Assembly (NCBI GenBank): GCA_000621905.1
Contig: JHXB01000003.1
Location: forward strand, 204,099 to 268,098
Origin: Lachnospiraceae bacterium NC2004
Lineage (GTDB): Bacteria; Bacillota; Clostridia; Lachnospirales; Lachnospiraceae
Length of the DNA stretch: 64,000 nucleotides
Direction of reading: 5' to 3'
A program made the translations under genes and the position numbers. Position 1 is the stretch's first letter, and every line of letters starts with the position of its first letter. Shown in pieces: positions 1-64,000 of this stretch. Under the pieces are notes generated by a model. It did no database searches. It was not told where the DNA came from and was given only the letters and a program-made list of their open reading frames with translations.

Positions 1-187
1 CAGTCTTAATCTCACTTCCGTCTGCGCCTTTGGTAATCTCTGACCAATTGTCATTGTACTTGGTTACAGTGTCTACATAAAAGCCTACAGAAGTATGATT
101 GTTCTTAAGCCCCGTAATAACAGTAAGTATCACAAATATAAACAGGCATGTAAAAAATATATAGTTTTTAAATATCCTGTTACTCAT
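1..187 (-). CDS. N-terminal part of an unidentified membrane-anchored protein (runs off the window)
   Basis: Only the first 62 codons are visible. The ATG at 187-185 is preceded by a good ribosome site (GGGGAA, 6 bases upstream). The protein starts with a short basic stretch (MSNRIFKNY), then one hydrophobic segment (about residues 9-26) that would act as a signal anchor or signal peptide, then a polar extracytoplasmic stretch (NNHTSVGFYVDTVTKYNDNW). This layout suits the extracytoplasmic input domain of a sensor (histidine kinase or diguanylate cyclase), but no catalytic domain is in view and I do not recognise the family. It diverges from murT, with 162 bases between the two starts. Confidence 0.6.
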   Translation of the reverse strand, partial: MSNRIFKNYIFFTCLFIFVILTVITGLKNNHTSVGFYVDTVTKYNDNWSEITKGADGSEIKT

Positions 188-290
188 ATAAATTCCCCGC
201 ATATTAAAATATGATATACTTGAACATCTTATTTTAACATACAAGACGGCATTTAACAAGAAGTAAGTAAGGTTTTAAGGGATTTTTTTC

Positions 291-319
291 TTTACACCAT
301 CATTTTCATAGTGTAAACT
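291..319 (+). promoter_or_regulatory. Candidate murT-gatD promoter with an inverted repeat
   Basis: TTTACA (291-296), 17 bases, TAAACT (314-319) is an acceptable sigma-A promoter about 30 bases before the murT start. The two elements lie in an inverted repeat TTTACAC (291-297) / GTGTAAA (311-317), which could be an operator. An alternative -10 (TATAAT, 325-330) has only a weak -35 and would start transcription almost on the ribosome site. No experimental support. Confidence 0.4.
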
Positions 320-349
320 GTCATTATAATTTAGGAAGAAGGTATCAAC

Positions 350-1696
350 ATGGGGATTCGTAAAACTTTAGCAATTTCATCCGCCAAGGTAATCAACAAA
401 CTCTGTATTCTCTTTGGTAAACAGGGCGTTACCTTATCCGGCAAGATTGCGCAAAAGATTTGCCCTAATATATTAAGTGACTTATCAAGCCAGGTTAAGA
501 AAGGCATATACGTCACCTGTGGTACTAACGGCAAGACCACAACCAACAACATGCTGAATTCGTTTCTTGTAGACGAAGGCTTCAAGACGATATGTAATTC
601 AACAGGTTCTAACATGCTTAACGGCGTAATAGCTGCATTTGTCTTAAATGCCAAGATTAACGGCAAGATTGACACAGATTACGCAGTAATAGAGATAGAT
701 GAGGCTTCTACATTGAGGGTATTCCCTTATTTTAAGCCTGATTATATGATTCTTACCAATCTTTTCAGAGATCAGTTAGACAGATACGGCGAGATTGATC
801 TCACTATGGATATTCTAATACGCGCACTTGACATGTGTCCCGACTGTACAATCATTGCAAATGCAGACGATGTCCTAAGTGCATCTTTAGCCAAGAAATC
901 CAACCACAAGTTTTTAACATTTGGAATCAAGGATAATTATAAAGATAATCAGCAGTCGACCACCGAAATTCGAGAAGGTGCATTTTGCCAATTCTGTGGT
1001 TCAAGGTTAGAGTACAACTTTTATCATTTTAGCCAGTTAGGAAGCTACCACTGCCCTAATTGCGGGTACAAGAGGCCGGACATAGATTTTAACGTAGACA
1101 ATATCAATCTTAAGAACGGTCTTAAGTTTACTATTCATTCTAAAGACAGCGACTTTGATGTTGCTTCGAATTATCGCGGTTTTTATAACATTTACAATAT
1201 CTTGGCTGCCTACTCTGCTGCCAAAGCAGAAGGCTTAGAGCTTAAAGGCATCAACAAGATTCTTTCTAATTTCAAGCCTGAGAATGGAAGAATGGAATCA
1301 TTTACAATAGGCGGATGCAATGTACTTCTTAATCTCGCCAAGAATCCTGCCGGCTTTAACCAGAATATATCTGCCGTTATGGAGGACGACTCTCCTAAAG
1401 ACCTCGTTGTTGTAATTAACGACAACGCTCAGGACGGAAGGGATATCTCATGGCTGTGGGATGTTGATTTCGAGAGATTTGCAGGCGCCAATGTTAAGAA
1501 TATTGTTGTTTCAGGAACAAGAGCATACGATATGGAACTCAGATTCAAGTACAGCGATATAGAGTCTAAAGCTATTGTTGATGTAGAATCGGCAATCAGC
1601 GAGCTTTTGACAGGTCATACCAACAATCTTTATGTACTTGTCAACTACACAGCACTTTACAACACACGCAAGTGGCTCAAAGCCAAAGAGGATTAA
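350..1696 (+). CDS. murT: Lipid II isoglutaminyl synthase, Mur ligase-like subunit MurT
   Basis: MurT with GatD amidates the alpha-carboxylate of the stem-peptide glutamate on lipid II at the cytoplasmic face of the membrane. The 448-residue product has a Mur-ligase P-loop GTNGKTTT (58-65), a Mur central domain, and the family's inserted zinc ribbon with paired cysteines (CQFC 213-216, CPNC 235-238). The C-terminal domain (formerly DUF1727) carries DGRDISWLWDVDFE around 363-376, which includes the conserved catalytic aspartate region. The ATG follows GGAAGAAGG. The stop lies 2 bases before the gatD start, as expected for two subunits made together. MurF/FolC-like ligases are excluded by the zinc ribbon and the gatD neighbour. 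Confidence 0.95.
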   Translation: MGIRKTLAISSAKVINKLCILFGKQGVTLSGKIAQKICPNILSDLSSQVKKGIYVTCGTNGKTTTNNMLNSFLVDEGFKTICNSTGSNMLNGVIAAFVLNAKINGKIDTDYAVIEIDEASTLRVFPYFKPDYMILTNLFRDQLDRYGEIDLTMDILIRALDMCPDCTIIANADDVLSASLAKKSNHKFLTFGIKDNYKDNQQSTTEIREGAFCQFCGSRLEYNFYHFSQLGSYHCPNCGYKRPDIDFNVDNINLKNGLKFTIHSKDSDFDVASNYRGFYNIYNILAAYSAAKAEGLELKGINKILSNFKPENGRMESFTIGGCNVLLNLAKNPAGFNQNISAVMEDDSPKDLVVVINDNAQDGRDISWLWDVDFERFAGANVKNIVVSGTRAYDMELRFKYSDIESKAIVDVESAISELLTGHTNNLYVLVNYTALYNTRKWLKAKED

Positions 1697-1698
1697 AT

Positions 1699-2415
1699 AT
1701 GAATATTACAATTGGACATTTATACCCGGACCTGCTCAATCTGTACGGAGACAGAGGTAACATCCGCTGTCTCACCAAAAGGTTAGAGTGGCGCGGTATT
1801 GAATCAAATGTTATCGAATACAAATTAAATGACAAGGTCGACTTTAATGAATGCGACATTTTTCTACTAGGCGGTGGCTCCGACAGGGAGCAGAAGCTCG
1901 TATGTAGGGAGCTCTTTAAGATTAAGAAAGACTTCAAGAAATATGTTGAAGACATGGGTGTTGTCATCGCAATATGCGGAGGTTATCAGCTTCTTGGCTC
2001 ATATTACAAGATGAATGACGAGAAAGTTGAAGGATTAGAGTTAGTTGATTTATATACTGAGCAAAAGGAAGGCCGACTAATCGGCAACATCACAATTAAG
2101 AGTGACTTATTTGATACTCCTATCACTGGATTTGAGAACCATGGTGGCAGAACCTATATCGGTAAGGATGTCAAGGCTTTAGGCAAAGTTATCACCGGTT
2201 ACGGTAATGACGGAGAGTCAGGATATGAGGGCGTTGCCTATAAGAATATCATCGGAACTTATCTGCATGGTCCTCTTCTACCTAAGAACCCTGAAGTGAG
2301 CGATTACCTGCTAACTAAAGCGTTATCTCGTAAATATGGCAAAGATATCACTCTTGATCCGCTTGATGATACTGCCGAAAAAAGAGCGAACGCTTATTCG
2401 CAAAAGCTGGTGTGA
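1699..2415 (+). CDS. gatD: Lipid II isoglutaminyl synthase, glutamine amidotransferase subunit GatD
   Basis: GatD is a class I, CobB/CobQ-like glutaminase that hydrolyses glutamine and passes ammonia to MurT. The nucleophile lies in AICGGYQLLG (Cys93) and the catalytic histidine in TYLHGPLLP (His190), positions that match characterised GatD. The ATG at 1699 was chosen over an upstream ATG (1672) lying inside murT because it has a ribosome site (AGAGGA) and gives the typical start MNITIGHLYPDLLNLYGDRGN. It forms a two-gene operon with murT. The product is 238 residues, normal for the family. Confidence 0.95.
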   Translation: MNITIGHLYPDLLNLYGDRGNIRCLTKRLEWRGIESNVIEYKLNDKVDFNECDIFLLGGGSDREQKLVCRELFKIKKDFKKYVEDMGVVIAICGGYQLLGSYYKMNDEKVEGLELVDLYTEQKEGRLIGNITIKSDLFDTPITGFENHGGRTYIGKDVKALGKVITGYGNDGESGYEGVAYKNIIGTYLHGPLLPKNPEVSDYLLTKALSRKYGKDITLDPLDDTAEKRANAYSQKLV

Positions 2416-2598
2416 AACATTAAAAAATGATTAAAGTAAAACGCCCGAAAGCATACATTTTAATAGGGTTTTAATAGTTGTGAAAACTTTTTGTCCTTTT
2501 TGTGAAAACGCATTTTCCTCACATTTAATTCACATTTGTAATATAGTATATGTATCGTAGAGTTTTTCATTTATTGAATCCTCTCCCCCCTCATTTTT

Positions 2599-2627
2599 CC
2601 AGGAGCTTTTGCTCCTGGTTTTTTTTG
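2599..2627 (+). terminator. Rho-independent terminator downstream of gatD
   Basis: The stem CCAGGAGC / GCTCCTGG with a TTTT loop is followed by a run of eight T. It lies 184 bases after the gatD stop. The gap between holds two direct copies of GTGAAAAC (2480-2487 and 2502-2509, 22 bases apart) and a promoter-like CTCACA-18-TATAGT, so it could instead end a short independent transcript. Confidence 0.8.
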
Positions 2628-2634
2628 TGCATAT

Positions 2635-2660
2635 AAAAGCGCCTGCAAACGCAGACGCTT
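2635..2660 (-). terminator. Terminator of butyrate kinase
   Basis: Read on the minus strand, GCGTCTGC-GTTT-GCAGGCGC is followed by TTTT, 14 bases after the buk stop. It converges with the plus-strand terminator at 2599-2627. Confidence 0.75.
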
Positions 2661-2673
2661 AGTATCATATATA

Positions 2674-3741
2674 TTAATATTCCATTGCCTTCTCTTCGCC
2701 GGTCATAACTCTTAATGCACCCTGTGCTAAAGCAAGAAGCTCATCCTCTCCAGGATAGATGGTTACAGGAGCAATAAAGCTAACTGCATCCTTCATATGC
2801 TTCTGAGTTACCTCACCGTAAGCGATACCACCTGTTAAGATAATCTGGTCAACTTTGCCACCAAGAACAACGCTCATAGCACCGATTTCTTTTTCAAGCT
2901 GGTAGTGGAAAGCATCCATTACTGCCTGAGCCTCTGCATTGCCTTCCTGAGCCATCTTAACAACATCTCTCATGTCATTGGTGTGAAGGTAAGCATTGAA
3001 ACCACCGTCTCCGTTAATCATCTTAGCAACCTGCTCCTTGGTGTACTCACCGCTGAAGCATAAGCGCATCAACGCACCTGTTGGAAGTCCGCCTGAACGC
3101 TCTGGTGAGAATGGTCCGTCACCGTCTAATGCATTGGCAACATCTACTACCTTACCACCCTTATGAGCGCCTACAGATACACCGCCACCCATATGAACAA
3201 CGATCAAGTTAAGTGAATCATATGGTTTGCCAACCTCTTTAGCATAACGCTTAGCAACAGCTTTCTGGTTAAGAGCGTGGAAAATCGAGATTCTAGGCAT
3301 CAAAGGATGTCCTGAATATCTTGCAACATCTGAAAGCTCGTCAACTACTACAGGATCAACAATGTATGATGGAACGTTGATCTCCGAAGCTATCTCATGA
3401 GCTAAGATTCCACCTAAGTTAGATGCATGCTGTCCTGAGAAACCAACCTTTAAATCCTCTAAGAGTGCAGGAGTTGTAGCATAAGTACCACCCTGTACAG
3501 GTTTCAACATACCACCACGACCTACTACAACATTGATATCCTTAAGATCAATACCCTTCTCAGCTAGTACATCTAAGATAACCTTCTTACGGAAATCCTT
3601 CTGAGCATAAATGCTCTCATAAGACTGAATCTCCTCTGTTGAGTGTCTTAAGGTCTCCTCCATAAGCTGAGTTTCATCCTCGAACACACCAATCTTGGTT
3701 GAAGTAGAACCAGGGTTGATGATTAAAATTTTGTAAGACAT
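2674..3741 (-). CDS. buk: Butyrate kinase
   Basis: Butyrate kinase converts butyryl phosphate and ADP to butyrate and ATP, the last step of the Ptb-Buk route. The 355-residue protein begins with the ASKHA phosphate-1 motif ([10 protein letters not shown], residues 9-18) and has the family's [11 protein letters not shown] and [15 protein letters not shown] segments. The ATG at 3741 was chosen because AGGAGG sits 6 bases upstream; a longer frame starts 12 codons earlier without a ribosome site. No ptb is adjacent, so the partner must be encoded elsewhere. Branched-chain fatty acid kinase and acetate kinase are related alternatives; the N-terminal motif favours Buk. Confidence 0.93.
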
Positions 3742-3788
3742 AAAATACCTCCTAAGTTTTGTTGTGCAAATGTACACATATTGTATCC

Positions 3789-3817
3789 ATTTTATACCTA
3801 ATCAGATTGTAAATCAA
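3789..3817 (-). promoter_or_regulatory. Sigma-A promoter of buk
   Basis: Minus-strand TTGATT (3812-3817), 17 bases, TAAAAT (3789-3794). Transcription would start near 3781, leaving a leader of about 40 bases. Confidence 0.7.
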
Positions 3818-3995
3818 GGAGTTAAATAACAAATGACAAATGTACTCACAATTGTATTCATAAAAAGCGCTTTATAAAGTACACAAAACTCATATCTAAT
3901 CACCACTCCGTTTAGGTTATTATTAGCAAACAACTAAAACCGTAAACATTCTTTTAGAATTCCACTGAATTCATCATCTGTTTCTTATATTAACA

Positions 3996-4526
3996 TTATA
4001 TTTTTAATCCAATAACCGTATAATCATCCATATCGCCCTCTGAGTTATCATATATATAAATATAATTTATTCCCTGTTTTTCCGGATGCTCTCTGTGATA
4101 ATATATTCCACACACTAGAATATCATACTCTTTATTCTTATCTGTCTTCACTGAAAGGATATCAATTGCAGAATTATATCTTGCGTCACCATTTTCATCT
4201 GTTCTACTTCCAGAGCTATATGCCCTAACGTTGCCAATAGAAACAACGTTTCCATCAATAGTATCCGACATTTTTTCTAATTCTTTATCTAAATCAATGT
4301 GAGAAGTTACATAATCACTAAACTCATTTTTAATCATACTGGTATCTGACTCTTTAATCGCATTAATAAACACATCACGGACTCTATTTATATCTGCTCT
4401 AAATGCATCTTCTGAAACACTATAGTATCTAGTTTCATTTTTATTAACCTTGTCAAACACACCACATCCCTGTAAAAGTAATACAAACAACAATACTACA
4501 ATATATAAGTATAACTTATTATTCAT
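3996..4526 (-). CDS. DUF5104-type lipoprotein
   Basis: The predicted exported lipoprotein is 176 residues long. It has a basic start (MNNKLYLY), a hydrophobic core and a lipobox ending LLQGC, so the mature protein should be anchored through that cysteine. The rest resembles DUF5104 proteins of Firmicutes (FINAIKESDTSMIKNEFSD followed by a beta-rich half); the role of that family is unknown to me. The ATG at 4526 follows GGGAGGAAAG and overlaps the 3' end of the upstream large surface-protein gene by 8 bases, suggesting translational coupling. The same domain appears twice in the gene at 8149-9390, so the three genes look like one functional set. Confidence 0.7.
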   Translation of the reverse strand: MNNKLYLYIVVLLFVLLLQGCGVFDKVNKNETRYYSVSEDAFRADINRVRDVFINAIKESDTSMIKNEFSDYVTSHIDLDKELEKMSDTIDGNVVSIGNVRAYSSGSRTDENGDARYNSAIDILSVKTDKNKEYDILVCGIYYHREHPEKQGINYIYIYDNSEGDMDDYTVIGLKI

Positions 4527-7500
4527 AACTTTCCTCCCACACATACCACAGCTTACTTTCTGCACTTATAACATCTCCTACTAGTATTTTGGATGATAAT
4601 TCTTTATATAGCGGCTCAATCAGTTCCGGATGCTGGTTGAGTTCTATACACCCAATAGATACTAAACTATTCACATCTGGTTTAATATTTCTCCAATCAA
4701 ACCCAGTTATCCACCATTGTTCTGCATTAGGAATCCAGTTAAAATACGTCTTTTCTACTCTATAAGTATACTTATATAAGCTCAACTGCATTGGAAGCTC
4801 ATACTTCACTGAATCAAAATGTGCTGCAGCGCTTTGTGCATCAGCCATCTTAGTTTCCTCAGACATCTGATATAGTCCCATTTCCGCTCCTGTTCCCAGA
4901 TTCCAATAGTCGCCCTTCCAAAGCCATAAAGCATATTGTACGCCTCCGACTGTTACAGGAATCTGAAGACTATCCATATTAGATCCTGCATGAAAAATAT
5001 CGTCAAATAACTTTGTATATCCAAAATATCTTTGCCATGTTTCAGATAACGAATGATATGCCTGCTCATACTCATCATAATAGAAATTAAGGATACTTGC
5101 ACCTATAGCTGCTTGTTCTTCTCCTGTACAATACATTTTCAACGCCATCGCTGCTTCTCTGAATTCATTCTCATTTTTAAGGAGATTCTCATCTAATTCT
5201 TCTTCATTTGCTATTAGTTGTTTCCTTACACAATATCTAATGACATCCGTTGCTCTTACTTTAACAAAATTGGCAATGCGTATGCTAGGTATACATAAAA
5301 GCAGTTGGTTAAGCGACTTATGATTATCTAGCGATTCATACTCTGTACCGACATTACTATTTTTAGCTATCCAGATATGGTCCTTCCACAGATTATGTGG
5401 TCCATTATATTCCAACGGTTTATTATCTTTTGGAGCAATCTCTTTGCCATTATGTTTTATCGAAACATAATCAAGCAATCCATCTCCATCTGAATCTATT
5501 TTGGTAGGATCGGTTTTTAACTTTCCATATACCCTAACTTTTGTATTATCTAAATTATACACATACTTTAATTCCTCAATCTCATCTCCATCTAAAACTC
5601 CATCTCCATCTGTATCCGGATTATTCTTATCAAGCATCATCTTCACACCGTTAAAATACGGAAGATTATCTTCATAATAATCTGATATACCGTCACAGTC
5701 AGAATCAGTTACAATAAGTGCATCAGAAGAAACATCACTAAACACTTTAGCATAACTTCTCCTATCAGACATAGGAAAATATTCACCGCCCGTACTCTTA
5801 ATTATATCGCTCATAACGGGACACGCCTCTTTAAAAGAACGATGCGGTATCGTTATACGAGTAACCGGATCCCACTCATAATATCCATCATCATAATTAT
5901 AATAAAAATAATAGATTCTAGCATTTAGACGTTTAGCTTTTTCGATAATTTCTTCGGACGGAATATCATTAGTAACCCTTTCACTTCCAAATATCGCTAT
6001 AATATTCAAACCCGAGGCTGGCTTATTCTCTACGTCATACAGTGCCGTTTCCAGCACAAACTTAATGGTGCCTCCATCTCTACCCACAAACATTCTCGGT
6101 GTCAAATAATCTTTCATTTTATTTTTATCAACAATATCGTCACAAAGCTTTATTCGTGTCGATCCATATCTGGAAATAGTTGTCTTTACACCTTCAGGAA
6201 TATAATCAATAAAATTTCTAGCATCATCTAAGCGTACATCCTGCCTATCTTTTCTTGCAATAGAATACGTATCTTCAACAAGCAAATGAAGCGTAGCTGA
6301 GTTATATCTTGCATCATTTTCAACCACATCAAACTCATCAACCCACTCCAATGAATTTTCATATGCTGTCCTGTCTATTAGAATATATCTCGAAAAGTGC
6401 TCAGTTACAGCAGTTGCAATGTTGTTAATTACAGTTGTTTCCAACGGCTCAAGGCATTGTTCAGTCTCATTATAGTAATACACAACCGGATCTGACGAAC
6501 AATTTTTAACTCTATCATAAGTAAAGCTCAGCTTTGCCGTATCAAATCCCCCATCCATACTGATATCATACGCACATCCCATATATCCCGGTATATTTTT
6601 CGGAAATAACGCATCATTAACAACAGGCTTAATCTGAAGTGATTCAGCCTGTTCGCATGTTATACCATTAAGTGACACAGATATGTCTATATCTGCTTCT
6701 TCATAAGAATCCTTTCCTGCACATGCTGTTACATCTACCTCATTATCAAATACTAAAGGATCAGTACCATACAATACTTCTTTCATATCGGACAAGCTAT
6801 CTGAATCGGTATCTTTATTCATAGGGTCGGTTTTATATTTATTAACCTCTTCTCCATCAGGCAATCCGTCACTATCTGTATCTGACAATTCAGGTTCTGT
6901 TCCAAGCTCAATCTCTCTTTTATTAATAAGTCCATCTTCATCGTAATCTTCATCACCATCTAAAATGCCATCTACATCAGAATCACGTTCTAACGGATTG
7001 GTATCTAAATTATTATAAAGTTCAACATAATCAGAAAGTCCATCACTATCTGAATCATCAGACTCCGAATCTAATCCAAGAAGTCTTTCAAATTCATCAC
7101 TAAATGAATCGTTATCAGAATCGGTTTTATCGTTATCATTGTACCAATACGCATATAGCGTCGTATTCTTGGTTATAGGAGTGCTATTAATATCAAATTC
7201 ATTATTTAACTCCTCATCTATATACCATCCTAAAAAAATATATCCATCAGATGATACTATATCCGGATCTTCAGCGTATTCTCCTTCTTTAACATACTGT
7301 GTAGGAATGTTTTTCTTTAAAACGCCACCTGTATTAAAACTAACAGAATATTTAGTATCATCATTTGTCTCGTCATCTTCTGTATTTGATTGGTTTTCCT
7401 CATCATTAGGACTGGTATCACCATTTTCACTAATGTTATGCTCATCACCGATACTATTTATACTCTCTGTCCATCGAATTTTAGACGCAATAGAGCTATT

Positions 7501-8043
7501 ATAGTTAATATTAACATTTGTCCCTCTTATATTCACTCTATTTGCGATAATAATAACGCTGTTCATGTTAAGATTAACTGCTGATATGTCAACTGTGCCA
7601 TACGGAGCATACACAAGCCCATTGAGTTCAACATCTGTCGCATTAACAGTTATATCTCCACTCTCAGAAGACATAATATCAGCAGATGATAATCTTATGT
7701 TCTTTTCAACACTAATACTTCCTGACTTTATATAAGTATTCTTGTCCGATGAATTCTCGTTTATCCACTTAAATAAATCAGGTGTTTTCTCGTTGGCATG
7801 TTCTTTCTTGATTCCATTGATATTAGCAAAATGATTATATTTTATGGTACCATTGGTTGTAAGCCTTCCATTAACACACAAATTAGTAGTAGAAAATGAA
7901 ATCGCTTCATCGTCATCTGAGCCGGCAAATATTACGTATGGATATGCCACATTTGAAGCATCTACATTAACGCAGTTAACATTTAACAAAGAAACGGTTA
8001 ATATACATATCAAAAACATACTCAATAATCTTCTACTCAACAT
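4519..8043 (-). CDS. Large secreted protein with InlB-type repeat, calcium-binding TSP3 repeats and a vWA-like domain
   Basis: The 1174-residue protein has a signal peptide (1-30), a beta-rich region rich in Asn/Ile/Val (31-190), an acidic linker, an InlB B-type repeat (about 231-300, with FLGWY and TTLYAYW) and a first block of thrombospondin type 3/EF-loop repeats (about 305-435, repeated D-D-D-G motifs such as DTDSDGLPDGEE). A vWA-like domain follows (about 580-775), then a second TSP3 block (780-880, DTDGDGVLDGDE) and a unique C-terminal region of about 290 residues. The repeats should bind calcium. No LPXTG motif or C-terminal membrane segment is seen, so it is probably released or held non-covalently. 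The ATG at 8043 has GAGGAGG upstream. I infer an adhesin or cell-surface role only. Confidence 0.75.
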   Translation of the reverse strand: MLSRRLLSMFLICILTVSLLNVNCVNVDASNVAYPYVIFAGSDDDEAISFSTTNLCVNGRLTTNGTIKYNHFANINGIKKEHANEKTPDLFKWINENSSDKNTYIKSGSISVEKNIRLSSADIMSSESGDITVNATDVELNGLVYAPYGTVDISAVNLNMNSVIIIANRVNIRGTNVNINYNSSIASKIRWTESINSIGDEHNISENGDTSPNDEENQSNTEDDETNDDTKYSVSFNTGGVLKKNIPTQYVKEGEYAEDPDIVSSDGYIFLGWYIDEELNNEFDINSTPITKNTTLYAYWYNDNDKTDSDNDSFSDEFERLLGLDSESDDSDSDGLSDYVELYNNLDTNPLERDSDVDGILDGDEDYDEDGLINKREIELGTEPELSDTDSDGLPDGEEVNKYKTDPMNKDTDSDSLSDMKEVLYGTDPLVFDNEVDVTACAGKDSYEEADIDISVSLNGITCEQAESLQIKPVVNDALFPKNIPGYMGCAYDISMDGGFDTAKLSFTYDRVKNCSSDPVVYYYNETEQCLEPLETTVINNIATAVTEHFSRYILIDRTAYENSLEWVDEFDVVENDARYNSATLHLLVEDTYSIARKDRQDVRLDDARNFIDYIPEGVKTTISRYGSTRIKLCDDIVDKNKMKDYLTPRMFVGRDGGTIKFVLETALYDVENKPASGLNIIAIFGSERVTNDIPSEEIIEKAKRLNARIYYFYYNYDDGYYEWDPVTRITIPHRSFKEACPVMSDIIKSTGGEYFPMSDRRSYAKVFSDVSSDALIVTDSDCDGISDYYEDNLPYFNGVKMMLDKNNPDTDGDGVLDGDEIEELKYVYNLDNTKVRVYGKLKTDPTKIDSDGDGLLDYVSIKHNGKEIAPKDNKPLEYNGPHNLWKDHIWIAKNSNVGTEYESLDNHKSLNQLLLCIPSIRIANFVKVRATDVIRYCVRKQLIANEEELDENLLKNENEFREAAMALKMYCTGEEQAAIGASILNFYYDEYEQAYHSLSETWQRYFGYTKLFDDIFHAGSNMDSLQIPVTVGGVQYALWLWKGDYWNLGTGAEMGLYQMSEETKMADAQSAAAHFDSVKYELPMQLSLYKYTYRVEKTYFNWIPNAEQWWITGFDWRNIKPDVNSLVSIGCIELNQHPELIEPLYKELSSKILVGDVISAESKLWYVWEESYE

Positions 8044-8077
8044 AACTACCTCCTCAATAAAAAAGAAAATCATACTT

Positions 8078-8105
8078 ATTCTATCACAAATCAAAATAAA
8101 TTCAA
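8078..8105 (-). promoter_or_regulatory. Promoter of the large secreted-protein gene
   Basis: Minus-strand TTGAAT (8100-8105), 16 bases, TAGAAT (8078-8083). It lies between the terminator at 8119-8142 and the ATG at 8043, so this gene and its DUF5104 lipoprotein partner can be expressed separately from the upstream gene. Confidence 0.55.
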
Positions 8106-8118
8106 TATTTATAAACAA

Positions 8119-8142
8119 ACCACCGGGCTTAAACCCGGTGGT
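8119..8142 (-). terminator. Terminator of the two-domain DUF5104 gene
   Basis: Perfect stem ACCACCGGG / CCCGGTGGT with a six-base loop, 7 bases after the stop codon at 8149. The minus-strand tail TTGTTTAT is only moderately T-rich. Confidence 0.7.
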
Positions 8143-8148
8143 ATTTTA

Positions 8149-9390
8149 TTAAATCTCTCTCCCAACTATAATTTCTTTCTCAGGTGGATTATCTGTAAAA
8201 TCATATTCAGGAAGACTATCATTAAAAATCCTAATACTTTCTATTCCTATGTTATCTTTACTGTTCTTATCGCAATATACCCCATAAAATCTAATTGTAT
8301 AATACGTGCCTTTATCCGTCATTACGCTACCTAATCGCTCGCAATACTTCTTAGACCCATCCTTGGCAAGCTCTATTTTTACACTAGTGTCACTGTTGCT
8401 ATACTCGTCAACACTCGGCAACCTGTCAATTGAAACAATCTCTCCGTCAATAAACTCAAGCGCCTCCTTTATCTGTTTATCTAAATCATATTCTTCTGCA
8501 ACATTATTGCTAAATAACTGTTTAAGTGCATCTACATCATTTTTATTAAGTGCATTCGTAATAACTTGTTCTTCTCTATACACTTCATCAGATACAATCT
8601 TATCGCTAACCCTTATTTTACCGTCCTTTTGACTCTCATACACATACATTCTCTCATTTTCATAGGTTTCAAAGATATCCTCCTCAGAACCCGCATCAAG
8701 ATAATTCAACATATTATCCCTATAATCACTTTCATATATACTATCTATATGAACTAATCTCATATATGTAATACCATTATGAAGCTTATCATACTTTGAA
8801 AATCCTTCATAGTACAAAATATACTCATCATTACATCTATTATCATATGCATATGAATGGTACTCTTCTTCATCAACTCCGGTTCTAATAGAAACTATAT
8901 TATCTCTGAACACATATCGTTTCTTTATCTTATCGTTCACTATACAATGATAAGCTCTTGAATCATCTGTCGATCCAACATCTACCACGCCTATTTCCTC
9001 AGGTATACTAGCAAACATTTCTTCAAGATCTTTTTTTAAATTGGGATTATTCTTCCTCTCGTATTCACTAAATAGCTCTAAAATACTATCTACATCCTTA
9101 TTTTTAATATACTCTGTCAGTTTTTCTTCATAATACATTGGTTTAACAATAGCACTATTCGAAAACCAAATCGAAAAGGTAATGCATATCAAAAAAGGAA
9201 TTGACATCACTATAATACCAGCCTTAATCCCCACCCAGCTTACAGGCATACCTTTCTTCTTTTTTCTTTTTCTTCTAAAAAATGAGACCCCAAATATTAC
9301 AAGGCCTGTAATAAAAATAATCCCCAAAAAGCCATAAATCAAAAGATAAACGATAATTGTAATGGCGTTGTCAAGTATTGGTGGTAACAT
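8149..9390 (-). CDS. Membrane protein with two DUF5104-like domains
   Basis: The 413-residue protein has two N-terminal membrane segments (about residues 7-35 and 51-77) separated by a very basic loop (RRKRKKKKG). Two tandem extracytoplasmic copies of the domain in the lipoprotein at 3996-4526 follow, at roughly 90-240 and 270-400. Both copies open with the helical signature (YIKNKDVDSILELFSEY; ALNKNDVDALKQLFSN) and the second keeps the FIDGEIVSID and YTIRFYG elements. AAGGAGT lies 10 bases from the ATG at 9390 and 4 bases from an in-frame GTG at 9396, so the start is uncertain by two codons. Function unknown; the domain sharing suggests a common task with the downstream surface locus. Confidence 0.7.
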   Translation of the reverse strand: MLPPILDNAITIIVYLLIYGFLGIIFITGLVIFGVSFFRRKRKKKKGMPVSWVGIKAGIIVMSIPFLICITFSIWFSNSAIVKPMYYEEKLTEYIKNKDVDSILELFSEYERKNNPNLKKDLEEMFASIPEEIGVVDVGSTDDSRAYHCIVNDKIKKRYVFRDNIVSIRTGVDEEEYHSYAYDNRCNDEYILYYEGFSKYDKLHNGITYMRLVHIDSIYESDYRDNMLNYLDAGSEEDIFETYENERMYVYESQKDGKIRVSDKIVSDEVYREEQVITNALNKNDVDALKQLFSNNVAEEYDLDKQIKEALEFIDGEIVSIDRLPSVDEYSNSDTSVKIELAKDGSKKYCERLGSVMTDKGTYYTIRFYGVYCDKNSKDNIGIESIRIFNDSLPEYDFTDNPPEKEIIVGREI

Positions 9391-9433
9391 TATCACAATA
9401 CTCCTTCCTTATCATTCTGATCGGTATTACCCC

Positions 9434-9498
9434 TGTCATTCTGAGCGTAGCGAAGAATCTATTAAGATCCTTCGTCACTTTCGTTCCTCAGGATGACA
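9434..9498. repeat. Dispersed palindromic repeat (TGTCATTCTGAG family)
   Basis: A 65-base imperfect palindrome opens with TGTCATTCTGAGCGTAGCG and ends CTCAGGATGACA, with AAGAATCT and AAGATCC in the arms. Related copies lie at 37671-37697 and 60976-61030. Beside it is a separate hairpin TGGCGAAC-GAT-GTTCGCCA (about 9516-9534). No reading frame is visible. This fills the 178-base gap between two minus-strand genes. Confidence 0.7.
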
Positions 9499-9568
9499 TA
9501 ACGCGCTCCTTTTATGGCGAACGATGTTCGCCACTACGGATAACACATTGACTATTTTTCACAAGTAA

Positions 9569-10405
9569 TTACGCTGTTCTCACTCTGTCGATTACGTAGC
9601 ACACTAAGAACACCGCCATATCGGCACATACTATGGTTGACCCTGTAGGGGTGGAGTAAAGAATTGATACAACAATTCCCAAAAGCGCACATACAACCGA
9701 GATTATAGCTGATGTTATGGTAACACTCTTAAAAGTTCTCATGAGTCTCATTGCTGAAAGTGCAGGAAATATAATTAAAGCACTTATAAGCAGCGACCCC
9801 ACAAGATTCATACCAAGAACAATAATCACCGCAATAATAACCGCAATCAAGAGATTATAAGCGCCAGCCCTGACTCCAGTCGCTTTGGCAAAACTCTCGT
9901 CAAATGTTACTCCGAAGATCTTATTATAAAAAACGATAAAAACCGCAATAACAACTATCGACAACACAAAACATATCATAACTTCTGACTGTCTGAGAGT
10001 TAATATAGAAGTCGATCCAAATAACGTACTACACACATCACCTGAAACATTGGCTGATGTCGAGAACACATTCATAAGCATATAACCAATCGCGAGCGAT
10101 GCTACAGATATCATAGCAATCGCAGCATCACCCTTTAACTTAGCGCTCTGTCCTCCTTTTAAGAGAAGAATTGCAGCAATAATAGTCAAAGGCATTGTAA
10201 CAAGAGTTGTACTTGTAACCTTCATAATCGAAGCAATAGCAAGCGCACCAAACGCCACATGTGAAAGACCGTCACCTATAAAAGAATACCTTTTTAAGAC
10301 AAGGGTAACACCTAAAAGAGATGAGCATAACGCAATTAATACGCCGACAATTACGGCGTATCTGACAAAAGAATATTGTAGATATTCATGTAATTGAAGT
10401 AACAT
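9569..10405 (-). CDS. Metal ABC transporter permease, ZnuB/MntB type
   Basis: The 278-residue polytopic protein belongs to the ABC-3 permease family, which moves Zn or Mn through the membrane. It has about eight hydrophobic segments and the family stretch SFIGDGLSHVAFG near the N terminus. The ATG at 10405 shares its first base with the TGA of the upstream ATPase gene (TGATG) and has AAAGGAG 7 bases away, making it preferable to the GTG one codon earlier. No solute-binding lipoprotein gene is present in the operon, so substrate delivery must depend on a gene elsewhere. The metal cannot be told from sequence. Confidence 0.88.
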   Translation of the reverse strand: MLLQLHEYLQYSFVRYAVIVGVLIALCSSLLGVTLVLKRYSFIGDGLSHVAFGALAIASIMKVTSTTLVTMPLTIIAAILLLKGGQSAKLKGDAAIAMISVASLAIGYMLMNVFSTSANVSGDVCSTLFGSTSILTLRQSEVMICFVLSIVVIAVFIVFYNKIFGVTFDESFAKATGVRAGAYNLLIAVIIAVIIVLGMNLVGSLLISALIIFPALSAMRLMRTFKSVTITSAIISVVCALLGIVVSILYSTPTGSTIVCADMAVFLVCYVIDRVRTA

Positions 10406-11121
10406 CACTTATCTCCTTTCGTAAGTTCAACCGATGTCAATATCTTATAAGCTTCACTATCGGTGTATTTAGAAGCCTCTCCAAAATAAAGCTGCTTACC
10501 TGTAACATGAAGAATATGAGTAGCGTCTCTTAGTCCCTCATGAATATCGTGAGAAACCATAATAACTGTCATTCCTTCAGCATTAAGCTTCTTGATAAGC
10601 TGATAAAAATCTGCCGTAACCTTAGGATCCAATCCGCTTACAGGTTCATCTAGCACAAGCAACTTAGTACTCGCACATAACGCTCTCGCAAGAAGCACTC
10701 TCTGTTTCTGACCGCCTGAAAGATTCTTAAATGACTTATTTCTAAGATCATATATATCCATGCGCTTCATATTTCTCTTAGCTTCATCCCTCTCTGCCTT
10801 GCCATAAAATGGTCTAAGCCCAAGTTTAGAGAGATTACCACTCATAACAATCTCCTTAACTGAAGCTGGAAAATCCTGCTGAGTGATTGTCTGCTGAGGA
10901 AGATAACCTATCTCGTACGGTTTAAGCCCGTCTCCATATTCAATATCTCCTGCAATTATCTTGGTCAAATGAAGCATAGTCTTCATAAGTGTAGACTTAC
11001 CTGCACCATTTTCACCGACTATGCAAAGATAATCCCCTTCATTCACCTCGAAATTAAGTCCCTCTGCTACCGCCTTACCCTCGTAGCCGACAGAAAGGTC
11101 TATACATTTAATAAAAGCCAT
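10405..11121 (-). CDS. Metal ABC transporter ATP-binding protein, ZnuC type
   Basis: The 238-residue ABC ATPase has Walker A GENGAGKST, a signature LSGGQKQRVLLARAL, Walker B LLVLDEP and the switch histidine in VSHDIH. Its length and pairing with an ABC-3 permease place it in the Zn/Mn importer group. It is translationally coupled to the permease (1-base overlap) and starts 13 bases after the cytidylate-kinase-like gene, so it belongs to the lrgAB operon. Confidence 0.9.
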   Translation of the reverse strand: MAFIKCIDLSVGYEGKAVAEGLNFEVNEGDYLCIVGENGAGKSTLMKTMLHLTKIIAGDIEYGDGLKPYEIGYLPQQTITQQDFPASVKEIVMSGNLSKLGLRPFYGKAERDEAKRNMKRMDIYDLRNKSFKNLSGGQKQRVLLARALCASTKLLVLDEPVSGLDPKVTADFYQLIKKLNAEGMTVIMVSHDIHEGLRDATHILHVTGKQLYFGEASKYTDSEAYKILTSVELTKGDK

Positions 11122-11134
11122 CTATGCCTCCAAA

Positions 11135-11710
11135 TTACTTCTCTTCAACCATCTTAATATAATTAAGAATAAGCTCGATTGATTTCTCTTCGCCAAGCCT
11201 GGTCACATCTATGCAAAGGTCGTAGTATCTTGCACTTCCCCACGCCTGCCCGGTGTTGAACTTGTGAAATGATGCTCTTCTGTCATCATACTCTTTAACA
11301 AGATTCTCGCCCTGCTTGCGATTACTGTAACCATGCTCCTCGCATATCCTGTCAATACGCTTCTCCAACTGTCCTGACAAGAATATCCTGACTGCATTCT
11401 TAGAATCCTTATACGCGAAGTTACCGCATCTTCCGACTATAACTCCGTCTCCGTCACCGATTAAAGTGTCATATATCTGCTTAGGAACATCTGTAAGCTG
11501 AATATTATTCTCGCCGGATGCAATTGCATAGAGGAGCGAATTAACCGGATTCTCCGCAAAGAAATTAGGATGCTTGTCAATTATCCCCTTCTCAATCGCT
11601 AATTCAGTAAGTCTCCTTCTGTCATAAAAAGGTATGCCGAGTCTCTCGGCAAGCTTCTCTCCTAATTCATCTCCACCACAACCACACTGTCTTGCTATTG
11701 TTACAATCAT
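11135..11710 (-). CDS. Cytidylate kinase-like protein
   Basis: The 191-residue P-loop protein belongs to the Cytidylate_kin2-type family, which is common in Clostridia and poorly characterised. The N terminus MIVTIARQCGCGGDELGEKL carries a modified glycine-rich loop, followed by an FYDRRRL segment and a helical lid region rich in Arg. The ATG at 11710 follows AGGAGGG; an upstream in-frame ATG at 11758 lies inside lrgB and lacks a ribosome site. Nucleotide kinase activity is inferred from family only. Its position between lrgB and a metal transporter gives no clear functional hint. Confidence 0.75.
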   Translation of the reverse strand: MIVTIARQCGCGGDELGEKLAERLGIPFYDRRRLTELAIEKGIIDKHPNFFAENPVNSLLYAIASGENNIQLTDVPKQIYDTLIGDGDGVIVGRCGNFAYKDSKNAVRIFLSGQLEKRIDRICEEHGYSNRKQGENLVKEYDDRRASFHKFNTGQAWGSARYYDLCIDVTRLGEEKSIELILNYIKMVEEK

Positions 11711-11726
11711 CTCAATCCCTCCTAAA

Positions 11727-12419
11727 CTAATATATGTATGAAAATACAGTTGCACCAACTACAGTCAAAAGTCCTGAAACCACAATCGACAAGCTGCTCA
11801 TCGCACCTTCAATCTCGCCAAGTTCCATAGCCTTGGCAGTTCCCATAGCATGCGACGCACTACCAATCGCAATTCCTTTAGCTATCGGTTCAGTTATCTT
11901 GAATACTTTAAGCACTGACTCCGCAATAACATTTCCTAAAATACCCGTAATCACTATCGCCGCCACAGTAATTGCGACATATCCTCCAAGTTCCTCGGAC
12001 ACTCCCATACCAATCGCGGTTGTGATTGACTTAGGAAGCAGAGTCACATAGTCCTTGTGGTCAAGTCTTAATATTAATGCAAATGCTAACACACACACCA
12101 AGCTTGTTATCATGCCCGATATAATTCCAAGCATAATAGCTAACGCATTAGACTTTAGCAATTGCCACTGCTGATATAAAGGAACAGCTAAACTAACCGT
12201 CGCCGGCGTAAGTAAGTACGAAAGATATTTCGCACCGTTATAATAACTGTCATAATCTATCTTAAAAAGCAAAAGCACCGCGATTACTATGATTATCGTT
12301 ATCAGTAACGGATTAAATACAGCTGACTTAAATCTCTTCTTGATAAGAGTTCCGATAAAGAATGCAAACAAGCTTATCGACACTCCAAAATACGCTGACT
12401 CAGCTATAAACTCATTCAC
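11727..12419 (-). CDS. lrgB: LrgB-type membrane protein (CidB/LrgB family)
   Basis: The polytopic protein of 230 residues pairs with LrgA and is linked in the family to holin-like control of murein hydrolases or to metabolite export. About eight hydrophobic stretches are visible, with the conserved segments LPKSITTAIGMGVSEELGG and GIAIGSASHAMGTAKAMELG. The GTG at 12419 is preferred (gives MNEFIAESAYFGV; GAGGTGAGG upstream) over a GTG three codons earlier. It overlaps lrgA by 8 bases. Confidence 0.88.
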   Translation of the reverse strand: MNEFIAESAYFGVSISLFAFFIGTLIKKRFKSAVFNPLLITIIIVIAVLLLFKIDYDSYYNGAKYLSYLLTPATVSLAVPLYQQWQLLKSNALAIMLGIISGMITSLVCVLAFALILRLDHKDYVTLLPKSITTAIGMGVSEELGGYVAITVAAIVITGILGNVIAESVLKVFKITEPIAKGIAIGSASHAMGTAKAMELGEIEGAMSSLSIVVSGLLTVVGATVFSYIY

Positions 12420-12771
12420 GGGCCTCACCTCGCCTTCTTATAAAGAACTGGGTTATTCGTCCCGATACCACCATAACTGCAAGTGTTGAAACCACTATAA
12501 CTAATATATAACTTATCAGATTCTTCGACAATATGTCATAGGAATCCATAAGTCCCACAGCGGCCGGCACAAACATAAGCGGCATTATCTCTATCAAAAA
12601 TGAAGCCGTATCCTTAACCTGATCAAGCTTGATAACCTTAAACTCCAATAGCATAAATAGAATTATAATTCCGTAAATGCTTGCAGGAATCGGGAGCGGA
12701 ATCAGATAGTATAAAAGCTCACCCACAAACGATATGAGTAGTATTATCATTAATTGCATTATATACTTCAT
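12412..12771 (-). CDS. lrgA: LrgA-type antiholin-like protein (CidA/LrgA family)
   Basis: The 119-residue protein has four hydrophobic helices and the family segment YLIPLPIPASIYGIIILF. It is the first gene of the operon lrgA-lrgB-cytidylate-kinase-like-znuC-znuB. GGGAG lies 7 bases before the ATG. CidA and LrgA cannot be told apart by sequence alone. Confidence 0.88.
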   Translation of the reverse strand: MKYIMQLMIILLISFVGELLYYLIPLPIPASIYGIIILFMLLEFKVIKLDQVKDTASFLIEIMPLMFVPAAVGLMDSYDILSKNLISYILVIVVSTLAVMVVSGRITQFFIRRRGEARE

Positions 12772-12834
12772 AACGAGCTCCCTTCATAGTCCCAAAACTT
12801 GTATTGTAAAATCTAACCAAAGGACAACTATATT

Positions 12835-12863
12835 AGTATAACACCAATTTGCGATAATGTCGA
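12835..12863 (-). promoter_or_regulatory. Promoter of the lrgAB operon
   Basis: Minus-strand TCGACA (12858-12863), 17 bases, TATACT (12835-12840). The predicted leader is about 58 bases. No LytR-type operator is obvious. Confidence 0.7.
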
Positions 12864-12891
12864 ATATTTATTACTGGTTTAATACAAAAAA

Positions 12892-12913
12892 ATGTTGCCG
12901 GAACCGGCAACAT
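12892..12913 (-). terminator. Terminator of the Nudix gene
   Basis: On the minus strand, ATGTTGCCGG-TT-CCGGCAACAT followed by TTTTTTTG, about 30 bases after the Nudix stop. Confidence 0.88.
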
Positions 12914-12943
12914 TTCTGGCCTTGATGTCTTCTCTTCTTCTGA

Positions 12944-13450
12944 TCATAACTCTAATCCTTTCAGATACCAATTAATCACCCTTGCGGTCATTCCCCAAAT
13001 TCTATACTCGCCGTATATATACTCACATTGCGTCTTCATCCTGTCATCATGAAGAACATGTACATTGTCCTTTAACCAGTCAAATGATAATGTCAGCACC
13101 TTACTAACCTCATCCTTATTATAAGAATTCTCATAACATATAAGTTCACACTCATAGACAAATACAGGCTCTAACCTGGGACCCATCGTGATAAACTTAG
13201 GCTTAACATTGTTTATGTTATCATCTGATATAAGGAGCTCCTCCTTAATCTCTCTTAAAGCGGCATCGAGTGCTTCTTCGCCATCATCAATCCTTCCTCC
13301 GGGAAAGCACACTTCCCCGGCCTGTCTAATACCATCTGCTCTTACTTCTAAGACAACACTTCTGACTCCACCGTCATTAATGACAGGTATAATTACAGAC
13401 GCAGGCTTCACATCATTAATTTTAACAATTTCGAAATTGCCTATATTCAT
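12944..13450 (-). CDS. Nudix hydrolase, CoA pyrophosphatase-like
   Basis: The 168-residue protein contains the Nudix box (GGRIDDGEEALDAALREIKEEL, split here as GGRIDDGEE and REIKEEL). It is preceded by RQAGEVCFPGG, the UPF0035-like element typical of CoA/acyl-CoA diphosphatases (NUDT7/YeaB group). Hydrolysis of CoA to phosphopantetheine and 3',5'-ADP is therefore the likely reaction; other nucleotide diphosphates cannot be excluded. GAGGTG precedes the ATG. It is transcribed alone, with its own terminator. Confidence 0.85.
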   Translation of the reverse strand: MNIGNFEIVKINDVKPASVIIPVINDGGVRSVVLEVRADGIRQAGEVCFPGGRIDDGEEALDAALREIKEELLISDDNINNVKPKFITMGPRLEPVFVYECELICYENSYNKDEVSKVLTLSFDWLKDNVHVLHDDRMKTQCEYIYGEYRIWGMTARVINWYLKGLEL

Positions 13451-13534
13451 GCCAACACCTCACGACTATAATTATATATCAAATGCTATCATTTTCCAAT
13501 ATTAAAACGGCGGATTGATATTTACACAATAAAA

Positions 13535-13560
13535 AAGCCTCCCTGGCTTATAGGAGGCTT
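13535..13560 (-). terminator. Terminator of metK
   Basis: Minus-strand AAGCCTCC / GGAGGCTT stem with a 10-base loop followed by TTTTTTA, 34 bases after the metK stop. Confidence 0.88.
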
Positions 13561-13593
13561 AATTCGAGGTAAATCAATAAGGTACCTTATTGC

Positions 13594-14775
13594 TTAATTT
13601 AAATTGCTTTTGATCTCATCTACTTTATCTAGATGTTCCCATGGAAGATCAATATCTGTTCTTCCAAAATGACCATAAGCAGCGGTTTGTTTATAAATAG
13701 GTCTTCTAAGATCCAGCGCATTTATAATTGCTGCCGGTCTTAAATCGAAGACCTTATTTATTACTTCAACAATCTTCTCATCTGACACAGTTCCGGTGCC
13801 AAATGTCTCAACAGCTACAGATACAGGTTTAGCAACTCCGATTGCGTATGCGAACTCAACTTCAAGTTTCTTGGCAACACCGGCAGCAACAAGATTTTTA
13901 GCCACCCATCTTGCTGCATAAGCTGCAGAACGGTCTACCTTTGTTGGATCCTTACCAGAGAATGCGCCGCCTCCGTGGCGACCTGTTCCACCGTAAGTAT
14001 CAACGATAATCTTACGACCGGTAAGTCCTGCATCACCCTGAGGTCCACCGATAACAAAACGTCCGGTAGGATTAACATAGTATATAGTATCATCATCTAA
14101 AAGCTCATTAGGTATAACAGGTTTAATAACTTTTTCGATAATATCCTTTCTGATCTGTTCTAATGTAATCTCCTCAGCATGCTGTGTAGAAATAACGATA
14201 GTGTGAATCCTCTTAACGTTATCATTTTCATCGAATTCAACAGTAACCTGACTCTTGCCATCCGGTCTTAAGTATGATAATGTACCATCTTTTCTAACCT
14301 TGGTTAATTGTCTTGTAAGACGATGAGCAAATGAAATAGCAGGTGGCAAATATTCCGGAGTCTCGTCAGTAGCATAACCAAAAATGATACCCTGATCACC
14401 GGCACCGGTTCCAAAGTCTTCAGTCACACCTTCCTGTTTAGACTCAAACGCCTTATCGACACCCAATGCAATATCAGCAGACTGCTCATCAATTGAAGTT
14501 AAAACAGCGATTGAATCTGCGTTGTATCCATCTACGTTATTAACATAACCAATTTCTCTGATTGTCTCTCTTGCTACTTTGGCGATATCAACATATGCAT
14601 CCGTCGAAATCTCACCAACCACCAAAGCTAAACCTGTTGCAACAGTTGTCTCTGCTGCAACTCTTGAATTAGGGTCCTGCTCAATAAGTGCATCCAATAT
14701 CGCGTCTGAAATCTGATCTGCAATCTTATCAGGATGTCCCTCCGTAACTGATTCTGATGTAAATAATCTTCCCAT
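13594..14775 (-). CDS. metK: S-adenosylmethionine synthetase
   Basis: MetK makes SAM from methionine and ATP. The 393-residue protein has the standard N-terminal signature [31 protein letters not shown] and the P-loop-like [21 protein letters not shown]. The ATG follows AAAGGAAG. It lies 139 bases downstream of the nifK-like gene on the same strand, with no terminator between, so it may be read from that operon as well as from its own promoter. I found no recognisable SAM riboswitch in the gap. Its position next to a radical SAM and nitrogenase-like operon may be meaningful. Confidence 0.97.
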
Positions 14776-14839
14776 AATATATCTTCCTTTCTCAACTTTA
14801 TTTTATATTTTTAATACTCCCATATTTATTGAATAGTTA

Positions 14840-14887
14840 TTAACTAAACATAAATATAATTCCTCCTGCTGAATAGTTAAGCTTCAT
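14840..14887 (-). CDS. Possible 15-residue peptide ORF between the nifK-like gene and metK
   Basis: An ATG at 14887 sits 6 bases after TTGGAGGAG, one of the best ribosome sites in the window, and reads MKLNYSAGGIIFMFS then TAA. It is the only obvious coding content of the 139-base gap. AACTATTCA occurs twice nearby (14871-14879 and 14831-14839, minus strand). It could be a leader peptide for metK, a small protein of the nitrogenase-like operon, or a chance frame with a good ribosome site. Not matched to any family. Confidence 0.35.
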   Translation of the reverse strand: MKLNYSAGGIIFMFS

Positions 14888-14914
14888 AACAACTCCTCCA
14901 ATACGATTTAGTAA

Positions 14915-16261
14915 TTATCCTACGTTTTGACCTATGTACTCTAGCAACTCTAGTTCTTTTGCATGATTATCTTCCTTAACCACAGTAAGATAATCTTCTA
15001 AAAGTGTTAGAGCACCTCTTATTCCCACATACGACTTATTAACAATAGCCTTATTATATGCAGGAAATGATATATCAAGTCCAGTCCTCTTCTTACCATT
15101 AGCTAAATTTCTATCAAGTGAACTGCCAAGAACCAACTCAATATTGTTATTGGACAGGATGTCACTGATCTCCTTACCATCTTGAGTGTAGTAAACTTCA
15201 TTTGCTATGGTATTTAAGACATCATTTTCTGAATCATCAGATGACTCTTTCTTGCTCACACGATCGGTAACAATAATAGTCTTTATATCCGCACCAATAT
15301 ATCTTTTTAAAAAGCCTCCGACTCTTATAGCAACACTCTCATCCGCAACAATTGCAAGAGACTTGCTGCCTGCTTCATTATAAAAATCATCAATAACTCC
15401 CTGATAATAATAGTCGAATTCTTTCTCTTCTTTCTCAATAAATGCATCTACCACATCACTGCTTACACCAAGTTCATCTGCAATCTTCCTAACAAATTCA
15501 GCAACCTCAATCGGTCCTGTCGGAACGTTGCTAAACTCTACATTTTTAACGCCATACAATTCTTCTAATGCTTTGGCAGGTGCATTGCCCCATCTTGAAA
15601 ATGAAATACTTATAGCAGCAGTTGAAGCATTTTTAAACTCTTCCACTCCATTGCCGTATGAAAAGAAAGTGTTAACGCTAAGTCCAATGCCCTCTAATAT
15701 ACGTTTTATCTCAGCTAAATTACCACGATAATATATATCCTCTTTTGGTAGAATTCCGAAAATGTTAACTAACTTATCATTCTTCTCTTCAGGAATATTA
15801 ACTACTAAAGGCAGCTTCTTTATTATGTCAGTCACTACACTCTCATATCCGTAGTGACTGTCACCATGAAGTCCGGCAGTCAAAGACTCAATAATTGTCT
15901 CTCCCTGCTCTCTTGATTCTCTGGTCATCGCCTCTACGTCATCACCAACCATAGCCGATACACAACTGTTTAGCACAATATATAAATCGCCGTTGACAAC
16001 TTTAATAGTGTTCTTTATCTGCTCTCTTAATCTAGATGCTCCTCCAAATATAACATGTCTTTCCTGAGCATCAGTAGAAAACACATTCTGACCGGTAAAA
16101 TATGTATTATCCAAGCCGCTTGATTTATTGGAAAGGTAACTCTGAATTGCGCATCCTGAATTAGAATGTACTATAGGAACCACTCCGTTTATAGCTTGAA
16201 CTGTCTGAAGCACTCCGTGAAGTGCACAACCATTTCTTGGACTCTTAACACATGTCTGCAT
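14915..16261 (-). CDS. Nitrogenase-like component 1, NifK/beta-type subunit
   Basis: The 448-residue protein belongs to the nitrogenase component 1/oxidoreductase family. It keeps three cysteines at the P-cluster positions of NifK: Cys12 (GCALHGVLQ), Cys37 (HSNSGCAIQS) and Cys100 (LNSCVSAMVGDD), with one extra at Cys4. Later family landmarks include SFSRWGNAP and VPTGPIEVAEF. It should pair with the NifD-like product, whose gene ends 1 base before this one, and take electrons from the NifH-like ATPase. The set differs from true nitrogenase (see the NifD-like entry), so substrates such as methylthio compounds or tetrapyrroles are more likely than N2. AGGAGG precedes the ATG. Confidence 0.85.
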   Translation of the reverse strand: MQTCVKSPRNGCALHGVLQTVQAINGVVPIVHSNSGCAIQSYLSNKSSGLDNTYFTGQNVFSTDAQERHVIFGGASRLREQIKNTIKVVNGDLYIVLNSCVSAMVGDDVEAMTRESREQGETIIESLTAGLHGDSHYGYESVVTDIIKKLPLVVNIPEEKNDKLVNIFGILPKEDIYYRGNLAEIKRILEGIGLSVNTFFSYGNGVEEFKNASTAAISISFSRWGNAPAKALEELYGVKNVEFSNVPTGPIEVAEFVRKIADELGVSSDVVDAFIEKEEKEFDYYYQGVIDDFYNEAGSKSLAIVADESVAIRVGGFLKRYIGADIKTIIVTDRVSKKESSDDSENDVLNTIANEVYYTQDGKEISDILSNNNIELVLGSSLDRNLANGKKRTGLDISFPAYNKAIVNKSYVGIRGALTLLEDYLTVVKEDNHAKELELLEYIGQNVG

Positions 16262-16262
16262 T

Positions 16263-17681
16263 CTAATTCACCTCCTGCTTAACAAACCAGTTAGCACTCT
16301 TTCTAAGCCAGCTTAATTTGATTTTAGAATTATCTCTGTTTCTAAGATAATCATAGAAATCTCCGCGATTCTTTACATTTTCTATAATCTTAACAAGCTC
16401 TTCTACACCTTCATATCCAAGATAAGTAGACGCTTCTAAAGATATTGAAACATTGGCATATTGTGCAAGGTATCCTGCCTGATTATCAAAACTAATGTAA
16501 TAATCCACTTCATTTTTCTTTAAAACATTATACTTTTCAAACAACTGACCGTTAGCAACAATTACCGGAATAGAATTATTAAGTGAATTAATCTTCTTAA
16601 GATTATCTCTGTTGTTAGTGTCTATATATCTTATTCCAAGTCCTCCTACTTCACCGCCAATCTTTTCTATAAACTCTGTAAAATGAATAGCTGAAGCGAG
16701 ATCAATATCTAAGAATACACTCTTTCCGTCAAGAAGCTTTCTATTGATTCTTTTATCCAACTCTTCTTCCTGTTTTCTTATGTATTCGTTGGCTTTCTCT
16801 TCAATACCAAGAGCTTTAGACAGTTTTTGAATAAAATGTCTGCTTCCTCTAAATCCAATTGGAACACTGCTCTTTATATACTTAACTCCAAAGACTTCTT
16901 CTAATTCTTTAGCAAAATACTCTCCCTCATCCGGATTCAATGTAATTGTAGCCTTGGCATAACCGGCTTTCTTAATACTGTTAACATCTGAAAATCTCGG
17001 AAGCAGCTGAAAGTTGATATCAAGATCTTTTAGTATCTTTACAATTGAAGCTACATTTTTAGCATTTTCAGAGAGGGTAACTACATTTATAAAATCTCTC
17101 TTTTCTGTAGTATCAATAGCAGTTCTATCAACAACATTCCTAAGCAAACTGTGCAATACAATATCATATCCCGTTACCGGAGTCTTGGTCTTAAATCCAT
17201 CTGTAGTTATATACACTACCTTAGCGTCAATCTCATCCTCCAACTCTAAGATAACTGAATTAACATCATCATTGTTAATTGCAACAACAGGCGTGCCGAC
17301 TATAAATATAAGCCTGGCATGAACTTCCTCATATGCTCTTAAAACAGTCTTTCTTAGTTTCTCATCGCCACCTAATATAGTGTCTCTCTCGTTAAGGTTG
17401 CTTGAATACCAGTGAACATTTCTGCTTGAATTCTGTTCAAGAATAGAAGCAGCGCACCCGATAACACCATGTATAACAATAGCCGTCTCATCAATAAAGC
17501 TTAATGCATTTAAAGCATACAAAATCTCATCGTAATTACTCTGAGAAAGCGTTCTTATCTTCTGCTTTATCTCCGAAACATCAACTTCATCATTGATTCC
17601 TTTTAGAGTACCGTTATAATTACTTAATGTTGTCAAGCGCTTTTCTCTGGTCTGAACTCTTCTCTCATCTATAAAACTCAT
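16263..17681 (-). CDS. Nitrogenase-like component 1, NifD/alpha-type subunit
   Basis: The 472-residue protein is aligned to NifD by VIHGVIGCAAS (Cys76, the middle P-cluster ligand) and SSNLNERDTILGGDEKLRK, the counterpart of NifD's EKDIVFGGDKKL. The first P-cluster cysteine and the third (CPxGLIGDD in NifD; here GTPVVAINNDD) are absent. I see no cysteine or histidine in the expected FeMo-cofactor ligand contexts. With three cysteines from the partner, the interface could hold a 4-ligand Fe-S cluster, as in DPOR-like or other group IV enzymes, rather than a standard P-cluster. GAGGAAC precedes the ATG. Order is nifH-D-K-like with gaps of 20 and 1 bases. Confidence 0.83.
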   Translation of the reverse strand: MSFIDERRVQTREKRLTTLSNYNGTLKGINDEVDVSEIKQKIRTLSQSNYDEILYALNALSFIDETAIVIHGVIGCAASILEQNSSRNVHWYSSNLNERDTILGGDEKLRKTVLRAYEEVHARLIFIVGTPVVAINNDDVNSVILELEDEIDAKVVYITTDGFKTKTPVTGYDIVLHSLLRNVVDRTAIDTTEKRDFINVVTLSENAKNVASIVKILKDLDINFQLLPRFSDVNSIKKAGYAKATITLNPDEGEYFAKELEEVFGVKYIKSSVPIGFRGSRHFIQKLSKALGIEEKANEYIRKQEEELDKRINRKLLDGKSVFLDIDLASAIHFTEFIEKIGGEVGGLGIRYIDTNNRDNLKKINSLNNSIPVIVANGQLFEKYNVLKKNEVDYYISFDNQAGYLAQYANVSISLEASTYLGYEGVEELVKIIENVKNRGDFYDYLRNRDNSKIKLSWLRKSANWFVKQEVN

Positions 17682-17701
17682 ATCATCAGTTCCTCTTTTC
17701 T

Positions 17702-18577
17702 TTAGATTACTTCAGCGCCTGCAACTACACCGCTCTCTAAATTATATATCTTATCGCCCCATTCTCTTGCCCAGTCACGAAGCTCTCCTGCTCCTAAAGG
17801 ACTTGGAACCACAAGGTCTTCATTTTCTGCAATGTGTTTAGCAAGATTTCTATATATATCTGCCTGCTCAGAAGTTGGATTGGCCTCAATTACAGTCTTT
17901 CCATATAATTCACTCTGCTGTACAACAATCGAGCGATTAACATATCCCGCTACACTTGTACCTGTCTTACTTGTAAAATCATCAATAATAGATTTAGAAT
18001 ATCCGGCGGTAATACTGTTAGCGATTACTCCGCCTAGTTTAGCACCGCCTGTAGGCGCATATTTATTAATTGCTTTAAAGAGATTGTTAGCGGCATATAT
18101 TGCCATAAAATCCGAAGAGCTAACAACATACGCTCTATCTGTAATTCCATCACGAATAGGAACTGCAAAACCTCCACACACAACGTCTCCTAAGACATCA
18201 TAAAGAACAAAATCAGGTTTAAACTCCTCAAAAAGATTAAGTTCCTGCAAAAGATTAACTGATGCGTTAATACCTCTTCCTGCACATCCGACTCCCGGAA
18301 CAGGACCACCCGACTCAATACAAAGCACTCCCTTAAATCCCTTTACGGATATATCATCGAGATGAATCTTATTTCCTTCTCTTAAACTGTCTAATACTGT
18401 CGGAAGATAATTATTACCTCGTAAAGTGTTGGTAGAATCACTCTTAGGATCGCAACCAATCTGTATCACACGATATCCTGCTTCAGCCAAAGCTGCACTG
18501 ATATTAGATGTTGTGGTAGATTTACCAATTCCTCCTTTTCCATAAATTGCAATGTGTTTTCCTATTCTTTCAGCCAT
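17702..18577 (-). CDS. Nitrogenase-like iron protein (NifH/BchL/CfbC family)
   Basis: This is a dimeric ATP-dependent reductase for the D/K-like component. The 291-residue product has the deviant Walker [10 protein letters not shown] (13-21), the two cluster-ligand cysteines Cys98 (GVGCAGRG) and Cys134 (DVVCGGFA), and the switch II aspartate region YDVLGD. All key residues are intact, so an active 4Fe-4S ATPase is expected. The ATG at 18577 is preferred over a TTG six codons earlier because AAAGGAAA lies at proper spacing. It follows the ABC transporter genes with a 54-base gap. Confidence 0.92.
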
Positions 18578-18631
18578 TTTTTTATTTCCTTTCAATATTG
18601 TTTAAACTTATAAATACCTCGAAGTTACCTC

Positions 18632-19609
18632 TTAAATTGTAAAATCATTAAACAAATGACAAGCTGCATAATGATCTTTTTCTATTATCTGTAAATCCCA
18701 CGGTTCTTTTTCTAAACATAACTTGTGGCAAGATTTACACCTGCTGTGAAACGGACACCCTGTCGGCGGATCTAGTATTGAAGGAATCTCACCCTCCAAG
18801 ATATGTTGTTCAAAGTTCTCTCCAACATTTTTTACCATACCTGCCTTTAGTAAAGCCTTAGTATATGGGTGTTTTGGATTCTCAAAGATAGTTTCTGCTT
18901 TGCCATATTCTACGATTTTACCAAAGTACATAACCGCTATATAATCACTTATATAGCGAACGCTTGCTAAATCGTGTGATATGAACAGATAACTGATATG
19001 TTGTTTCTTTTGAAGATCCTTAAAAAGATTAAGTATCTGACCTCTTATTGAAACATCAAGCGCCGATATCGGTTCATCTAATACAAGTAACTCCGGCTCT
19101 AAAGCTATCGCTCTTGCGATTGACAAACGCTGACGCTGTCCTCCACTGAATTCGTCCTGATATCTTTTCTTGTGTTCAGGAATAATCCCGACACTATCAA
19201 GTAAACTGTCAATACGGTAATCAATTTCTTTTTTACTTAAATCAGTGTTAATAGTAAGTGTTTCTTTTAAAAGATTCTCTATCGTCATATATGGATCCAA
19301 AGAACTGTATGGATCCTGAAAAACAGCCTGCACCTTCCTTCGATACTGTTTTATATCTGCTTTAGAGAACTTGGTAATATCCTTGTCTTTATACTTTATT
19401 GTTCCTCCGGAAGGCTTTTCCAGTCCCAAAACCAGTCGGGTTGTTGTTGTCTTACCCGATCCGGATTCTCCAACTATACTAAGTGTTGAATCGTCATAAA
19501 TAGTGAAATTTACATCTGATAAACTTGCTGCCTGAACCGGTTTACTAAAGATTCCCTGTCTAACGTTGTATATCTTTTTAACATTTGTAAACTTTAGTAG
19601 TTCTATCAT
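18632..19609 (-). CDS. Opp/Dpp/Nik-type ABC importer ATP-binding protein (DppF-like)
   Basis: The 325-residue ATPase has Walker A GESGSGKTTT, signature FSGGQRQRLSIARAI and Walker B LLVLDEP. The C-terminal oligopeptide/dipeptide extension has the cysteine-rich segment typical of this family (GCPFHSRCKSCHKLC), which may bind an Fe-S cluster. The ATG at 19609 (GGAGG 8 bases away) overlaps the preceding TGA (ATGA). It drives import with the sister ATPase, two permeases and the lipoprotein encoded upstream. The dedicated location before the nitrogenase-like genes suggests that it imports the enzyme's substrate or a metal complex. Confidence 0.92.
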   Translation of the reverse strand: MIELLKFTNVKKIYNVRQGIFSKPVQAASLSDVNFTIYDDSTLSIVGESGSGKTTTTRLVLGLEKPSGGTIKYKDKDITKFSKADIKQYRRKVQAVFQDPYSSLDPYMTIENLLKETLTINTDLSKKEIDYRIDSLLDSVGIIPEHKKRYQDEFSGGQRQRLSIARAIALEPELLVLDEPISALDVSIRGQILNLFKDLQKKQHISYLFISHDLASVRYISDYIAVMYFGKIVEYGKAETIFENPKHPYTKALLKAGMVKNVGENFEQHILEGEIPSILDPPTGCPFHSRCKSCHKLCLEKEPWDLQIIEKDHYAACHLFNDFTI

Positions 19610-20571
19610 CCTTCCAACCTCCAGCAATATGCATAATTCCCTTTGCCATTCTCCACTTTAGGAGGAGTCTCCTTTATGCATCTCTTATCACACACTTCAC
19701 ACCTTGGAGCAAACATGCATTTATCAGATACGTCATACAATGCCGGCGGCTGTCCTTTTATAGGCTCAATATAGTCCATTTTCTTTGCAGAAAGATTAGC
19801 TGTGCTAAGCAACGCTTTGGTATATGGATGTTTAGGATTCTCAATCAGATCCTTTACATTGCCTTCCTCTACAATGCGCCCGGCATACATAACCGCTATC
19901 CTATCACACATCATTGCAATTACTTTAATATCGTGAGAGATCAATATAATCGAAGCACCGATATCCCTCTGAATCTGCTTCAAAAACTGTAAGTATTGCA
20001 GCTGAATCGTCGCATCTAATGCTGTAGTCGGTTCGTCTGCAATAATAAGCCTTGGATTACCTGCAATAGCGACTCCACCTGCTATACGCTGCAACATACC
20101 TCCGCTAAGCTGAAACGGATATGCATTCATACGCTCAACCGGAATTCTTAAGTATTCAAAAATCTTTTTGGCTTCTTTAACAGCTTCCTTTTTAGTTACT
20201 TTATTATGCAACCTTATAGTTTCCACAACCTGACTTCCAACTGTAAAAAGCGGATTAAATGCAGTCTGTGGATTCTGCATTATCATTGCAAGTTCCTTGC
20301 CTCGATACTGTTTCCACTCTTTTTTTGTAAGTTTTGTCAAATCCTTACCTTCATATAGAATCTCACCATCAACTATCTTAGCTCCTATATAATTCACATA
20401 TCCCATTATCGACATAGCTGTAAGACTCTTACCACATCCGGACTCTCCAATTACTCCAAAGCATTCCCGGTGATTAACATGAAAGCTAATGTCGTTAACA
20501 ACATGAAGGGTACCCTCATCAGTCTCTATCTCTGTCTTGAGATTCTTAACCTCTAACAACGGATCCTTCAT
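19606..20571 (-). CDS. Opp/Dpp/Nik-type ABC importer ATP-binding protein (DppD-like)
   Basis: The 321-residue ATPase has Walker A GESGCGKSL, signature LSGGMLQRIAGGVAI (an M in place of the usual Q/R position) and Walker B LIIADEP. The oligo_HPY-type C terminus has MFAPRCEVCDKRC cysteines. It overlaps both neighbours by ATGA junctions, so the transporter genes are translationally coupled. Substrate class (peptide, nickel chelate or other) is not determined by sequence. Confidence 0.92.
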   Translation of the reverse strand: MKDPLLEVKNLKTEIETDEGTLHVVNDISFHVNHRECFGVIGESGCGKSLTAMSIMGYVNYIGAKIVDGEILYEGKDLTKLTKKEWKQYRGKELAMIMQNPQTAFNPLFTVGSQVVETIRLHNKVTKKEAVKEAKKIFEYLRIPVERMNAYPFQLSGGMLQRIAGGVAIAGNPRLIIADEPTTALDATIQLQYLQFLKQIQRDIGASIILISHDIKVIAMMCDRIAVMYAGRIVEEGNVKDLIENPKHPYTKALLSTANLSAKKMDYIEPIKGQPPALYDVSDKCMFAPRCEVCDKRCIKETPPKVENGKGNYAYCWRLEG

Positions 20572-21425
20572 ACAACCTTCACCTTTCTTTCTCTTTGAAG
20601 TACTTTCTTAAGCCATTCGCCAAAATAATTGAAAGCAATAACTGTAAGTATAATCACTCCTGACGGGAATACCGATACCCACCATGCTACGTCAAATGTA
20701 TTTCTTCCCTCTGAAACCATTGCACCAAGTGTTGGTTCAGGTGGCTGAACACTAAGTCCCAAGAAGCTTAAAGACGCTTCTGTCAAAATTGCATATCCGA
20801 TATCCTGAACTATCATAACTATAAGTATGTTCCACAATCCCGGAAGAATATGCTTAAACAATATACGAGGTACGGATGCACCAATTAATTGTTCCTGTAA
20901 AATGTAATTATTGTTCTTTATCGATAGAACCTGCCCTCTTATAATCTTGGCATATCTTGTCCAGATTGATAAAGCTATTGCAAGTACAACGGATGAAAAT
21001 CCTGAACCAAGTACTATTCCCAAGAGCATCGCCAGAATTATACTAGGAAACGCAAGCATAGCATCACATACTCTCATAAGTACGCTGTCAAATGCTCCAC
21101 CTATATATCCTGCAAAGAGACCGAGAATCGTTCCTATTCCACCACCCACAATAATAGCAACTACAGCCACATAAAGTGATATTCTGCTTCCAATCATGAT
21201 TCTACTTAGCACATCCCTGCCCAGATAGTCAGTTCCGAATATGTAAGCAATGTTTTTGCCACCGAGGATAAATGGTTCAAGATTCTTATCAGAAAGTGAT
21301 GTTAGATAAGGGTCCTGAAAAACTATATACCGACCAATCAATCCGTTTATTACAAACAGAGCTATAATTATTACAGAAATAACAGGAATTCTATATTTAT
21401 TCTTTTTAGCCTTTTTCTTCTTCAA
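20568..21425 (-). CDS. Opp/Dpp-type ABC importer permease (DppC-like)
   Basis: The 285-residue permease starts with a lysine-rich tail (KKKKAKKNK) and a first membrane helix, then has the DppC landmark FGTDYLGRDVLSRIMIGSRISL and the EAA loop near GASVPRILFKHILPG. I place the start at TTG 21425 because AGGAAGGAG is 9 bases upstream. The longer frame starts at a TTG inside the preceding gene (21476) without a convincing ribosome site. No ATG is suitable. Rare start codons are unusual in this operon. Confidence 0.85.
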   Translation of the reverse strand: MKKKKAKKNKYRIPVISVIIIALFVINGLIGRYIVFQDPYLTSLSDKNLEPFILGGKNIAYIFGTDYLGRDVLSRIMIGSRISLYVAVVAIIVGGGIGTILGLFAGYIGGAFDSVLMRVCDAMLAFPSIILAMLLGIVLGSGFSSVVLAIALSIWTRYAKIIRGQVLSIKNNNYILQEQLIGASVPRILFKHILPGLWNILIVMIVQDIGYAILTEASLSFLGLSVQPPEPTLGAMVSEGRNTFDVAWWVSVFPSGVIILTVIAFNYFGEWLKKVLQRERKVKVV

Positions 21426-21453
21426 CTTATCTGACTCCTTCCTGTTAATTCCT

Positions 21454-22368
21454 TTATAATCTGATTCTTGGGTCAATTGCTGCCTGTATTAAATCAGCAA
21501 CAATATTAACTATTATTACCATTGCAGTCATTACTATAACCAGCCCCTGGATTGCAGGAAAATCACGCTGCATAATCGACTGATAAGCTAAAAAACCAAT
21601 GCCCGGCCATGCAAAAATAGATTCAACAATCAACGTTCCTGTCAATTGACTTGCAAACATTACAGAAATCATTGATAACATCGGCGGAATTGAATTGATC
21701 AGGCAATGTTTAACAACTATGGTCTTCTCTCCTACACCCTTAAGTCTTGCCATCTTAACATAATCGCATTTTAATGAATCAAGCATACTGGCTCTTAGAA
21801 TCGGTGCAAGTATTGTCGAAAGCAAAATGCTTGATATACCAACCGGCAAGATATAGCTGCTTATCCCTTCCATTCCGCTGGCAGGAAGCACTCCCAGTTT
21901 CACGCTAAAGATATGAATCGCTACAATCATCAAAAGGAACATTGGAGTTGATTGCCCTACTGAATAAAACAACATTAGAATCTTATCTAAGAACTTATTT
22001 CTATATATTACCGAAAGCAATCCCTCTATAAAAGCCAGTAAAATTGCAAAAAACATTGTTGCCCCTGCAAGTTTCAAAGTATTTGGAAGCCTGCTTCCGA
22101 TTAATTCTGAAACAGGTCCCTTAGTAGAAAAGGACTCTCCAAGATCTCCGTGTAATAAACCAACAATATACATCACGAACTGTTCAGCAACGGGTTTATC
22201 TAAGCCCATACGAGTAATGAATTCCTGCTTAGCCTCAGGCTCAGCCGTCTGTGGAACATATACCACAGACGGATCACCCATAAGCCTAATTACAACAAAT
22301 ATCAAAAGAGTAGCTATAAATATAGTAATAATAGATTGATATAACTTCTTAATAACGAATCTAGTCAT
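21454..22368 (-). CDS. Opp/Dpp-type ABC importer permease (DppB-like)
   Basis: The 304-residue permease has six predicted helices, the family N terminus (FVIKKLYQSIITIFIATLLI), GDLGESF and the EAA loop (RLKGVGEKTIVVKHCLINS). The ribosome site is weak (GAGG about 12 bases before the ATG). It follows the substrate-binding gene by 17 bases. Confidence 0.9.
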   Translation of the reverse strand: MTRFVIKKLYQSIITIFIATLLIFVVIRLMGDPSVVYVPQTAEPEAKQEFITRMGLDKPVAEQFVMYIVGLLHGDLGESFSTKGPVSELIGSRLPNTLKLAGATMFFAILLAFIEGLLSVIYRNKFLDKILMLFYSVGQSTPMFLLMIVAIHIFSVKLGVLPASGMEGISSYILPVGISSILLSTILAPILRASMLDSLKCDYVKMARLKGVGEKTIVVKHCLINSIPPMLSMISVMFASQLTGTLIVESIFAWPGIGFLAYQSIMQRDFPAIQGLVIVMTAMVIIVNIVADLIQAAIDPRIRL

Positions 22369-22385
22369 ATTTTACTTTAAACCTC

Positions 22386-24062
22386 TTATTTATCAGCTTT
22401 TGTAATAGATGAGTATGTTAAGGCAAATGAGCCCGGTTTGTTATACGCATCCCAATCTCCAACCTTTGAAGAAGCTGCCCAAATAGTATCAATATAGTTC
22501 AATCCTAAGAAAAGTTTGTTTTCATCATTTATACGGTGCAAAATCTTGTTATCGTATTCATTTCTCTCATTAACATCAAGACTTGCTCTTCCTTTTTTAT
22601 ACCACTCATCAATCTCTTTGTCAGTGTGATTCAATGTCTCTGATCCATCAGTAGCATAGAAATTATACTGTGAACGACTTAATATACCATCAGATGTCAA
22701 TACCGGTGATGTCTGTAATCCCATAGCACCATATGCTTCATCTGTTAAATCCTGTACTAAAAGAAGATTCTCAAGCGTTGCTGTATCATGCTGAATAATC
22801 TCAACCTGTAATCCAACTGCCTGAAGATAGCTTGCTACAAGCTCAGTAAGTTTGATCTGATAAGCACGCTCAGGCTGAGTATAGAAACGAATGGTTGGCT
22901 TTTCAAATGCATCAGGATATCCAGCCTCTTTCAATAATTCCTTAGCCTTCTCCGGATTATACTCTGTAGCCTTCCATGAAGGATCCCAGTTCTCACCGGC
23001 ATCAGATACTTTCCAATACTTCTCAGGCTTTGCATATCCACTAAAGAACTCATCAGCAATCTCCTGACGATTGATAGCATAGTCAATAGCCTCTCTAACC
23101 TTGACATTCTGAGTTGCCTCACCTGTATCCTTCCATGTTCCCTGGAAATAGATACCGGACATTCTCTCACCCTTAATATCTAACAAATGAATATTAGAAT
23201 CGCTCTCTAAGCTATCAAGGTCATCAAAGCTTGCCTGGATCAAGTCAACCTGGCCACCTCTTAACATTGAAAGTCTGGTACTTCCGTCAGCAACCTCTAA
23301 TATCTTCAAGAATTTAAACTCTGGAACTAATCTCCAATGATCCTCTACAGCTTCAAATGTAATAGAGGAACCGGACTCAGACTCAAGAAATTTATATGGG
23401 CCTGTTCCAATTGGATGCTTACGGAACTCTTCTTCTCCAACCTTCTCAATGTAATCCTTAGGAAGGACGACGCCTAAAGTGTTATAATGTGCTGTAAAAT
23501 ACTGTACAATCTGTGGTTCAGAAGATTTAAAGCTTACGGTTACTTTATTATCTCCTTCTATTTCAACCTTATCAAACAACACGCGAAGGCTTGATCCCCA
23601 TGCACAATCATCCTTGGCATATCTCTCGATTGAATACTTTACATCCTCTGCAGTAACATCCGAACCATCATGGAACTTAACACCATCACGTATTACAAAT
23701 GTAATCTGAGTGTAATCTTTATTAACCTCATAGCTTTCTGCAATCTCTGGAACAATGTTTCTGTCTTCATCGATATCCAACAAGCTATCAAACAAAGGAT
23801 GAACTACATTATCCTTTGTAAAAAAGTCAGTACTTATAGGCGATAAATCCTCTGTATTAAAACCTGTAATAGCTATAACTACTGTGTCATCATCTGACGG
23901 AACATCTCCTGTCTCACCTTTAGTTTCTTTACTGTTTTCACTCTTGTTGCTTGAAACAGAGTTCTTACTCTCTGTCTTACTTCCACATCCAACAAACGAT
24001 ACTGCAAGAACTGTTGTCAGTATCAATGCCAATAAACTTCTTTTAAATTTAATCTTTTTCAT
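22386..24062 (-). CDS. Substrate-binding lipoprotein of the Opp/Dpp/Nik-type importer (SBP family 5)
   Basis: The 558-residue exported lipoprotein has a basic start, a hydrophobic core and a lipobox VSFVGC (Cys26), then a Ser/Glu-rich tether (to about 58). The SBP_bac_5 fold is recognised by FVIRDGVKFHDGSDVTAEDV, HPIGTGPYKF and VREAIDYAINRQEIA. The family binds peptides, nickel chelates and other small solutes; the pocket cannot be read without a structure. GGAGG precedes the ATG, 2 bases after the radical SAM stop. It is the ligand-recognition subunit of the dedicated importer, so its ligand is the best handle on the nitrogenase-like enzyme's substrate. Confidence 0.92.
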   Translation of the reverse strand: MKKIKFKRSLLALILTTVLAVSFVGCGSKTESKNSVSSNKSENSKETKGETGDVPSDDDTVVIAITGFNTEDLSPISTDFFTKDNVVHPLFDSLLDIDEDRNIVPEIAESYEVNKDYTQITFVIRDGVKFHDGSDVTAEDVKYSIERYAKDDCAWGSSLRVLFDKVEIEGDNKVTVSFKSSEPQIVQYFTAHYNTLGVVLPKDYIEKVGEEEFRKHPIGTGPYKFLESESGSSITFEAVEDHWRLVPEFKFLKILEVADGSTRLSMLRGGQVDLIQASFDDLDSLESDSNIHLLDIKGERMSGIYFQGTWKDTGEATQNVKVREAIDYAINRQEIADEFFSGYAKPEKYWKVSDAGENWDPSWKATEYNPEKAKELLKEAGYPDAFEKPTIRFYTQPERAYQIKLTELVASYLQAVGLQVEIIQHDTATLENLLLVQDLTDEAYGAMGLQTSPVLTSDGILSRSQYNFYATDGSETLNHTDKEIDEWYKKGRASLDVNERNEYDNKILHRINDENKLFLGLNYIDTIWAASSKVGDWDAYNKPGSFALTYSSITKADK

Positions 24063-24064
24063 AA

Positions 24065-25276
24065 TTAATTTCCTCCATATATACTTTTCTTTGGTTCATA
24101 TTCATTACAGCCAAATACTGGCAATAATTCCTCTTCAATTCTATAGATATCATTAGCTATATCATCTTTTCTAGCCGTTGTCTCATATACTTGTTTGTAT
24201 CCAATTCCATTCTTCTTCTGAATCTCAACAAGTTTATGACACATATCTACATACCACAAGGTGTCGGGTGTTGTCATTCCTTCAAAGGCTGTTCCTGCTT
24301 TTGGTTGAAGATAACTATAAGAAACTGTAACACCCTTTTCAGATAGATATTTGGTTCCGTCTAAAGTCAAAGTTGCCGGTTCAATACCTATAACAAAATT
24401 TGAACTTGAGTAACCTCTACCAAATACATTTGCAGCATACTCTAAAGCTTCTACCCAATGCTCCCAACCCCCTTCACGACTACTCTTTCCGGGACAGATT
24501 GTCTTATATATATTCTTATCCCAGATTTCTAAGTTCATTGATACACTCTTAAAGCCTTGCTCTTTCAAGCGATCAAGGTACTCTAAATCACTTGGAGCTG
24601 CACATTCAGCAATAGCTACTGCATCATGTCCTTCCGGAAGCGCATCATCTATAGCTTCCATTGTATCTATGTAATAATCAAGCTCTCTTCTCTCCGGCAC
24701 TACACCACCGGTAAAGTGAATCTTTTTTACCACACCTTCGTTATATGCGGCAGCAACCGCTTCAGCAATCTGCTTTGGATTCTTCCAGAATACCTCTCGA
24801 TTACCTTTGTTGATACTACAGAACAGGCAATCTAATCCTTTATCCTTATAAGCGCATTCGTTACTATAACAAACTCCCATCGTATCACCACAGATTAACT
24901 TGGCTATCGTTCTTAGTTCTTTGCCGTCAGATGCAATGCCTTTGTAATACTCCGGTCTTTCAGGTAATTTAACATCAAACACTTTATTGCCATTACCATC
25001 AACTAAAATATATTTATCACCATCAAGATCAACCTTATATTTTGCATCCTTCTCGTACTTAAACGGAACAATCAAACCGCTCGGTGTAAGAAACTCTTGT
25101 GGAATAAGTGGCGCTTCGTTATACTGATTCAAATATAAATCATATACAAACTCCAACAAATCCTTTCCTAATCGACTTTTAAGTTCCTCGTTCGCCTTAT
25201 CGGTGATGCCTACACCCTTCACACACAAGAAACTCTTAATCTTCAGTTCATCCCACAACTGATCTTTAACTGACAT
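24065..25276 (-). CDS. Radical SAM protein with non-canonical cysteine motif, in the nitrogenase-like operon
   Basis: The 403-residue protein has radical SAM features in its middle part: CYSNECAYKDKGLDCLFC (Cys136, 141, 150, 153) followed by a strand-loop HFTGGVVPERRE like the GGE SAM-binding motif. The standard CX3CX2C is missing; the last three cysteines form CX8CX2C. The first 125 residues resemble no domain I know. A cofactor maturase (NifB analogue) or a substrate-activating enzyme are both possible. The ATG at 25276 (MSVKDQLW) is preferred, with AAGGAGG 11 bases upstream; an ATG three codons earlier is too close to it. It is separated from the yezD-like gene by an attenuator. Confidence 0.72.
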   Translation of the reverse strand: MSVKDQLWDELKIKSFLCVKGVGITDKANEELKSRLGKDLLEFVYDLYLNQYNEAPLIPQEFLTPSGLIVPFKYEKDAKYKVDLDGDKYILVDGNGNKVFDVKLPERPEYYKGIASDGKELRTIAKLICGDTMGVCYSNECAYKDKGLDCLFCSINKGNREVFWKNPKQIAEAVAAAYNEGVVKKIHFTGGVVPERRELDYYIDTMEAIDDALPEGHDAVAIAECAAPSDLEYLDRLKEQGFKSVSMNLEIWDKNIYKTICPGKSSREGGWEHWVEALEYAANVFGRGYSSSNFVIGIEPATLTLDGTKYLSEKGVTVSYSYLQPKAGTAFEGMTTPDTLWYVDMCHKLVEIQKKNGIGYKQVYETTARKDDIANDIYRIEEELLPVFGCNEYEPKKSIYGGN

Positions 25277-25361
25277 TTTTATCATTCCCTCCTTAATGTA
25301 TAATTGAAAATCAATTAATTCTCCCATCAACTCCAATGTAAAAGACTTAAATTGATCTTCA

Positions 25362-25437
25362 TAAAATAAAAAGAGGTCACAAATGAAACGTTTAAAAGAA
25401 ACGTATCAAATGCAACCTCCGGTTGTCCGGTCAGTTG
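25362..25437 (-). promoter_or_regulatory. Transcription attenuator between the yezD-like and radical SAM genes
   Basis: Read on the minus strand, a long hairpin (25419 to 25373; outer arms GAGGT/ACCTC, inner arms ACGTTT/AAACGT, CTTTT loop) is followed by TTTTTATTTTAT, a strong intrinsic terminator. A second hairpin (25437 to 25413; CAAC/GTTG outside, CCGG/CCGG inside) shares the bases 25413-25419 with the terminator's 5' arm, so the two cannot form together. It starts 7 bases after the yezD-like stop codon. This is the layout of an attenuator that sets read-through into the downstream operon. The signal is unknown. Confidence 0.6.
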
Positions 25438-25443
25438 AACTTT

Positions 25444-25596
25444 TTACAATCTGTGCTTTTCTGTTTTGTCAACCTGAACAATCTTTCCGTCTTGAACAAT
25501 AATTGTAATTGTCCCAAACTTCATACCATCAATCAACCTGTTCAACGTATTAATCTGGTTTGTGTTCAAACCGCTTTTATCTTGTTCATCACTCAT
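25444..25596 (-). CDS. YezD-like small protein (DUF2292 type)
   Basis: The 50-residue protein ends with the YezD/DUF2292-type hairpin: FGTITIIVQDGKIVQVDKTE then KHRL. An N-terminal polar stretch and a helix (QINTLNRLIDGMK) precede it. The ATG at 25596 is 7 bases after GGAGG; an ATG two codons earlier touches the ribosome site and is unlikely. Family members are often found beside sulfur-assimilation genes, and their molecular role is not known to me. It is the first gene after the operon promoter, so a regulatory or accessory role in the system is plausible. Confidence 0.78.
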   Translation of the reverse strand: MSDEQDKSGLNTNQINTLNRLIDGMKFGTITIIVQDGKIVQVDKTEKHRL

Positions 25597-25620
25597 AATC
25601 ATTCCTCCGTATTATGTGTG

Positions 25621-25676
25621 TGTCAATTTGGTCTCTTGACATTAACCACTATAAAGGCTAAATAAGGTTTTGGCAA
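25621..25676 (-). promoter_or_regulatory. Promoter and operator of the nitrogenase-like operon
   Basis: Minus-strand TTGCCA (25671-25676), 17 bases, TATAGT (25648-25653), start near 25641. An inverted repeat TGTCAA-N9-TTGACA (25621-25641) covers the start site, as a repressor operator would. Confidence 0.7.
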
Positions 25677-25724
25677 ATATGTAAATATTATAATTTGCTA
25701 TAAGATGTACTTATATCAATCGTC

Positions 25725-25748
25725 AAACCTCACTATTCATAGGGGTTT
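25725..25748. promoter_or_regulatory. Imperfect palindrome upstream of the nitrogenase-like operon promoter
   Basis: AAACC and CTAT on one side, ATAG and GGTTT on the other, around 25737, about 50 bases upstream of the -35. Position and size suit an activator site (LysR type for example). No regulator gene is adjacent. Confidence 0.4.
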
Positions 25749-25754
25749 ACCGCA

Positions 25755-25779
25755 TAAAAAAACCAGCCATCAGGCTGGT
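25755..25779 (-). terminator. Terminator of the HXXEE gene
   Basis: Minus-strand ACCAGCC-TGAT-GGCTGGT followed by TTTTTTT, just after the stop at 25783. It isolates the nitrogenase-like operon from the upstream helicase operon. Confidence 0.9.
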
Positions 25780-25782
25780 ATA

Positions 25783-26283
25783 TTACTCTTTATCATTGTA
25801 TCTATGCATAATAATATGCGCAATAAACAGGTTGACAACCATAAATATAATTCCTACAGCTATCAGTAGCACTGTCATGACATCAAACACTATAAATTCG
25901 GCGCATTTACATAATATAATCACACCAAACGGAAGACAGATGATGCTTGTTATTAGCGAAGGAACAAGTCGCTTAATGATAATACTCTGCCCGATGTGCA
26001 TAACAAAATGCCACGTCAACGCTAACATAAGTGAATACCACAAAGCATACAGCACCTTTCCCGGAAAATAGTAAGCTAAAATGCTCACTCCAAAGAACGG
26101 AATAAATTCTTCGTATACCGCTAATGCAAATGCATCTGCCTTAACTCCCTTAAATCTCATCGTTATCTTAGGGAACTTCTCAAACAGATCCCCATTCTTC
26201 TTATAAAACCTCTCAAACCCAATAATCTCCTCCATGTCATGAATTATAAAAAGAATAGGCAGAAGTAATATGTATTCTCGCAC
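25783..26283 (-). CDS. HXXEE-domain membrane protein
   Basis: The 166-residue polytopic protein has the family motif HDMEEI near the N terminus (residues 15-20) and further polar motifs in membrane segments (YEEF, WHFVMHIGQ), giving four or five helices. The family is uncharacterised; the buried His/Glu residues suggest metal binding. A GTG start at 26283 is 8 bases after AAGGAGG. It lies 13 bases after the helicase-fusion stop and is co-transcribed with it. Confidence 0.8.
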   Translation of the reverse strand: MREYILLLPILFIIHDMEEIIGFERFYKKNGDLFEKFPKITMRFKGVKADAFALAVYEEFIPFFGVSILAYYFPGKVLYALWYSLMLALTWHFVMHIGQSIIIKRLVPSLITSIICLPFGVIILCKCAEFIVFDVMTVLLIAVGIIFMVVNLFIAHIIMHRYNDKE

Positions 26284-26296
26284 TTATGTATCCTCC

Positions 26297-29200
26297 TTAA
26301 TTATGCACTCTGGTATAATGAACATCAGCCAAAATTATTGCATTTTCTTCAACATCTTCTTTACCTTTCCACGCCATGATATATCTAATAACAGCATCAC
26401 ACGGAACGTATCCTGACATCTTATACTTTTCTACCTGCTCTCTATATTTTTTAGAAAACTGTAACACCGCTTTATCACTACCATCTATACTTGCGTATAA
26501 TTTGTCACCCTTTAGCTTTAACTTATCTCCGCTTCTTAATGATAATATCAACCTCTTTTTATCTTTGAAGAAATTAAGAAATACATCTTCATGTGTCATT
26601 TGAGATATAATTTTAGCGGACTTTGGATAATGCGTATCATCTTTTATAAACTTATCAGCATACTTTGTAAACCTGTCAAATTCATCACCACAATAATGTA
26701 AGTATAGTGATTTTTTAGCTCTTGTCATAGCAACGTACAGTTTGCGAATATCATTCTCATCATCAAATACTGCTTTCTTTACAAGCATAAAAACATTATC
26801 ATATTCTCTACCTTTAGATTTATGCATCGTTGAAACCGTAATTACGCCTTGCTCGTCTGTATAAAAATCTTCTATCCTTGACTCATGAAGAAACATATCC
26901 AAATCACTCTTGTATTTCTTTGGATAATTCTCCTCAAATGTTTTCAAGATACGATTAACAATCAACAGACACTCACTCTCTGAATATCTATCATTCAAGG
27001 AATCAATTGCTTCATTCCAACATTTATTACTAATAGTAGGTGAAGCATCAGAAACCTTAAGCTTCTTTAGAAAATAGCGAATCTCAGCTATATCAGTTAT
27101 TCTAAGCATATTTATCGATTGTATCAGTTTAGCGGGAATACACATTTGCTCTAGTGTACCAAGAACAATCAGTGCTTCTTCATTGGTTGATGTCAATATG
27201 CAAGTTGATCCCTTTAAATCCAAAGCTCTTACTTCTGCACACACTGCAAGTTCTATGTTTCTATCGCAATGTTTTACCATTCTAACCATACCATTATTGA
27301 CAGAAATCGGTTTAATATCTTCGCTCTTCATTCTTTCAGGTAACATTTGAACAAAATGATTAGCAAAACCAACTACACTCTTATCGCTCCTATAATTGTC
27401 AATCAATGAATACTGTTTCGCTCCATGTTCAGTTATAAATGACTTTAGATACTTAGAATCCGCTCCTCTGAACCTGTATATATTCTGATCATCATCACCA
27501 ACCGCTATAACTCGCATGTCGTCATTGAAATTCATCAAAGCTTCTACAAGTTCGTATTCTTTCTCATCCATATCCTGTGCTTCATCTATTACCAGTACTG
27601 TTTTACTGATACGAACCGGATCAACCTCATTATTTTTGATCTTATCAAGAGCATCACTAACGACATTAGGCGATTCTCCTATACTTCCAACCATACCAAG
27701 AATATCAAAACAATACGAATGAAAAGTCTTTATCTCAATATAATTAGCAGCATTACCTATAAGCATACGAAGCCTATGTTTAAACTCAATCGCTGCAGCT
27801 CTTGAAAATGTTAACATAAGCAATTGTTCATGCTTAACATCTTCTAGCATTAACAGAGCAGCTAGCTTATGAACCAATAGTTTAGTTTTGCCACTACCCG
27901 GTCCTGCCGAAACTACTATATGCTTAGATGTGTCATCATTAATAATCTCAAGCTGTCTCGATGACAATTCATCAAATAACATATGATATTTCGCTGGCGT
28001 TACATTAAGCTTAATCTCCTCCGACCTGCTGCCTGAAAAATATTTAGATATAAACTTCTTGTATTCCAACTGAAAATAGTCATTTACAAACTTAAGAGCA
28101 GCATTATAATCCTTTACCATCATATTGGCATATTCACCCACAATATGTATCTGCTGTATCTTAAGTTTATAATACTCATCAAGTTGCTTATAATCATCAA
28201 TCTTGTACTTTATCTTATTGTCCGTAACCAATCTGGTAATCTCCATACCGGTATAAAGCACAAGAAAACCTCCCTCTAAATCAAGAGCACCTATTTTAGA
28301 TAGAAAAAGTAATGCCTCTTCAATATCCGAACAGGTAATATGAGTCTTAGATTCTGTATTATATGCTTCCTTTAGTTCAATTACAGAAAACTCTACATAT
28401 GCTTTTTCTGTATTGACAGCATTATCAAAGCTTTTATCAAATAAGTAATCGATAATAAACTCAGATATATTCTCGCTCTTTTGTCGAATCTGTTTTATTT
28501 CCGATATATCTCTTGAAAATGATATAGCTACATTATCAGTTGCCAGATCCTGCTCTTTTTTCACATAGTTCCTTATAGACCAGTAATAAAACAATTGCCT
28601 TATATTCTTTACCGTGCTTAGTTTAATTCCTGACTTTATAGCTGCATCATTAATTTTTTTATAGTTAGTCCATGAATTGTCATTCTCCATGTAGGAAAGC
28701 AAGAATCTCTCCAATGCTCTAAATCGTCTTAGGGCATGCATAGACTTGTTAACCGTACTAGATTTATAAATATACGCAGTTATATCCTTAGAGTCGGCAA
28801 GTATTCCCGCCTCTCTTAATGATTGAATAGAGTGAATCACTTCACTTTTCTCAATACCAAGATTATCTGCTAAATAATCAACTCTAGACTCTGCTTCTCC
28901 ATTATCGGCCAAAGATTTTCTTTTGCTGGATATCAAAGAATTAAATATACGTTTCGCAATATCTCTGTTATCATCTGTGAATCTAGGTGAGCTGTCAATA
29001 ATAGTATTCGCTTCAATAGCACTACATGCAATAATACTATCTGCATATACTTGTGGTGAATTCTTGCCACGAACTATATATCCGGCACTTTCAAGGGCAT
29101 TAATAGCTGTTCTCACTCTTGTCTCAACATCCATTTTGCCTTCCTGCCATCCCGCCTTTCTGGCAATCTCCAAGGCAGAACAACATATACTTGGGCGATA

Positions 29201-31060
29201 TGGTGTCATATCCTTTATAGCCTTCCATACCTGTTGAATCTCACTGATACTAAGCTTTGTCTGACTTAAAAGGATGAAATGCTTATTTAAATCATCGTCA
29301 TTAAACAGAATGTAACAATCAGCGTTTATTGACTGATCTCTACCCGCTCTTCCGGCTTCCTGTATATAATTCTCTAGAGAATCGGAAATATCATAATGAA
29401 TAACCAAGCGAACATTGGACTTATCTACACCCATTCCAAACGCTGAGGTTGCTACTATAATCTGTACCTCATCATTTATAAAGGCTTCTTGATTGGCTTG
29501 CTTATCACTTGATGCCATCTTGCCATTAAAAGGCAAAGCTTTATAGCCATCTTTAGAAAGTCTCTCAGCTAATTCAACAGTTCTCTTAGTACGAGAAACA
29601 AACACTATTGTCGGACATTTCTTCTGTTCTATAAGTGCCCTTAACGCATCATATTTATCTTCATCAGTTTCTTTAAAAATAACTTCATACCTAAGATTAC
29701 TTCTTGCAGCATTCGTTGCGTATAACTCAAGATTCAAATCAAGCTTCTCTTTAAAATAGTCTTTTATATCACTGATAACTTTAGGCTTAGCTGTAGCGGT
29801 AAAGCAAGAAATTGGTATCCTTGTTTTATTATTCTTCTTCTCTTCAATGCTCTTTATGAAATCACCAATGTATAAATAATCAACTCTAAAATCCTGTCCC
29901 CAGGCAGAAAAGCAATGTGCTTCATCTATGACAAATCTATTAATATGACGTTCTAAAAGCAGATTCTCAATAATCTTTGACCTTAAAGACTCTGGTGCTA
30001 TATAGAGAATAGAAGCCACTCCAGATCTAACTCTATCTATTGCTTCAGCTCTTTCTATAGGACTTAATAAGCCATTAATAGCTACAGCATCTGGAATTCC
30101 CAATTTCTCTAAATTATCAACCTGATCCTTCATCAACGATTGCAGCGGTGATATAACGACAGTGAGGGCTCTTGCAGTCTCACCTGCTATAAGAGCCGGT
30201 ATCTGAAATGTTAACGTCTTCCCACCACCAGTAGGGAATATAGCAAGAAGCGATTTATTATCAACAGCTGCATTTACAGCATTTTCTTGCAATGCCTCTC
30301 CTTCATAAGTACGAAAACTTTCATATCCAAAATACTTATTAAGATACTTCACCGGATTAAGTCTTGTATTACAATATCTACATTTACGACACGGTGTATT
30401 GGTCAGTTGTTTCAAAATATACTCGACTTTAGGAAACCTCTTCAATATCCATCGAGGGAACAAGGAATGCTTATTATCCGTTGTTATAAGTGCTAAACAA
30501 TAAGCTAATTCAACCGGACTATTGTTAATAAATTCTGCCAAAGGTGCATTTTCACAAATCAGTCCACTAAACTTATCAGAAATTGTAATTGTTATATTAG
30601 ATATCTTATAACCAATATATTTAAAAAATGCAGAAAAGTACCTATTATTGCTTAATAAAACATAGTATAACTGTTTGATTTCTTCATCCAGCGCAAGGAA
30701 TGCATTGATCTCATCATAAAACAATTCCTTTGACTTAATTGCATCATTTAACGGATTATTTAGTTGATCTGTCATAAGCTTATCATCTTTAACCAGCTTA
30801 TGATATGGTTTATTAGGAAACAAAAGCGTAGAAAGGTATAAAGTATCAATGACTTTATAGTCTTTAGGTAATGTAATAAACTTAAGATCAAAATCAATAA
30901 TATTGTGACCACAAATATATTCTGAATCAGATATAAACTGTAAAAAGCTGTCATATGATGTCGAATGAATCTTATCTCCGGATTCTCCCACAGCGCCATA
31001 ATCATGCACTTTCTTATCATATACACTAACTTCCGTATCAATAAAAGATATTCTGCTCAT
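26297..31060 (-). CDS. Exonuclease - RecQ helicase - UvrD helicase triple fusion
   Basis: The 1587-residue protein has three enzymatic parts. Residues 1-150 form a DnaQ-like 3'-5' exonuclease (motif I FIDTE; motif II GHNIIDFD; a plausible motif III LNDAIKSKE). About 225-700 is a RecQ-type SF2 helicase (Cys-rich CRKCRYC, Walker A TGGGKT near 277, DEAH near 378, QEAGRAGRDQ). About 1030-1480 is a UvrD/Rep-type SF1 helicase (AGPGSGKT near 1051, DEAQDMD near 1161, GDDDQNIYRFRG, STMHKSKGREYDNV, YVAMTRAK). Each has intact ATPase motifs. Processing of recombination or replication intermediates, or DNA-based defence, is possible. AGGAG precedes the ATG. The promoter overlaps a 38-base palindrome. Confidence 0.9.
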   Translation of the reverse strand: MSRISFIDTEVSVYDKKVHDYGAVGESGDKIHSTSYDSFLQFISDSEYICGHNIIDFDLKFITLPKDYKVIDTLYLSTLLFPNKPYHKLVKDDKLMTDQLNNPLNDAIKSKELFYDEINAFLALDEEIKQLYYVLLSNNRYFSAFFKYIGYKISNITITISDKFSGLICENAPLAEFINNSPVELAYCLALITTDNKHSLFPRWILKRFPKVEYILKQLTNTPCRKCRYCNTRLNPVKYLNKYFGYESFRTYEGEALQENAVNAAVDNKSLLAIFPTGGGKTLTFQIPALIAGETARALTVVISPLQSLMKDQVDNLEKLGIPDAVAINGLLSPIERAEAIDRVRSGVASILYIAPESLRSKIIENLLLERHINRFVIDEAHCFSAWGQDFRVDYLYIGDFIKSIEEKKNNKTRIPISCFTATAKPKVISDIKDYFKEKLDLNLELYATNAARSNLRYEVIFKETDEDKYDALRALIEQKKCPTIVFVSRTKRTVELAERLSKDGYKALPFNGKMASSDKQANQEAFINDEVQIIVATSAFGMGVDKSNVRLVIHYDISDSLENYIQEAGRAGRDQSINADCYILFNDDDLNKHFILLSQTKLSISEIQQVWKAIKDMTPYRPSICCSALEIARKAGWQEGKMDVETRVRTAINALESAGYIVRGKNSPQVYADSIIACSAIEANTIIDSSPRFTDDNRDIAKRIFNSLISSKRKSLADNGEAESRVDYLADNLGIEKSEVIHSIQSLREAGILADSKDITAYIYKSSTVNKSMHALRRFRALERFLLSYMENDNSWTNYKKINDAAIKSGIKLSTVKNIRQLFYYWSIRNYVKKEQDLATDNVAISFSRDISEIKQIRQKSENISEFIIDYLFDKSFDNAVNTEKAYVEFSVIELKEAYNTESKTHITCSDIEEALLFLSKIGALDLEGGFLVLYTGMEITRLVTDNKIKYKIDDYKQLDEYYKLKIQQIHIVGEYANMMVKDYNAALKFVNDYFQLEYKKFISKYFSGSRSEEIKLNVTPAKYHMLFDELSSRQLEIINDDTSKHIVVSAGPGSGKTKLLVHKLAALLMLEDVKHEQLLMLTFSRAAAIEFKHRLRMLIGNAANYIEIKTFHSYCFDILGMVGSIGESPNVVSDALDKIKNNEVDPVRISKTVLVIDEAQDMDEKEYELVEALMNFNDDMRVIAVGDDDQNIYRFRGADSKYLKSFITEHGAKQYSLIDNYRSDKSVVGFANHFVQMLPERMKSEDIKPISVNNGMVRMVKHCDRNIELAVCAEVRALDLKGSTCILTSTNEEALIVLGTLEQMCIPAKLIQSINMLRITDIAEIRYFLKKLKVSDASPTISNKCWNEAIDSLNDRYSESECLLIVNRILKTFEENYPKKYKSDLDMFLHESRIEDFYTDEQGVITVSTMHKSKGREYDNVFMLVKKAVFDDENDIRKLYVAMTRAKKSLYLHYCGDEFDRFTKYADKFIKDDTHYPKSAKIISQMTHEDVFLNFFKDKKRLILSLRSGDKLKLKGDKLYASIDGSDKAVLQFSKKYREQVEKYKMSGYVPCDAVIRYIMAWKGKEDVEENAIILADVHYTRVHN

Positions 31061-31126
31061 AGTTATACTCCTAATTAAGATATCTCTTTTTCATCCCGCC
31101 ATAGTATCACATTTAGTCATACCTAC

Positions 31127-31176
31127 ATTATACATTTTAAGGGAATTATAAGTCAATATGCGCTTATAATTCCCCT
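31127..31176 (-). promoter_or_regulatory. Promoter and palindromic operator of the helicase-fusion gene
   Basis: Minus-strand TTGACT (31151-31156), 18 bases, TATAAT (31127-31132). A near-perfect inverted repeat with 14-base arms, AAGGGAATTATAAG (31139-31152) and CTTATAATTCCCCT (31163-31176), covers the -35 and most of the spacer. This is where a repressor would block RNA polymerase. Confidence 0.7.
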
Positions 31177-31190
31177 AATTCATGTCATAA

Positions 31191-31241
31191 TAAAAGTTAT
31201 GGAGAGTTATAGGTAATTTTAGCCTACAACTCTCCATAACT
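31191..31241 (-). terminator. Terminator of the ThiS-HesA-JAMM operon
   Basis: Long stem: AGTTATGGAGAGTT plus TAGGC on one side, GCCTA and AACTCTCCATAACT on the other (31195-31241). On the minus strand it is followed by TTTATTAT. It lies 30 bases after the JAMM stop. Confidence 0.75.
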
Positions 31242-31270
31242 GTTTCTAGCATATCTCGTTCCTAATGTAA

Positions 31271-31696
31271 TTATATATATTCAATCTCATGTATAGTTAC
31301 ATTCTTCTCCTTATCAACCTTAAATGCCTTTAGTACAGGATTATCTATGTCCTGTAAAGAAAGTATCAGGTATTCAAATGTTGGGTCGAACGCAAGCCTC
31401 TTGTCTTCCTCTGAAGGTCTTGACGGGCTTTCGGGATGAGAATGAAAATTGCCTATAAGACCATATCCATTACTCCTTGCATCTTTAAGAGCTGCAAACT
31501 GCTCCTTGGGATCCATTGAAAAATGCTCATTGCTATTGTCCGTATTCGTAAGAAGATATACCTTCGTAACCGTTTTGACATTTCCATCAACTGTACCGGC
31601 AAGCAAACCGCACGCCTCGTTAGGAAGTCCTTTTTTACAATGATCTAAAATGTTTCTGTAATCTTCCTTTTTCATAATTATCTTAATATCGCTCAT
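31271..31696 (-). CDS. JAMM/MPN+ metalloprotease (Mec-like)
   Basis: The 141-residue protein has the complete JAMM zinc site: Glu in LPNEACGLL, then HSHPESPSRPSEED (HxH-x-S-xx-D pattern). Prokaryotic relatives (Mec+ in mycobacteria, QbsD) cut extra residues from the C terminus of ThiS-like carriers to expose the GG. That is the expected task here, because the carrier gene of the same operon ends GGGAN. Gene order is ThiS-like, HesA-like, JAMM. Confidence 0.88.
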   Translation of the reverse strand: MSDIKIIMKKEDYRNILDHCKKGLPNEACGLLAGTVDGNVKTVTKVYLLTNTDNSNEHFSMDPKEQFAALKDARSNGYGLIGNFHSHPESPSRPSEEDKRLAFDPTFEYLILSLQDIDNPVLKAFKVDKEKNVTIHEIEYI

Positions 31697-31719
31697 ATCA
31701 TATCCTCTGTTTCATTCTT

Positions 31720-32532
31720 TTATTGACCGGGTTTCCACTCACACACAGCCTGTTCGTAATCAATAAGCTCTGTTATAGTCGGATTCTTACCACACACAGC
31801 GCAATTGCAATTAGTAGGAAGTTTAACACTATGGAACTCCATCTTAAGAGCATCATAAGTTAAGAGCTTGCCTGTAAGCAACTCACCCTGTCCGATAATG
31901 TACTTAACAGCCTCCATAGCTTGCAGACTACCTATAACGCCACCCATAGCGCCTATAACACCGGCCTGCTTACATGTTGGAACTGCATCTTTTGGAGGTG
32001 GATTCTTAAACACACATCTATAGCATGGACCTTCTCCCGGAACATAAGTCATCAACTGCCCCTTAAAGCGTATAATACCCGCATGTGAGAACGGTTTACC
32101 TGCCATAACACACGCATCATTTATCAAGAACTTTGCCGGGAAATTATCTGTACCATCTATTATGAAATCATAGTCTTTAATAATATCCATAATATTAGCT
32201 GATGTAATAAAAGTGTGGTAAGTGTTAACGGTAACATCAGGATTAATAGCCTGCATAGTCTCTTTAGCCGACTCAACCTTCTTCTTACCTACATCTTCTG
32301 TTGTATGAATAACCTGTCTTTGAAGATTAGACAAGTCTACAACATCAGCATCAACAATTCCTATAGTTCCTACACCTGCTGCTGCAAGATACAATCCAGC
32401 AGGAGCGCCTAAACCGCCTGCTCCTATAATTAACACTTTGGCGTTTAAAAGCTTCTTTTGGCCCTTCACGCCAACCTCTTTAAGAATTATATGGCGTGAA
32501 TACCTTTCAAGCTGTTCATTAGAAAATGCCAT
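31720..32532 (-). CDS. E1-like adenylyltransferase (HesA/MoeB/ThiF family)
   Basis: The enzyme adenylates the C-terminal glycine of a ubiquitin-like sulfur carrier. The 270-residue protein has the nucleotide-binding GAGGLGAP, DADVVDLSNLQRQ, the Mg-binding DGTDN and two zinc cysteine pairs (CYRC; CNCAVC). A cysteine for sulfur transfer is present at PTCKQAG. No rhodanese domain is fused. Its ATG overlaps the carrier's stop by one base (TAATG), so the two are coupled. Confidence 0.92.
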   Translation of the reverse strand: MAFSNEQLERYSRHIILKEVGVKGQKKLLNAKVLIIGAGGLGAPAGLYLAAAGVGTIGIVDADVVDLSNLQRQVIHTTEDVGKKKVESAKETMQAINPDVTVNTYHTFITSANIMDIIKDYDFIIDGTDNFPAKFLINDACVMAGKPFSHAGIIRFKGQLMTYVPGEGPCYRCVFKNPPPKDAVPTCKQAGVIGAMGGVIGSLQAMEAVKYIIGQGELLTGKLLTYDALKMEFHSVKLPTNCNCAVCGKNPTITELIDYEQAVCEWKPGQ

Positions 32533-32741
32533 TAGTTAGCACCTCCGCCCATAAAATATAAAAACTCTACCGCATCGCCTTCATTGATAACAGTCGTACC
32601 AAAGGCTTCCTTATCAATAAACTCATCATTGATAGTAACCGTAACATACTCCGGATTATCTATCTCCTCTTTTATTATGAGGTTATCTAAAGTAATTCCC
32701 TCTTCATACTCTTTTTTTTCGCCTGCAATTGTAAATAACAT
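32532..32741 (-). CDS. ThiS/CysO-like sulfur carrier with masked C terminus
   Basis: The 69-residue ubiquitin-fold protein (VTVTINDEFIDKEAF; GDAVEFLYFMGGGAN) ends with GG followed by Ala-Asn instead of a free GG. Thiocarboxylation therefore needs removal of two residues, presumably by the JAMM protease encoded two genes downstream. The ATG at 32741 follows GGAGG by 9 bases; an upstream in-frame ATG lacks a site. Thiamine and molybdopterin genes are not near, while sulfite reductase and O-acetylhomoserine sulfhydrylase are, so a role in cysteine/homocysteine or related sulfur transfer is favoured. Confidence 0.9.
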   Translation of the reverse strand: MLFTIAGEKKEYEEGITLDNLIIKEEIDNPEYVTVTINDEFIDKEAFGTTVINEGDAVEFLYFMGGGAN

Positions 32742-32796
32742 ATTAATATGCCTCCATTTCATATTGTTTTAGTATATATATAAAGGACAACTATCC

Positions 32797-32825
32797 ATTA
32801 TATTCTTTAGAGTGTTATCAGTTAA
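32797..32825 (-). promoter_or_regulatory. Internal promoter before the ThiS-like gene
   Basis: Minus-strand TTAACT (32820-32825), 17 bases, TATAAT (32797-32802), overlapping the stop of the desulfinase-like gene. It would let the carrier genes be expressed independently of the long sulfur operon. Confidence 0.6.
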
Positions 32826-33859
32826 TCATCCAACCTTTGTTTAGCTTCCTCTAAATATTCAGGAGCTAACCAGCTATCTATATCAAAGTCGTTCTTAATA
32901 AATCCACGCTCAAGTAGGAATTCTTTCTGTGACTTCAGCGCATTAACAGCTTCATCTGTAAATCCCGGGGTAAACGACAGATAGTAATCAGGATCTCTTG
33001 CTTCTAACACCTGTTTAATCGTAGTTCCATATTGACCTTTGGCCGATATCTCATCAACCTCGTTCTTATGGCTTTGGGCCCACTTAGCTGCCCTTAGCGT
33101 TTCAGTTAAATAGCTGACAACTATATCTCTATTATTGTTGGCAAATTCTTCATTTACCGTGATAACCGAAGGATAGATATTGTTAGTGTTATCTATATCT
33201 TCCTTAGAAATATCTATAAGGATTTTAGCAAGTTTCTTGTCCTTAATCTCATGAGCAAGAGCGCCGTGAGCTAAAAACACATCTATCTTTCCTTCTCTTA
33301 AGGCTATTAACTCTTCTTCATGCTGTAAAACTGTATCATTATCCTTGTTAAATTTGAAAACTATATTCCCCTTATCAAGATGTTTCGCAGCTTTATTATT
33401 ACCTTTTTTTATGTCGACAAATGTTATCTCCGACTCATCAACTCCATAATGCTTAAACACCGAATTATAACCTCTAAGCACCATAGCCTGCCAGAAATCT
33501 ACCCTCTCCACATCAGACTTAGGAACCGAGAATTTAAGCTTTTTAAGATCATCAGGCAATTTATAATCGGTATCAGTTCTAACCATCAACGCGTGTGTCT
33601 GATTAATCATTGTAAGTCCAAGTAATTTGGTCCTATCACCGTTAGACATAGCCCATATAGGCGGAATATTGCCGCCTTCTCTAAACCATAACGGGCTCTC
33701 CTGAGTAAAATGCTTAATCTGCTCTTTAGGATCTAAGTTTTGTAGTAGTTCAAGATCAGCGTCTAATTCATTAAATGCTGTCTTTAACCAGCCTTTTTGT
33801 AATGCTATCTCAGATGCACTTCCAATAGGACATCTTGTTAAAACAACCTGTCTGCTCAT
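32822..33859 (-). CDS. DszB-like sulfinate desulfinase
   Basis: The 345-residue protein has the periplasmic-binding-protein fold of the SsuA/TauA type but no signal peptide. It resembles DszB, the 2'-hydroxybiphenyl-2-sulfinate desulfinase. The likely active residues are kept with the right spacing: Cys10 (LTRCPIGSAS; DszB Cys27), His50 and Arg60 (KHFTQESPLWFREGGNIPP; DszB His60/Arg70, the same 10-residue spacing). The C terminus matches too (SWLAPEYLEEA against QWAAPEFL). Expected reaction: hydrolysis of a C-S bond in a sulfinate, releasing sulfite. The sulfite reductase of the same operon fits this. A solute-binding function is the alternative, but a cytoplasmic protein argues against it. 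It overlaps hemL by ATGA. Confidence 0.7.
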   Translation of the reverse strand: MSRQVVLTRCPIGSASEIALQKGWLKTAFNELDADLELLQNLDPKEQIKHFTQESPLWFREGGNIPPIWAMSNGDRTKLLGLTMINQTHALMVRTDTDYKLPDDLKKLKFSVPKSDVERVDFWQAMVLRGYNSVFKHYGVDESEITFVDIKKGNNKAAKHLDKGNIVFKFNKDNDTVLQHEEELIALREGKIDVFLAHGALAHEIKDKKLAKILIDISKEDIDNTNNIYPSVITVNEEFANNNRDIVVSYLTETLRAAKWAQSHKNEVDEISAKGQYGTTIKQVLEARDPDYYLSFTPGFTDEAVNALKSQKEFLLERGFIKNDFDIDSWLAPEYLEEAKQRLDD

Positions 33860-35142
33860 AATATCTCCTTAATCTCTTCAACATTCTTGATAAAATCATC
33901 AATATCGTTATCGCTATGCGCTGCTGATATAAACATTGCTTCAAACTGAGAAGGTGCAAGATATATCATCTTATCAAGCATAGCATTAAAATACACTGCA
34001 TACTTATCAGTATCAGATGATATAGCTGTTTCGTAGTCATTTACATCAACATCAGTAAAAAATACTGAAAGTAATGATCCTATCTGATTGACATGCACTT
34101 TGTTACCAAGCACGAATCTAATTCCTACTGCAAGGTGCTTTCCCATATCTTCAAGCCTTTGGTACAACCCATTCTTATTCTCTTCGATAAGAATCTTGAG
34201 TGTCTCTATGCCGGCAGTTGTCGCAATAGGATTACCTGAAAGCGTTCCAGCCTGGTATACCCCTCCAAGAGGTGCTACAACATCCATTACCTCCTTAGCG
34301 CCTCCATAGGCAGCTAACGGCATTCCACCTCCCACTATCTTGCCTAAGGTAACCAGATCCGGTTTAACACCATAGTATTCACCTGCACCTCCCAAAGACA
34401 GCCTAAATCCGGTTATAACTTCATCAAATATCAACAAGGCGTTATTCTTCTTAGTAATCTCCCTTAGACCCTCTAAAAAGCCTTTGTCAGGAAGAACTAC
34501 TCCCATATTGGCAGCAACCGGCTCGACTATAACAGCAGCTACTTGGTCTTTATTCTCATTAAACAACTCCTCAACAGACCGAAGATTGTTATATTCAGCA
34601 ACAAGCGTGTCATCCGCGTAACCTTTCGGAACCCCGAGGCTGTCCGGAACAGATCCGGTCAATGCACCCGAGCCCGCTTTAACCAACATCCCGTCTGAAT
34701 GTCCGTGATAGCATCCTCTAAACTTAATTATCTTGTCTTTACCGGTATATCCTCTTGCCACCCTTATAGCACTCATACATGCTTCAGTCCCTGAACTTAC
34801 AAGTCTTACTTTTTCAATAGCAGGAACTGTATCTACAATAAGGCTAGCAAGAATCTCCTCCTTAGCTGTTGGTGCGCCAAATGACAATCCATCATCACAA
34901 GCCTTTTTAACTGCGTCTACCACTCTATCATCAGCATGCCCCAGAATCATAGGTCCCCAGGAACACACATAATCGGTATATTCATTGTCATCCACATCAT
35001 ATATCTTGTTTCTTTTGGCATGACTTATAAAAAACGGTGTTCTGTTAACACTATAAAACGCTCTGACAGGGCTGTTTACTCCACCGGGAATTATTCTTTT
35101 GGATTTATCAAAAAGTGTCTTAGATCTAGAATCCAAACTCAT
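33856..35142 (-). CDS. hemL: Glutamate-1-semialdehyde 2,1-aminomutase
   Basis: HemL is the PLP enzyme that converts glutamate-1-semialdehyde to 5-aminolevulinate. The 428-residue protein has IPGGVNSPVRAF, FRGCYHGHSDG, LIFDEVITGFR and the Schiff-base lysine in LGKIVGGGMP. The ATG at 35142 follows AAGGAAGG; an upstream ATG at 35169 lies inside hemB. It belongs to the siroheme branch set hemA-sirC-hemC-cobA/hemD-hemB-hemL. Confidence 0.95.
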   Translation of the reverse strand: MSLDSRSKTLFDKSKRIIPGGVNSPVRAFYSVNRTPFFISHAKRNKIYDVDDNEYTDYVCSWGPMILGHADDRVVDAVKKACDDGLSFGAPTAKEEILASLIVDTVPAIEKVRLVSSGTEACMSAIRVARGYTGKDKIIKFRGCYHGHSDGMLVKAGSGALTGSVPDSLGVPKGYADDTLVAEYNNLRSVEELFNENKDQVAAVIVEPVAANMGVVLPDKGFLEGLREITKKNNALLIFDEVITGFRLSLGGAGEYYGVKPDLVTLGKIVGGGMPLAAYGGAKEVMDVVAPLGGVYQAGTLSGNPIATTAGIETLKILIEENKNGLYQRLEDMGKHLAVGIRFVLGNKVHVNQIGSLLSVFFTDVDVNDYETAISSDTDKYAVYFNAMLDKMIYLAPSQFEAMFISAAHSDNDIDDFIKNVEEIKEIL

Positions 35143-35155
35143 AATGCACCTTCCT

Positions 35156-36124
35156 TTAATTACTTTCATTAAGCCACTTGGCTACATCAAGAGCATGATA
35201 AGTAATAATAATCTTCGCTCCGGCTCTCTTCATTGCAATCATATTCTCCATCACAATTCTCTTCTCATCTATCCACCCGTTACGAGCCGCTGCCTTTACC
35301 ATAGAATACTCACCGCTCACATTGTAGACAGCCAAAGGGTATTCTGTCTGTTCTGAGATGCTTTTTAAGACATCAAGGTACGCCAATCCCGGCTTAACCA
35401 TAATAATATCAGCGCCCTCATCAATATCGCTAAAACACTCTCTTATCGCCTCTTTGCCGTTACAATAGTCCATCTGATATGTCTTTCTGTCTCCAAATGA
35501 AGGAGCAGAATCTGCAGCATCCCTAAAAGGTCCATAATAAGCTGATGCAAACTTAGCGCTGTATGCCATAATGCTCCTGTTGACAAAACCGTTATCATCA
35601 AGTGCCTTTCTGATAAACTCTACTCTTCCGTCCATCATGTCAGATGGCGCAATAATATCCGCTCCCGCTTTAGCAACACTGACAGCCATCTTGCCGAGAA
35701 GTTCCAATGTCTCATCATTATCTACATCGTGATCATGTACCACTCCACAATGCCCATGAGAAGTGTATTCACATAGGCAAACGTCAGCGATTACCAACAA
35801 ATCCTTGTTCTTCTCCTTGATATGTCTTATTGCCTTTTGCACTATTCCTTCGTCATTATAAGCTTCGCTTCCCAGTTCATCCTTCTTCTTTGGTATACCA
35901 AAGAGCAGAATTGCTGGAATATTAAGCTTCGAAATTACATCAAGCTCTTCATCAATCCTGTCAATCGACCACTGATATATTCCCGGCATCGAGTCAACCG
36001 GTTCCTTTATATCATTACCTTCTTTGACAAATATCGGACAAACCAAATCATCAACACTGACTTTAGTCTCTCTTACCAATCGCCTCATTGTCTCATTTAC
36101 TCTAAGTCTTCTCATTCTAAACAT
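35156..36124 (-). CDS. hemB: Porphobilinogen synthase (delta-aminolevulinic acid dehydratase)
   Basis: HemB condenses two 5-aminolevulinates to porphobilinogen. The 322-residue protein has the zinc site DVCLCEYTSHGHCG and both active-site lysine regions (SAKFASAYYGPFRDA and MVKPGLAYLD). GAGG lies 8 bases before the ATG. It is 16 bases after cobA/hemD. Confidence 0.96.
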   Translation of the reverse strand: MFRMRRLRVNETMRRLVRETKVSVDDLVCPIFVKEGNDIKEPVDSMPGIYQWSIDRIDEELDVISKLNIPAILLFGIPKKKDELGSEAYNDEGIVQKAIRHIKEKNKDLLVIADVCLCEYTSHGHCGVVHDHDVDNDETLELLGKMAVSVAKAGADIIAPSDMMDGRVEFIRKALDDNGFVNRSIMAYSAKFASAYYGPFRDAADSAPSFGDRKTYQMDYCNGKEAIRECFSDIDEGADIIMVKPGLAYLDVLKSISEQTEYPLAVYNVSGEYSMVKAAARNGWIDEKRIVMENMIAMKRAGAKIIITYHALDVAKWLNESN

Positions 36125-36140
36125 ATAGTTTCCTCACGTA

Positions 36141-37655
36141 TCACAGATCTTTAATCGCCCTTAACAATCCATCCACACTCTGTACGGATGAAACGGCATC
36201 TATACACTCCCCGTAATTCTTCAACCTAGACGATGTAACCTCTCCTATACATACCTTTTTAATATCAGAAGGTATACTTATATCGCGTTCTTTTAACTCA
36301 TTCATAAAAGCCGTAACACCGGATGCACTCGCAAATACTAGGTGCGACATACACTTAAGATGCTTAAAATGCTCAGTTTTCCGGCCTCTGACATCATATA
36401 TTTCAATGACTGTACTCTTGGCTTTCCATCTGTCCTTCCACTCTTTTAACTCTTCACTTCCCTGCTTAGCTCTGGGAATAAGAATCTTATCGTTCACATT
36501 GACAACATTTTCAAACTCACAACACAAAGTCCTTAATGTGTACTTAGACGGAATAAAATCTGCTGAAAATCCATATCTGCCAAGAGCCTGCTTAGTTCCC
36601 TCACCAAGTACCGCAAACTTAACTCCTGATAATACTCTGTAATCTATTCTTTCTTTAAGGAGCATTTCAAAAAACAGAGTCACTGCATTTCTGCTTGTAA
36701 ACAATATCCAGGTGTATTCTTTTATGCCATCTCCGACTACAATACCCTTAAGACTATCAATCGCCTCTTTATCAAGAACTACTTCCATATCACATAAAAG
36801 CGCTGTCTTAACACCTTCTTTGGCAAATGTATCCGATATCTTTCGGTAAAGTGATGCTGTAGCCGTGACTCCTACAATCTTCTCATCGTCTTTTTTGTCA
36901 AATGATGTCGCCTTATCTGAATACTCATCATAATGATAATTCTTAGCTGCTGTGTCTCCTATCACTATTACTGCAGGTGATTTAATCCCTTCTTCTCTTA
37001 CCTTAGATACTATGTCCGAAAGTGTTCCTCTTACAGTCTTTTCATATACCGTCGTTCCCTCGCTTATTACGGCGGCAGGCGTATAATGTGGCTTACCGTT
37101 ATCAATCAAGCCCTTAACAATAGTTGAAAGATTAGAAAGCCCCATGAGGAATATCAAAGTTCCTTCAGTATCTGCTAAATTAGCAAAATCTATCTCTTCT
37201 AAAAGCTCGTCATCCTTTCTATGCCCGGTTATTACATGAAAACTTCTTGCAACCTCTCTATGAGTTACCGGAATCCCTGCATTTAAAGGAACAGCAATTG
37301 CTGAAGTGATTCCGGGAACCACCTCGTAGGCAATATCATTATCTATAAGCTTCTCAATCTCTTCACCGCCTCTGCCAAACACAAAGGGATCTCCACCTTT
37401 TAAGCGAACGACAATATCATGTCTGCCTGCAGCATCAACTATTATCTCATTGATTTCTTCCTGCTTGCGATAATGTCTGCCGGGTTCCTTGCCGACATAT
37501 ATCTTCTCACAATCATTACTTGTATGTGAAAGAAGTTCATAGCTTGATAATCTGTCGTAAATGATACAGTCACATTGTTCTATTAACTTAAGTCCTTTAA
37601 GGGTTATTAGGTCCGGATCCCCCGGCCCCGCCCCAACTAGGTACACTTTACTCAT
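36141..37655 (-). CDS. cobA/hemD: Uroporphyrinogen-III C-methyltransferase / uroporphyrinogen-III synthase fusion
   Basis: The 504-residue fusion makes uroporphyrinogen III (C-terminal HemD domain, about 255-504) and methylates it to precorrin-2 (N-terminal SUMT domain, 1-240, with VGAGPGDPDLITLKG, RLKGGDPFVFGRGGEE and VPGITSA). This fusion is common in Clostridia and commits the pathway to siroheme or cobalamin. The ATG follows AGAGGAAG. The gap to hemC contains a copy of a dispersed repeat. Confidence 0.95.
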   Translation of the reverse strand: MSKVYLVGAGPGDPDLITLKGLKLIEQCDCIIYDRLSSYELLSHTSNDCEKIYVGKEPGRHYRKQEEINEIIVDAAGRHDIVVRLKGGDPFVFGRGGEEIEKLIDNDIAYEVVPGITSAIAVPLNAGIPVTHREVARSFHVITGHRKDDELLEEIDFANLADTEGTLIFLMGLSNLSTIVKGLIDNGKPHYTPAAVISEGTTVYEKTVRGTLSDIVSKVREEGIKSPAVIVIGDTAAKNYHYDEYSDKATSFDKKDDEKIVGVTATASLYRKISDTFAKEGVKTALLCDMEVVLDKEAIDSLKGIVVGDGIKEYTWILFTSRNAVTLFFEMLLKERIDYRVLSGVKFAVLGEGTKQALGRYGFSADFIPSKYTLRTLCCEFENVVNVNDKILIPRAKQGSEELKEWKDRWKAKSTVIEIYDVRGRKTEHFKHLKCMSHLVFASASGVTAFMNELKERDISIPSDIKKVCIGEVTSSRLKNYGECIDAVSSVQSVDGLLRAIKDL

Positions 37656-37670
37656 AATAACTTCCTCTAA

Positions 37671-37697
37671 GATTCTTCGCTTGCGCTCAGAATGACA
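37671..37697. repeat. Dispersed repeat copy inside the siroheme operon
   Basis: On the minus strand, TGTCATTCTGAGCGCAAGCG then AAGAATC, the same core as 9434-9460, sits in the 42-base gap between hemC and cobA/hemD. Its edge touches the hemC stop codon. Whether it affects messenger stability is unknown. Confidence 0.7.
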
Positions 37698-38606
37698 TTA
37701 AATTGTGAGCTCCCTAACTATCTTCTCAGCAAGTTCTACATATTCCTTAAAATCCCCTTCTTGATGAGCAGTCCTAACCACAAGTTCATCCCCCTCACCA
37801 AATGCCTTAGACGCATCAATACTAAGCTTATCCCCCTCAACCTTCGCTCTCACTGCCAAAGGTTCATGACATCCCGCATTCAAATCTCTTAATATCTTCT
37901 GCTCTGTCATCAACTCCAAATACGACGCCTCATCCTTAATAGCCTCTATATATGGTGCTATCTCATCATCAGTTCGACCTTCTATCGCAATAATCGCCTG
38001 GCCGCCTGCGGGCAAGATTTCATTTTCATCAAAGAAATGATAATTAAGCTCTTTATCTTCTAAGAGATTAAGCCTGATAAGTCCAGCTGCCGCAAGTAGC
38101 GTAGCGTCATATTCTTTATTCTTTACTTTATCAACTCTGGTAGGAACGTTACCCCTGATACTCTTACATTCAAAAAGCGGATACATCCTATTAAGTTGAT
38201 ACTGCCTTCTGGGGCTATCAGTTCCGACAATAATCCTGCCTTTTATGTCTTCTATATTCTCTCCAAGATCTTTTCTGTATACCAACACATCTCTGACATC
38301 TGCTCTGACAAGAGTTGCAAGAATTCTAAGCTCTTCAGGAATATTAACCGACATATCCTTGGCACTGTGTACTGCGATATCTATCTCTCCTGACATAAGA
38401 GCATATTCTAATTCTTTAGCGAAAACACCGCTGCCTTTAAACTCAGGAAGAGGCGTTACTCTATCCTTATCTGCCTTGGTGTTAATAATAACCCTTTCAG
38501 TCTCGATGTTAGGAAACTTCTTCTTTAGCGCTTTTTCAACCATTTCGGTCTGGATAAGAGCAAGCTTACTACCTCTGGTTCCTATTCTAATTGTTCTGTT
38601 ACTCAT
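37698..38606 (-). CDS. hemC: Hydroxymethylbilane synthase (porphobilinogen deaminase)
   Basis: HemC polymerises four porphobilinogens to hydroxymethylbilane. The 302-residue protein has GTRGSKLALIQTE at the N terminus, the catalytic HSAKDM loop, GTDSPRRQ and the dipyrromethane-cofactor cysteine (LNAGCHEPLAV). It starts 3 bases after the sirC-like stop, with GGAGAAGG upstream. Confidence 0.96.
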   Translation of the reverse strand: MSNRTIRIGTRGSKLALIQTEMVEKALKKKFPNIETERVIINTKADKDRVTPLPEFKGSGVFAKELEYALMSGEIDIAVHSAKDMSVNIPEELRILATLVRADVRDVLVYRKDLGENIEDIKGRIIVGTDSPRRQYQLNRMYPLFECKSIRGNVPTRVDKVKNKEYDATLLAAAGLIRLNLLEDKELNYHFFDENEILPAGGQAIIAIEGRTDDEIAPYIEAIKDEASYLELMTEQKILRDLNAGCHEPLAVRAKVEGDKLSIDASKAFGEGDELVVRTAHQEGDFKEYVELAEKIVRELTI

Positions 38607-38609
38607 AGA

Positions 38610-39254
38610 TTATCCTTCTCCTAAATCCGATAAACGCTTATTAACGGTTTCAAATGAAAGCTCTCCTGAATTACTGTCGCACTGCTCTAATAGGTCATAA
38701 CTTACATTTTTCCTTATATCATAGTCACTTATTTTTGACCTAAGTAAATCTTTATAGCGGTCTAATGTATCGACTAATCTTCCATAGTACGAAGGTATTG
38801 CTTTCTTTATCTTATTTCTGATATATCCTGCCGCCGCCGGAAACTTACCTCCTGTAGAAACAGCTATTACAAGGTCTTCTTGTTTCTCAATAGCCGGGAA
38901 GAAGAAAGTACTCTTATCCTTGACATCAACAACGTTTATTGGAATACCTTTAGATTGACAGAGGTTAGAGATATGTGTTTGAACATCTTCATCATCTGTT
39001 GCTGCAACAACAAAACATAAATCGTCTTCATTTGCAATAAGATACTTATCATCGTAATCATGCTTTATAAGCGTTATACTATATTCTTCAATCTTAGAAA
39101 GAGCAATTAATTCATCTGAAAAATCCCTGCTTACTACGATTATATGAACTCCAAAATCAATAAGAATCTTTATCTTGTGAAGCGCTATTCTTCCACCGCC
39201 TATTACCAGGACAGTCTTACCTTCTACTTCAACCATAAGCGGAAAACAAGCCAA
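38610..39254 (-). CDS. Precorrin-2 dehydrogenase / sirohydrochlorin ferrochelatase-like
   Basis: The 214-residue protein resembles the N-terminal part of CysG and Met8p/SirC: CFPLMVEVEGKTVLVIGGGRIALHK is split by a GGGRIA NAD-binding loop, and an aspartate (DVKDKSTFFFPA) is suited to catalysis. It oxidises precorrin-2 to sirohydrochlorin and may insert iron to make siroheme; no separate SirB is seen nearby. A TTG start at 39254 is 10 bases after GGAGG. The next ATG would cut off the conserved FPL start. Confidence 0.9.
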   Translation of the reverse strand: MACFPLMVEVEGKTVLVIGGGRIALHKIKILIDFGVHIIVVSRDFSDELIALSKIEEYSITLIKHDYDDKYLIANEDDLCFVVAATDDEDVQTHISNLCQSKGIPINVVDVKDKSTFFFPAIEKQEDLVIAVSTGGKFPAAAGYIRNKIKKAIPSYYGRLVDTLDRYKDLLRSKISDYDIRKNVSYDLLEQCDSNSGELSFETVNKRLSDLGEG

Positions 39255-39260
39255 TGTTAA

Positions 39261-40427
39261 TCATCCTCCGTTTTCTTCTACATAAACCTTCTCTAGTACT
39301 CTAAGAAACGTACTGCTGTCAAGGGTTTCTTTGAGATAAATAATCATCTTTTCAAACCAATCCTCATTAGATCCAATCAATGATTTAAAATTCCTGATAT
39401 ATAGTTTCTTTAAAACATCTTCCACACATTCACTAATTATCTCGTTAACCTTAACAGCTTCACTTATCTTAATATCATTATTATTCTTAGCCAGGTTCTT
39501 GACATAATCTATCCCAAGTAAACTGACATTTTCTAAATCTTCTATATCTCTGTCTATGTCATATGGAACAGATAAATCAACAATCAAAACATCATCAGAG
39601 CTATTCTTAGATTTAATATATTCATCCAGCGTTATGGTATAGTGCGGGCTTTTAGTCGCACTGACAATGACAGCTACATCGTTAATATAGTCATACCTTT
39701 TATGGTAATCAATCCATGTAATCTTCTCAGATTCTATAATCTCATTACCCTTGTTATGCCTTCTACTTGTACCGATAACACTTATATTCTTGTCAATCAA
39801 ATCTTTGGCAACAATAGAACCAATCTGGCCTGTAGCTCCTATAACCAGAACCTTTCGGCCCTTAGGAAGATAATCCTCGATATAGTTAGCAGTAAGTGTT
39901 CCAACCGATGTAGGCATCTCTTTTATACGAGTCTTACTCTTGGTAAGTTTCGCACAGTTAAATGCACCTTGAAAAAGAAGATTAATTTCAACATCAACTG
40001 CTCCTATACCTTGAGACAATTGATACGCTTCTTTTACCTGATGGAGAATCTCATCTTCTCCAAGCACCATGGAATCCATTCCGGAAACCACTTTAAAAAG
40101 ATGGCGAACAGCGTCTATCCCTTGATAGAAAAGACAATTCTTACGAATCATGCTGCGAGATATATCTTTAAACTCAGAAAACGCTTCCTCTATCCTTCTA
40201 AGACTCTTTCCTTCATCAGCATAAAAGAATCCTATCTTCCCGTAATTGTCTTGTCTCGCAGTGACATATAATTCGCTTCGATTGCAGGTTGAAACTATAA
40301 CACCACCGGATATTATCTTCTTGTCTATCAAGTATTTAAGAAACGCCTTAGTCTGATCTTCAGAAAATGAAAATTGCTGTCTTAATTCAGCTCCGGTTCT
40401 TTTATAGCTAACACTTACACATATCAT
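39261..40427 (-). CDS. hemA: Glutamyl-tRNA reductase
   Basis: HemA reduces glutamyl-tRNA to glutamate-1-semialdehyde with NADPH and is the first committed enzyme of tetrapyrrole synthesis. The 388-residue protein has the nucleophile STCNRSELY, GMDSMVLGEDEILHQVKEAY and the NADP loop VIGATGQIG (usual form GAGEMG, so slightly divergent). GGAG precedes the ATG. With hemL, hemB, hemC, cobA/hemD and the sirC-like gene, it gives a complete route from glutamyl-tRNA to siroheme. Confidence 0.95.
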   Translation of the reverse strand: MICVSVSYKRTGAELRQQFSFSEDQTKAFLKYLIDKKIISGGVIVSTCNRSELYVTARQDNYGKIGFFYADEGKSLRRIEEAFSEFKDISRSMIRKNCLFYQGIDAVRHLFKVVSGMDSMVLGEDEILHQVKEAYQLSQGIGAVDVEINLLFQGAFNCAKLTKSKTRIKEMPTSVGTLTANYIEDYLPKGRKVLVIGATGQIGSIVAKDLIDKNISVIGTSRRHNKGNEIIESEKITWIDYHKRYDYINDVAVIVSATKSPHYTITLDEYIKSKNSSDDVLIVDLSVPYDIDRDIEDLENVSLLGIDYVKNLAKNNNDIKISEAVKVNEIISECVEDVLKKLYIRNFKSLIGSNEDWFEKMIIYLKETLDSSTFLRVLEKVYVEENGG

Positions 40428-40445
40428 TAATCATCAACTCCACAG

Positions 40446-40694
40446 TTAATCTTCTTCAACTTTTTTGACAATCAATGTATAGGTACCGTCTTCATTATCA
40501 TTAAGTTTAAGAATCTTATGTCCTTCTTCCTTGATACTTCTTGGAACATTCTGTAAAGGTTCTCCATCATTTAACCTCACTTCAAGAATATCTCCATCGT
40601 CTAATTCTTCTAAAGCAACCTTAGCTTTTACAAATGTTACCGGACACACAACATCGGTAATATCAACTCTATCTGTTATTTCAAAATCAGCCAT
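40446..40694 (-). CDS. TusA/YedF-type sulfurtransferase
   Basis: The 82-residue protein has the TusA fold signature DVVCPVTFVKAKVALEEL with the persulfide-carrying cysteine (Cys17), though CPV replaces the usual CPxP. Members relay sulfane sulfur. It lies between hemA and the sulfite reductase gene, so it probably moves sulfur in the same assimilation route. Confidence 0.85.
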   Translation of the reverse strand: MADFEITDRVDITDVVCPVTFVKAKVALEELDDGDILEVRLNDGEPLQNVPRSIKEEGHKILKLNDNEDGTYTLIVKKVEED

Positions 40695-40715
40695 CTTATA
40701 TCTCCTTTATCTTCT

Positions 40716-41579
40716 TTATCCTTCATAAGCTTCGTTAAGAACTTTTTTAAGCTTATCTAGACCAACTCTGTCTATAGTTACTTTAAAGCGCTCGCCCGCC
40801 TTAGCATTGTCATCAAAGAACTGAATAGCAGCGTCTGTAACTCTAAAGAGTTGCTCCTCATCAGTAATAAGAGGAACAAGTTCCTGTCCCATGCTTATGT
40901 TATTGCCAAAGGTTCCGCCAAACGATACCCAGTAGGCAGGAGCGCTATCCCATGCATCGGTAGGACACGATTTAACACATCGACCACAATAGTTACATTT
41001 GTCGTAATCGACATCTACCTTACCGTCTTCAATCTTTATTGCATCAAGTCGGCACACCTTAGCGCACAGACCACAGTTGATACAATCCTCAGACTTCCAC
41101 TTCATCTCTAAAGCGCCCTTTATTCCGACATCATTCTCCTCTGCCTTAAGACAATTATTCTGACACCCGGTCACACCGAACTTGAACTTGTGAGGAAGCT
41201 CTCTACCGAAATATCTGTCATTTAACTTTAAGGCTATGTTATAAGTATCAATATTACCGCTTGGACAGATTTCACTGCCCTGACAAGCAGTTACCGTCCT
41301 AACTCTCGGTCCACATACACCCGGCTTACAGCCACCCTCAGCTAGCGCATCCTTAACTTCATCAATGTTTTCAAGCTTGATAAAAGGAATCTCAACGCCC
41401 TGTCTTGACGTAAGATGTACATGTCCGTCACCAAACTTATCAGCTACCTCTGCAATCTTTTTAAGATTCTCTGAAGTTAATGTGCCTCCTACAACTGCCA
41501 AGCGAAGTGAAAAGTTGTTCTTATGTTTTTGGCGCATAAAACCGCCCTTTTTTAAAGTTGCATAATCTACATCTGCCAT
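40716..41579 (-). CDS. Siroheme-dependent sulfite reductase with ferredoxin domain
   Basis: This is a compact 287-residue siroheme-Fe4S4 reductase of the kind found in anaerobes. The siroheme/cluster cysteines are CQGSEIC and, after a gap, GCQNNC. A two-cluster ferredoxin insert follows (CINCGLCAKVC and CNYCGRCVKSC). Reduction of sulfite to sulfide with ferredoxin electrons is the likely reaction; nitrite is an alternative, but the sulfur and siroheme gene context favours sulfite. It is shorter than AsrC or DsrA relatives. It is followed by tusA-like and the siroheme genes and preceded by the sulfhydrylase. Confidence 0.88.
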   Translation of the reverse strand: MADVDYATLKKGGFMRQKHKNNFSLRLAVVGGTLTSENLKKIAEVADKFGDGHVHLTSRQGVEIPFIKLENIDEVKDALAEGGCKPGVCGPRVRTVTACQGSEICPSGNIDTYNIALKLNDRYFGRELPHKFKFGVTGCQNNCLKAEENDVGIKGALEMKWKSEDCINCGLCAKVCRLDAIKIEDGKVDVDYDKCNYCGRCVKSCPTDAWDSAPAYWVSFGGTFGNNISMGQELVPLITDEEQLFRVTDAAIQFFDDNAKAGERFKVTIDRVGLDKLKKVLNEAYEG

Positions 41580-41590
41580 AGTATCTCTCC

Positions 41591-42832
41591 TTATTTTGTA
41601 TTATTAACTGCGTTAGTAAAATCTTCTTTTAAGTCCTTGATGTCTTCTATACCAACACTAATCCTTATCAAGTCATCATATACTCCCGATTGCTCTTGCT
41701 CTTCCTTCGAAAGAGTCACTGCAATCGTGGATGCAGGATGAAGAACCAAAGTCTTAGTATCTCCTATATTTGATAAAATATAAGGAATCTTTATCTCATT
41801 CATTATTGCGAATGCTCTCTCTTTGCTGCCAACACGAACTGTCACAATCGCTCCATATCTGCCATTAAGCTGATCAGTTGCCAATTTATGATATGCACTT
41901 TCTTCTAATCCCGGATAATTAACAACAAAACTATCATCCAACTCTTTTAGATGACGAGCTAACTCCAATGCATTGTCACACTCTCTTTCTAACCTTAGTC
42001 CCAAAGTCTCAAGTCCCAATATGTTAAGAAATGCATTCTGTGGTGAAAGGCATCCTCCTGTACTTCTAAACAATCCCGCTCTAAGTTTGGCAATGTATGC
42101 TAACGGGCCAAACTTCTTATAAGGAATAAGTCCCGGATACCTATCGTCCCACTTAAACTTACCGCCCGAAATCAAAATTCCACTTATCGCATCACTGTTA
42201 CCGTTAATATACTTAGATGATGAATGAACAACCACATCAGCTCCCAATGATAAAGGCTTAACAAGATAAGGCGTCGCTGTGGTATTATCAATTATCAGCG
42301 GAATATTATGTGAATGTGCTACATTGGCAAGCGCACTAATATCTGTCACATCAAGTTTAGGATTGCCTATTGTTTCCGCAAATATAACCCTTGTCTTTTC
42401 AGTTATAAGTTTCTCATATTCATCAGGAAGATTATGAGCGACATATCTAGTAGTGATTCCAAAAGCCTCAAGTTCAGTAAAGAGTTCAACCGTTCCACCG
42501 TAAAGTCCGGCAGAAGCAACAACCTCATCTCCACTCTGCAAGACATTCATCAGTGCATTAAAAAGAGCTGACATCCCGGAGGAACAAGCAACTGCGCCAA
42601 CTCCTCCCTCAAGAGCTGTTACTCTCTTCTCGAAGTCCTCTATAGTAGGGTTGTTGATTCTCGTATAAGAGAATCCCATTGATTTGTTGGTAAATATCTT
42701 CTCAAGCTCTTCTGCACTCTCATGTTTAAAAGCGCTGCTCTGATATATCGGAATATGAGTAGAACCGTGAGAATAGCTTCCCTTTACATTATGCAATAAC
42801 AATGTATTAAAGCCCAAATAACCACCACTCAT
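41591..42832 (-). CDS. O-acetylhomoserine sulfhydrylase (Cys/Met metabolism PLP family)
   Basis: The enzyme uses sulfide or a thiocarboxylate to make homocysteine from O-acetylhomoserine. The 413-residue protein has the family's YTRINNPT, the PLP aspartate (IIDNTTATP) and the Schiff-base lysine (VVHSSSKYINGN). The ATG at 42832 is used (GGAG about 11 bases upstream); the longer frame lacks a ribosome site. Cystathionine-lyase activity cannot be excluded, but the long OAHS-type insert and neighbours support sulfhydrylation. Confidence 0.9.
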   Translation of the reverse strand: MSGGYLGFNTLLLHNVKGSYSHGSTHIPIYQSSAFKHESAEELEKIFTNKSMGFSYTRINNPTIEDFEKRVTALEGGVGAVACSSGMSALFNALMNVLQSGDEVVASAGLYGGTVELFTELEAFGITTRYVAHNLPDEYEKLITEKTRVIFAETIGNPKLDVTDISALANVAHSHNIPLIIDNTTATPYLVKPLSLGADVVVHSSSKYINGNSDAISGILISGGKFKWDDRYPGLIPYKKFGPLAYIAKLRAGLFRSTGGCLSPQNAFLNILGLETLGLRLERECDNALELARHLKELDDSFVVNYPGLEESAYHKLATDQLNGRYGAIVTVRVGSKERAFAIMNEIKIPYILSNIGDTKTLVLHPASTIAVTLSKEEQEQSGVYDDLIRISVGIEDIKDLKEDFTNAVNNTK

Positions 42833-42869
42833 AATTCTTTTATCTCCTATCTTTTTAGTATGATTTAAA

Positions 42870-42899
42870 ATGATACCATATATAAGCGTATATGAGGAA
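42870..42899 (-). promoter_or_regulatory. Candidate promoter of the sulfhydrylase-siroheme-desulfinase operon
   Basis: Minus-strand TTCCTC (42894-42899), 18 bases, TATCAT (42870-42875), between the terminator at 42949-42980 and the start at 42832. The match is weak, but a promoter is expected here because a terminator precedes it. Confidence 0.4.
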
Positions 42900-42948
42900 T
42901 ATATATATACTATCACTAAATATAGGTATTACATATAACCGAAAAAGA

Positions 42949-42980
42949 CAAAAAAACTGCCGTCATGCATATGACAGCAG
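42949..42980 (-). terminator. Terminator of the AprBA-like pair
   Basis: Minus-strand CTGCTGTCAT-ATGC-ATGACGGCAG followed by TTTTTTTG. It lies about 90 bases after the flavoprotein stop; the gap holds only an 8-codon frame with a good ribosome site. Confidence 0.88.
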
Positions 42981-43067
42981 TAAATTATAGTATCTATTAT
43001 ATTGAATAATCATCAGGGCATGCATTATCATGAGAAATGAATATTCTTATTCATAATTAATATCCTC

Positions 43068-44924
43068 CTATGATATCTGTTGATCCCACCTTACATAAGG
43101 TGCGTTTAAATATTGTTTCTTATATGGTATATCTTCACGGACTTCGTTAGTTTTATGTATATTATGCTGAATATTACCATCTGCATCTTTATACAAACCA
43201 TACTCGATTGCTTCCGGAAGGTAATCATATACACTTGGAACTCTCTCACCATAGATTCTATTGTCATTGTCTTTATATCTCTTGAAAGGTCCAAAATTCT
43301 CTTTTCTAAGGTCAGCAGCTGTAAACAAAGCTTCCGCTGTCTCAATAATAGAAATAACCTCAAAAGCTCTAGTTAATTCATGTTCATTAGAAGCATAAAT
43401 ATTAACATCTGCTTTCAACTGTTTGATAAGCTCTAATGCTGAATTAATCTTACTGTCAGTTAAAGGATAAGTTCCAAAGGTCTGTACTATCATATGCAAA
43501 CTGTCAAGTACTGTCTGCCAGGTCTCGCCGCCTTCATTACCCCTAAGCTTATTGACAGAAGCTAATACTTCATTTATCTGTGATTGTACAAATGTCTCAT
43601 CATTGTTGTATGTTGACTCTTTCGACTTCTTAGCCGCCTGAATCCCTGCTTCAATTCCGAATACAACCGCAGTAGGAGCACCTACAGTAGCAGCACCGCC
43701 CATAATATCTCCGGCTGCATAAAGGTTCTCAACCGTTGTTTCTGTGCGTTCATTGACAAATACACCAGCCGCACCTTCTCGAATCATGACTTGTTTAACA
43801 AGTCTATACGGTATCTTGACATCACGAAGGTCTATATTGTTGTATTCTAGATTTCTAAGATATAACCAACATTTGCCTTCGTTTGACATACTCCACTTGA
43901 TGTATTCAACTTCCTCATCAGTAGCTTCCTTAAGGTCTACATACAGCTGCTTACCTTCGCTTAAAAGCTTTCCAAGTCTTGTCTTCTGCAGTGCAAACTT
44001 ATCAATCATCTTAACGTTCTTCTCAAGATAATCAGGCTCATCAATGCTGTAATCTTTTACTCGCTCAATGATAACATTACCTTCATCGTCAATAACTCTC
44101 GCTGCAGGCCACCATGTTCCACCAGGAGCACCGGCCATAAACATAAACTGCGGGAAGCCAAGTCCTGCGTTTTTGAACATGAACTCCATATTGATAACAT
44201 CAGCTCCGGCATTCATCGCAAGAGTGTGTCCCCAACCACTGTCTGTTGCAGAAGGAAAATCAAAATAAGGATTCTCAACATTTACCTTATTGCCAACCCT
44301 TCCGGCACCACCTGCGGTAGCGATTATGACAGTCTTGGACTCGACAACATATATCTTCTCTTCTCTGTCAGATACTGCTATCGCCCCAGCTGCTCTGCCT
44401 TCGGTGTCTTTAATAATCTTAACGACCTGAGCGTGATTAACTATGTTGACTCCGGCTTTCTTCATTCCTTCAGTAATCTTAACCATCATATCTCTTCCGT
44501 CGAAATTTAAACTCGTAGGAATCGAATGAAACTGCGGAACTAATCTAAAACCGTCAGCTAAATGGCTGTCTTCAAACCTAAAGTTAATTCCATATTTCTC
44601 CAGGGATAAAACCCTCTCATAACTTACATCTACGAAATGATCTGTAATCTTTCTGTCGCCAAGTCCTATTCCCATTAACGCAATCTGATACATATCACTC
44701 TTCATAAAGTCCTTGGTATATCCAACCTTCTCATGAACAGGTGGTACATAACTGTAAATGTGATCAATACCGGATCCTGAATTACCACTCCTATAGGTGT
44801 TAGCCTTCTCAAGAACAATAACTTCAGCGCCATCTTCCTTAGCTCTTATAGCAGCAAGCGAACCGGCAAGACCACCACCAATAACAGCGACATCTGTTTT
44901 TAATCTCTCAATCTCATATGCCAT
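43068..44924 (-). CDS. FAD-dependent oxidoreductase, AprA-like (fumarate reductase/APS reductase alpha family)
   Basis: The 618-residue flavoprotein has the FAD loop VIGGGLAGSLAA (15-26), a long succinate dehydrogenase-type fold and a C-terminal helical domain. The closest family I recognise is adenylylsulfate reductase alpha, because of its pairing with a small two-cluster ferredoxin (AprB-like) encoded 5 bases upstream, GGTWWPAAR and RYKDNDNRIYGERVPSVYDY. No ATP sulfurylase gene is in the window, so APS may not be the substrate. A sulfur-oxyanion or organosulfur redox role is inferred from the neighbours. The ATG has a GGAG upstream. Confidence 0.75.
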   Translation of the reverse strand: MAYEIERLKTDVAVIGGGLAGSLAAIRAKEDGAEVIVLEKANTYRSGNSGSGIDHIYSYVPPVHEKVGYTKDFMKSDMYQIALMGIGLGDRKITDHFVDVSYERVLSLEKYGINFRFEDSHLADGFRLVPQFHSIPTSLNFDGRDMMVKITEGMKKAGVNIVNHAQVVKIIKDTEGRAAGAIAVSDREEKIYVVESKTVIIATAGGAGRVGNKVNVENPYFDFPSATDSGWGHTLAMNAGADVINMEFMFKNAGLGFPQFMFMAGAPGGTWWPAARVIDDEGNVIIERVKDYSIDEPDYLEKNVKMIDKFALQKTRLGKLLSEGKQLYVDLKEATDEEVEYIKWSMSNEGKCWLYLRNLEYNNIDLRDVKIPYRLVKQVMIREGAAGVFVNERTETTVENLYAAGDIMGGAATVGAPTAVVFGIEAGIQAAKKSKESTYNNDETFVQSQINEVLASVNKLRGNEGGETWQTVLDSLHMIVQTFGTYPLTDSKINSALELIKQLKADVNIYASNEHELTRAFEVISIIETAEALFTAADLRKENFGPFKRYKDNDNRIYGERVPSVYDYLPEAIEYGLYKDADGNIQHNIHKTNEVREDIPYKKQYLNAPYVRWDQQIS

Positions 44925-44929
44925 ATTAG

Positions 44930-45157
44930 TTACTCCTTATCATCTCTCTTTAAAAAAAATGGTTTTGCATTGGCTTCATATATAACTTTAACTGCATCTT
45001 TTGGACAATCCATCTGGCAAGCACCACATAACCAACATTCTGTTGGATACTTTACGATTACTTGCCCTTGCTCGTTTAAACCAAATAGTCCTTCCGGACA
45101 TCGTTCATAGCAAATCTTACAATTGATACATTTGTTATAATCGATTTTAACAGCCAT
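44930..45157 (-). CDS. Two-cluster ferredoxin, AprB-like partner
   Basis: The 75-residue ferredoxin has two 4Fe-4S motifs, CINCKICYERC (with CP) and CWLCGACQMDC (with CP). It is the electron partner of the flavoprotein encoded downstream, in the AprB-AprA order. The ATG at 45157 follows AGGAGGAG; a longer frame (16 more codons) lacks a site. First gene after the leader at 45225-45275. Confidence 0.88.
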   Translation of the reverse strand: MAVKIDYNKCINCKICYERCPEGLFGLNEQGQVIVKYPTECWLCGACQMDCPKDAVKVIYEANAKPFFLKRDDKE

Positions 45158-45224
45158 TATCTCTCCTCCTATTTGTACATATCCCTTTATCCCTATCATT
45201 TTCATAGGTTTATAAGATAAAAAT

Positions 45225-45275
45225 ATCGTTCCAATGTCCTACTAATCACCAGGGATTTATAGTAATTGGAACGAT
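45225..45275 (-). promoter_or_regulatory. Structured 5' leader of the sulfur cluster (hairpin element)
   Basis: A perfect 11-base inverted repeat (ATCGTTCCAAT at one end, ATTGGAACGAT at the other) encloses an inner TACTA/TAGTA pairing and a loop with CCCTGG. The predicted transcription start (near 45272) lies at the edge of the element, so nearly all of it is in the RNA leader of the ferredoxin gene. It does not match the SAM, SMK, cobalamin, T-box or other riboswitch consensus I know. It could be a new RNA element or a DNA operator. Confidence 0.55.
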
Positions 45276-45278
45276 GTA

Positions 45279-45307
45279 ATTTAATCACATACTATTATGT
45301 ATGTCAA
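45279..45307 (-). promoter_or_regulatory. Promoter of the AprBA-like operon
   Basis: Minus-strand TTGACA (45302-45307), 17 bases, TTAAAT (45279-45284). It is one of the best matches to consensus in the window. Confidence 0.8.
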
Positions 45308-45309
45308 TA

Positions 45310-45402
45310 CTTTTTTCAAATTGAAAAAAGTTGTTAAACCCTTTATATACAAGGCTTATAGCCAATTATAAGTTAGACTTATAACGGATTGTTATAAGTC
45401 TA
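45310..45402. promoter_or_regulatory. Palindrome cluster upstream of the sulfur promoter
   Basis: Two perfect inverted repeats. CTTTTTTCAA / TTGAAAAAAG (45310-45330) lies 2 bases upstream of the -35. TAGACTTATAAC-N5-GTTATAAGTCTA (45374-45402) is followed by a further CTTATA/TATAAG pair at about 45354-45371. This arrangement suggests activator or repressor binding. The same TATAAG word recurs in the palindrome of the helicase-fusion promoter. Confidence 0.5.
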
Positions 45403-45426
45403 TCTACTTAAAGAAATATTATGATA

Positions 45427-46581
45427 TTATCTCCTCTTATATTCATAAAGCATAGCATCAGCTTCTTCTATCACATCCTTAAGTGCTGCTGATTCACCAA
45501 CCTTGGCAAACCCTATACAAACCTTAAGATCATAAGGACTCTTAGCTTCGCGGTTAAGCCTATCAAGGTGTTTATTAATTCCCTCTATCAGTTGTCTAAT
45601 CTCCTCTTCTCCTCCTGTACTCTCAGTCCATGCTAATACTACGAATTCATCTCCACCATATCTTGATATACTGCTCTTTCTTCCAAACTCACGACACCCC
45701 ATACGTAAAGCGTCCGCTATACGTATCAAAGCTACATCACCCTCAAGATGTCCATAAGTGTCGTTAATAGACTTAAATCGATTAGCATCAACCATAAGGA
45801 GATATAAGTCCTTCTCGTCCTCGTGAACAGATGCCCAGCTATCGTACCTATATGACAGTTGCTTACGATTGTTAAGCATAGTAAGCGGATCTACAGATAT
45901 AACCTGATCTGTCCAATCCAAATACAAAAGCAAAGTTGTAATAGAAAGTGTTGCACATGCCAGCGGCAACTGCGGGTATATAAACTGTAATACACCGGCT
46001 CCGGCAGGCGCTATCGGAAAAAGTGACAATACAATTAATTGCCTGCGCTTAGCATATTTAGTCTTATCAAATATACCCAAAAAGGCTCTAAAACAGCTAA
46101 AGAACACATACGCATACGCTAAGATATACTGAACTATAAACAGCGGTCCACGCTGATATATTCCGTTATCATCCACGTAAAACAAGAATCCTGTAAACAA
46201 GTTACATATGAGCAAAACGGCCATAATACACACCGGAATCGCCGCTAAACGTACTCTTCTCCTGCTCTCTACAAAACTTGATTCCTGCAAATATTCAAAA
46301 TAAACAAACCAAAAATAGCACATCAATGCCGTTGAAAAGAAATAAGCCGACTTAGCAGTCATTATCAAGCCGGGACTTCCCCGAAAGAATCCATGTGCCC
46401 CCATAACATATACTGTATCAGATAAGAAGAAGAGAATCTCCGCCTCAATAGACATGGCAAAATTCCTCTGAGCTACCATCTTAGAAAGTCCATTAGTCTT
46501 AATACCGATTATTCCGACAAGAACAACAGCAACCAGATTAATCTCCAAATACAGTACAGCATAAAGCATCTCCATACTCAA
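45427..46581 (-). CDS. Membrane-bound diguanylate cyclase (GGDEF)
   Basis: The 384-residue protein has six or seven hydrophobic segments in the first 215 residues and a C-terminal GGDEF domain with an intact signature (SRYGGDEFVVLA), so it should make c-di-GMP. The RxxD inhibitory site five residues before GGDEF is not seen. The start is probably TTG at 46581 (GAGGTG 7 bases upstream); an ATG at 46575 is an alternative with longer spacing. No recognisable sensory domain apart from the membrane part. The leader is about 210 bases long and contains a short frame at 46624-46737. Confidence 0.9.
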   Translation of the reverse strand: MSMEMLYAVLYLEINLVAVVLVGIIGIKTNGLSKMVAQRNFAMSIEAEILFFLSDTVYVMGAHGFFRGSPGLIMTAKSAYFFSTALMCYFWFVYFEYLQESSFVESRRRVRLAAIPVCIMAVLLICNLFTGFLFYVDDNGIYQRGPLFIVQYILAYAYVFFSCFRAFLGIFDKTKYAKRRQLIVLSLFPIAPAGAGVLQFIYPQLPLACATLSITTLLLYLDWTDQVISVDPLTMLNNRKQLSYRYDSWASVHEDEKDLYLLMVDANRFKSINDTYGHLEGDVALIRIADALRMGCREFGRKSSISRYGGDEFVVLAWTESTGGEEEIRQLIEGINKHLDRLNREAKSPYDLKVCIGFAKVGESAALKDVIEEADAMLYEYKRR

Positions 46582-46623
46582 ATATAATCACCTCATATCA
46601 AACATTTTCCCAATGCACTAAGG

Positions 46624-46737
46624 CTATGTGTCGTAGTCTTCGTCTCCTACAATCCCCTTAAGCGTCTCCTCGCCGGCAGCAAGAATCCTATCATCCAGAA
46701 CCGCAAAAACAATCTTGATATCATAATCAGTACACAT
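46624..46737 (-). pseudogene. Possible gene remnant or short leader ORF
   Basis: A 37-codon frame with genomic-like codon use (MCTDYDIKIVFAVLDDR, then ILAAGEETLKG and a DED-rich end) stands without a properly spaced ribosome site: AGGGG touches the ATG. It looks like the C-terminal tail of a lost gene, but a leader peptide for the diguanylate cyclase is possible. The rest of the 323-base gap holds only the promoter at 46800-46828. Confidence 0.3.
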
Positions 46738-46799
46738 CCCCTAAATCTATAAAGCATCAGCAGTTTCTAGTTGTCTATCAGCCTACAATAGTTAAATAA

Positions 46800-46828
46800 A
46801 TTATAACATCGTAACATTCACTTATCAA
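46800..46828 (-). promoter_or_regulatory. Promoter upstream of the diguanylate cyclase
   Basis: Minus-strand TTGATA (46823-46828), 17 bases, TATAAT (46800-46805). It is near-consensus and gives a leader of about 210 bases before the GGDEF gene. Confidence 0.75.
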
Positions 46829-46904
46829 TTAATTAATTATCGATATGCGTAATTCAGTGCTATTTAGTATAGACACCTATCAACATGGAACTAATCCCAA
46901 TATA

Positions 46905-48194
46905 TTACAGATTACATATTGCATAAAGAGGAATGTTTGTCATCCATTCCTGTTCTTTATAGTTTAATAACGAGAACCTTATAGATATCGCTGGATGAAA
47001 CTTGTCATAAAATGCCCTAAGACTTTGTGAACGAATATTAGTTTCTGCCTTTACTTCAATAGGAACAGCATCCATCCCCTTTTGAATGAGAAAATCCTGT
47101 TCGAAAGTGGAAGAATCAGTTCCATAATAGTATGGAGAATACTCAGTATCACTAATGATTTGTTGCAGAACATATTGCTCTGTTAAAGCACCCTTAAACT
47201 CTACAAATAATCTATTCCCATCAATGATGGAATGTAAATCTAGTTCACTCATCGCTCCTAATAATCCTATATCAACAAAAAAGAGTTTAAAAAAAGAAAG
47301 TTCTTTGTAAGCTGAAAGCGGTACGTGTGGCTCATTTACTTTATAAACACGATATACAAGCCCACTATCCACCAACCACTGAATAGCCTTTTCAAATTCA
47401 GCACTGCGTGCCCCTTTTTTTATCTTACCAAAGAAAAACTTTTTGTTTTCTTTGGCCAATTGCATCGGAATAGATTCCCACACCATATTTATACGCGCTA
47501 ATTCATTTTCCGATATATGTTTTCCGAAATCACCTTTGTATTGAAGGATAATCTCATTTTGAATATCTCTGGCGGCATAGTAATCACTCTTTTTCAAAAA
47601 CACTTTAACTGCTTCTGGCATTCCACCCACATACATATAGTTTCTCAAGTGATATATATACTTATCAGAAAAACTATCTATTAATCCATAATCTTTTGAA
47701 TTAAGAGCATCTACCAGGCCATCTTCTCCTACAGCACCTAAGTACTCACGAAAATTAAGAGGATATAAACTTAATGTTGTCACCTTACCTACAGGATATG
47801 ATATACCTTCATGCAAAGCAACACCAAGAAGAGAACCTGCAACAATAATCTGGTATTCCGGAGCACTTTCATTAAAGTACTTCAATGATTCAAATGCTTT
47901 TGGTGCATTTTGTATCTCATCAAAAATAATTAGTGTGTCCTCTTTAGTTACTGTAAATCCCACCTCTATATTTATAGCTGCAATGATTCTATTAATATCA
48001 TAATCCTGTTCAAAAACACGGCTCATTGAAGAATTATTGTAAAATGATATATAAGCAACTTTCTTATAATATCGCTTACCAAATTCCTTCATTAACCACG
48101 TTTTGCCCACCTGCCTGGCACCCATTATAACTAAAGGCTTTCTTTCTTTATTGTTTTTCCATGCTATAAGCTTTTCCATTGCATGTCGCTCCAC
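46905..48194 (-). CDS. AAA_14 / DUF4143-type ATPase
   Basis: The protein has about 429 residues, an N-terminal AAA+ domain (Walker A MGARQVGKTW, Walker B LIIFDEIQN) and a C-terminal DUF4143-type region that ends in a PD-(D/E)XK-like stretch (FEQDFLIQKGMDAVPIEVKAE). The family is widespread in anaerobes, often in many copies per genome, and its role is unknown; links to defence or mobile DNA have been suggested. GTG 48194 gives MERHAMEKL and has GGAGG 8 bases upstream; other GTG/ATG starts nearby are possible. Its upstream region carries a striking 32-base periodic repeat array. Confidence 0.85.
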   Translation of the reverse strand: MERHAMEKLIAWKNNKERKPLVIMGARQVGKTWLMKEFGKRYYKKVAYISFYNNSSMSRVFEQDYDINRIIAAINIEVGFTVTKEDTLIIFDEIQNAPKAFESLKYFNESAPEYQIIVAGSLLGVALHEGISYPVGKVTTLSLYPLNFREYLGAVGEDGLVDALNSKDYGLIDSFSDKYIYHLRNYMYVGGMPEAVKVFLKKSDYYAARDIQNEIILQYKGDFGKHISENELARINMVWESIPMQLAKENKKFFFGKIKKGARSAEFEKAIQWLVDSGLVYRVYKVNEPHVPLSAYKELSFFKLFFVDIGLLGAMSELDLHSIIDGNRLFVEFKGALTEQYVLQQIISDTEYSPYYYGTDSSTFEQDFLIQKGMDAVPIEVKAETNIRSQSLRAFYDKFHPAISIRFSLLNYKEQEWMTNIPLYAICNL

Positions 48195-48234
48195 TTTAAG
48201 CACCTCCAGCTCAACAAATACATTTTATAGATAT

Positions 48235-48263
48235 ATGATATAACATTTTTTAAGATCTCGCAA
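48235..48263 (-). promoter_or_regulatory. Candidate promoter of the DUF4143-type ATPase gene
   Basis: Minus-strand TTGCGA (48258-48263), 17 bases, TATCAT (48235-48240). The first repeat of the array fills the spacer, so a repeat-binding protein would compete with RNA polymerase. Confidence 0.5.
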
Positions 48264-48419
48264 CCTATGTTTTTACATTTTTTAAGACCTGATTTCAGGA
48301 TTGTTTACATTTTTTCAGACCTGAATTCGTGTAATCTTACATTTTTTAAGACCTCACTTCACGAAATCTTACATTTTTTAAGACCTAATTCTGATATAGA
48401 TTCACATTTTTTAAGGGCT
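48241..48419. repeat. Array of six short repeats with a strict 32-base period
   Basis: Repeats of TTACATTTTTTAAGACCT begin at 48241, 48273, 48305, 48337, 48369 and 48402. Copies 2, 4 and 5 are identical, copy 3 has one change, copies 1 and 6 are degenerate. Spacers of about 14 bases differ in sequence. The 32-base period equals three helical turns, so bound proteins would lie on one face. The repeats are too short for CRISPR and no cas gene is near. Confidence 0.85.
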
Positions 48420-48456
48420 CGATAAAAACTATCAACTAGCGAATCATATCCTGATA

Positions 48457-48507
48457 CATCACAAAACCCGCCTTACGCCGGGTTTCATCTACGATAATGC
48501 TATTCCT
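48457..48507 (-). terminator. Terminator region of the DUF234 ATPase gene; copy A of a 50-base direct repeat
   Basis: AAACCCG / CGGGTTT stem read on the minus strand, with TTTT following. The 51 bases match 50127-50176 with two substitutions and one indel. The stem of this copy is the less perfect one. Confidence 0.7.
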
Positions 48508-48571
48508 ATGATTGTCAGTATTGCTAGAATTATTATGATTGGAATGAAGGCTTGAGACCGATATACCGAGT

Positions 48572-49966
48572 TTAATTATATAATTCTTCTAATGTAACCA
48601 GTTTAACCTTGTCTGACTCGTGTTCTTTTACCCATTTTGAAAAACCTGATAATGAGAATAACAAAAACTCCACTTCTTCATAACGCTTGTCTATTAGACC
48701 ACGCCTGGACAACAAGGCATCGTATACTTCCTTATCTATTACTTCATTTTTAAACTTACACTCTCCAAGTACTGCCTTTTTGTTCACATCATCAATTCCA
48801 ACAACATCAATATCCGTAGGTATATAATCGTTCCCCGGCCCCCACCAACTTCCTACATTTGTAACAAGACATTTCAGATTACCATCCAATCCTTGGGACA
48901 AGGTATAATACCTGCACATATCTTCAAAAACTTTCCCCATAAAAGAATGAAGCTTATCCTTAACATAGTTTTTATAAAAGACCTCTCCGCGGTTCATCTC
49001 TATTGCAGCCCTTGCCCCCGGAATAAAGAAATACCAAAATCTGTACATGTTGTCAGTCACTTCGTAGACACTTCTCCTTTTGCTTTCTTTGTCAGTAATG
49101 GGCGTAATTTTAGAGATGATACCCACGGTACTTAAATTCTTCAAAGCATACGATAGTGTCGCCGTCGTAACGCGTGATTTACTCGCAATCTCAGTTACTT
49201 TGTTGGCACCTTCGGCACATACCTCAATAATAGTATTATACGTGTTAACATTTCTAAACTCTTGCGTAAGGAGGTTCATCGGTTCCTCATACAGATATCC
49301 CGATGTTGTAAAAAAATTTCTGATTAGGTTATCGTCCAATGAGATTGTATCATCAAAAAGTGTAAGATATTTAGCAACTCCACCGGTAACTCCATATACA
49401 ATTGCTTTCTCTTCGACGTTATACTTAGGAACAAACTCCGCAGACTCGATATAATTAAACGGTCGTAAGAAAATCTGATTAGTTCGCCTTCCAAATAACG
49501 GACTTTTTTCGCTTAAGACTTCTTTCTCCATGAAACTTATTGCGGAACCACATATAATCAGGTAAATGTTTTTAGACGCAAATATCGTATCAATTGCTAC
49601 CTGAAATCTTGACAGAAATGATTCGTCAACTTCCGCAATATATGGAATCTCATCAAGTGCGATGATTATCCTCTCTTTCTCTGCAAGCTTGCCGACAAAG
49701 CGAAAAAAATCCTCCAAATTATCAACAGATAACCCTTCCATATCCGGAGCAAGATCTGCTATCACTTGAGAAGACCATTTTTGTACGTTATCCTCTAATC
49801 CAGTCTTGCTTGCAACATAGTAGCTCGCTTTTTTATCTTTGACAAATTCTGTTATCAACCTTGATTTACCAATTCTACGTCGTCCATATATGACTGTCAT
49901 CTGAAATCCAGGCTTCTTGTATGTATCTTCAAGAACACTAAGCTCATTCACTCTTCCAACAAACAT
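48572..49966 (-). CDS. ATPase of the archaeal-type ATP-binding family with DUF234 C terminus
   Basis: The 464-residue protein has an N-terminal P-loop ATPase (Walker A YGRRRIGKSRL, Walker B IIALDEIPY), a winged-helix region (about 250-310: TEIASKSRVTTATLSYALKN) and a DUF234 domain with a nuclease-like core (PTDIDVVGID; LGECKF). The D-E-K spacing resembles PD-(D/E)XK enzymes. Function unknown. GGGG lies 8 bases before the ATG. It is flanked by 50-base direct repeats, and its promoter contains a large palindrome, so autoregulation through the winged helix is plausible. Confidence 0.85.
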   Translation of the reverse strand: MFVGRVNELSVLEDTYKKPGFQMTVIYGRRRIGKSRLITEFVKDKKASYYVASKTGLEDNVQKWSSQVIADLAPDMEGLSVDNLEDFFRFVGKLAEKERIIIALDEIPYIAEVDESFLSRFQVAIDTIFASKNIYLIICGSAISFMEKEVLSEKSPLFGRRTNQIFLRPFNYIESAEFVPKYNVEEKAIVYGVTGGVAKYLTLFDDTISLDDNLIRNFFTTSGYLYEEPMNLLTQEFRNVNTYNTIIEVCAEGANKVTEIASKSRVTTATLSYALKNLSTVGIISKITPITDKESKRRSVYEVTDNMYRFWYFFIPGARAAIEMNRGEVFYKNYVKDKLHSFMGKVFEDMCRYYTLSQGLDGNLKCLVTNVGSWWGPGNDYIPTDIDVVGIDDVNKKAVLGECKFKNEVIDKEVYDALLSRRGLIDKRYEEVEFLLFSLSGFSKWVKEHESDKVKLVTLEELYN

Positions 49967-49994
49967 AGCTCTATCCCCTTTACTAAATTATGCT

Positions 49995-50064
49995 TTACTA
50001 AATTATATTTTACTAAAATATAATTTAGTAAGTTATATTTTAGCAAAACTATATATTTTGTCAA
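49995..50064 (-). promoter_or_regulatory. Promoter and 37-base palindromic operator of the DUF234 ATPase gene
   Basis: Minus-strand TTGACA (50059-50064), 16 bases, TAAAAT (50037-50042). Covering the start site is a perfect palindrome with 17-base arms, TTACTAAATTATATTTT and its complement around ACT (49995-50031). Further TTTACTAAA copies flank it toward the gene. Confidence 0.8.
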
Positions 50065-50126
50065 GAGTAATATGTCTTTACACTATCATCATAGAACTAC
50101 ATATATAGTCAGCTTTTCGAATACTA

Positions 50127-50176
50127 CATCAAAAACCCGGCTTGCGCCGGGTTTCATCTACGATAATGCTATTCCT
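50127..50176 (-). terminator. Terminator of aat; copy B of a 50-base direct repeat
   Basis: Perfect stem AAACCCGGC-N4-GCCGGGTTT, followed on the minus strand by TTTTTG. It begins inside the last codons of aat. Direct repeat of 48457-48507. Confidence 0.85.
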
Positions 50177-50831
50177 GCAGTCCCATTCCTTCTCTTATCA
50201 TATCCATATATTCCTCGTATGACACATAAACACCGCCCATCCTCTCTAAGTGGTCAGTGTGGAATTGGCAATCAATAAACATAAAGTCATTGTCAGCTAA
50301 GAGGCGGGCAAGTCCCACAAGCGCAAGCTTCGACCCGTTAACAGAATCAGAAAACATGCTCTCACCAAAGAAGCACCTTCCAAGAATAACGCCGTAAAGC
50401 CCTCCTGCCAATTCGTCATCCACATAAGCTTCAACACTCATCGCATATCCCTCATCGTGAAGCCTGTTGTATGCTTTCTCCATATCATCGTGAATCCAAG
50501 TACCTTCCTCGGTAAACACTCGCTTCTGTCTGCACCTCTTAATAGTATCAGAGAAATTCTCATCAAACTGAATATTAACCTTATGCTTCTTAACAAACTT
50601 ATTCAGCGAATGTGAAACATGTATCTTATTAGGATATATTATAAACCTCTCCATCGGACACCACCACATAATAGGCGTCTCTTTATTGTACCATGGGAAA
50701 ATGCCATTGCTATAAGCAAGCAACAGTCTCTCTACAGATAAATCACCACCTATCGCCAGCAAACCATCTTCTTCGCCAAGCTCAGGTTTCGGAAAGTAGA
50801 TTTCATTTTCTTCCAGTTGAAACACTGCCAT
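50169..50831 (-). CDS. aat: Leucyl/phenylalanyl-tRNA-protein transferase
   Basis: Aat adds Leu or Phe to N-terminal Arg/Lys of proteins, making them ClpS-ClpAP-type N-degron substrates. The 220-residue protein has FPKPELGEEDGLLAIGGDL, FPWYNKETPIMWWCP, GGLYGVILGRCFFGESMFS and the C-terminal CQFHTDHLERMGG. The ATG at 50831 follows AGGAGG. The gene is common in Proteobacteria and patchier in Firmicutes. No clpS or clpA is adjacent. Confidence 0.95.
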   Translation of the reverse strand: MAVFQLEENEIYFPKPELGEEDGLLAIGGDLSVERLLLAYSNGIFPWYNKETPIMWWCPMERFIIYPNKIHVSHSLNKFVKKHKVNIQFDENFSDTIKRCRQKRVFTEEGTWIHDDMEKAYNRLHDEGYAMSVEAYVDDELAGGLYGVILGRCFFGESMFSDSVNGSKLALVGLARLLADNDFMFIDCQFHTDHLERMGGVYVSYEEYMDMIREGMGLQE

Positions 50832-50864
50832 CTCTCTTCCTCCTGCCAAACTCTTCTCTTATAA

Positions 50865-50893
50865 ATATAACACAAATGCGTCCACACTAACAA
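50865..50893 (-). promoter_or_regulatory. Promoter of aat
   Basis: Minus-strand TTGTTA (50888-50893), 17 bases, TTATAT (50865-50870). It diverges from the degV promoter. Confidence 0.55.
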
Positions 50894-50917
50894 TCCTACA
50901 AAATATGTAATATTCTA

Positions 50918-50946
50918 TTCCATATAATATAGTTTTGTGATACAAT
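50918..50946 (+). promoter_or_regulatory. Promoter of degV
   Basis: TTCCAT (50918-50923), 17 bases, TACAAT (50941-50946), with the start about 50 bases before the ATG at 51000. Confidence 0.55.
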
Positions 50947-50999
50947 ACATATGGTTATTAAAACCACATGTATTTTTAATGATAGAGAGAAGAGGTACT

Positions 51000-51827
51000 A
51001 TGATTAAGTTTATTGCAGATTCAGCCAGCGATTTAATGGAATATGAGGGTGTTAACTTTCAGTCGGTCCCACTGACACTGACGACAGATGATGCTTCATT
51101 TGTCGACGATGCTGACTTAGACGTTCACGAGATGCTCGAGCATTTCTATAATCACAAGGGACGCTCTAAGACTTCGTGTCCTTCTACACAGGCGTGGATA
51201 GACGCATTTGACGGAGCAGACGAGATATATGCCGTTACCATAACAAGCGGTTTATCAGGCACTTATAGCGGAGCAAATGTTGCCAAAGACCAGTATTTAG
51301 AAGATCACCCGGACACCAAGATACTGATAGTCGACTCACTAGCTACCGGTCCCGGCGAAGTACTACTGCTTGAAAAGATGATAGAATTAAAAAACAAGGG
51401 CAAAACATTTGAAGAGATATCTAAAATGATTATAGAATACAGAGATTCGCTTCGCCTTCATTTCGGATTAAGCTCGCTTCACAACCTTGCACAGAACGGA
51501 AGGGTCAGCAAGATTGTTGCATCGGCTATCGGAATAATGAACATAAGAATCTTAGGAACTGCGAGCAAGGAAGGTGTTATCGAGCCTATCGCCAAATGTC
51601 GCGGCGAGAAGAAGTTGATTGAAACTATTCTGCTAGAGATTAAGAACGCAGGATACAAGGGCGGTAAAGTCCGTATCTGTCATGTTGAAAATGAGAAATT
51701 AGCCAAAGCCGTATCCGAAGGACTTAAGAAACTCTTCGGAGACATTGATCTTATAAGTATTCCGGCACGCGGTCTCTGTAGCTTCTACGCAGAGCGAGGC
51801 GGCATAATAATCGGATGCGAATGTTAA
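51000..51827 (+). CDS. DegV family fatty-acid-binding protein
   Basis: The 275-residue protein of the DegV/FakB type has FIADSASDL at the N terminus, TSCPS (ligand-carboxylate site), TITSGLSGTYSGA and LSSLHNLAQNGRVSK. FakB proteins present fatty acids to the kinase FakA; many clostridial paralogues lack an assigned partner, and none is here. The ATG at 51000 follows AAGAGG; the longer frame starts in the promoter. It is the only plus-strand gene after gatD and is transcribed alone. Confidence 0.88.
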   Translation: MIKFIADSASDLMEYEGVNFQSVPLTLTTDDASFVDDADLDVHEMLEHFYNHKGRSKTSCPSTQAWIDAFDGADEIYAVTITSGLSGTYSGANVAKDQYLEDHPDTKILIVDSLATGPGEVLLLEKMIELKNKGKTFEEISKMIIEYRDSLRLHFGLSSLHNLAQNGRVSKIVASAIGIMNIRILGTASKEGVIEPIAKCRGEKKLIETILLEIKNAGYKGGKVRICHVENEKLAKAVSEGLKKLFGDIDLISIPARGLCSFYAERGGIIIGCEC

Positions 51828-51833
51828 AAATAT

Positions 51834-51871
51834 CGGGTTTCACACTACTTAAAAGTGTGAAACCCGTTTTT
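51834..51871. terminator. Bidirectional terminator between degV and hypB
   Basis: The stem CGGGTTTCACACT / AGTGTGAAACCCG (51834-51866) is followed by TTTTT on the plus strand; on the minus strand it is followed by ATATTTTT. It serves both convergent units. Confidence 0.9.
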
Positions 51872-51873
51872 AA

Positions 51874-52533
51874 TTACTTAATAAGTTCTAAAAGATAATC
51901 ACATAACTTGTCCATTCCATCACCTGTCTTGGCCGACACGACAAATATGTTAATATCAGGATTAATCTTCTTAACTCTCTCAATGCATTTATCAATGTCA
52001 AATGTAAAAAACGACATTGTGTCTGACTTGGTAATAACAAGCGTCTTGCTCTCTCTAAAAATAAGCGGATACTTTAACGGCTTATCATCTCCCTCAGGAA
52101 CACTAAGAATCATCATATTGTGATGTGCACCTGTTGCAAATTCTGCCGGGCATATAAGATTACCGACATTTTCAAGAAAGGCAAGTTGAATTCCGGCCCC
52201 ATCTTCAAGCACACCCGCTTCTAACAATCCGGTTCTTGTCATACCGGCGTCCATGTGACACATTCCATCTGTGTGCACCTGAATACTGGTGGCTCCAAGT
52301 GCTTCTATCTTCTTAGCATCCACATCTGCGTCGATATCAGCCTCAACTACCGCAATGTTAACTCTGTCCTTCATATCTGTAATGATACGAGACAAAAGTG
52401 TAGTCTTACCGGAACCCGGCGAACTCATAAGATTGATTAAGAACACGCCTTTACTCTTAAGCTCCTCCTGAAGATTACGCGCATCGATATCATTATCCTC
52501 GGTTACACTCTTCTTAACCTCAATGACCTTCAT
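51874..52533 (-). CDS. hypB: HypB-type nickel-insertion GTPase (copy 2)
   Basis: HypB is a SIMIBI GTPase that helps load nickel into enzymes. The 219-residue copy has the P-loop MSSPGSGKTTLL, EADIDADVDA, the metal-binding GMCHMD and ENVGNLICPAEF. The ATG at 52533 sits 7 bases after AAGGAGG; a TTG two codons earlier is too close. It overlaps the other hypB by 14 bases. No hypA or other maturation gene is adjacent. Confidence 0.88.
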   Translation of the reverse strand: MKVIEVKKSVTEDNDIDARNLQEELKSKGVFLINLMSSPGSGKTTLLSRIITDMKDRVNIAVVEADIDADVDAKKIEALGATSIQVHTDGMCHMDAGMTRTGLLEAGVLEDGAGIQLAFLENVGNLICPAEFATGAHHNMMILSVPEGDDKPLKYPLIFRESKTLVITKSDTMSFFTFDIDKCIERVKKINPDINIFVVSAKTGDGMDKLCDYLLELIK

Positions 52534-53188
52534 CTTCAATCCTCCTTATAAGCTCAGCAATATAGTCATCAAATCCGTCACCGTTAAGTGCAGACACAGG
52601 ATAAATGCTGATATTCTCGTTAAGCGGGGTAACATTGTCTTTAAGCTTATCAATATCAAAATCAAACACTTCTAAAGCGTCAATCTTATTGACAAGTAAA
52701 ATGTCACTCACACTGAACATAAGCGGATATTTTAAAGGTTTATCATCACCCTCCGGAACGCTAAGAATCATAACTCTTAAGTTAGCGCCGACGTCAAATT
52801 CAGCAGGACATACAAGGTTACCAACATTTTCTAAGATTACAACATCAAGATCCTCAATCCCAAGGTTCTTAAGCCCGTCTATAGTCATCAATGCATCCAT
52901 ATGACAACTTCCGCCCGTATGAAGCTGAATAACCTTGGCTCCTGTCTCACTTACAAGCTTGGCATCCACATCCGAATCCATGTCCGCTTCCATAACTCCA
53001 ATCTTATATCTATCCTTTAGAGCGTTGATAGTTCTTATAAGCGTTGTAGTCTTGCCGGCCCCCGGAGAAGCCATAAGGTTAATAAGAAACACTCCCTGTT
53101 CCTTTAAAAAAGCCCTAACCTCCTTGGTATATGTATCGTTAGTCTCTATGATGTCCGCCTTAACATCGATAGTCTTAATGTCACTCAT
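52520..53188 (-). CDS. hypB: HypB-type nickel-insertion GTPase (copy 1)
   Basis: The 222-residue paralogue of its downstream neighbour has P-loop MASPGAGKTTTL, EADMDSDVDA, the metal ligand pair in GSCHMD, ENVGNLVCPAEFDVGA and the G4-like LVNKIDAL. The two copies clearly derive from one duplication yet have diverged along their length, which suggests separate client enzymes or a heterodimer. It is the third gene of the operon ppk2-GPH symporter-hypB-hypB. Confidence 0.88.
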   Translation of the reverse strand: MSDIKTIDVKADIIETNDTYTKEVRAFLKEQGVFLINLMASPGAGKTTTLIRTINALKDRYKIGVMEADMDSDVDAKLVSETGAKVIQLHTGGSCHMDALMTIDGLKNLGIEDLDVVILENVGNLVCPAEFDVGANLRVMILSVPEGDDKPLKYPLMFSVSDILLVNKIDALEVFDFDIDKLKDNVTPLNENISIYPVSALNGDGFDDYIAELIRRIEDEGH

Positions 53189-53201
53189 CAGTTAGTCCTT
53201 T

Positions 53202-54584
53202 CTACTTGCTGATCTCAGCCGAAATCTCTTCTAGCTTCTCATCGGTAAGTATGTATTTCTTTTTAAACCAGAACAATGCGATAAACAGTCCAACTATAGG
53301 GATAATCGTCATTGTTGCTCTCAATCCTACTCTTGAAGATGCCTCAACACCTTTAGAGAAATCAATAGCTTTATCTGCCTCTGAAACCGCCTGACTTGAC
53401 AGACTAAATATCTTAAGACAAATAGATGCGATAAATGCAGCAATACCTGATGCAAGCTTAACAACAAATGTCTGCATCGAGAATATAACCGACTCATCAC
53501 GCCTGTTGTTCTTAAGTTGTCCGTAGTCTACGGTATTGGCAAGGAATACTGTTGTCAAAACCTGCAGCATGCCGTTGGCAGAAAAGATAAAAAACGCAGG
53601 CACAAACAATATAAATACAGTGTTCATCGAAGTAAACGCTATAGCAAGAAGCGTACCATATCCGACTATTGCCATGATTAGACAGATATCAAATATTTGA
53701 AGATTATTCCTAAACTTCCTTAACAGCGGATAGAATAACATCATAGAAAGAATCTGAATTCCACCGCCAAACGTGTTAAAGAGAGTGTAACTCTTATACC
53801 AACCGGTTCCTCCGAAATCGTACTTAAAGAAGTATAAAACCAGATTCGAAGTAATGTATATTGAGCAGTTAATTAGCACAATCGCTATAACCACAGCCAT
53901 CGCCTGATCGTTCTGAATAAGTGCTTTAAACATCTGCCCAACCGAAGGAGATTCAACGTTAACTGTAGACTTCTCCTTGATATTGATACAAGTTATAGTT
54001 ATGAAAATAATAAAAACAACCGCAATAACTATAGCAAAATATTTAAATCCTACTCTCTCGTTATTATTACCAAGAGCATATACACACATCATAGTAATAA
54101 TCGTAACAATAGCAGAGCCAACACCCGCACAGGATCTCGCAAGAGTTGTAAGTCCTTCTCTCTCCTTACCACCCTTAGTGAACGCAGGAATCATAGACCA
54201 ATACGGAATATCCATCATAGTGTAGGTGACACCCCACAAGATGTACGTGATAGCCGCATATGCCACAAGCCCCGGACCATCAAGTTTAGGCGGGCACGAG
54301 AACATAATTACAAGCATAATGGCATTGGTTATCGTACCAATCATAAGCCACGGTCTAAACTTACCCCATTTCGTATGAGTCTTGGCAACCAACACACCCA
54401 TAATAGGATCATTGAACGCGTCGAATACTCTTGCGGCAAGAAGTATAATACCCATTGCAACAGCGTTGACACCCAATATATCCTGAAAATAGTAAAGTAC
54501 ATAGCTTGCAGAAAGCATATATACCATGTCTTTACCAACAGCACCTATACCATAGGAAGCCTTCTCCTTAAATCCTAGCTCCAT
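53202..54584 (-). CDS. GPH-family cation symporter (MelB-like)
   Basis: The 460-residue protein has 12 predicted helices and belongs to the glycoside-pentoside-hexuronide:cation symporter family (YGIGAVGKDMVYML, ARVFDAFNDPIMG, TKWGKFRPWL). It imports a glycoside or uronide with Na+ or H+; the sugar is not readable from sequence. No glycosidase is adjacent, which is unusual for the family. AGGAGG precedes the ATG. It lies 11 bases after the PPK2 gene. Confidence 0.88.
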   Translation of the reverse strand: MELGFKEKASYGIGAVGKDMVYMLSASYVLYYFQDILGVNAVAMGIILLAARVFDAFNDPIMGVLVAKTHTKWGKFRPWLMIGTITNAIMLVIMFSCPPKLDGPGLVAYAAITYILWGVTYTMMDIPYWSMIPAFTKGGKEREGLTTLARSCAGVGSAIVTIITMMCVYALGNNNERVGFKYFAIVIAVVFIIFITITCINIKEKSTVNVESPSVGQMFKALIQNDQAMAVVIAIVLINCSIYITSNLVLYFFKYDFGGTGWYKSYTLFNTFGGGIQILSMMLFYPLLRKFRNNLQIFDICLIMAIVGYGTLLAIAFTSMNTVFILFVPAFFIFSANGMLQVLTTVFLANTVDYGQLKNNRRDESVIFSMQTFVVKLASGIAAFIASICLKIFSLSSQAVSEADKAIDFSKGVEASSRVGLRATMTIIPIVGLFIALFWFKKKYILTDEKLEEISAEISK

Positions 54585-54595
54585 AACCTACCTCC

Positions 54596-56071
54596 TTATG
54601 CTTCTTTGAGTCTTTCTTCTATTGCAGCAATAACCACCTTAAGCGCTTTGATTCTGGCATAATGCTTATCGTTAGATTCAAGGATATGCCATGGTGCAAA
54701 TGTTGTCGAAGTCTTCTCAATCATCTCATTGATTGCATCTTCGTAAAGATCCCACTTCTCACGATTGCGCCAGTCTTCATCAGTAATCTTCCACTGCTTC
54801 TCAGGAGTATTCTGTCTGTCCGTAAACCTGCTAAGCTGTGTATCCTTGTCTATCTGTACCCAGAACTTAATTACTACAGCTCCCCAGTCATCAAGTTCCT
54901 TCTCAAACTCATTAATCTCGTTATAAGCCCTCTGCCAGTCATTCTCTGAACAGAATCCTTCAAGTCTCTCAACCATAACTCTTCCGTACCAGGTTCTGTC
55001 AAATATAGCAATATGACCGTCTTTTGGAAGTCTTGTAAAGAATCTCCAAAGGAAATGTCTTGCCTTCTCATGCGGTTCGGGGCTCGCAATCGGATGCACC
55101 TCGTATCCTCTAGGATCTAAAGCTGCTGCGATACGTTTGATATTACCGCCCTTACCTGCAGCATCCCATCCTTCATACGCGATAACAACCGGAATACGCC
55201 TTCTGTATAACTCATTATGAAGCTTGGCAAGCTTCTTCTGCAAACGGCTAAGCTCTTTCTTGTAATCTTCATTAGAAATAGTCTTATCAAGAGATATATC
55301 ATTAAGCTTAGGCATCTTCTTTAATGCAAATGTATTCTGAATGATAGGAACGGCAACCTTAACATTCTTAAGAGCCGTATCAATACTTGTGATAAGTCGC
55401 TCTATAACTTGAAGTTCAGCCCACTTCTTGTCCTTAGAGTCAACCAAATACCAAGGCGCAACGAATTGATTGGTACTCTCTATATAATCATCAAATACCT
55501 TCGCACACTCGTCGTAATGCTTATTCTGCCACTTGTCTGCCTTAGAAACTCTCCACTCGGTACTCTTGTCACTAAGAAGAGCCTTGATACGCTTGCTCTG
55601 CTCCTTCTTGCTAATCTGGAAAAATAGTTTAACTACAAGATATCCGTTGTCATTAAGCTGTCTCTCAAACCTCTTAATGCTTGCAACACGCTTATTGTAT
55701 GTCTTCTTGCTGATATCTCCCATCAGATAGTCCATAGTACTCTCTTCCATCCAACTTCCGTCAAAGAACGAGAACTTACCTGCTTCAGGAATCTTAACAA
55801 AATGCTTGTAAAGAAAAGGGCGTCTAGCCTCGTCATCGGTCACACTGCCACCCGTAAAGGTCTTAAAAAATCTCGGATCAAGATTCTTGATAACCCTGCC
55901 GAGGACAGATCCCTTGCCGGCCGCGCCCCATCCATCAAATGTAACTATAACAGGAAGCTTATGCTCTGCAATCAATTGCTGTCTTTTAGATAGCTCTAGC
56001 CTTGCAGCGCTAAGTCTTGCCTTAAGTTCATCGTCTGATGGTTTGCCTTTGATAATAACTTCATTAAGCAT
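54596..56071 (-). CDS. Two-domain polyphosphate kinase 2 (polyphosphate:AMP phosphotransferase type)
   Basis: The 491-residue protein has two PPK2 domains (about 20-235 and 275-490). Walker A motifs are GWGAAGKGS and GWDAAGKGG; lid and Walker B elements include FFDGSWMEE in the first domain and FDRTWYGRVMVERLEG in the second. Only the second has the complete DRTWYGR signature, so it is probably the active half, as in known two-domain class II enzymes that phosphorylate AMP with polyphosphate. The ATG at 56071 follows AGGAGG. First gene of its operon. Confidence 0.92.
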   Translation of the reverse strand: MLNEVIIKGKPSDDELKARLSAARLELSKRQQLIAEHKLPVIVTFDGWGAAGKGSVLGRVIKNLDPRFFKTFTGGSVTDDEARRPFLYKHFVKIPEAGKFSFFDGSWMEESTMDYLMGDISKKTYNKRVASIKRFERQLNDNGYLVVKLFFQISKKEQSKRIKALLSDKSTEWRVSKADKWQNKHYDECAKVFDDYIESTNQFVAPWYLVDSKDKKWAELQVIERLITSIDTALKNVKVAVPIIQNTFALKKMPKLNDISLDKTISNEDYKKELSRLQKKLAKLHNELYRRRIPVVIAYEGWDAAGKGGNIKRIAAALDPRGYEVHPIASPEPHEKARHFLWRFFTRLPKDGHIAIFDRTWYGRVMVERLEGFCSENDWQRAYNEINEFEKELDDWGAVVIKFWVQIDKDTQLSRFTDRQNTPEKQWKITDEDWRNREKWDLYEDAINEMIEKTSTTFAPWHILESNDKHYARIKALKVVIAAIEERLKEA

Positions 56072-56159
56072 AAAACACACCTCCTATAGTCGTAATAATC
56101 CGAACAAATAACTACTCAAATTATATCACAAAATCTTAATATTATCCACTAAAACAACA

Positions 56160-56191
56160 AAAGACAGGGAATACATTATCCCTGTCTTTTA
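56160..56191 (-). terminator. Terminator of the giant coiled-coil gene
   Basis: The stem AAAAGACAGGG / CCCTGTCTTTT, read on the minus strand, is followed by GTTGTTTT. It starts 22 bases after the stop. Confidence 0.85.
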
Positions 56192-56212
56192 TACTAAAAT
56201 ATGATAGTTAGC

Positions 56213-59200
56213 TTAAACGTGCATACCGGTATTCTTTACTTCATCTTTGTTTTTGCCCTTATTATCAGCGGAAGTATTTTTATTACCTGCTACCTTATTC
56301 AGCTTTTCAATTGCAGCCTGCTTTTTCGCGGCACGCACTTCCTCTCGCTTATTATTGCGTTCGATTCGGGCTGTCTTAACCTTCTCAAACTGCTTAGCAT
56401 CATCAGATAAAGCATTAGAAGATAGTTGCTCAGCAAGAGTAATAAGATTAGAGACTCTATTCTCATATTTCTCTAACTTTTTAAACGTAAAATTAATATC
56501 ATTCCTCCTGCCTTCATTATACATCTTGTCTAAGCTTTTGTCAGCCACCCCAAGGAACTTAGCATATTCAGCCATTTCTTCCTTAAAACACTCTTTTAAC
56601 ACTCTATCTCTCTCTTCAATTATACTGACATGTTCGAGAACGCCTTTAAGATCAGCAGGTTTCAACCCATCTTCGGTAACACCCTTAAAAAGCTTATCTT
56701 TAAGTCTTTCACCAAACTTGGTCTTCATAACCTTATCAAGCATCCTGTAACTCTTCGACTCCTCGACACTCTTTCTAAGCATCATTTTAAGTTTAAGATC
56801 TTTCTCTGCAAGAGTCTTAGGGTTATCGTTAACTCCAGGAGAAAATGCTGTCATTAACATGTCGCAATATAACGCTCCCTTTATAGTTTCATCAAAACTG
56901 TCTCTATAAATACCTCGTTTTTCGTTTGTCTTGCCTTCTTCGCTAATTAGAACAGTTGCACTCTTAAGCCTTTGATAGTCATATTCCTCTATCGTAGTCT
57001 TAAGTATATCCATTCCGGAATCTTCGACTTTGTCTTCTCTTTCAGTTATGCGATAGTTCTCGTCATTTGAGAGAGTGACATACTCAGATAATAATAAAGC
57101 ATCTTCTCTACCCTCTGCTGTAATGGTAGGCGAGTTAATCTCCTTCTTTAGTCGAGCTTCCAATAACTCTAAAGAAGCCTTAGCAGCATTCATTCTTGAT
57201 AATGAGGTTTCATTCTTCTTACCTTCCGGCTGAGCTTTAAGTTCTGTTTCTTTTCTTTCAATGTACGAATTGAGTCTGTTTATAAGATCCTTCTCTCTAT
57301 GAGCTAAATCTCTTCCATTGTAAGTAAAACCTTCGGCTTTCTTGAAGTCTTCCTCCGCCTTCTTAATATCCTCATCCAGCTTCTTAATATCCTCAAGAAT
57401 ACTCTTGTACTCCTTAGAGCCGAATAACACACCCTTATCCGCAGCGGTCAACTGCTCAACCGCATTAGATATAGCCGGAAGTTTGAATTTCTCACGCTCA
57501 TTTATATCTGCCCATTTCTTTTCGTCAAGAAGATGGCTGATATTCTTGGTTGTATCAAGGAGTGATTCTGTACCATTAGCAAGCACTTCTGCAAATTCTT
57601 TTGAATCCATACTGCTCATATCAAAGTTGGCTACAAACTTATCAACTGAGTTGGTAAACGCCCTCTGCCAATCCATATCTTTCCTTAGAGACCTCTCATC
57701 AAAATTAACATGTGGCTCGGCAACCCCTGAGTTTAATTGCTCATTAAGCAAATAAATACGATGACTGTTAATCATGTACTTAGATGCAAGTTCTCTCATC
57801 TGATCCTTGGTATGCTCTTTGCTGTTGAGTTCTCTTAAGATCTGCTTATTCTCCATCTGACTGATAAAAAGGCTTAATTCAGCCTGATAAGACGGATCAT
57901 TCTTAACTGGCCCTTTGTCGCTATATAGTTCATAACCTTGTTCTCCGTTGCTGAATGTTATACCATATTTATCGTACAACATTTCAACAAAGTCATTAAA
58001 GTCTTTCTTTCCTTCAATAGTTCCAAGATACTCAAAAGCTCCGTTTAACTTACCGTTCTCATAAAGAAATCTACTATAAACATCTTCTAAGGCTTTTGAT
58101 GACTTTCCTGCCTTCTGAGCAGCCTCGACATCTTTCGCATTCTGCATGTTGGCATCATAAATCTTAGGATTGGCTCTTAAAAGGTTATTAGCTGCGGTGA
58201 ACATATTTCTAAGGATTACTCCCTTACGAGCGTTTCTTTCATGAATCGCAACTCTAGCTTGGTCTCTAAAAGCTTCGGTATGTGTATAGTCGTAAACCTC
58301 CGCTTTAAGATCTTCAAGGGTTTCCGCATCTTCAGATAAATCTTCCTGTTCTTCAGCCGGCTTCTTCTTATTGTCGGCTATCTTTTTCTTTAAATCATCT
58401 ATCTGTTTTCTTGCGTCAGCAATCTCTTTCTCTTTGTCCGCTACCTTTTGCTCAACTTCTCTGTATTTTTCATCATTGCCTAGTGCATCCATGCGCATCT
58501 TAGCAAAAGCACCGATAGAACGAACCTTATCAAAATCAATTCTTCTCTCAGGCTCCAAAGAATTATTGTATTTATCAAAAGCCGCTGCTATCTTTGGATC
58601 ATTTCTAAGCATATCCATAAATGTCGAAATCATTCCGTAATGATTAACACTGATGCCGTCGTAAGTGGTAAGATTGTTGCACGAATCACAAATATTATGA
58701 AGTCCGTCGTAAATAATCTCTGCAATTTTAGAAGGATATCCCATATTATATGCCCTCATTGCAGCAACAGCATTCTCACGACCTTTGGTAACAATGTGTC
58801 TATAGCGAGTAAAGTCCGGTCTAGGACCATCCTCATGCATACTCACGTCTTCCATCCACCTGGTACGCGTTTCTCTTAATACGTCCTCATACTCTCTGCC
58901 TTCCCCTTTGTTAGCAGCCATGATCTCATCAACTGCAGAAAGAGTACCTGCCATTCCAAGAAACGCCATATCTTTTTCGGTGAATGGGAACTCTCTCTCA
59001 TCATATGGCTTAATAGCGTCATTAAAATCATTTTCAGATATTACCTTATCTTTATCCCATTTTGTATAATATCTCGGTCTTGGTCCGTAGATGTCTAAGA
59101 TATTCTGAAGTCTTGTATCTGCATAATGATTATTCTTAAAATCATTGCCGATACCTGTATCGTAGCGCTCCTTTATCTTATCGAGCTGTCTCTTGAAATG

Positions 59201-60775
59201 ATCATTATAGTCATTACTGTACTTAACTCCCCCGTTATCAGGATTCATCACAAGTGTAGAGGTTTCATCAAGATAGTCGGAAAACGCTTCAATAATCGCC
59301 TTCTTATCCTCTATTGAAGTAACCTTTGTGTTATAAACTTTATCCTTAATCTCTTTGGTCAATTTAAGGAATGTATCATAATCCTTCTCAGACTGATCAA
59401 TTAGTTTAACATAATCGTCTTGTTTTTTTATAAGATTTGGAAGCGATTTTAACCTTTTCTCTTTATCAGAAATGTTTTTTTCAAGATCCAACTCTTTTCT
59501 CTTAGACTGATATGCTTCGTAAAGCTTCTCGTTATCCTGGTTCTCAGCTTTAAGATTGTTTAAAGCTACCTCCTGCTCTTTAAGAGTCATTTCAGGTTTA
59601 ACTTGTATTTTGTGGCGCTCTTCTTCATATTTTTGGTGTGCTTCAATAACCGCTTTATTGGCAAGATCTAAATCTTCAACCTGTTTTTTTGAATTCTCTT
59701 CAGTAGCTTTCTTTTTTAACGCCTCTATCTCACTTGAAATGTTCTTTAACTCTTCTTCATATCTAGCCTTCTCTTTTAAAGCATTATCTTTCTTCTTAGC
59801 ACGCCCTTGACGGTCATGTTGAATAGGCATTCTATGACTTATTTCTTCAAGCATACCAAGAAGCGGTAATTCATCAGCGTTCCAGCCATTTTCTATAGCC
59901 TTCTGCTGGCCAATCATAAATCCGTACTCTTTATTATTGTCTCTTTCATAATCAACCATATGCTCCGGATGATTGTCAGTTATTTCGTTATAAAGCCCTG
60001 GATTAGCTTTAACAACATCTCTTAATTTCACAAAATTATCAGTAAAGAGCTTGTTGGCTTCTTTATATCTCTTAAGGAAATCTTTCTCAGCCTCAAGTGT
60101 CCAACCTATCCTTTCATTCCTTACCTTCTCAACTTCAAGATCCCAGAGCAGCTTACCGGCTTTACATATGTTCATATAAGGGACAAAGAAACCCGAACCG
60201 TCCGGTTTTCTAAGTTTCTCTTCAATCCCTTTAAAGTCTATAACCTTAGTAACTTTACCGTCTGAACCCACTTCATCCTTAGTTGTAAGCTTAGGACCAC
60301 AGCCTATAATGCCTGCTAGCTGTCCTAAAATCATAGAATTCATGTAAGCATCTGTATACTCTCCGGCATCATAATTAGTTTCAAGACTCATAAAATCAAA
60401 GTAATCTTTATAATGCTCAGCGCCTTTAAATTGTCTCATCTCACTAAGTTTTTCTTTGAAAACTTCGTTATATCGAATCATCTCCTCTATCTTCTTAGGA
60501 TCTCCACCATAATCCTTCGCTCTTATAGTTCCTTGAAAGAAACGAATCGGAGTAACGCTTACTTTTTTGCCAACTTCATCACGATCGCAACACGTCTCTC
60601 CATACTCAGAGATAAGACTAAGATATTCATTTTCCAATTGTTTATCCATTCTCTCTATCCCGGAAGATAGGTTCATCGTAATAAAGCCTTGCTGTAAATT
60701 ATATGCATACTCGGCATTGTCACCTTCAATGTATTTAAGATACTTCTCGCTAATTCCATTCTTTCTCTTTGGCAT
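56213..60775 (-). CDS. Giant soluble coiled-coil protein of unknown function
   Basis: The 1520-residue highly charged protein has no signal peptide, membrane segment, P-loop or other catalytic motif that I can see. Long helical Lys/Glu-rich stretches with coiled-coil character lie at about 330-480, 780-860 and 1200-1300 (for example KKKIADNKKK, EDIKKLDEDIKKAEEDFKK), separated by more mixed, probably globular regions. The C terminus is basic and low complexity (NKNTSADNKGKNKDE). The ATG at 60775 follows AAAGGAG; upstream ATGs lack sites. It is transcribed alone. Scaffold, filament or injected-effector roles are all guesses. Confidence 0.75.
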   Translation of the reverse strand: MPKRKNGISEKYLKYIEGDNAEYAYNLQQGFITMNLSSGIERMDKQLENEYLSLISEYGETCCDRDEVGKKVSVTPIRFFQGTIRAKDYGGDPKKIEEMIRYNEVFKEKLSEMRQFKGAEHYKDYFDFMSLETNYDAGEYTDAYMNSMILGQLAGIIGCGPKLTTKDEVGSDGKVTKVIDFKGIEEKLRKPDGSGFFVPYMNICKAGKLLWDLEVEKVRNERIGWTLEAEKDFLKRYKEANKLFTDNFVKLRDVVKANPGLYNEITDNHPEHMVDYERDNNKEYGFMIGQQKAIENGWNADELPLLGMLEEISHRMPIQHDRQGRAKKKDNALKEKARYEEELKNISSEIEALKKKATEENSKKQVEDLDLANKAVIEAHQKYEEERHKIQVKPEMTLKEQEVALNNLKAENQDNEKLYEAYQSKRKELDLEKNISDKEKRLKSLPNLIKKQDDYVKLIDQSEKDYDTFLKLTKEIKDKVYNTKVTSIEDKKAIIEAFSDYLDETSTLVMNPDNGGVKYSNDYNDHFKRQLDKIKERYDTGIGNDFKNNHYADTRLQNILDIYGPRPRYYTKWDKDKVISENDFNDAIKPYDEREFPFTEKDMAFLGMAGTLSAVDEIMAANKGEGREYEDVLRETRTRWMEDVSMHEDGPRPDFTRYRHIVTKGRENAVAAMRAYNMGYPSKIAEIIYDGLHNICDSCNNLTTYDGISVNHYGMISTFMDMLRNDPKIAAAFDKYNNSLEPERRIDFDKVRSIGAFAKMRMDALGNDEKYREVEQKVADKEKEIADARKQIDDLKKKIADNKKKPAEEQEDLSEDAETLEDLKAEVYDYTHTEAFRDQARVAIHERNARKGVILRNMFTAANNLLRANPKIYDANMQNAKDVEAAQKAGKSSKALEDVYSRFLYENGKLNGAFEYLGTIEGKKDFNDFVEMLYDKYGITFSNGEQGYELYSDKGPVKNDPSYQAELSLFISQMENKQILRELNSKEHTKDQMRELASKYMINSHRIYLLNEQLNSGVAEPHVNFDERSLRKDMDWQRAFTNSVDKFVANFDMSSMDSKEFAEVLANGTESLLDTTKNISHLLDEKKWADINEREKFKLPAISNAVEQLTAADKGVLFGSKEYKSILEDIKKLDEDIKKAEEDFKKAEGFTYNGRDLAHREKDLINRLNSYIERKETELKAQPEGKKNETSLSRMNAAKASLELLEARLKKEINSPTITAEGREDALLLSEYVTLSNDENYRITEREDKVEDSGMDILKTTIEEYDYQRLKSATVLISEEGKTNEKRGIYRDSFDETIKGALYCDMLMTAFSPGVNDNPKTLAEKDLKLKMMLRKSVEESKSYRMLDKVMKTKFGERLKDKLFKGVTEDGLKPADLKGVLEHVSIIEERDRVLKECFKEEMAEYAKFLGVADKSLDKMYNEGRRNDINFTFKKLEKYENRVSNLITLAEQLSSNALSDDAKQFEKVKTARIERNNKREEVRAAKKQAAIEKLNKVAGNKNTSADNKGKNKDEVKNTGMHV

Positions 60776-60907
60776 AGTATTAACTCCTTTCGTCATCGCT
60801 ATGCATATCATAACTTGCATAGCATTACAACCTTAATATACTGCCATTATTATATCATAAAACCAATTACAAAAGCGCAACAAATTTAATCAAAACCCAG
60901 TTAATCA

Positions 60908-61030
60908 CTGTCATTCTAACATACCCTCCCCTGTCATTCTGACATACTCCTCTTGTCATTCTGACGCCCCCTCCCCTGTCATTTCAAGCGTAGCGAAGAA
61001 TCTTTATCCCGAGCTCTGCTCAAGATAACA
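60908..61030. repeat. Tandem and dispersed TGTCATTCTGA repeats
   Basis: Four copies of (C/T)TGTCATT(C)T lie at about 60908, 60931, 60953 and 60976 with a period of 22-23 bases. The last continues as AGCGTAGCGAAGAATCT, the core of the dispersed repeat at 9434, and CTGCTCAAGATAACA closes it. This and the following terminator fill the 303-base gap before the next gene; nothing else is seen. Confidence 0.7.
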
Positions 61031-61065
61031 AAAACCCCCAAGTAGTCTCTAACCACTTGAGGGTT
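61028..61065 (-). terminator. Terminator of the secreted acidic-protein gene
   Basis: On the minus strand, AACCCTCAAGT and ACTTGGGGGTT pair around a short loop and are followed by TTTG. It is 14 bases after the stop at 61079. Confidence 0.8.
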
Positions 61066-61078
61066 CATACCACTCATC

Positions 61079-62056
61079 TCACTCTTCTACAACCAACTGT
61101 ACTTCCTTCTTCCCAGGCATATGCTTATCAACATTTGCCTCTATTCCGTCAAATGTAAACGGCTCATACCAATAATCATCCTGATCATAATATTCATCAT
61201 GGAAACAGTAGTAATCTGTACCTTCTTTATATTCCTTCTTAGGAACGAACTCCTGAGGATAAGTATACTTATATATTGAACAATTCGTCTCACAATTAAA
61301 GAAAGTATCTAAATGCCCGAAATCCTCATCAAATATACAGAACACGCCATACACATCGCCTCTGTAAAAGTCAAATTCTTCTTCGTCCTCTTCGTCAACA
61401 GCCACATCACCCTCGTCAACAGGCGCTTCATCACCATAATCTTCATCGTCATCATATATAATCTGACGCACGTAACCATCTTTCGACGCTTCAAAATAAG
61501 CCGTTTTCTTCTTCTTAGAAACGAAGATTCTGCTTACATTTGCAGGAATAATATCTAACTCAACAGTCTTGATACTTCCGGTCTTATAATTATATGCGTA
61601 CAAAAAGCCATCAGCGTATAAATCCGTCACTCCATCCCCGTTAAAATCAGCGTAGGCATATGATTGGACGTCGGTCAAAGTACTCTTCTTATACTGGAGT
61701 TGCTCCCTTGCAAGCGCATCCGTACTTGCAATATCAAGAATATTGATGTTGTAGACATATTGCTTCTTCTTGGTCTTAAGTGTGACTGTAGCTTTACCAA
61801 CCTTCTTACCGGTAACCTTAACTCCGCCACCGTTATAATTCTTAATCTTCTTAACCTTAATCTTGCCCTTGTTCTTAATCGAAATCGTGTAATTAGCGTA
61901 TCCGTTAGACTTGGTAAGAATAATAGATGCGCCCTTTAATACGCACTGATTTCTCGTAACCTTCTTAACTTTAGCATTTGCATTAACATTAATAAATGAA
62001 AATGTAACCACTAAAGCAAATGCAACTAAAAACGTTTTAATAATCTTCTTATTCAT
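61079..62056 (-). CDS. Secreted protein with an Ig-like (BIG2-type) domain and an acidic tail
   Basis: The 325-residue exported protein has a signal peptide with an ANA cleavage site (1-28), a lysine-rich beta domain like bacterial Ig-2 (VTGKKVGKATVTLKTKK), a single EF-hand-type loop (DFNGDGVTDLY) and a very acidic stretch (about 210-235, EEDEEEFDF) in the C-terminal part. No anchor is seen. The role is unknown; calcium binding is likely. AAAGGAG precedes the ATG. Confidence 0.7.
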   Translation of the reverse strand: MNKKIIKTFLVAFALVVTFSFINVNANAKVKKVTRNQCVLKGASIILTKSNGYANYTISIKNKGKIKVKKIKNYNGGGVKVTGKKVGKATVTLKTKKKQYVYNINILDIASTDALAREQLQYKKSTLTDVQSYAYADFNGDGVTDLYADGFLYAYNYKTGSIKTVELDIIPANVSRIFVSKKKKTAYFEASKDGYVRQIIYDDDEDYGDEAPVDEGDVAVDEEDEEEFDFYRGDVYGVFCIFDEDFGHLDTFFNCETNCSIYKYTYPQEFVPKKEYKEGTDYYCFHDEYYDQDDYWYEPFTFDGIEANVDKHMPGKKEVQLVVEE

Positions 62057-62086
62057 ATTGTTATCTCCTTTGGATAAATAAATGGT

Positions 62087-62716
62087 TTATTCTGAATCCC
62101 ATTGATAAATACTTAAATCCACCGTTTTATTCTTAACTTCAACGCCTTCTGCTTCAAGAAGTCTGGCTTGAACTTCATCTCCGCCGAATGCAAATCCTCC
62201 AGCCAAATGTCCTTTAGCATCAACCACCCTAAAGCAAGGAATGTTATCAGGATCCGGATTCTTATGAAGTGCGTTACCAACCGCGCGTGACATCTTAGCG
62301 TTACCGGCAAGTTTAGCTATCTGTGAATAAGTTGCAACCTTACCATAAGGAATCTTCTTTACCGCTTCATATATCCGTTTGATTGGGCTATCGCTTATCA
62401 GATCATAACTCTGTTCTATCATTATCTTAACATCTTCATCCGGAATGGAACCATCTAAGATTATCGTATTCCAATGATCTTTATTCTGATGATATCCAGG
62501 AATAACAGACTTATACACATCTCTCCAAAAAAAAGCGTTATCCGGATCTACCTTGACATTAAGATTAATAAAACCGTCTTTCTCATAAGTCCATAGAAAC
62601 GCTTTCTTATTGTGCTTGTATCTCACTAACTGCCAGTTATCGTCATGAAACGGAGCATCCTGATATGTATCTTGAAATGATAAACCGAATTCAATCGCTT
62701 CTTCTCTTGTATTCAT
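62087..62716 (-). CDS. YjbR/MmcQ-like domain fused to an MGMT-type alkyltransferase domain
   Basis: The 209-residue fusion has a YjbR-type DNA-binding-like domain (1-110) and a C-terminal methylguanine methyltransferase fold (113-195: RIYEAVKKIPYGKVATYSQIA, SRAVGNALHKNP). The acceptor cysteine is in IPCFRVV, where Phe replaces the usual His of PCHRV. The cysteine remains, so alkyl transfer is possible but not assured; a non-catalytic alkyltransferase-like damage binder is the alternative. It lies 35 bases after the NADAR gene and is probably co-transcribed. Confidence 0.85.
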   Translation of the reverse strand: MNTREEAIEFGLSFQDTYQDAPFHDDNWQLVRYKHNKKAFLWTYEKDGFINLNVKVDPDNAFFWRDVYKSVIPGYHQNKDHWNTIILDGSIPDEDVKIMIEQSYDLISDSPIKRIYEAVKKIPYGKVATYSQIAKLAGNAKMSRAVGNALHKNPDPDNIPCFRVVDAKGHLAGGFAFGGDEVQARLLEAEGVEVKNKTVDLSIYQWDSE

Positions 62717-62751
62717 ATGCTCACTCTCCGAACTTAATACGAAATAATCTT

Positions 62752-63225
62752 TTATAACTTACTTCTAACCATCATTAGGGTGTACCCCAACAAATTTTGT
62801 CCTCTCCACTTATCTTTATCAAGACGATTAGGATCAGTCATCGAAAGCCCAATCCCCCATATCCTGTCTTTAACTGCACATTCGGCAAGATTCGCATCTT
62901 TTGTATCCTTCAAACGATTCCTCAAATCCTCATTTTGCGAGAACTTTGCCATCAAGCCCTCATATACTATAAGCTGCCTCATGCCATTCCAGACATTTTC
63001 ATCATATTTCTTAACCGCACGTCCTAATTGCTTAATTTCTGCCACATCTTTCGTTTTAAGTATCTGCGAAGCAATTTCTTCATCGTAAAAGCAACAAGCT
63101 TTTTCGTACATCATGTATTGCTCCATTGAAGAAAAAACTATTTCGCTTACTATAAACTCTGAATAATACCAATTACTCAAAAAACCATATTCTTCATCAG
63201 GATTATGAAAGCATATTATCTTCAT
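62752..63225 (-). CDS. NADAR-domain protein (YbiA type)
   Basis: The 157-residue protein of the NADAR/YbiA family has FLSNWYYSEFIV, SSMEQYMMYEKA and DRIWGIGLS, the conserved core. Known family activities are N-glycosidic cleavage of riboflavin intermediates and removal of ADP-ribose from guanine bases. The neighbouring DUF3990 gene favours the second. It overlaps the upstream gene by ATGA. Confidence 0.88.
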   Translation of the reverse strand: MKIICFHNPDEEYGFLSNWYYSEFIVSEIVFSSMEQYMMYEKACCFYDEEIASQILKTKDVAEIKQLGRAVKKYDENVWNGMRQLIVYEGLMAKFSQNEDLRNRLKDTKDANLAECAVKDRIWGIGLSMTDPNRLDKDKWRGQNLLGYTLMMVRSKL

Positions 63226-63641
63226 CCGCCTTCACCAACCTTTTTAACTGCCAAATCAAGTTCAAGATCATGAAGCCCATGATAAGCTTTCATCAAGAAA
63301 TCAATTGGAACTTTTTCTATAACATCTTTACTGGCCATATTGTAAAACCATTGATAATAAGCATAAAACTCACCTATCCAATCTGGCATAAATCCATCCA
63401 TAGCCTTACCAGGTTTCAAAGCATAATTCTCATTCGTTATGAAATAATCCCACAGTGTTTTTGCGTCCATAGTATTCACATAAGCCTTTGCCTCATCAAT
63501 ACTTTTTCTCGTCTTACTGTTCATATATACCCGTATGAAATCTATTGTATCTTTATCGGGATAGGTTTGTGCAACATAATCAAACAGTTTTCCTTGATTC
63601 TCCACGACCTCATTCAAATAATCTTTTGGATATGCCTGCAT
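63222..63641 (-). CDS. Unknown conserved helical protein in the DUF3990-NADAR operon
   Basis: The 139-residue soluble protein is predicted mostly helical, with a Trp/Tyr-rich middle (MPDWIGEFYAYYQWFYN) and a C-terminal LHDLELDLAVKK. I do not recognise a named family. It lies 5 bases after the DUF3990 stop and overlaps the NADAR start by 4 bases, so the three form one translation unit. AGAGGTG precedes the ATG. It may be an antitoxin, adaptor or target-recognition protein. Confidence 0.7.
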   Translation of the reverse strand: MQAYPKDYLNEVVENQGKLFDYVAQTYPDKDTIDFIRVYMNSKTRKSIDEAKAYVNTMDAKTLWDYFITNENYALKPGKAMDGFMPDWIGEFYAYYQWFYNMASKDVIEKVPIDFLMKAYHGLHDLELDLAVKKVGEGG

Positions 63642-63646
63642 TTATA

Positions 63647-64000
63647 TCACCTCTCAAATAAAGTGCTAAAGACCTTTGTGACTTTATTGTTGTCAGAATT
63701 AACCAATTCACGCATTTTCCTTCTGGCATCTGCGTCTCTTAGGTTGTACTTCTCATTAAACTCATCATAGTCAACCATACTCAAATCGTCATCGATCTCT
63801 TTTAGTTTTAAGTAAGCAAGTTCCGACTTAATACAATATTGTATGCCAAGTCCACCAAGAGACAACAATTCTTCCAATATATCAATATCCACATTATCAC
63901 GTACAAATTCTTTTGCAATATAGAAGTATGAGGCATTTGCTCTCCATCCTTTGATAACATCATATTCCGAAGTATCTACACCATATTTTTCAATGAATTT
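63647..64000 (-). CDS. C-terminal part of a DUF3990 protein (continues beyond the window)
   Basis: The frame is open to the window edge (117 residues); an internal GTG at 63892 is not the start. Segments YDVIKGWRANASYFYIAKEFV and LGGLGIQYCIKSELA (shown in parts) match the DUF3990 C-terminal pattern. I recall this family being placed with ADP-ribosyltransferase folds, which is not checked here. The C-terminal extension (RDADARRKMRELVN) is charged. The pairing with NADAR suggests opposing addition and removal of ADP-ribose. Confidence 0.7.
   Translation of the reverse strand, partial: KFIEKYGVDTSEYDVIKGWRANASYFYIAKEFVRDNVDIDILEELLSLGGLGIQYCIKSELAYLKLKEIDDDLSMVDYDEFNEKYNLRDADARRKMRELVNSDNNKVTKVFSTLFER

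Follow-up and report, generated by a model that had tools for sequence, protein, structure and literature searches.

The 64,000-nucleotide stretch of the Lachnospiraceae bacterium NC2004 genome analysed here (the window) contains an operon that extends from yezD (25602) to metK (13594), with an RNA attenuator, a radical SAM gene, a lipoprotein gene, oppBCDF and NifH-, NifD- and NifK-like genes, in that order, between them. It belongs to the Isr-type relatives of nitrogenase, but the Ssu importer and radical SAM gene of its relatives are replaced here by a cassette in which a divergent radical SAM gene is joined to an Opp importer. We think it probable that the encoded system imports an organosulfonate, breaks its C–S bond and yields sulfite for assimilation. 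This reading draws on family features, the presence or absence of the cassette in two genomes of one genus, the combination of one HDK set with varying cassettes, linkage to metK and a covarying RNA. The most likely substrate would be an organosulfonate other than isethionate.

Organization of the operon

A previous, sequence-only reading of this DNA had listed the genes from yezD-like to nifK-like as overlapping or closely spaced. All are present on the minus strand in that arrangement, with the family matches described (Pfam, NCBIfam): DUF2292/YezD, Radical_SAM, SBP_bac_5, two BPD_transp_1, two ABC ATPases with oligo_HPY, Fer4_NifH and two Oxidored_nitro. The yezD-like gene (25444..25602; 52 aa) matches DUF2292 (PF10055, E 6.2e-17) and, weakly and under cut-off, NCBIfam OscA. 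The radical SAM gene (24065..25276) is of the IsrB family with the variant motif C-x8-C-x2-C. The longer frame, to 25336, scores 346.5 bits against NCBIfam NF045502, but from our reading of the sequence translation probably begins at the ATG at 25276 rather than at an upstream TTG. Then follow a family-5 solute-binding lipoprotein of the Opp/Dpp/Nik kind (22386..24062; SBP_bac_5), permeases resembling OppB (21454..22368) and OppC (20568..21476), both matching BPD_transp_1, and ATPases with oligo_HPY resembling OppD (19606..20571) and OppF (18632..19627). The NifH-like reductase (17702..18577; PF00142, E 1.7e-94) likewise probably starts at 18577 rather than at an upstream TTG; it is the one NifH of nitrogenase grade in the genome (316.5 bits), the other four matches scoring at most 31.2 bits. 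The NifD-like (16263..17681) and NifK-like (14915..16261) proteins both match Oxidored_nitro.

The unit had been taken to end before metK. The metK gene (13594..14775) follows the nifK-like gene on the same strand after a 139-base gap and belongs to the unit, a linkage that recurs in 38 of 73 related loci. Its product, S-adenosylmethionine synthetase, shares 89% identity with the MetK encoded at the Isr locus of Pseudobutyrivibrio sp. YE44, itself an NCBIfam metK. A terminator-like hairpin lies 3′ of metK on the minus strand (13535..13560), although such matches as a class are near chance in the region (7 found versus 6.1 expected). The sequence does not demonstrate the single promoter previously noted, since promoter-like matches occur at chance level (51 found versus 44.9 expected, sd 6.6).

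The nitrogenase-like proteins belong to the Isr family

Gene make-up, cysteine pattern and position in the D tree assign the operon to a described kind, the isethionate reductase IsrBHDK (PMC11423573), in which H, D and K homologues are likewise clustered with a non-NifB radical SAM gene. IsrD retains one of three P-cluster cysteines, the others being replaced by Arg and Pro/Ser, and lacks the FeMo-co ligands Cys275 and His442, while IsrK has three conserved cysteines (12, 37 and 99) (PMC11423573). In our within-family alignments of 72 rows, from which positions are taken, D carries Cys76 in 70, Arg12 in 71 and Pro131 in 70 (Ser in the other two), and K carries Cys12, Cys37 and Cys100 in 71, 70 and 70, matching the IsrK pattern. 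The window proteins have all of these residues. Cys76 is the single cysteine of the window D protein, which therefore has no equivalent of Cys275. The H protein (Cys98, Cys134) is of the IsrH type by tree and cysteines.

Rhodovulum strictum served as stand-in for the Isr proteins of Rhodobacter capsulatus. In a quick tree of D proteins from 23 Isr loci, 12 of 19 outgroup proteins and two Treponema proteins, 24 Isr rows, including R. strictum, split from 14 NifB-type rows with a starred support of 100. Support for Isr in the H tree, built from 20 hand-picked Isr loci, was 92 and not starred. The R. strictum locus has radical SAM, H, D and K genes in that order with an NtaA-type monooxygenase and then an SsuC-like gene, and the R. 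capsulatus order is the same (Fig. 2 legend and Table 1 of PMC11423573). R. capsulatus needs Isr to use isethionate as a sulfur source; there the Ssu importer is a partner of IsrBHDK and not part of it, and the role of IsrB was left open by the authors (PMC11423573).

The window operon thus shares with R. capsulatus IsrBHDK and SsuCAB the radical SAM, H, D and K genes, the single conserved cysteine in D and three in K, a sulfur-assimilation setting and a dedicated ABC importer. It differs in having a five-gene Opp-type importer instead of SsuCAB, metK within the unit, yezD and an RNA attenuator in front, and a divergent radical SAM protein (43% identical to that of Rhodovulum). We know of no activity established for any Lachnospiraceae Isr member.

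Other assignments were considered and rejected. All NCBIfam equivalog profiles for nitrogenase, DPOR and COR scored under cut-off (nifH, 376.0 versus 394.35), and so did the CfbC profile (332.5 versus 402 bits), the window moreover having a K subunit. The single cysteine of D and a radical SAM protein of NF045502 rather than NifB type do not fit MarBHDK, and by our chosen references none of the 73 relatives had a NifB-type gene. MarBHDK has in common with the window system a nitrogenase-like C–S bond chemistry, and differs in its nitrogenase-type metalloclusters, NifB-like MarB and cysteine pattern (PMC12552129). The isethionate sulfite-lyase IslAB also cleaves the C–S bond of isethionate with release of sulfite, but it is a glycyl radical enzyme with an activating radical SAM protein and without a nitrogenase-like part (PMC11423573; see also PMC6453916).

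The sequence-only reading, partly supported overall, was right to see a nitrogenase relative outside N2 fixation that has its own importer and is linked to organosulfur compounds. Mar and Cfb, which it had named among known nitrogenase relatives, are not the nearest relatives, and by the features tested the window lies inside neither group. Its remark that it knew of no described system with the full gene set holds in that the set with an Opp importer was unseen in the 73 related loci (29 of them shorter than 17 kb), but overlooks the closely related IsrBHDK.

The cassette is present in one of two genomes of the same genus

A second genome of the same genus (G306; locus L058) matches the window across H, D, K and metK at 97.9% DNA identity over 5,695 bases, with H 100% and D 99% identical. 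At this place it lacks the 6.8-kb cassette that occupies 18594–25404 of the window. Each genome has one radical SAM protein of the Isr family, and the two are 36% identical; that of G306 belongs to another lineage and lies beside SsuB-SsuA-SsuC on another contig (L160). This difference in a radical SAM and Opp importer cassette within one genus is new. A front end with no counterpart at the same place in a close relative, combining a divergent radical SAM protein with a peptide-type importer, suggests that sulfur is likely to be harvested from a compound different from isethionate. A search confined to the SsuA family gave no match over cut-off in the window genome, nor did G306 have one (129.4 versus 163.5 bits).

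Radical SAM lineages and importers in related loci

Related loci were collected by scanning once for two peptide patterns, which gave 142 matched stretches, 74 relatives and 73 loci and misses members without these patterns; absences from the 29 loci shorter than 17 kb are weak. With blastp thresholds that we set at 150 bits for radical SAM, 130 for SsuB and 90 for Opp, no radical SAM gene lay beside an Opp importer in any of the 73. Weaker OppF-like matches, below the Opp threshold, were seen in loci L062 and L067.

Absence of the transporter and radical SAM genes from most related loci had been named as an outcome that would refute the sequence-only reading. The radical SAM gene is in fact kept in 58 of the 73, and the importer is of another kind: Ssu-type importers are the rule, with a Ssu-type ATPase in 51 loci (Ssu labels, like those of nucleosidases below, rest on matches down to ∼40 bits). 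Among the 44 loci of at least 17 kb, a radical SAM gene is present in 41, and 18 carry at least two, each with one Isr-type D. Radical SAM proteins of several lineages, with importers of their own, occur together with a single D. The Isr loci of Pseudobutyrivibrio and related Lachnospiraceae resemble the window (H 88–89% and D 46–50% identical for the Pseudobutyrivibrio type; yezD, metK and the RNA element in most), but loci L066–L075, L078–L083, L087, L088 and L160 have Ssu-type importer genes, and those placed in the tree carry other radical SAM lineages.

The three motif cysteines are conserved in 106, 105 and 106 of 106 radical SAM rows. In a quick tree of 74 of these, near copies having been dropped and some branches being long, the window protein groups with IsrB of Rhodovulum and Rhodopseudomonas (13 rows, starred support 99). 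The nearest other lineage comes from a genome of the same family (G295, locus L161; starred 96, long branch), with Ssu-type genes adjoining, so a distant origin of the cassette is not required. The fold of the lipoprotein resembles those of many Opp/Dpp/Nik binding proteins to a similar degree and hence indicates no ligand. The longest contig listed is 27,364 bases for each of the radical SAM clusters P0122 and P0123 and the binding-protein clusters P0208 and P0209, which suggests that the two kinds of gene were duplicated together.

Linkage to metK and nucleosidase genes

The Isr loci with metK, and the 26 of 73 with nucleosidase-like genes, are nearly all from Bacillota, and neither gene occurs in 16 NifB-type control loci (one family, 14 genomes). 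When the 44 long loci were recounted by locus title, 28 of the 31 Bacillota loci had metK and 21 had nucleosidase, whereas of the 13 loci from other phyla one had metK and none had nucleosidase. The linkage is thus a Bacillota trait, so that the Rhodovulum and Rhodopseudomonas loci lack both genes; no nucleosidase was seen near the window operon itself. 5′-Deoxyadenosine is an inhibitor of SAM enzymes and a substrate of MTA/SAH nucleosidase (PMC10986504). Linkage of both genes to Isr but not to NifB-type loci suggests that the radical SAM enzyme may spend SAM on the imported substrate, and we lean slightly towards such a substrate-level step. The recount by phylum made us slightly less confident of this step, of the main reading and of its extension to a plug-in platform (below), and slightly more inclined towards an ordinary isethionate reductase.

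A candidate RNA antiterminator precedes cassettes

Between yezD and the radical SAM gene lies an attenuator-like RNA structure that had gone unmentioned. The candidate antiterminator stem-loop (25407..25440, minus strand) has an outer stem CAAC/GUUG, a UGA/AG internal loop, an inner stem CCGG/CCGG and an ACAA loop. An intrinsic-terminator-like hairpin with a U run (25372..25420, same strand) overlaps its 3′ arm, and the fold of 25345–25445 has an energy of −25.6 kcal/mol (z −3.13). The window matches covariance model R1 at E 4.7e-8, being one of the 22 training rows (of 28 distinct cores) that match by construction. Covariation was 0.341 versus 0.179 in shuffled alignments and was reached in 0 of 500 shuffles; two weaker measures were less striking (two-sided-change pairs, 15 of 500; further pair types, 77 of 500). 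The element stands before cassettes, among them the one that G306 carries on another contig, as judged from 49 of 57 matches, leaving out seven with E of at least 0.012 and L155, which is at the same place as L106. No Rfam match was found where tested. A covarying antiterminator/terminator before these cassettes would be new.

Proposed mechanism and alternatives

In the mechanism we propose, the lipoprotein and OppBCDF would import the substrate, on which the radical SAM enzyme would act at a cost of one SAM for each turnover, instead of serving to assemble a metallocluster. Using ATP, the NifH-like dimer would pass electrons to the D/K complex, which is common to all cassettes and would complete reductive desulfonation. 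The sulfite would pass to a nitrite/sulfite reductase-type protein (40716..41579, minus strand; Pfam NIR_SIR, E 6.1e-30), its likely consumer, encoded beside siroheme/haem genes (33856–40427). MetK would remake SAM, and when sulfur is short, transcription continuing past the hairpin after yezD would turn on the unit. Direct, broadly specific binding of the sulfonate by H, D and K is an alternative. In rows of the Lachnospiraceae type, identity to the window is 86–93% for H, 44–65% for D and 39–59% for K, and the far greater divergence of D and K would also fit substrate binding by D/K.

The chief alternative is an ordinary isethionate reductase, in which the radical SAM protein serves to mature or activate D/K, isethionate is the compound cleaved by H-D-K, and Opp imports isethionate or a close conjugate. 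We regard this as unlikely, though a serious contender: isrBHDK and ssuCAB of R. capsulatus are enough to let a foreign host use isethionate (PMC11423573). The window radical SAM protein groups with IsrB of Rhodovulum and Rhodopseudomonas, so the substrate could be the same, and loci outside Bacillota mostly lack linked metK. Against it, one D goes with radical SAM proteins of several lineages that have importers of their own, the linkage to metK and nucleosidase genes in Bacillota suggests that SAM is used in bulk, and to our knowledge Opp-type binding proteins for C2 sulfonates have not been described. Opp might also import peptides or metal complexes in general and have merely come under sulfur control, with the sulfonate entering elsewhere and the operon being a mixed sulfur-scavenging unit. 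The unspecific lipoprotein fold would agree with this, but the apparent joint duplication of radical SAM and binding-protein genes and, in a search covering the SsuA family alone, the lack of a match over cut-off elsewhere in the genome make it improbable.

Methionine salvage of the Mar kind on methylthio compounds would give the adjacent metK a place in methionine metabolism, and NifB-type nitrogenase-like loci are common in the family. It is nevertheless very improbable: Mar D keeps the cluster ligands Cys270/His429 and works with NifB-like MarB (PMC12552129), quite unlike the window proteins; MtnA was not found in the window genome, G306 and six more of 12 genomes; and metK is absent from the NifB-type loci. 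Least probable of all is a tetrapyrrole or nickel-tetrapyrrole reductase (Cfb, DPOR, COR). Low-scoring DPOR and Cfb profile matches and haem/siroheme genes ∼18 kb away speak for it, but all scores fall under curated cut-offs, the haem genes adjoin sulfite reductase, and Cfb lacks the K subunit present here (PMC11423573).

Our preferred reading, import and desulfonation of an organosulfonate, can be extended, more tentatively, to Isr as a plug-in desulfonation platform. One ATP-driven HDK set, with metK, would be combined with interchangeable, horizontally moving radical SAM–importer cassettes, each for one organosulfonate and under a common new RNA antiterminator. The window might then represent a swap to an Opp importer for a larger peptide- or glycoside-like sulfonate, the radical SAM enzyme performing the substrate-specific step at one SAM per sulfur.

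The cassette difference, the occurrence of one HDK with more than one radical SAM lineage and the metK/nucleosidase linkage, seen in Bacillota Isr loci but absent from NifB-type loci, all point to a substrate-level role for IsrB. The role of the radical SAM protein, left open in the 2024 Isr paper (PMC11423573), becomes testable in strain pairs. If the reading is true, anaerobic bacteria would have a wider range of sulfonates as sulfur sources, and a candidate regulatory RNA for sulfur acquisition would be added.

Operon extent and family membership

The ten genes picked out by the sequence-only reading lie tightly spaced or overlapping on the minus strand, from 25602 to 14915, and their labels agreed with Pfam and NCBIfam. 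That reading closed the operon before metK, but the unit continues into metK (13594-14775, minus strand) and reaches a terminator-like hairpin (13560-13535) after it; a second such hairpin (25779-25762) lies ahead of yezD. No window protein reached the NCBIfam equivalog cut-offs for nitrogenase, DPOR, COR or Cfb, and a genome search found one nitrogenase-grade NifH-like gene in the window genome.

The isethionate reductase IsrBHDK of Rhodobacter capsulatus was described by Morimoto et al. 2024 (PMC11423573). Use of isethionate as sole sulfur source in that organism requires a radical SAM gene and the genes for the NifH-, NifD- and NifK-like proteins (H, D and K), with an SsuCAB importer; D keeps one cysteine, the others being Arg and Pro/Ser, and K keeps three, at 12, 37 and 99 (PMC11423573). 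The window D has a single cysteine in the whole protein, Cys76, with Arg12 and Pro131 present, and the window K has Cys12, Cys37 and Cys100 plus a Cys4 that is not conserved. In family alignments of 72 rows each, Cys76, Arg12 and Pro131 of D occurred in 70, 71 and 70 rows (Ser replacing Pro131 in 2), and the three cysteines of K in 71, 70 and 70.

A scan for D relatives, with one genome per species, gave 73 loci spanning Lachnospiraceae, Clostridium, Treponema, Azoarcus, Chlorobium, Anaeromyxobacter, Rhodopseudomonas and Rhodovulum, among others; none of the 73 came from R. capsulatus. The Rhodovulum strictum locus (L129) has the order radical SAM-H-D-K, with an NtaA/DmoA-type monooxygenase nearby and then an SsuC-like gene, the same arrangement as in R. 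capsulatus (PMC11423573, Fig. 2 legend and Table 1). In the D tree, 24 Isr rows split with full starred support from 14 rows of the NifB type, and the window grouped with two Lachnospiraceae rows (99*). Support for the Isr/NifB-type split in the H tree was 92, unstarred. We conclude that the window system very probably belongs to the Isr family. Lachnospiraceae-type rows were 86-93% identical to the window in H, 44-65% in D and 39-59% in K; judged by these identities, the rates of H and of its partners D and K differ markedly inside one enzyme.

A divergent front end

The core of the window system is that of the Isr kind, whereas its front end is different. The proposal that a radical SAM gene and an Opp-type importer go with this reductase held for the former, as a radical SAM gene of the Isr family (at least 150 bits) was kept in 58/73 loci. 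The importer elsewhere is of another kind: an Ssu-type ATPase (at least 130 bits) was found in 51/73 loci, and Opp-like matches of at least 90 bits in 2, one at the edge of locus L095 and the other being MetN in the R. strictum locus. For 68 of the 83 radical SAM copies, the same strand carried an Ssu-type gene no more than 3 kb away. The window binding protein had no match in 298 other genomes of the family at E 1e-90. The radical SAM proteins closest to the window's (P0122, 77%; P0123, 74%) and the closest binding proteins (P0208, 85%; P0209, 79%) all share one longest-contig entry, 27,364 bases, so the two genes were probably duplicated there as a pair. We favour a substrate other than isethionate for the window system.

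The H-D-K-metK stretch of G306, a genome of the same genus, was 97.9% identical to the window over 5,695 bases of DNA (proteins: H 100%, D 99%, K 99%). G306 is the source of locus L058, as both labels give one and the same radical SAM position and D of G306 lies on the contig that L058 represents. In this locus yezD stands ahead of H-D-K-metK, and window stretch 18594-25404 is absent, with 143 bases instead. As yezD also directly precedes H in L060 and L061 (D 64%) and in L076 (D 49%), the window cassette (radical SAM gene, family-5 lipoprotein and Opp-type importer) looks inserted rather than lost from the other loci.

Each of the two genomes encodes a single Isr-family radical SAM protein. 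That of G306 is 36% identical to the window's, adjoins SsuB, SsuA and SsuC on another contig, and grouped with one Pseudobutyrivibrio and one G240 protein (95*). No window-genome protein passed the SsuA-family cut-off of 163.5 bits, the single weak match (52 bits) being the desulfinase-like gene described below; the SsuA-family match of G306 itself, at 129 bits, also fell below it. The window radical SAM protein grouped with P0122-P0124 inside a starred 13-row set (99*) that also holds Rhodovulum, Rhodopseudomonas, a second Anaeromyxobacter copy, P0125-P0127 (P0127 being Clostridium sp. DJ247 by name), P0130, the long-branched archaeal row P0204, and L161. Of the other lineages L161, from same-family genome G295, comes closest to the window group (96*, long branch), and its radical SAM gene has Ssu-type genes, metK and H as neighbours, so the source of the cassette may lie within the family. 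The D and radical SAM trees give the window different neighbours, as expected under a cassette swap.

Among the 44 loci that span 17 kb or more, a radical SAM gene was present in 41, and in at least two copies in 18, with one Isr-type D each. Seven of 14 whole genomes had two to four copies; in G794, which has four, one copy is interrupted by stops inside the matched stretch. Sixteen genomes each had one strong D match (at least 329 bits in 15, 228 in Rhodovulum), and 6 of the 16 had further D-like matches, weaker and scoring at most 267 bits. Genomes G302, G785 and G791 had two radical SAM copies and a single D-like match of whatever strength. Copies within one genome can fall in different deep lineages of the radical SAM tree (L102, L104, L115, L119). 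A single Isr core is probably served by interchangeable cassettes.

SAM turnover

Recurrent genes in the 73 Isr loci included metK (38/73) and an MTA/SAH nucleosidase-like gene (26/73). With the same references, each was found in 0/16 nitrogenase-like loci of the NifB type from the same family, 14 of which had NifB. In the 44 long loci, metK occurred in 28/31 from Bacillota and 1/13 from other phyla (Anaeromyxobacter), and the nucleosidase in 21/31 and 0/13; linkage of these genes to Isr is a trait of Bacillota. MtnA, which is required for MTA salvage, had no match in 8 of the 12 genomes searched, the window genome among the 8. This type of nucleosidase also cleaves 5'-deoxyadenosine, an inhibitor of SAM enzymes (PMC10986504). 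We infer bulk use of SAM, on the substrate, by the Isr radical SAM protein, in contrast to a NifB-type maturase. Against such bulk use, however, loci of other phyla lack the linkage, and the window operon has metK yet no nucleosidase nearby. On balance we lean slightly towards a radical SAM step acting at substrate level.

Sulfur genes and a shared RNA element

The window also has siroheme and haem genes at 33856-40427; a protein of nitrite/sulfite reductase type is encoded at 40716-41579, and 41591-42916 is an O-acetylhomoserine sulfhydrylase-type gene. As all lie in the same 64 kb, sulfite could be used at once. A desulfinase-like protein (32822-33859, minus strand), with no evident signal peptide at its start, matched DszB (PDB 2de2, E 1.9e-15) and may release sulfite from sulfinates. 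Its aligned Cys, Arg and Gly-Gly are what we take to be the DszB active-site residues. The gene sits among the siroheme and sulfite reductase genes, and L058 lacks almost the whole of it (32900-33848) at the matching place. L058 likewise lacks, at the corresponding position, a gene directly upstream of the operon flank, encoding a 1587-aa double helicase with DEAD/helicase-C and UvrD parts (26297-31060, minus strand). An FAD flavoprotein gene of the fumarate reductase/succinate dehydrogenase kind (43068-44924, minus strand) adjoins the sulfhydrylase and sulfite reductase genes. Several nitrogenase-like genes of the NifB type, together with genes for ABC importers and O-acetylhomoserine sulfhydrylase, are found on plasmids of Treponema saccharophilum (pTS2, L036) and Chlorohelix (L037).

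The gap from yezD to the radical SAM gene contains a stem-loop (25407-25440), and an overlapping terminator-like hairpin (25372-25420) shares the outer 3' arm of this stem-loop. A pattern search found the element 41 times in the collected loci, some hits overlapping, as 32 distinct sequences; its stems vary and mostly remain paired (CCGG/CCGG, CUAG/CUAG, CCAG/CUGG). The covariation score was 0.341 over 22 sequences against 0.179 when shuffled, with 0/500 shuffles as high, the rows being kin and the shuffles ignoring kinship; it dropped to at most 0.136 with partners slid. A covariance model gave 57 matches at E of at most 1 in 1.38 Mb of locus sequence, training members included. Of 49 tabulated matches, 44 had a T run 3' of the element, 44 had a 3' arm predicted to pair into a downstream hairpin, and 44 were followed within 700 bases by the start of a reference-set gene (metK, SsuA, H, radical SAM, nucleosidase, SsuC, NifB or family-5 binding protein). 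G306 has one copy before H-D-K and another before its unlinked Ssu-radical SAM cassette (L160). Rfam 15 had no match at the window element at E up to 1, and the elements of three loci likewise gave none with an E limit of 0.5. The Clostridium polyendosporum locus has two T-box leaders (L102:1973-2225 and 20344-20595) near its Isr cassettes.

In 16 of the 49 matches yezD lay just upstream of the element, and YezD is no more than a candidate for the sulfur sensor here. The element also stands ahead of nitrogenase-like operons of the NifB type, where NifB or a gene for a family-5 binding protein follows it (L044:4931-4964, L051:13978-14011, L046:3551-3585), and so may mark a sulfur regulon wider than Isr.
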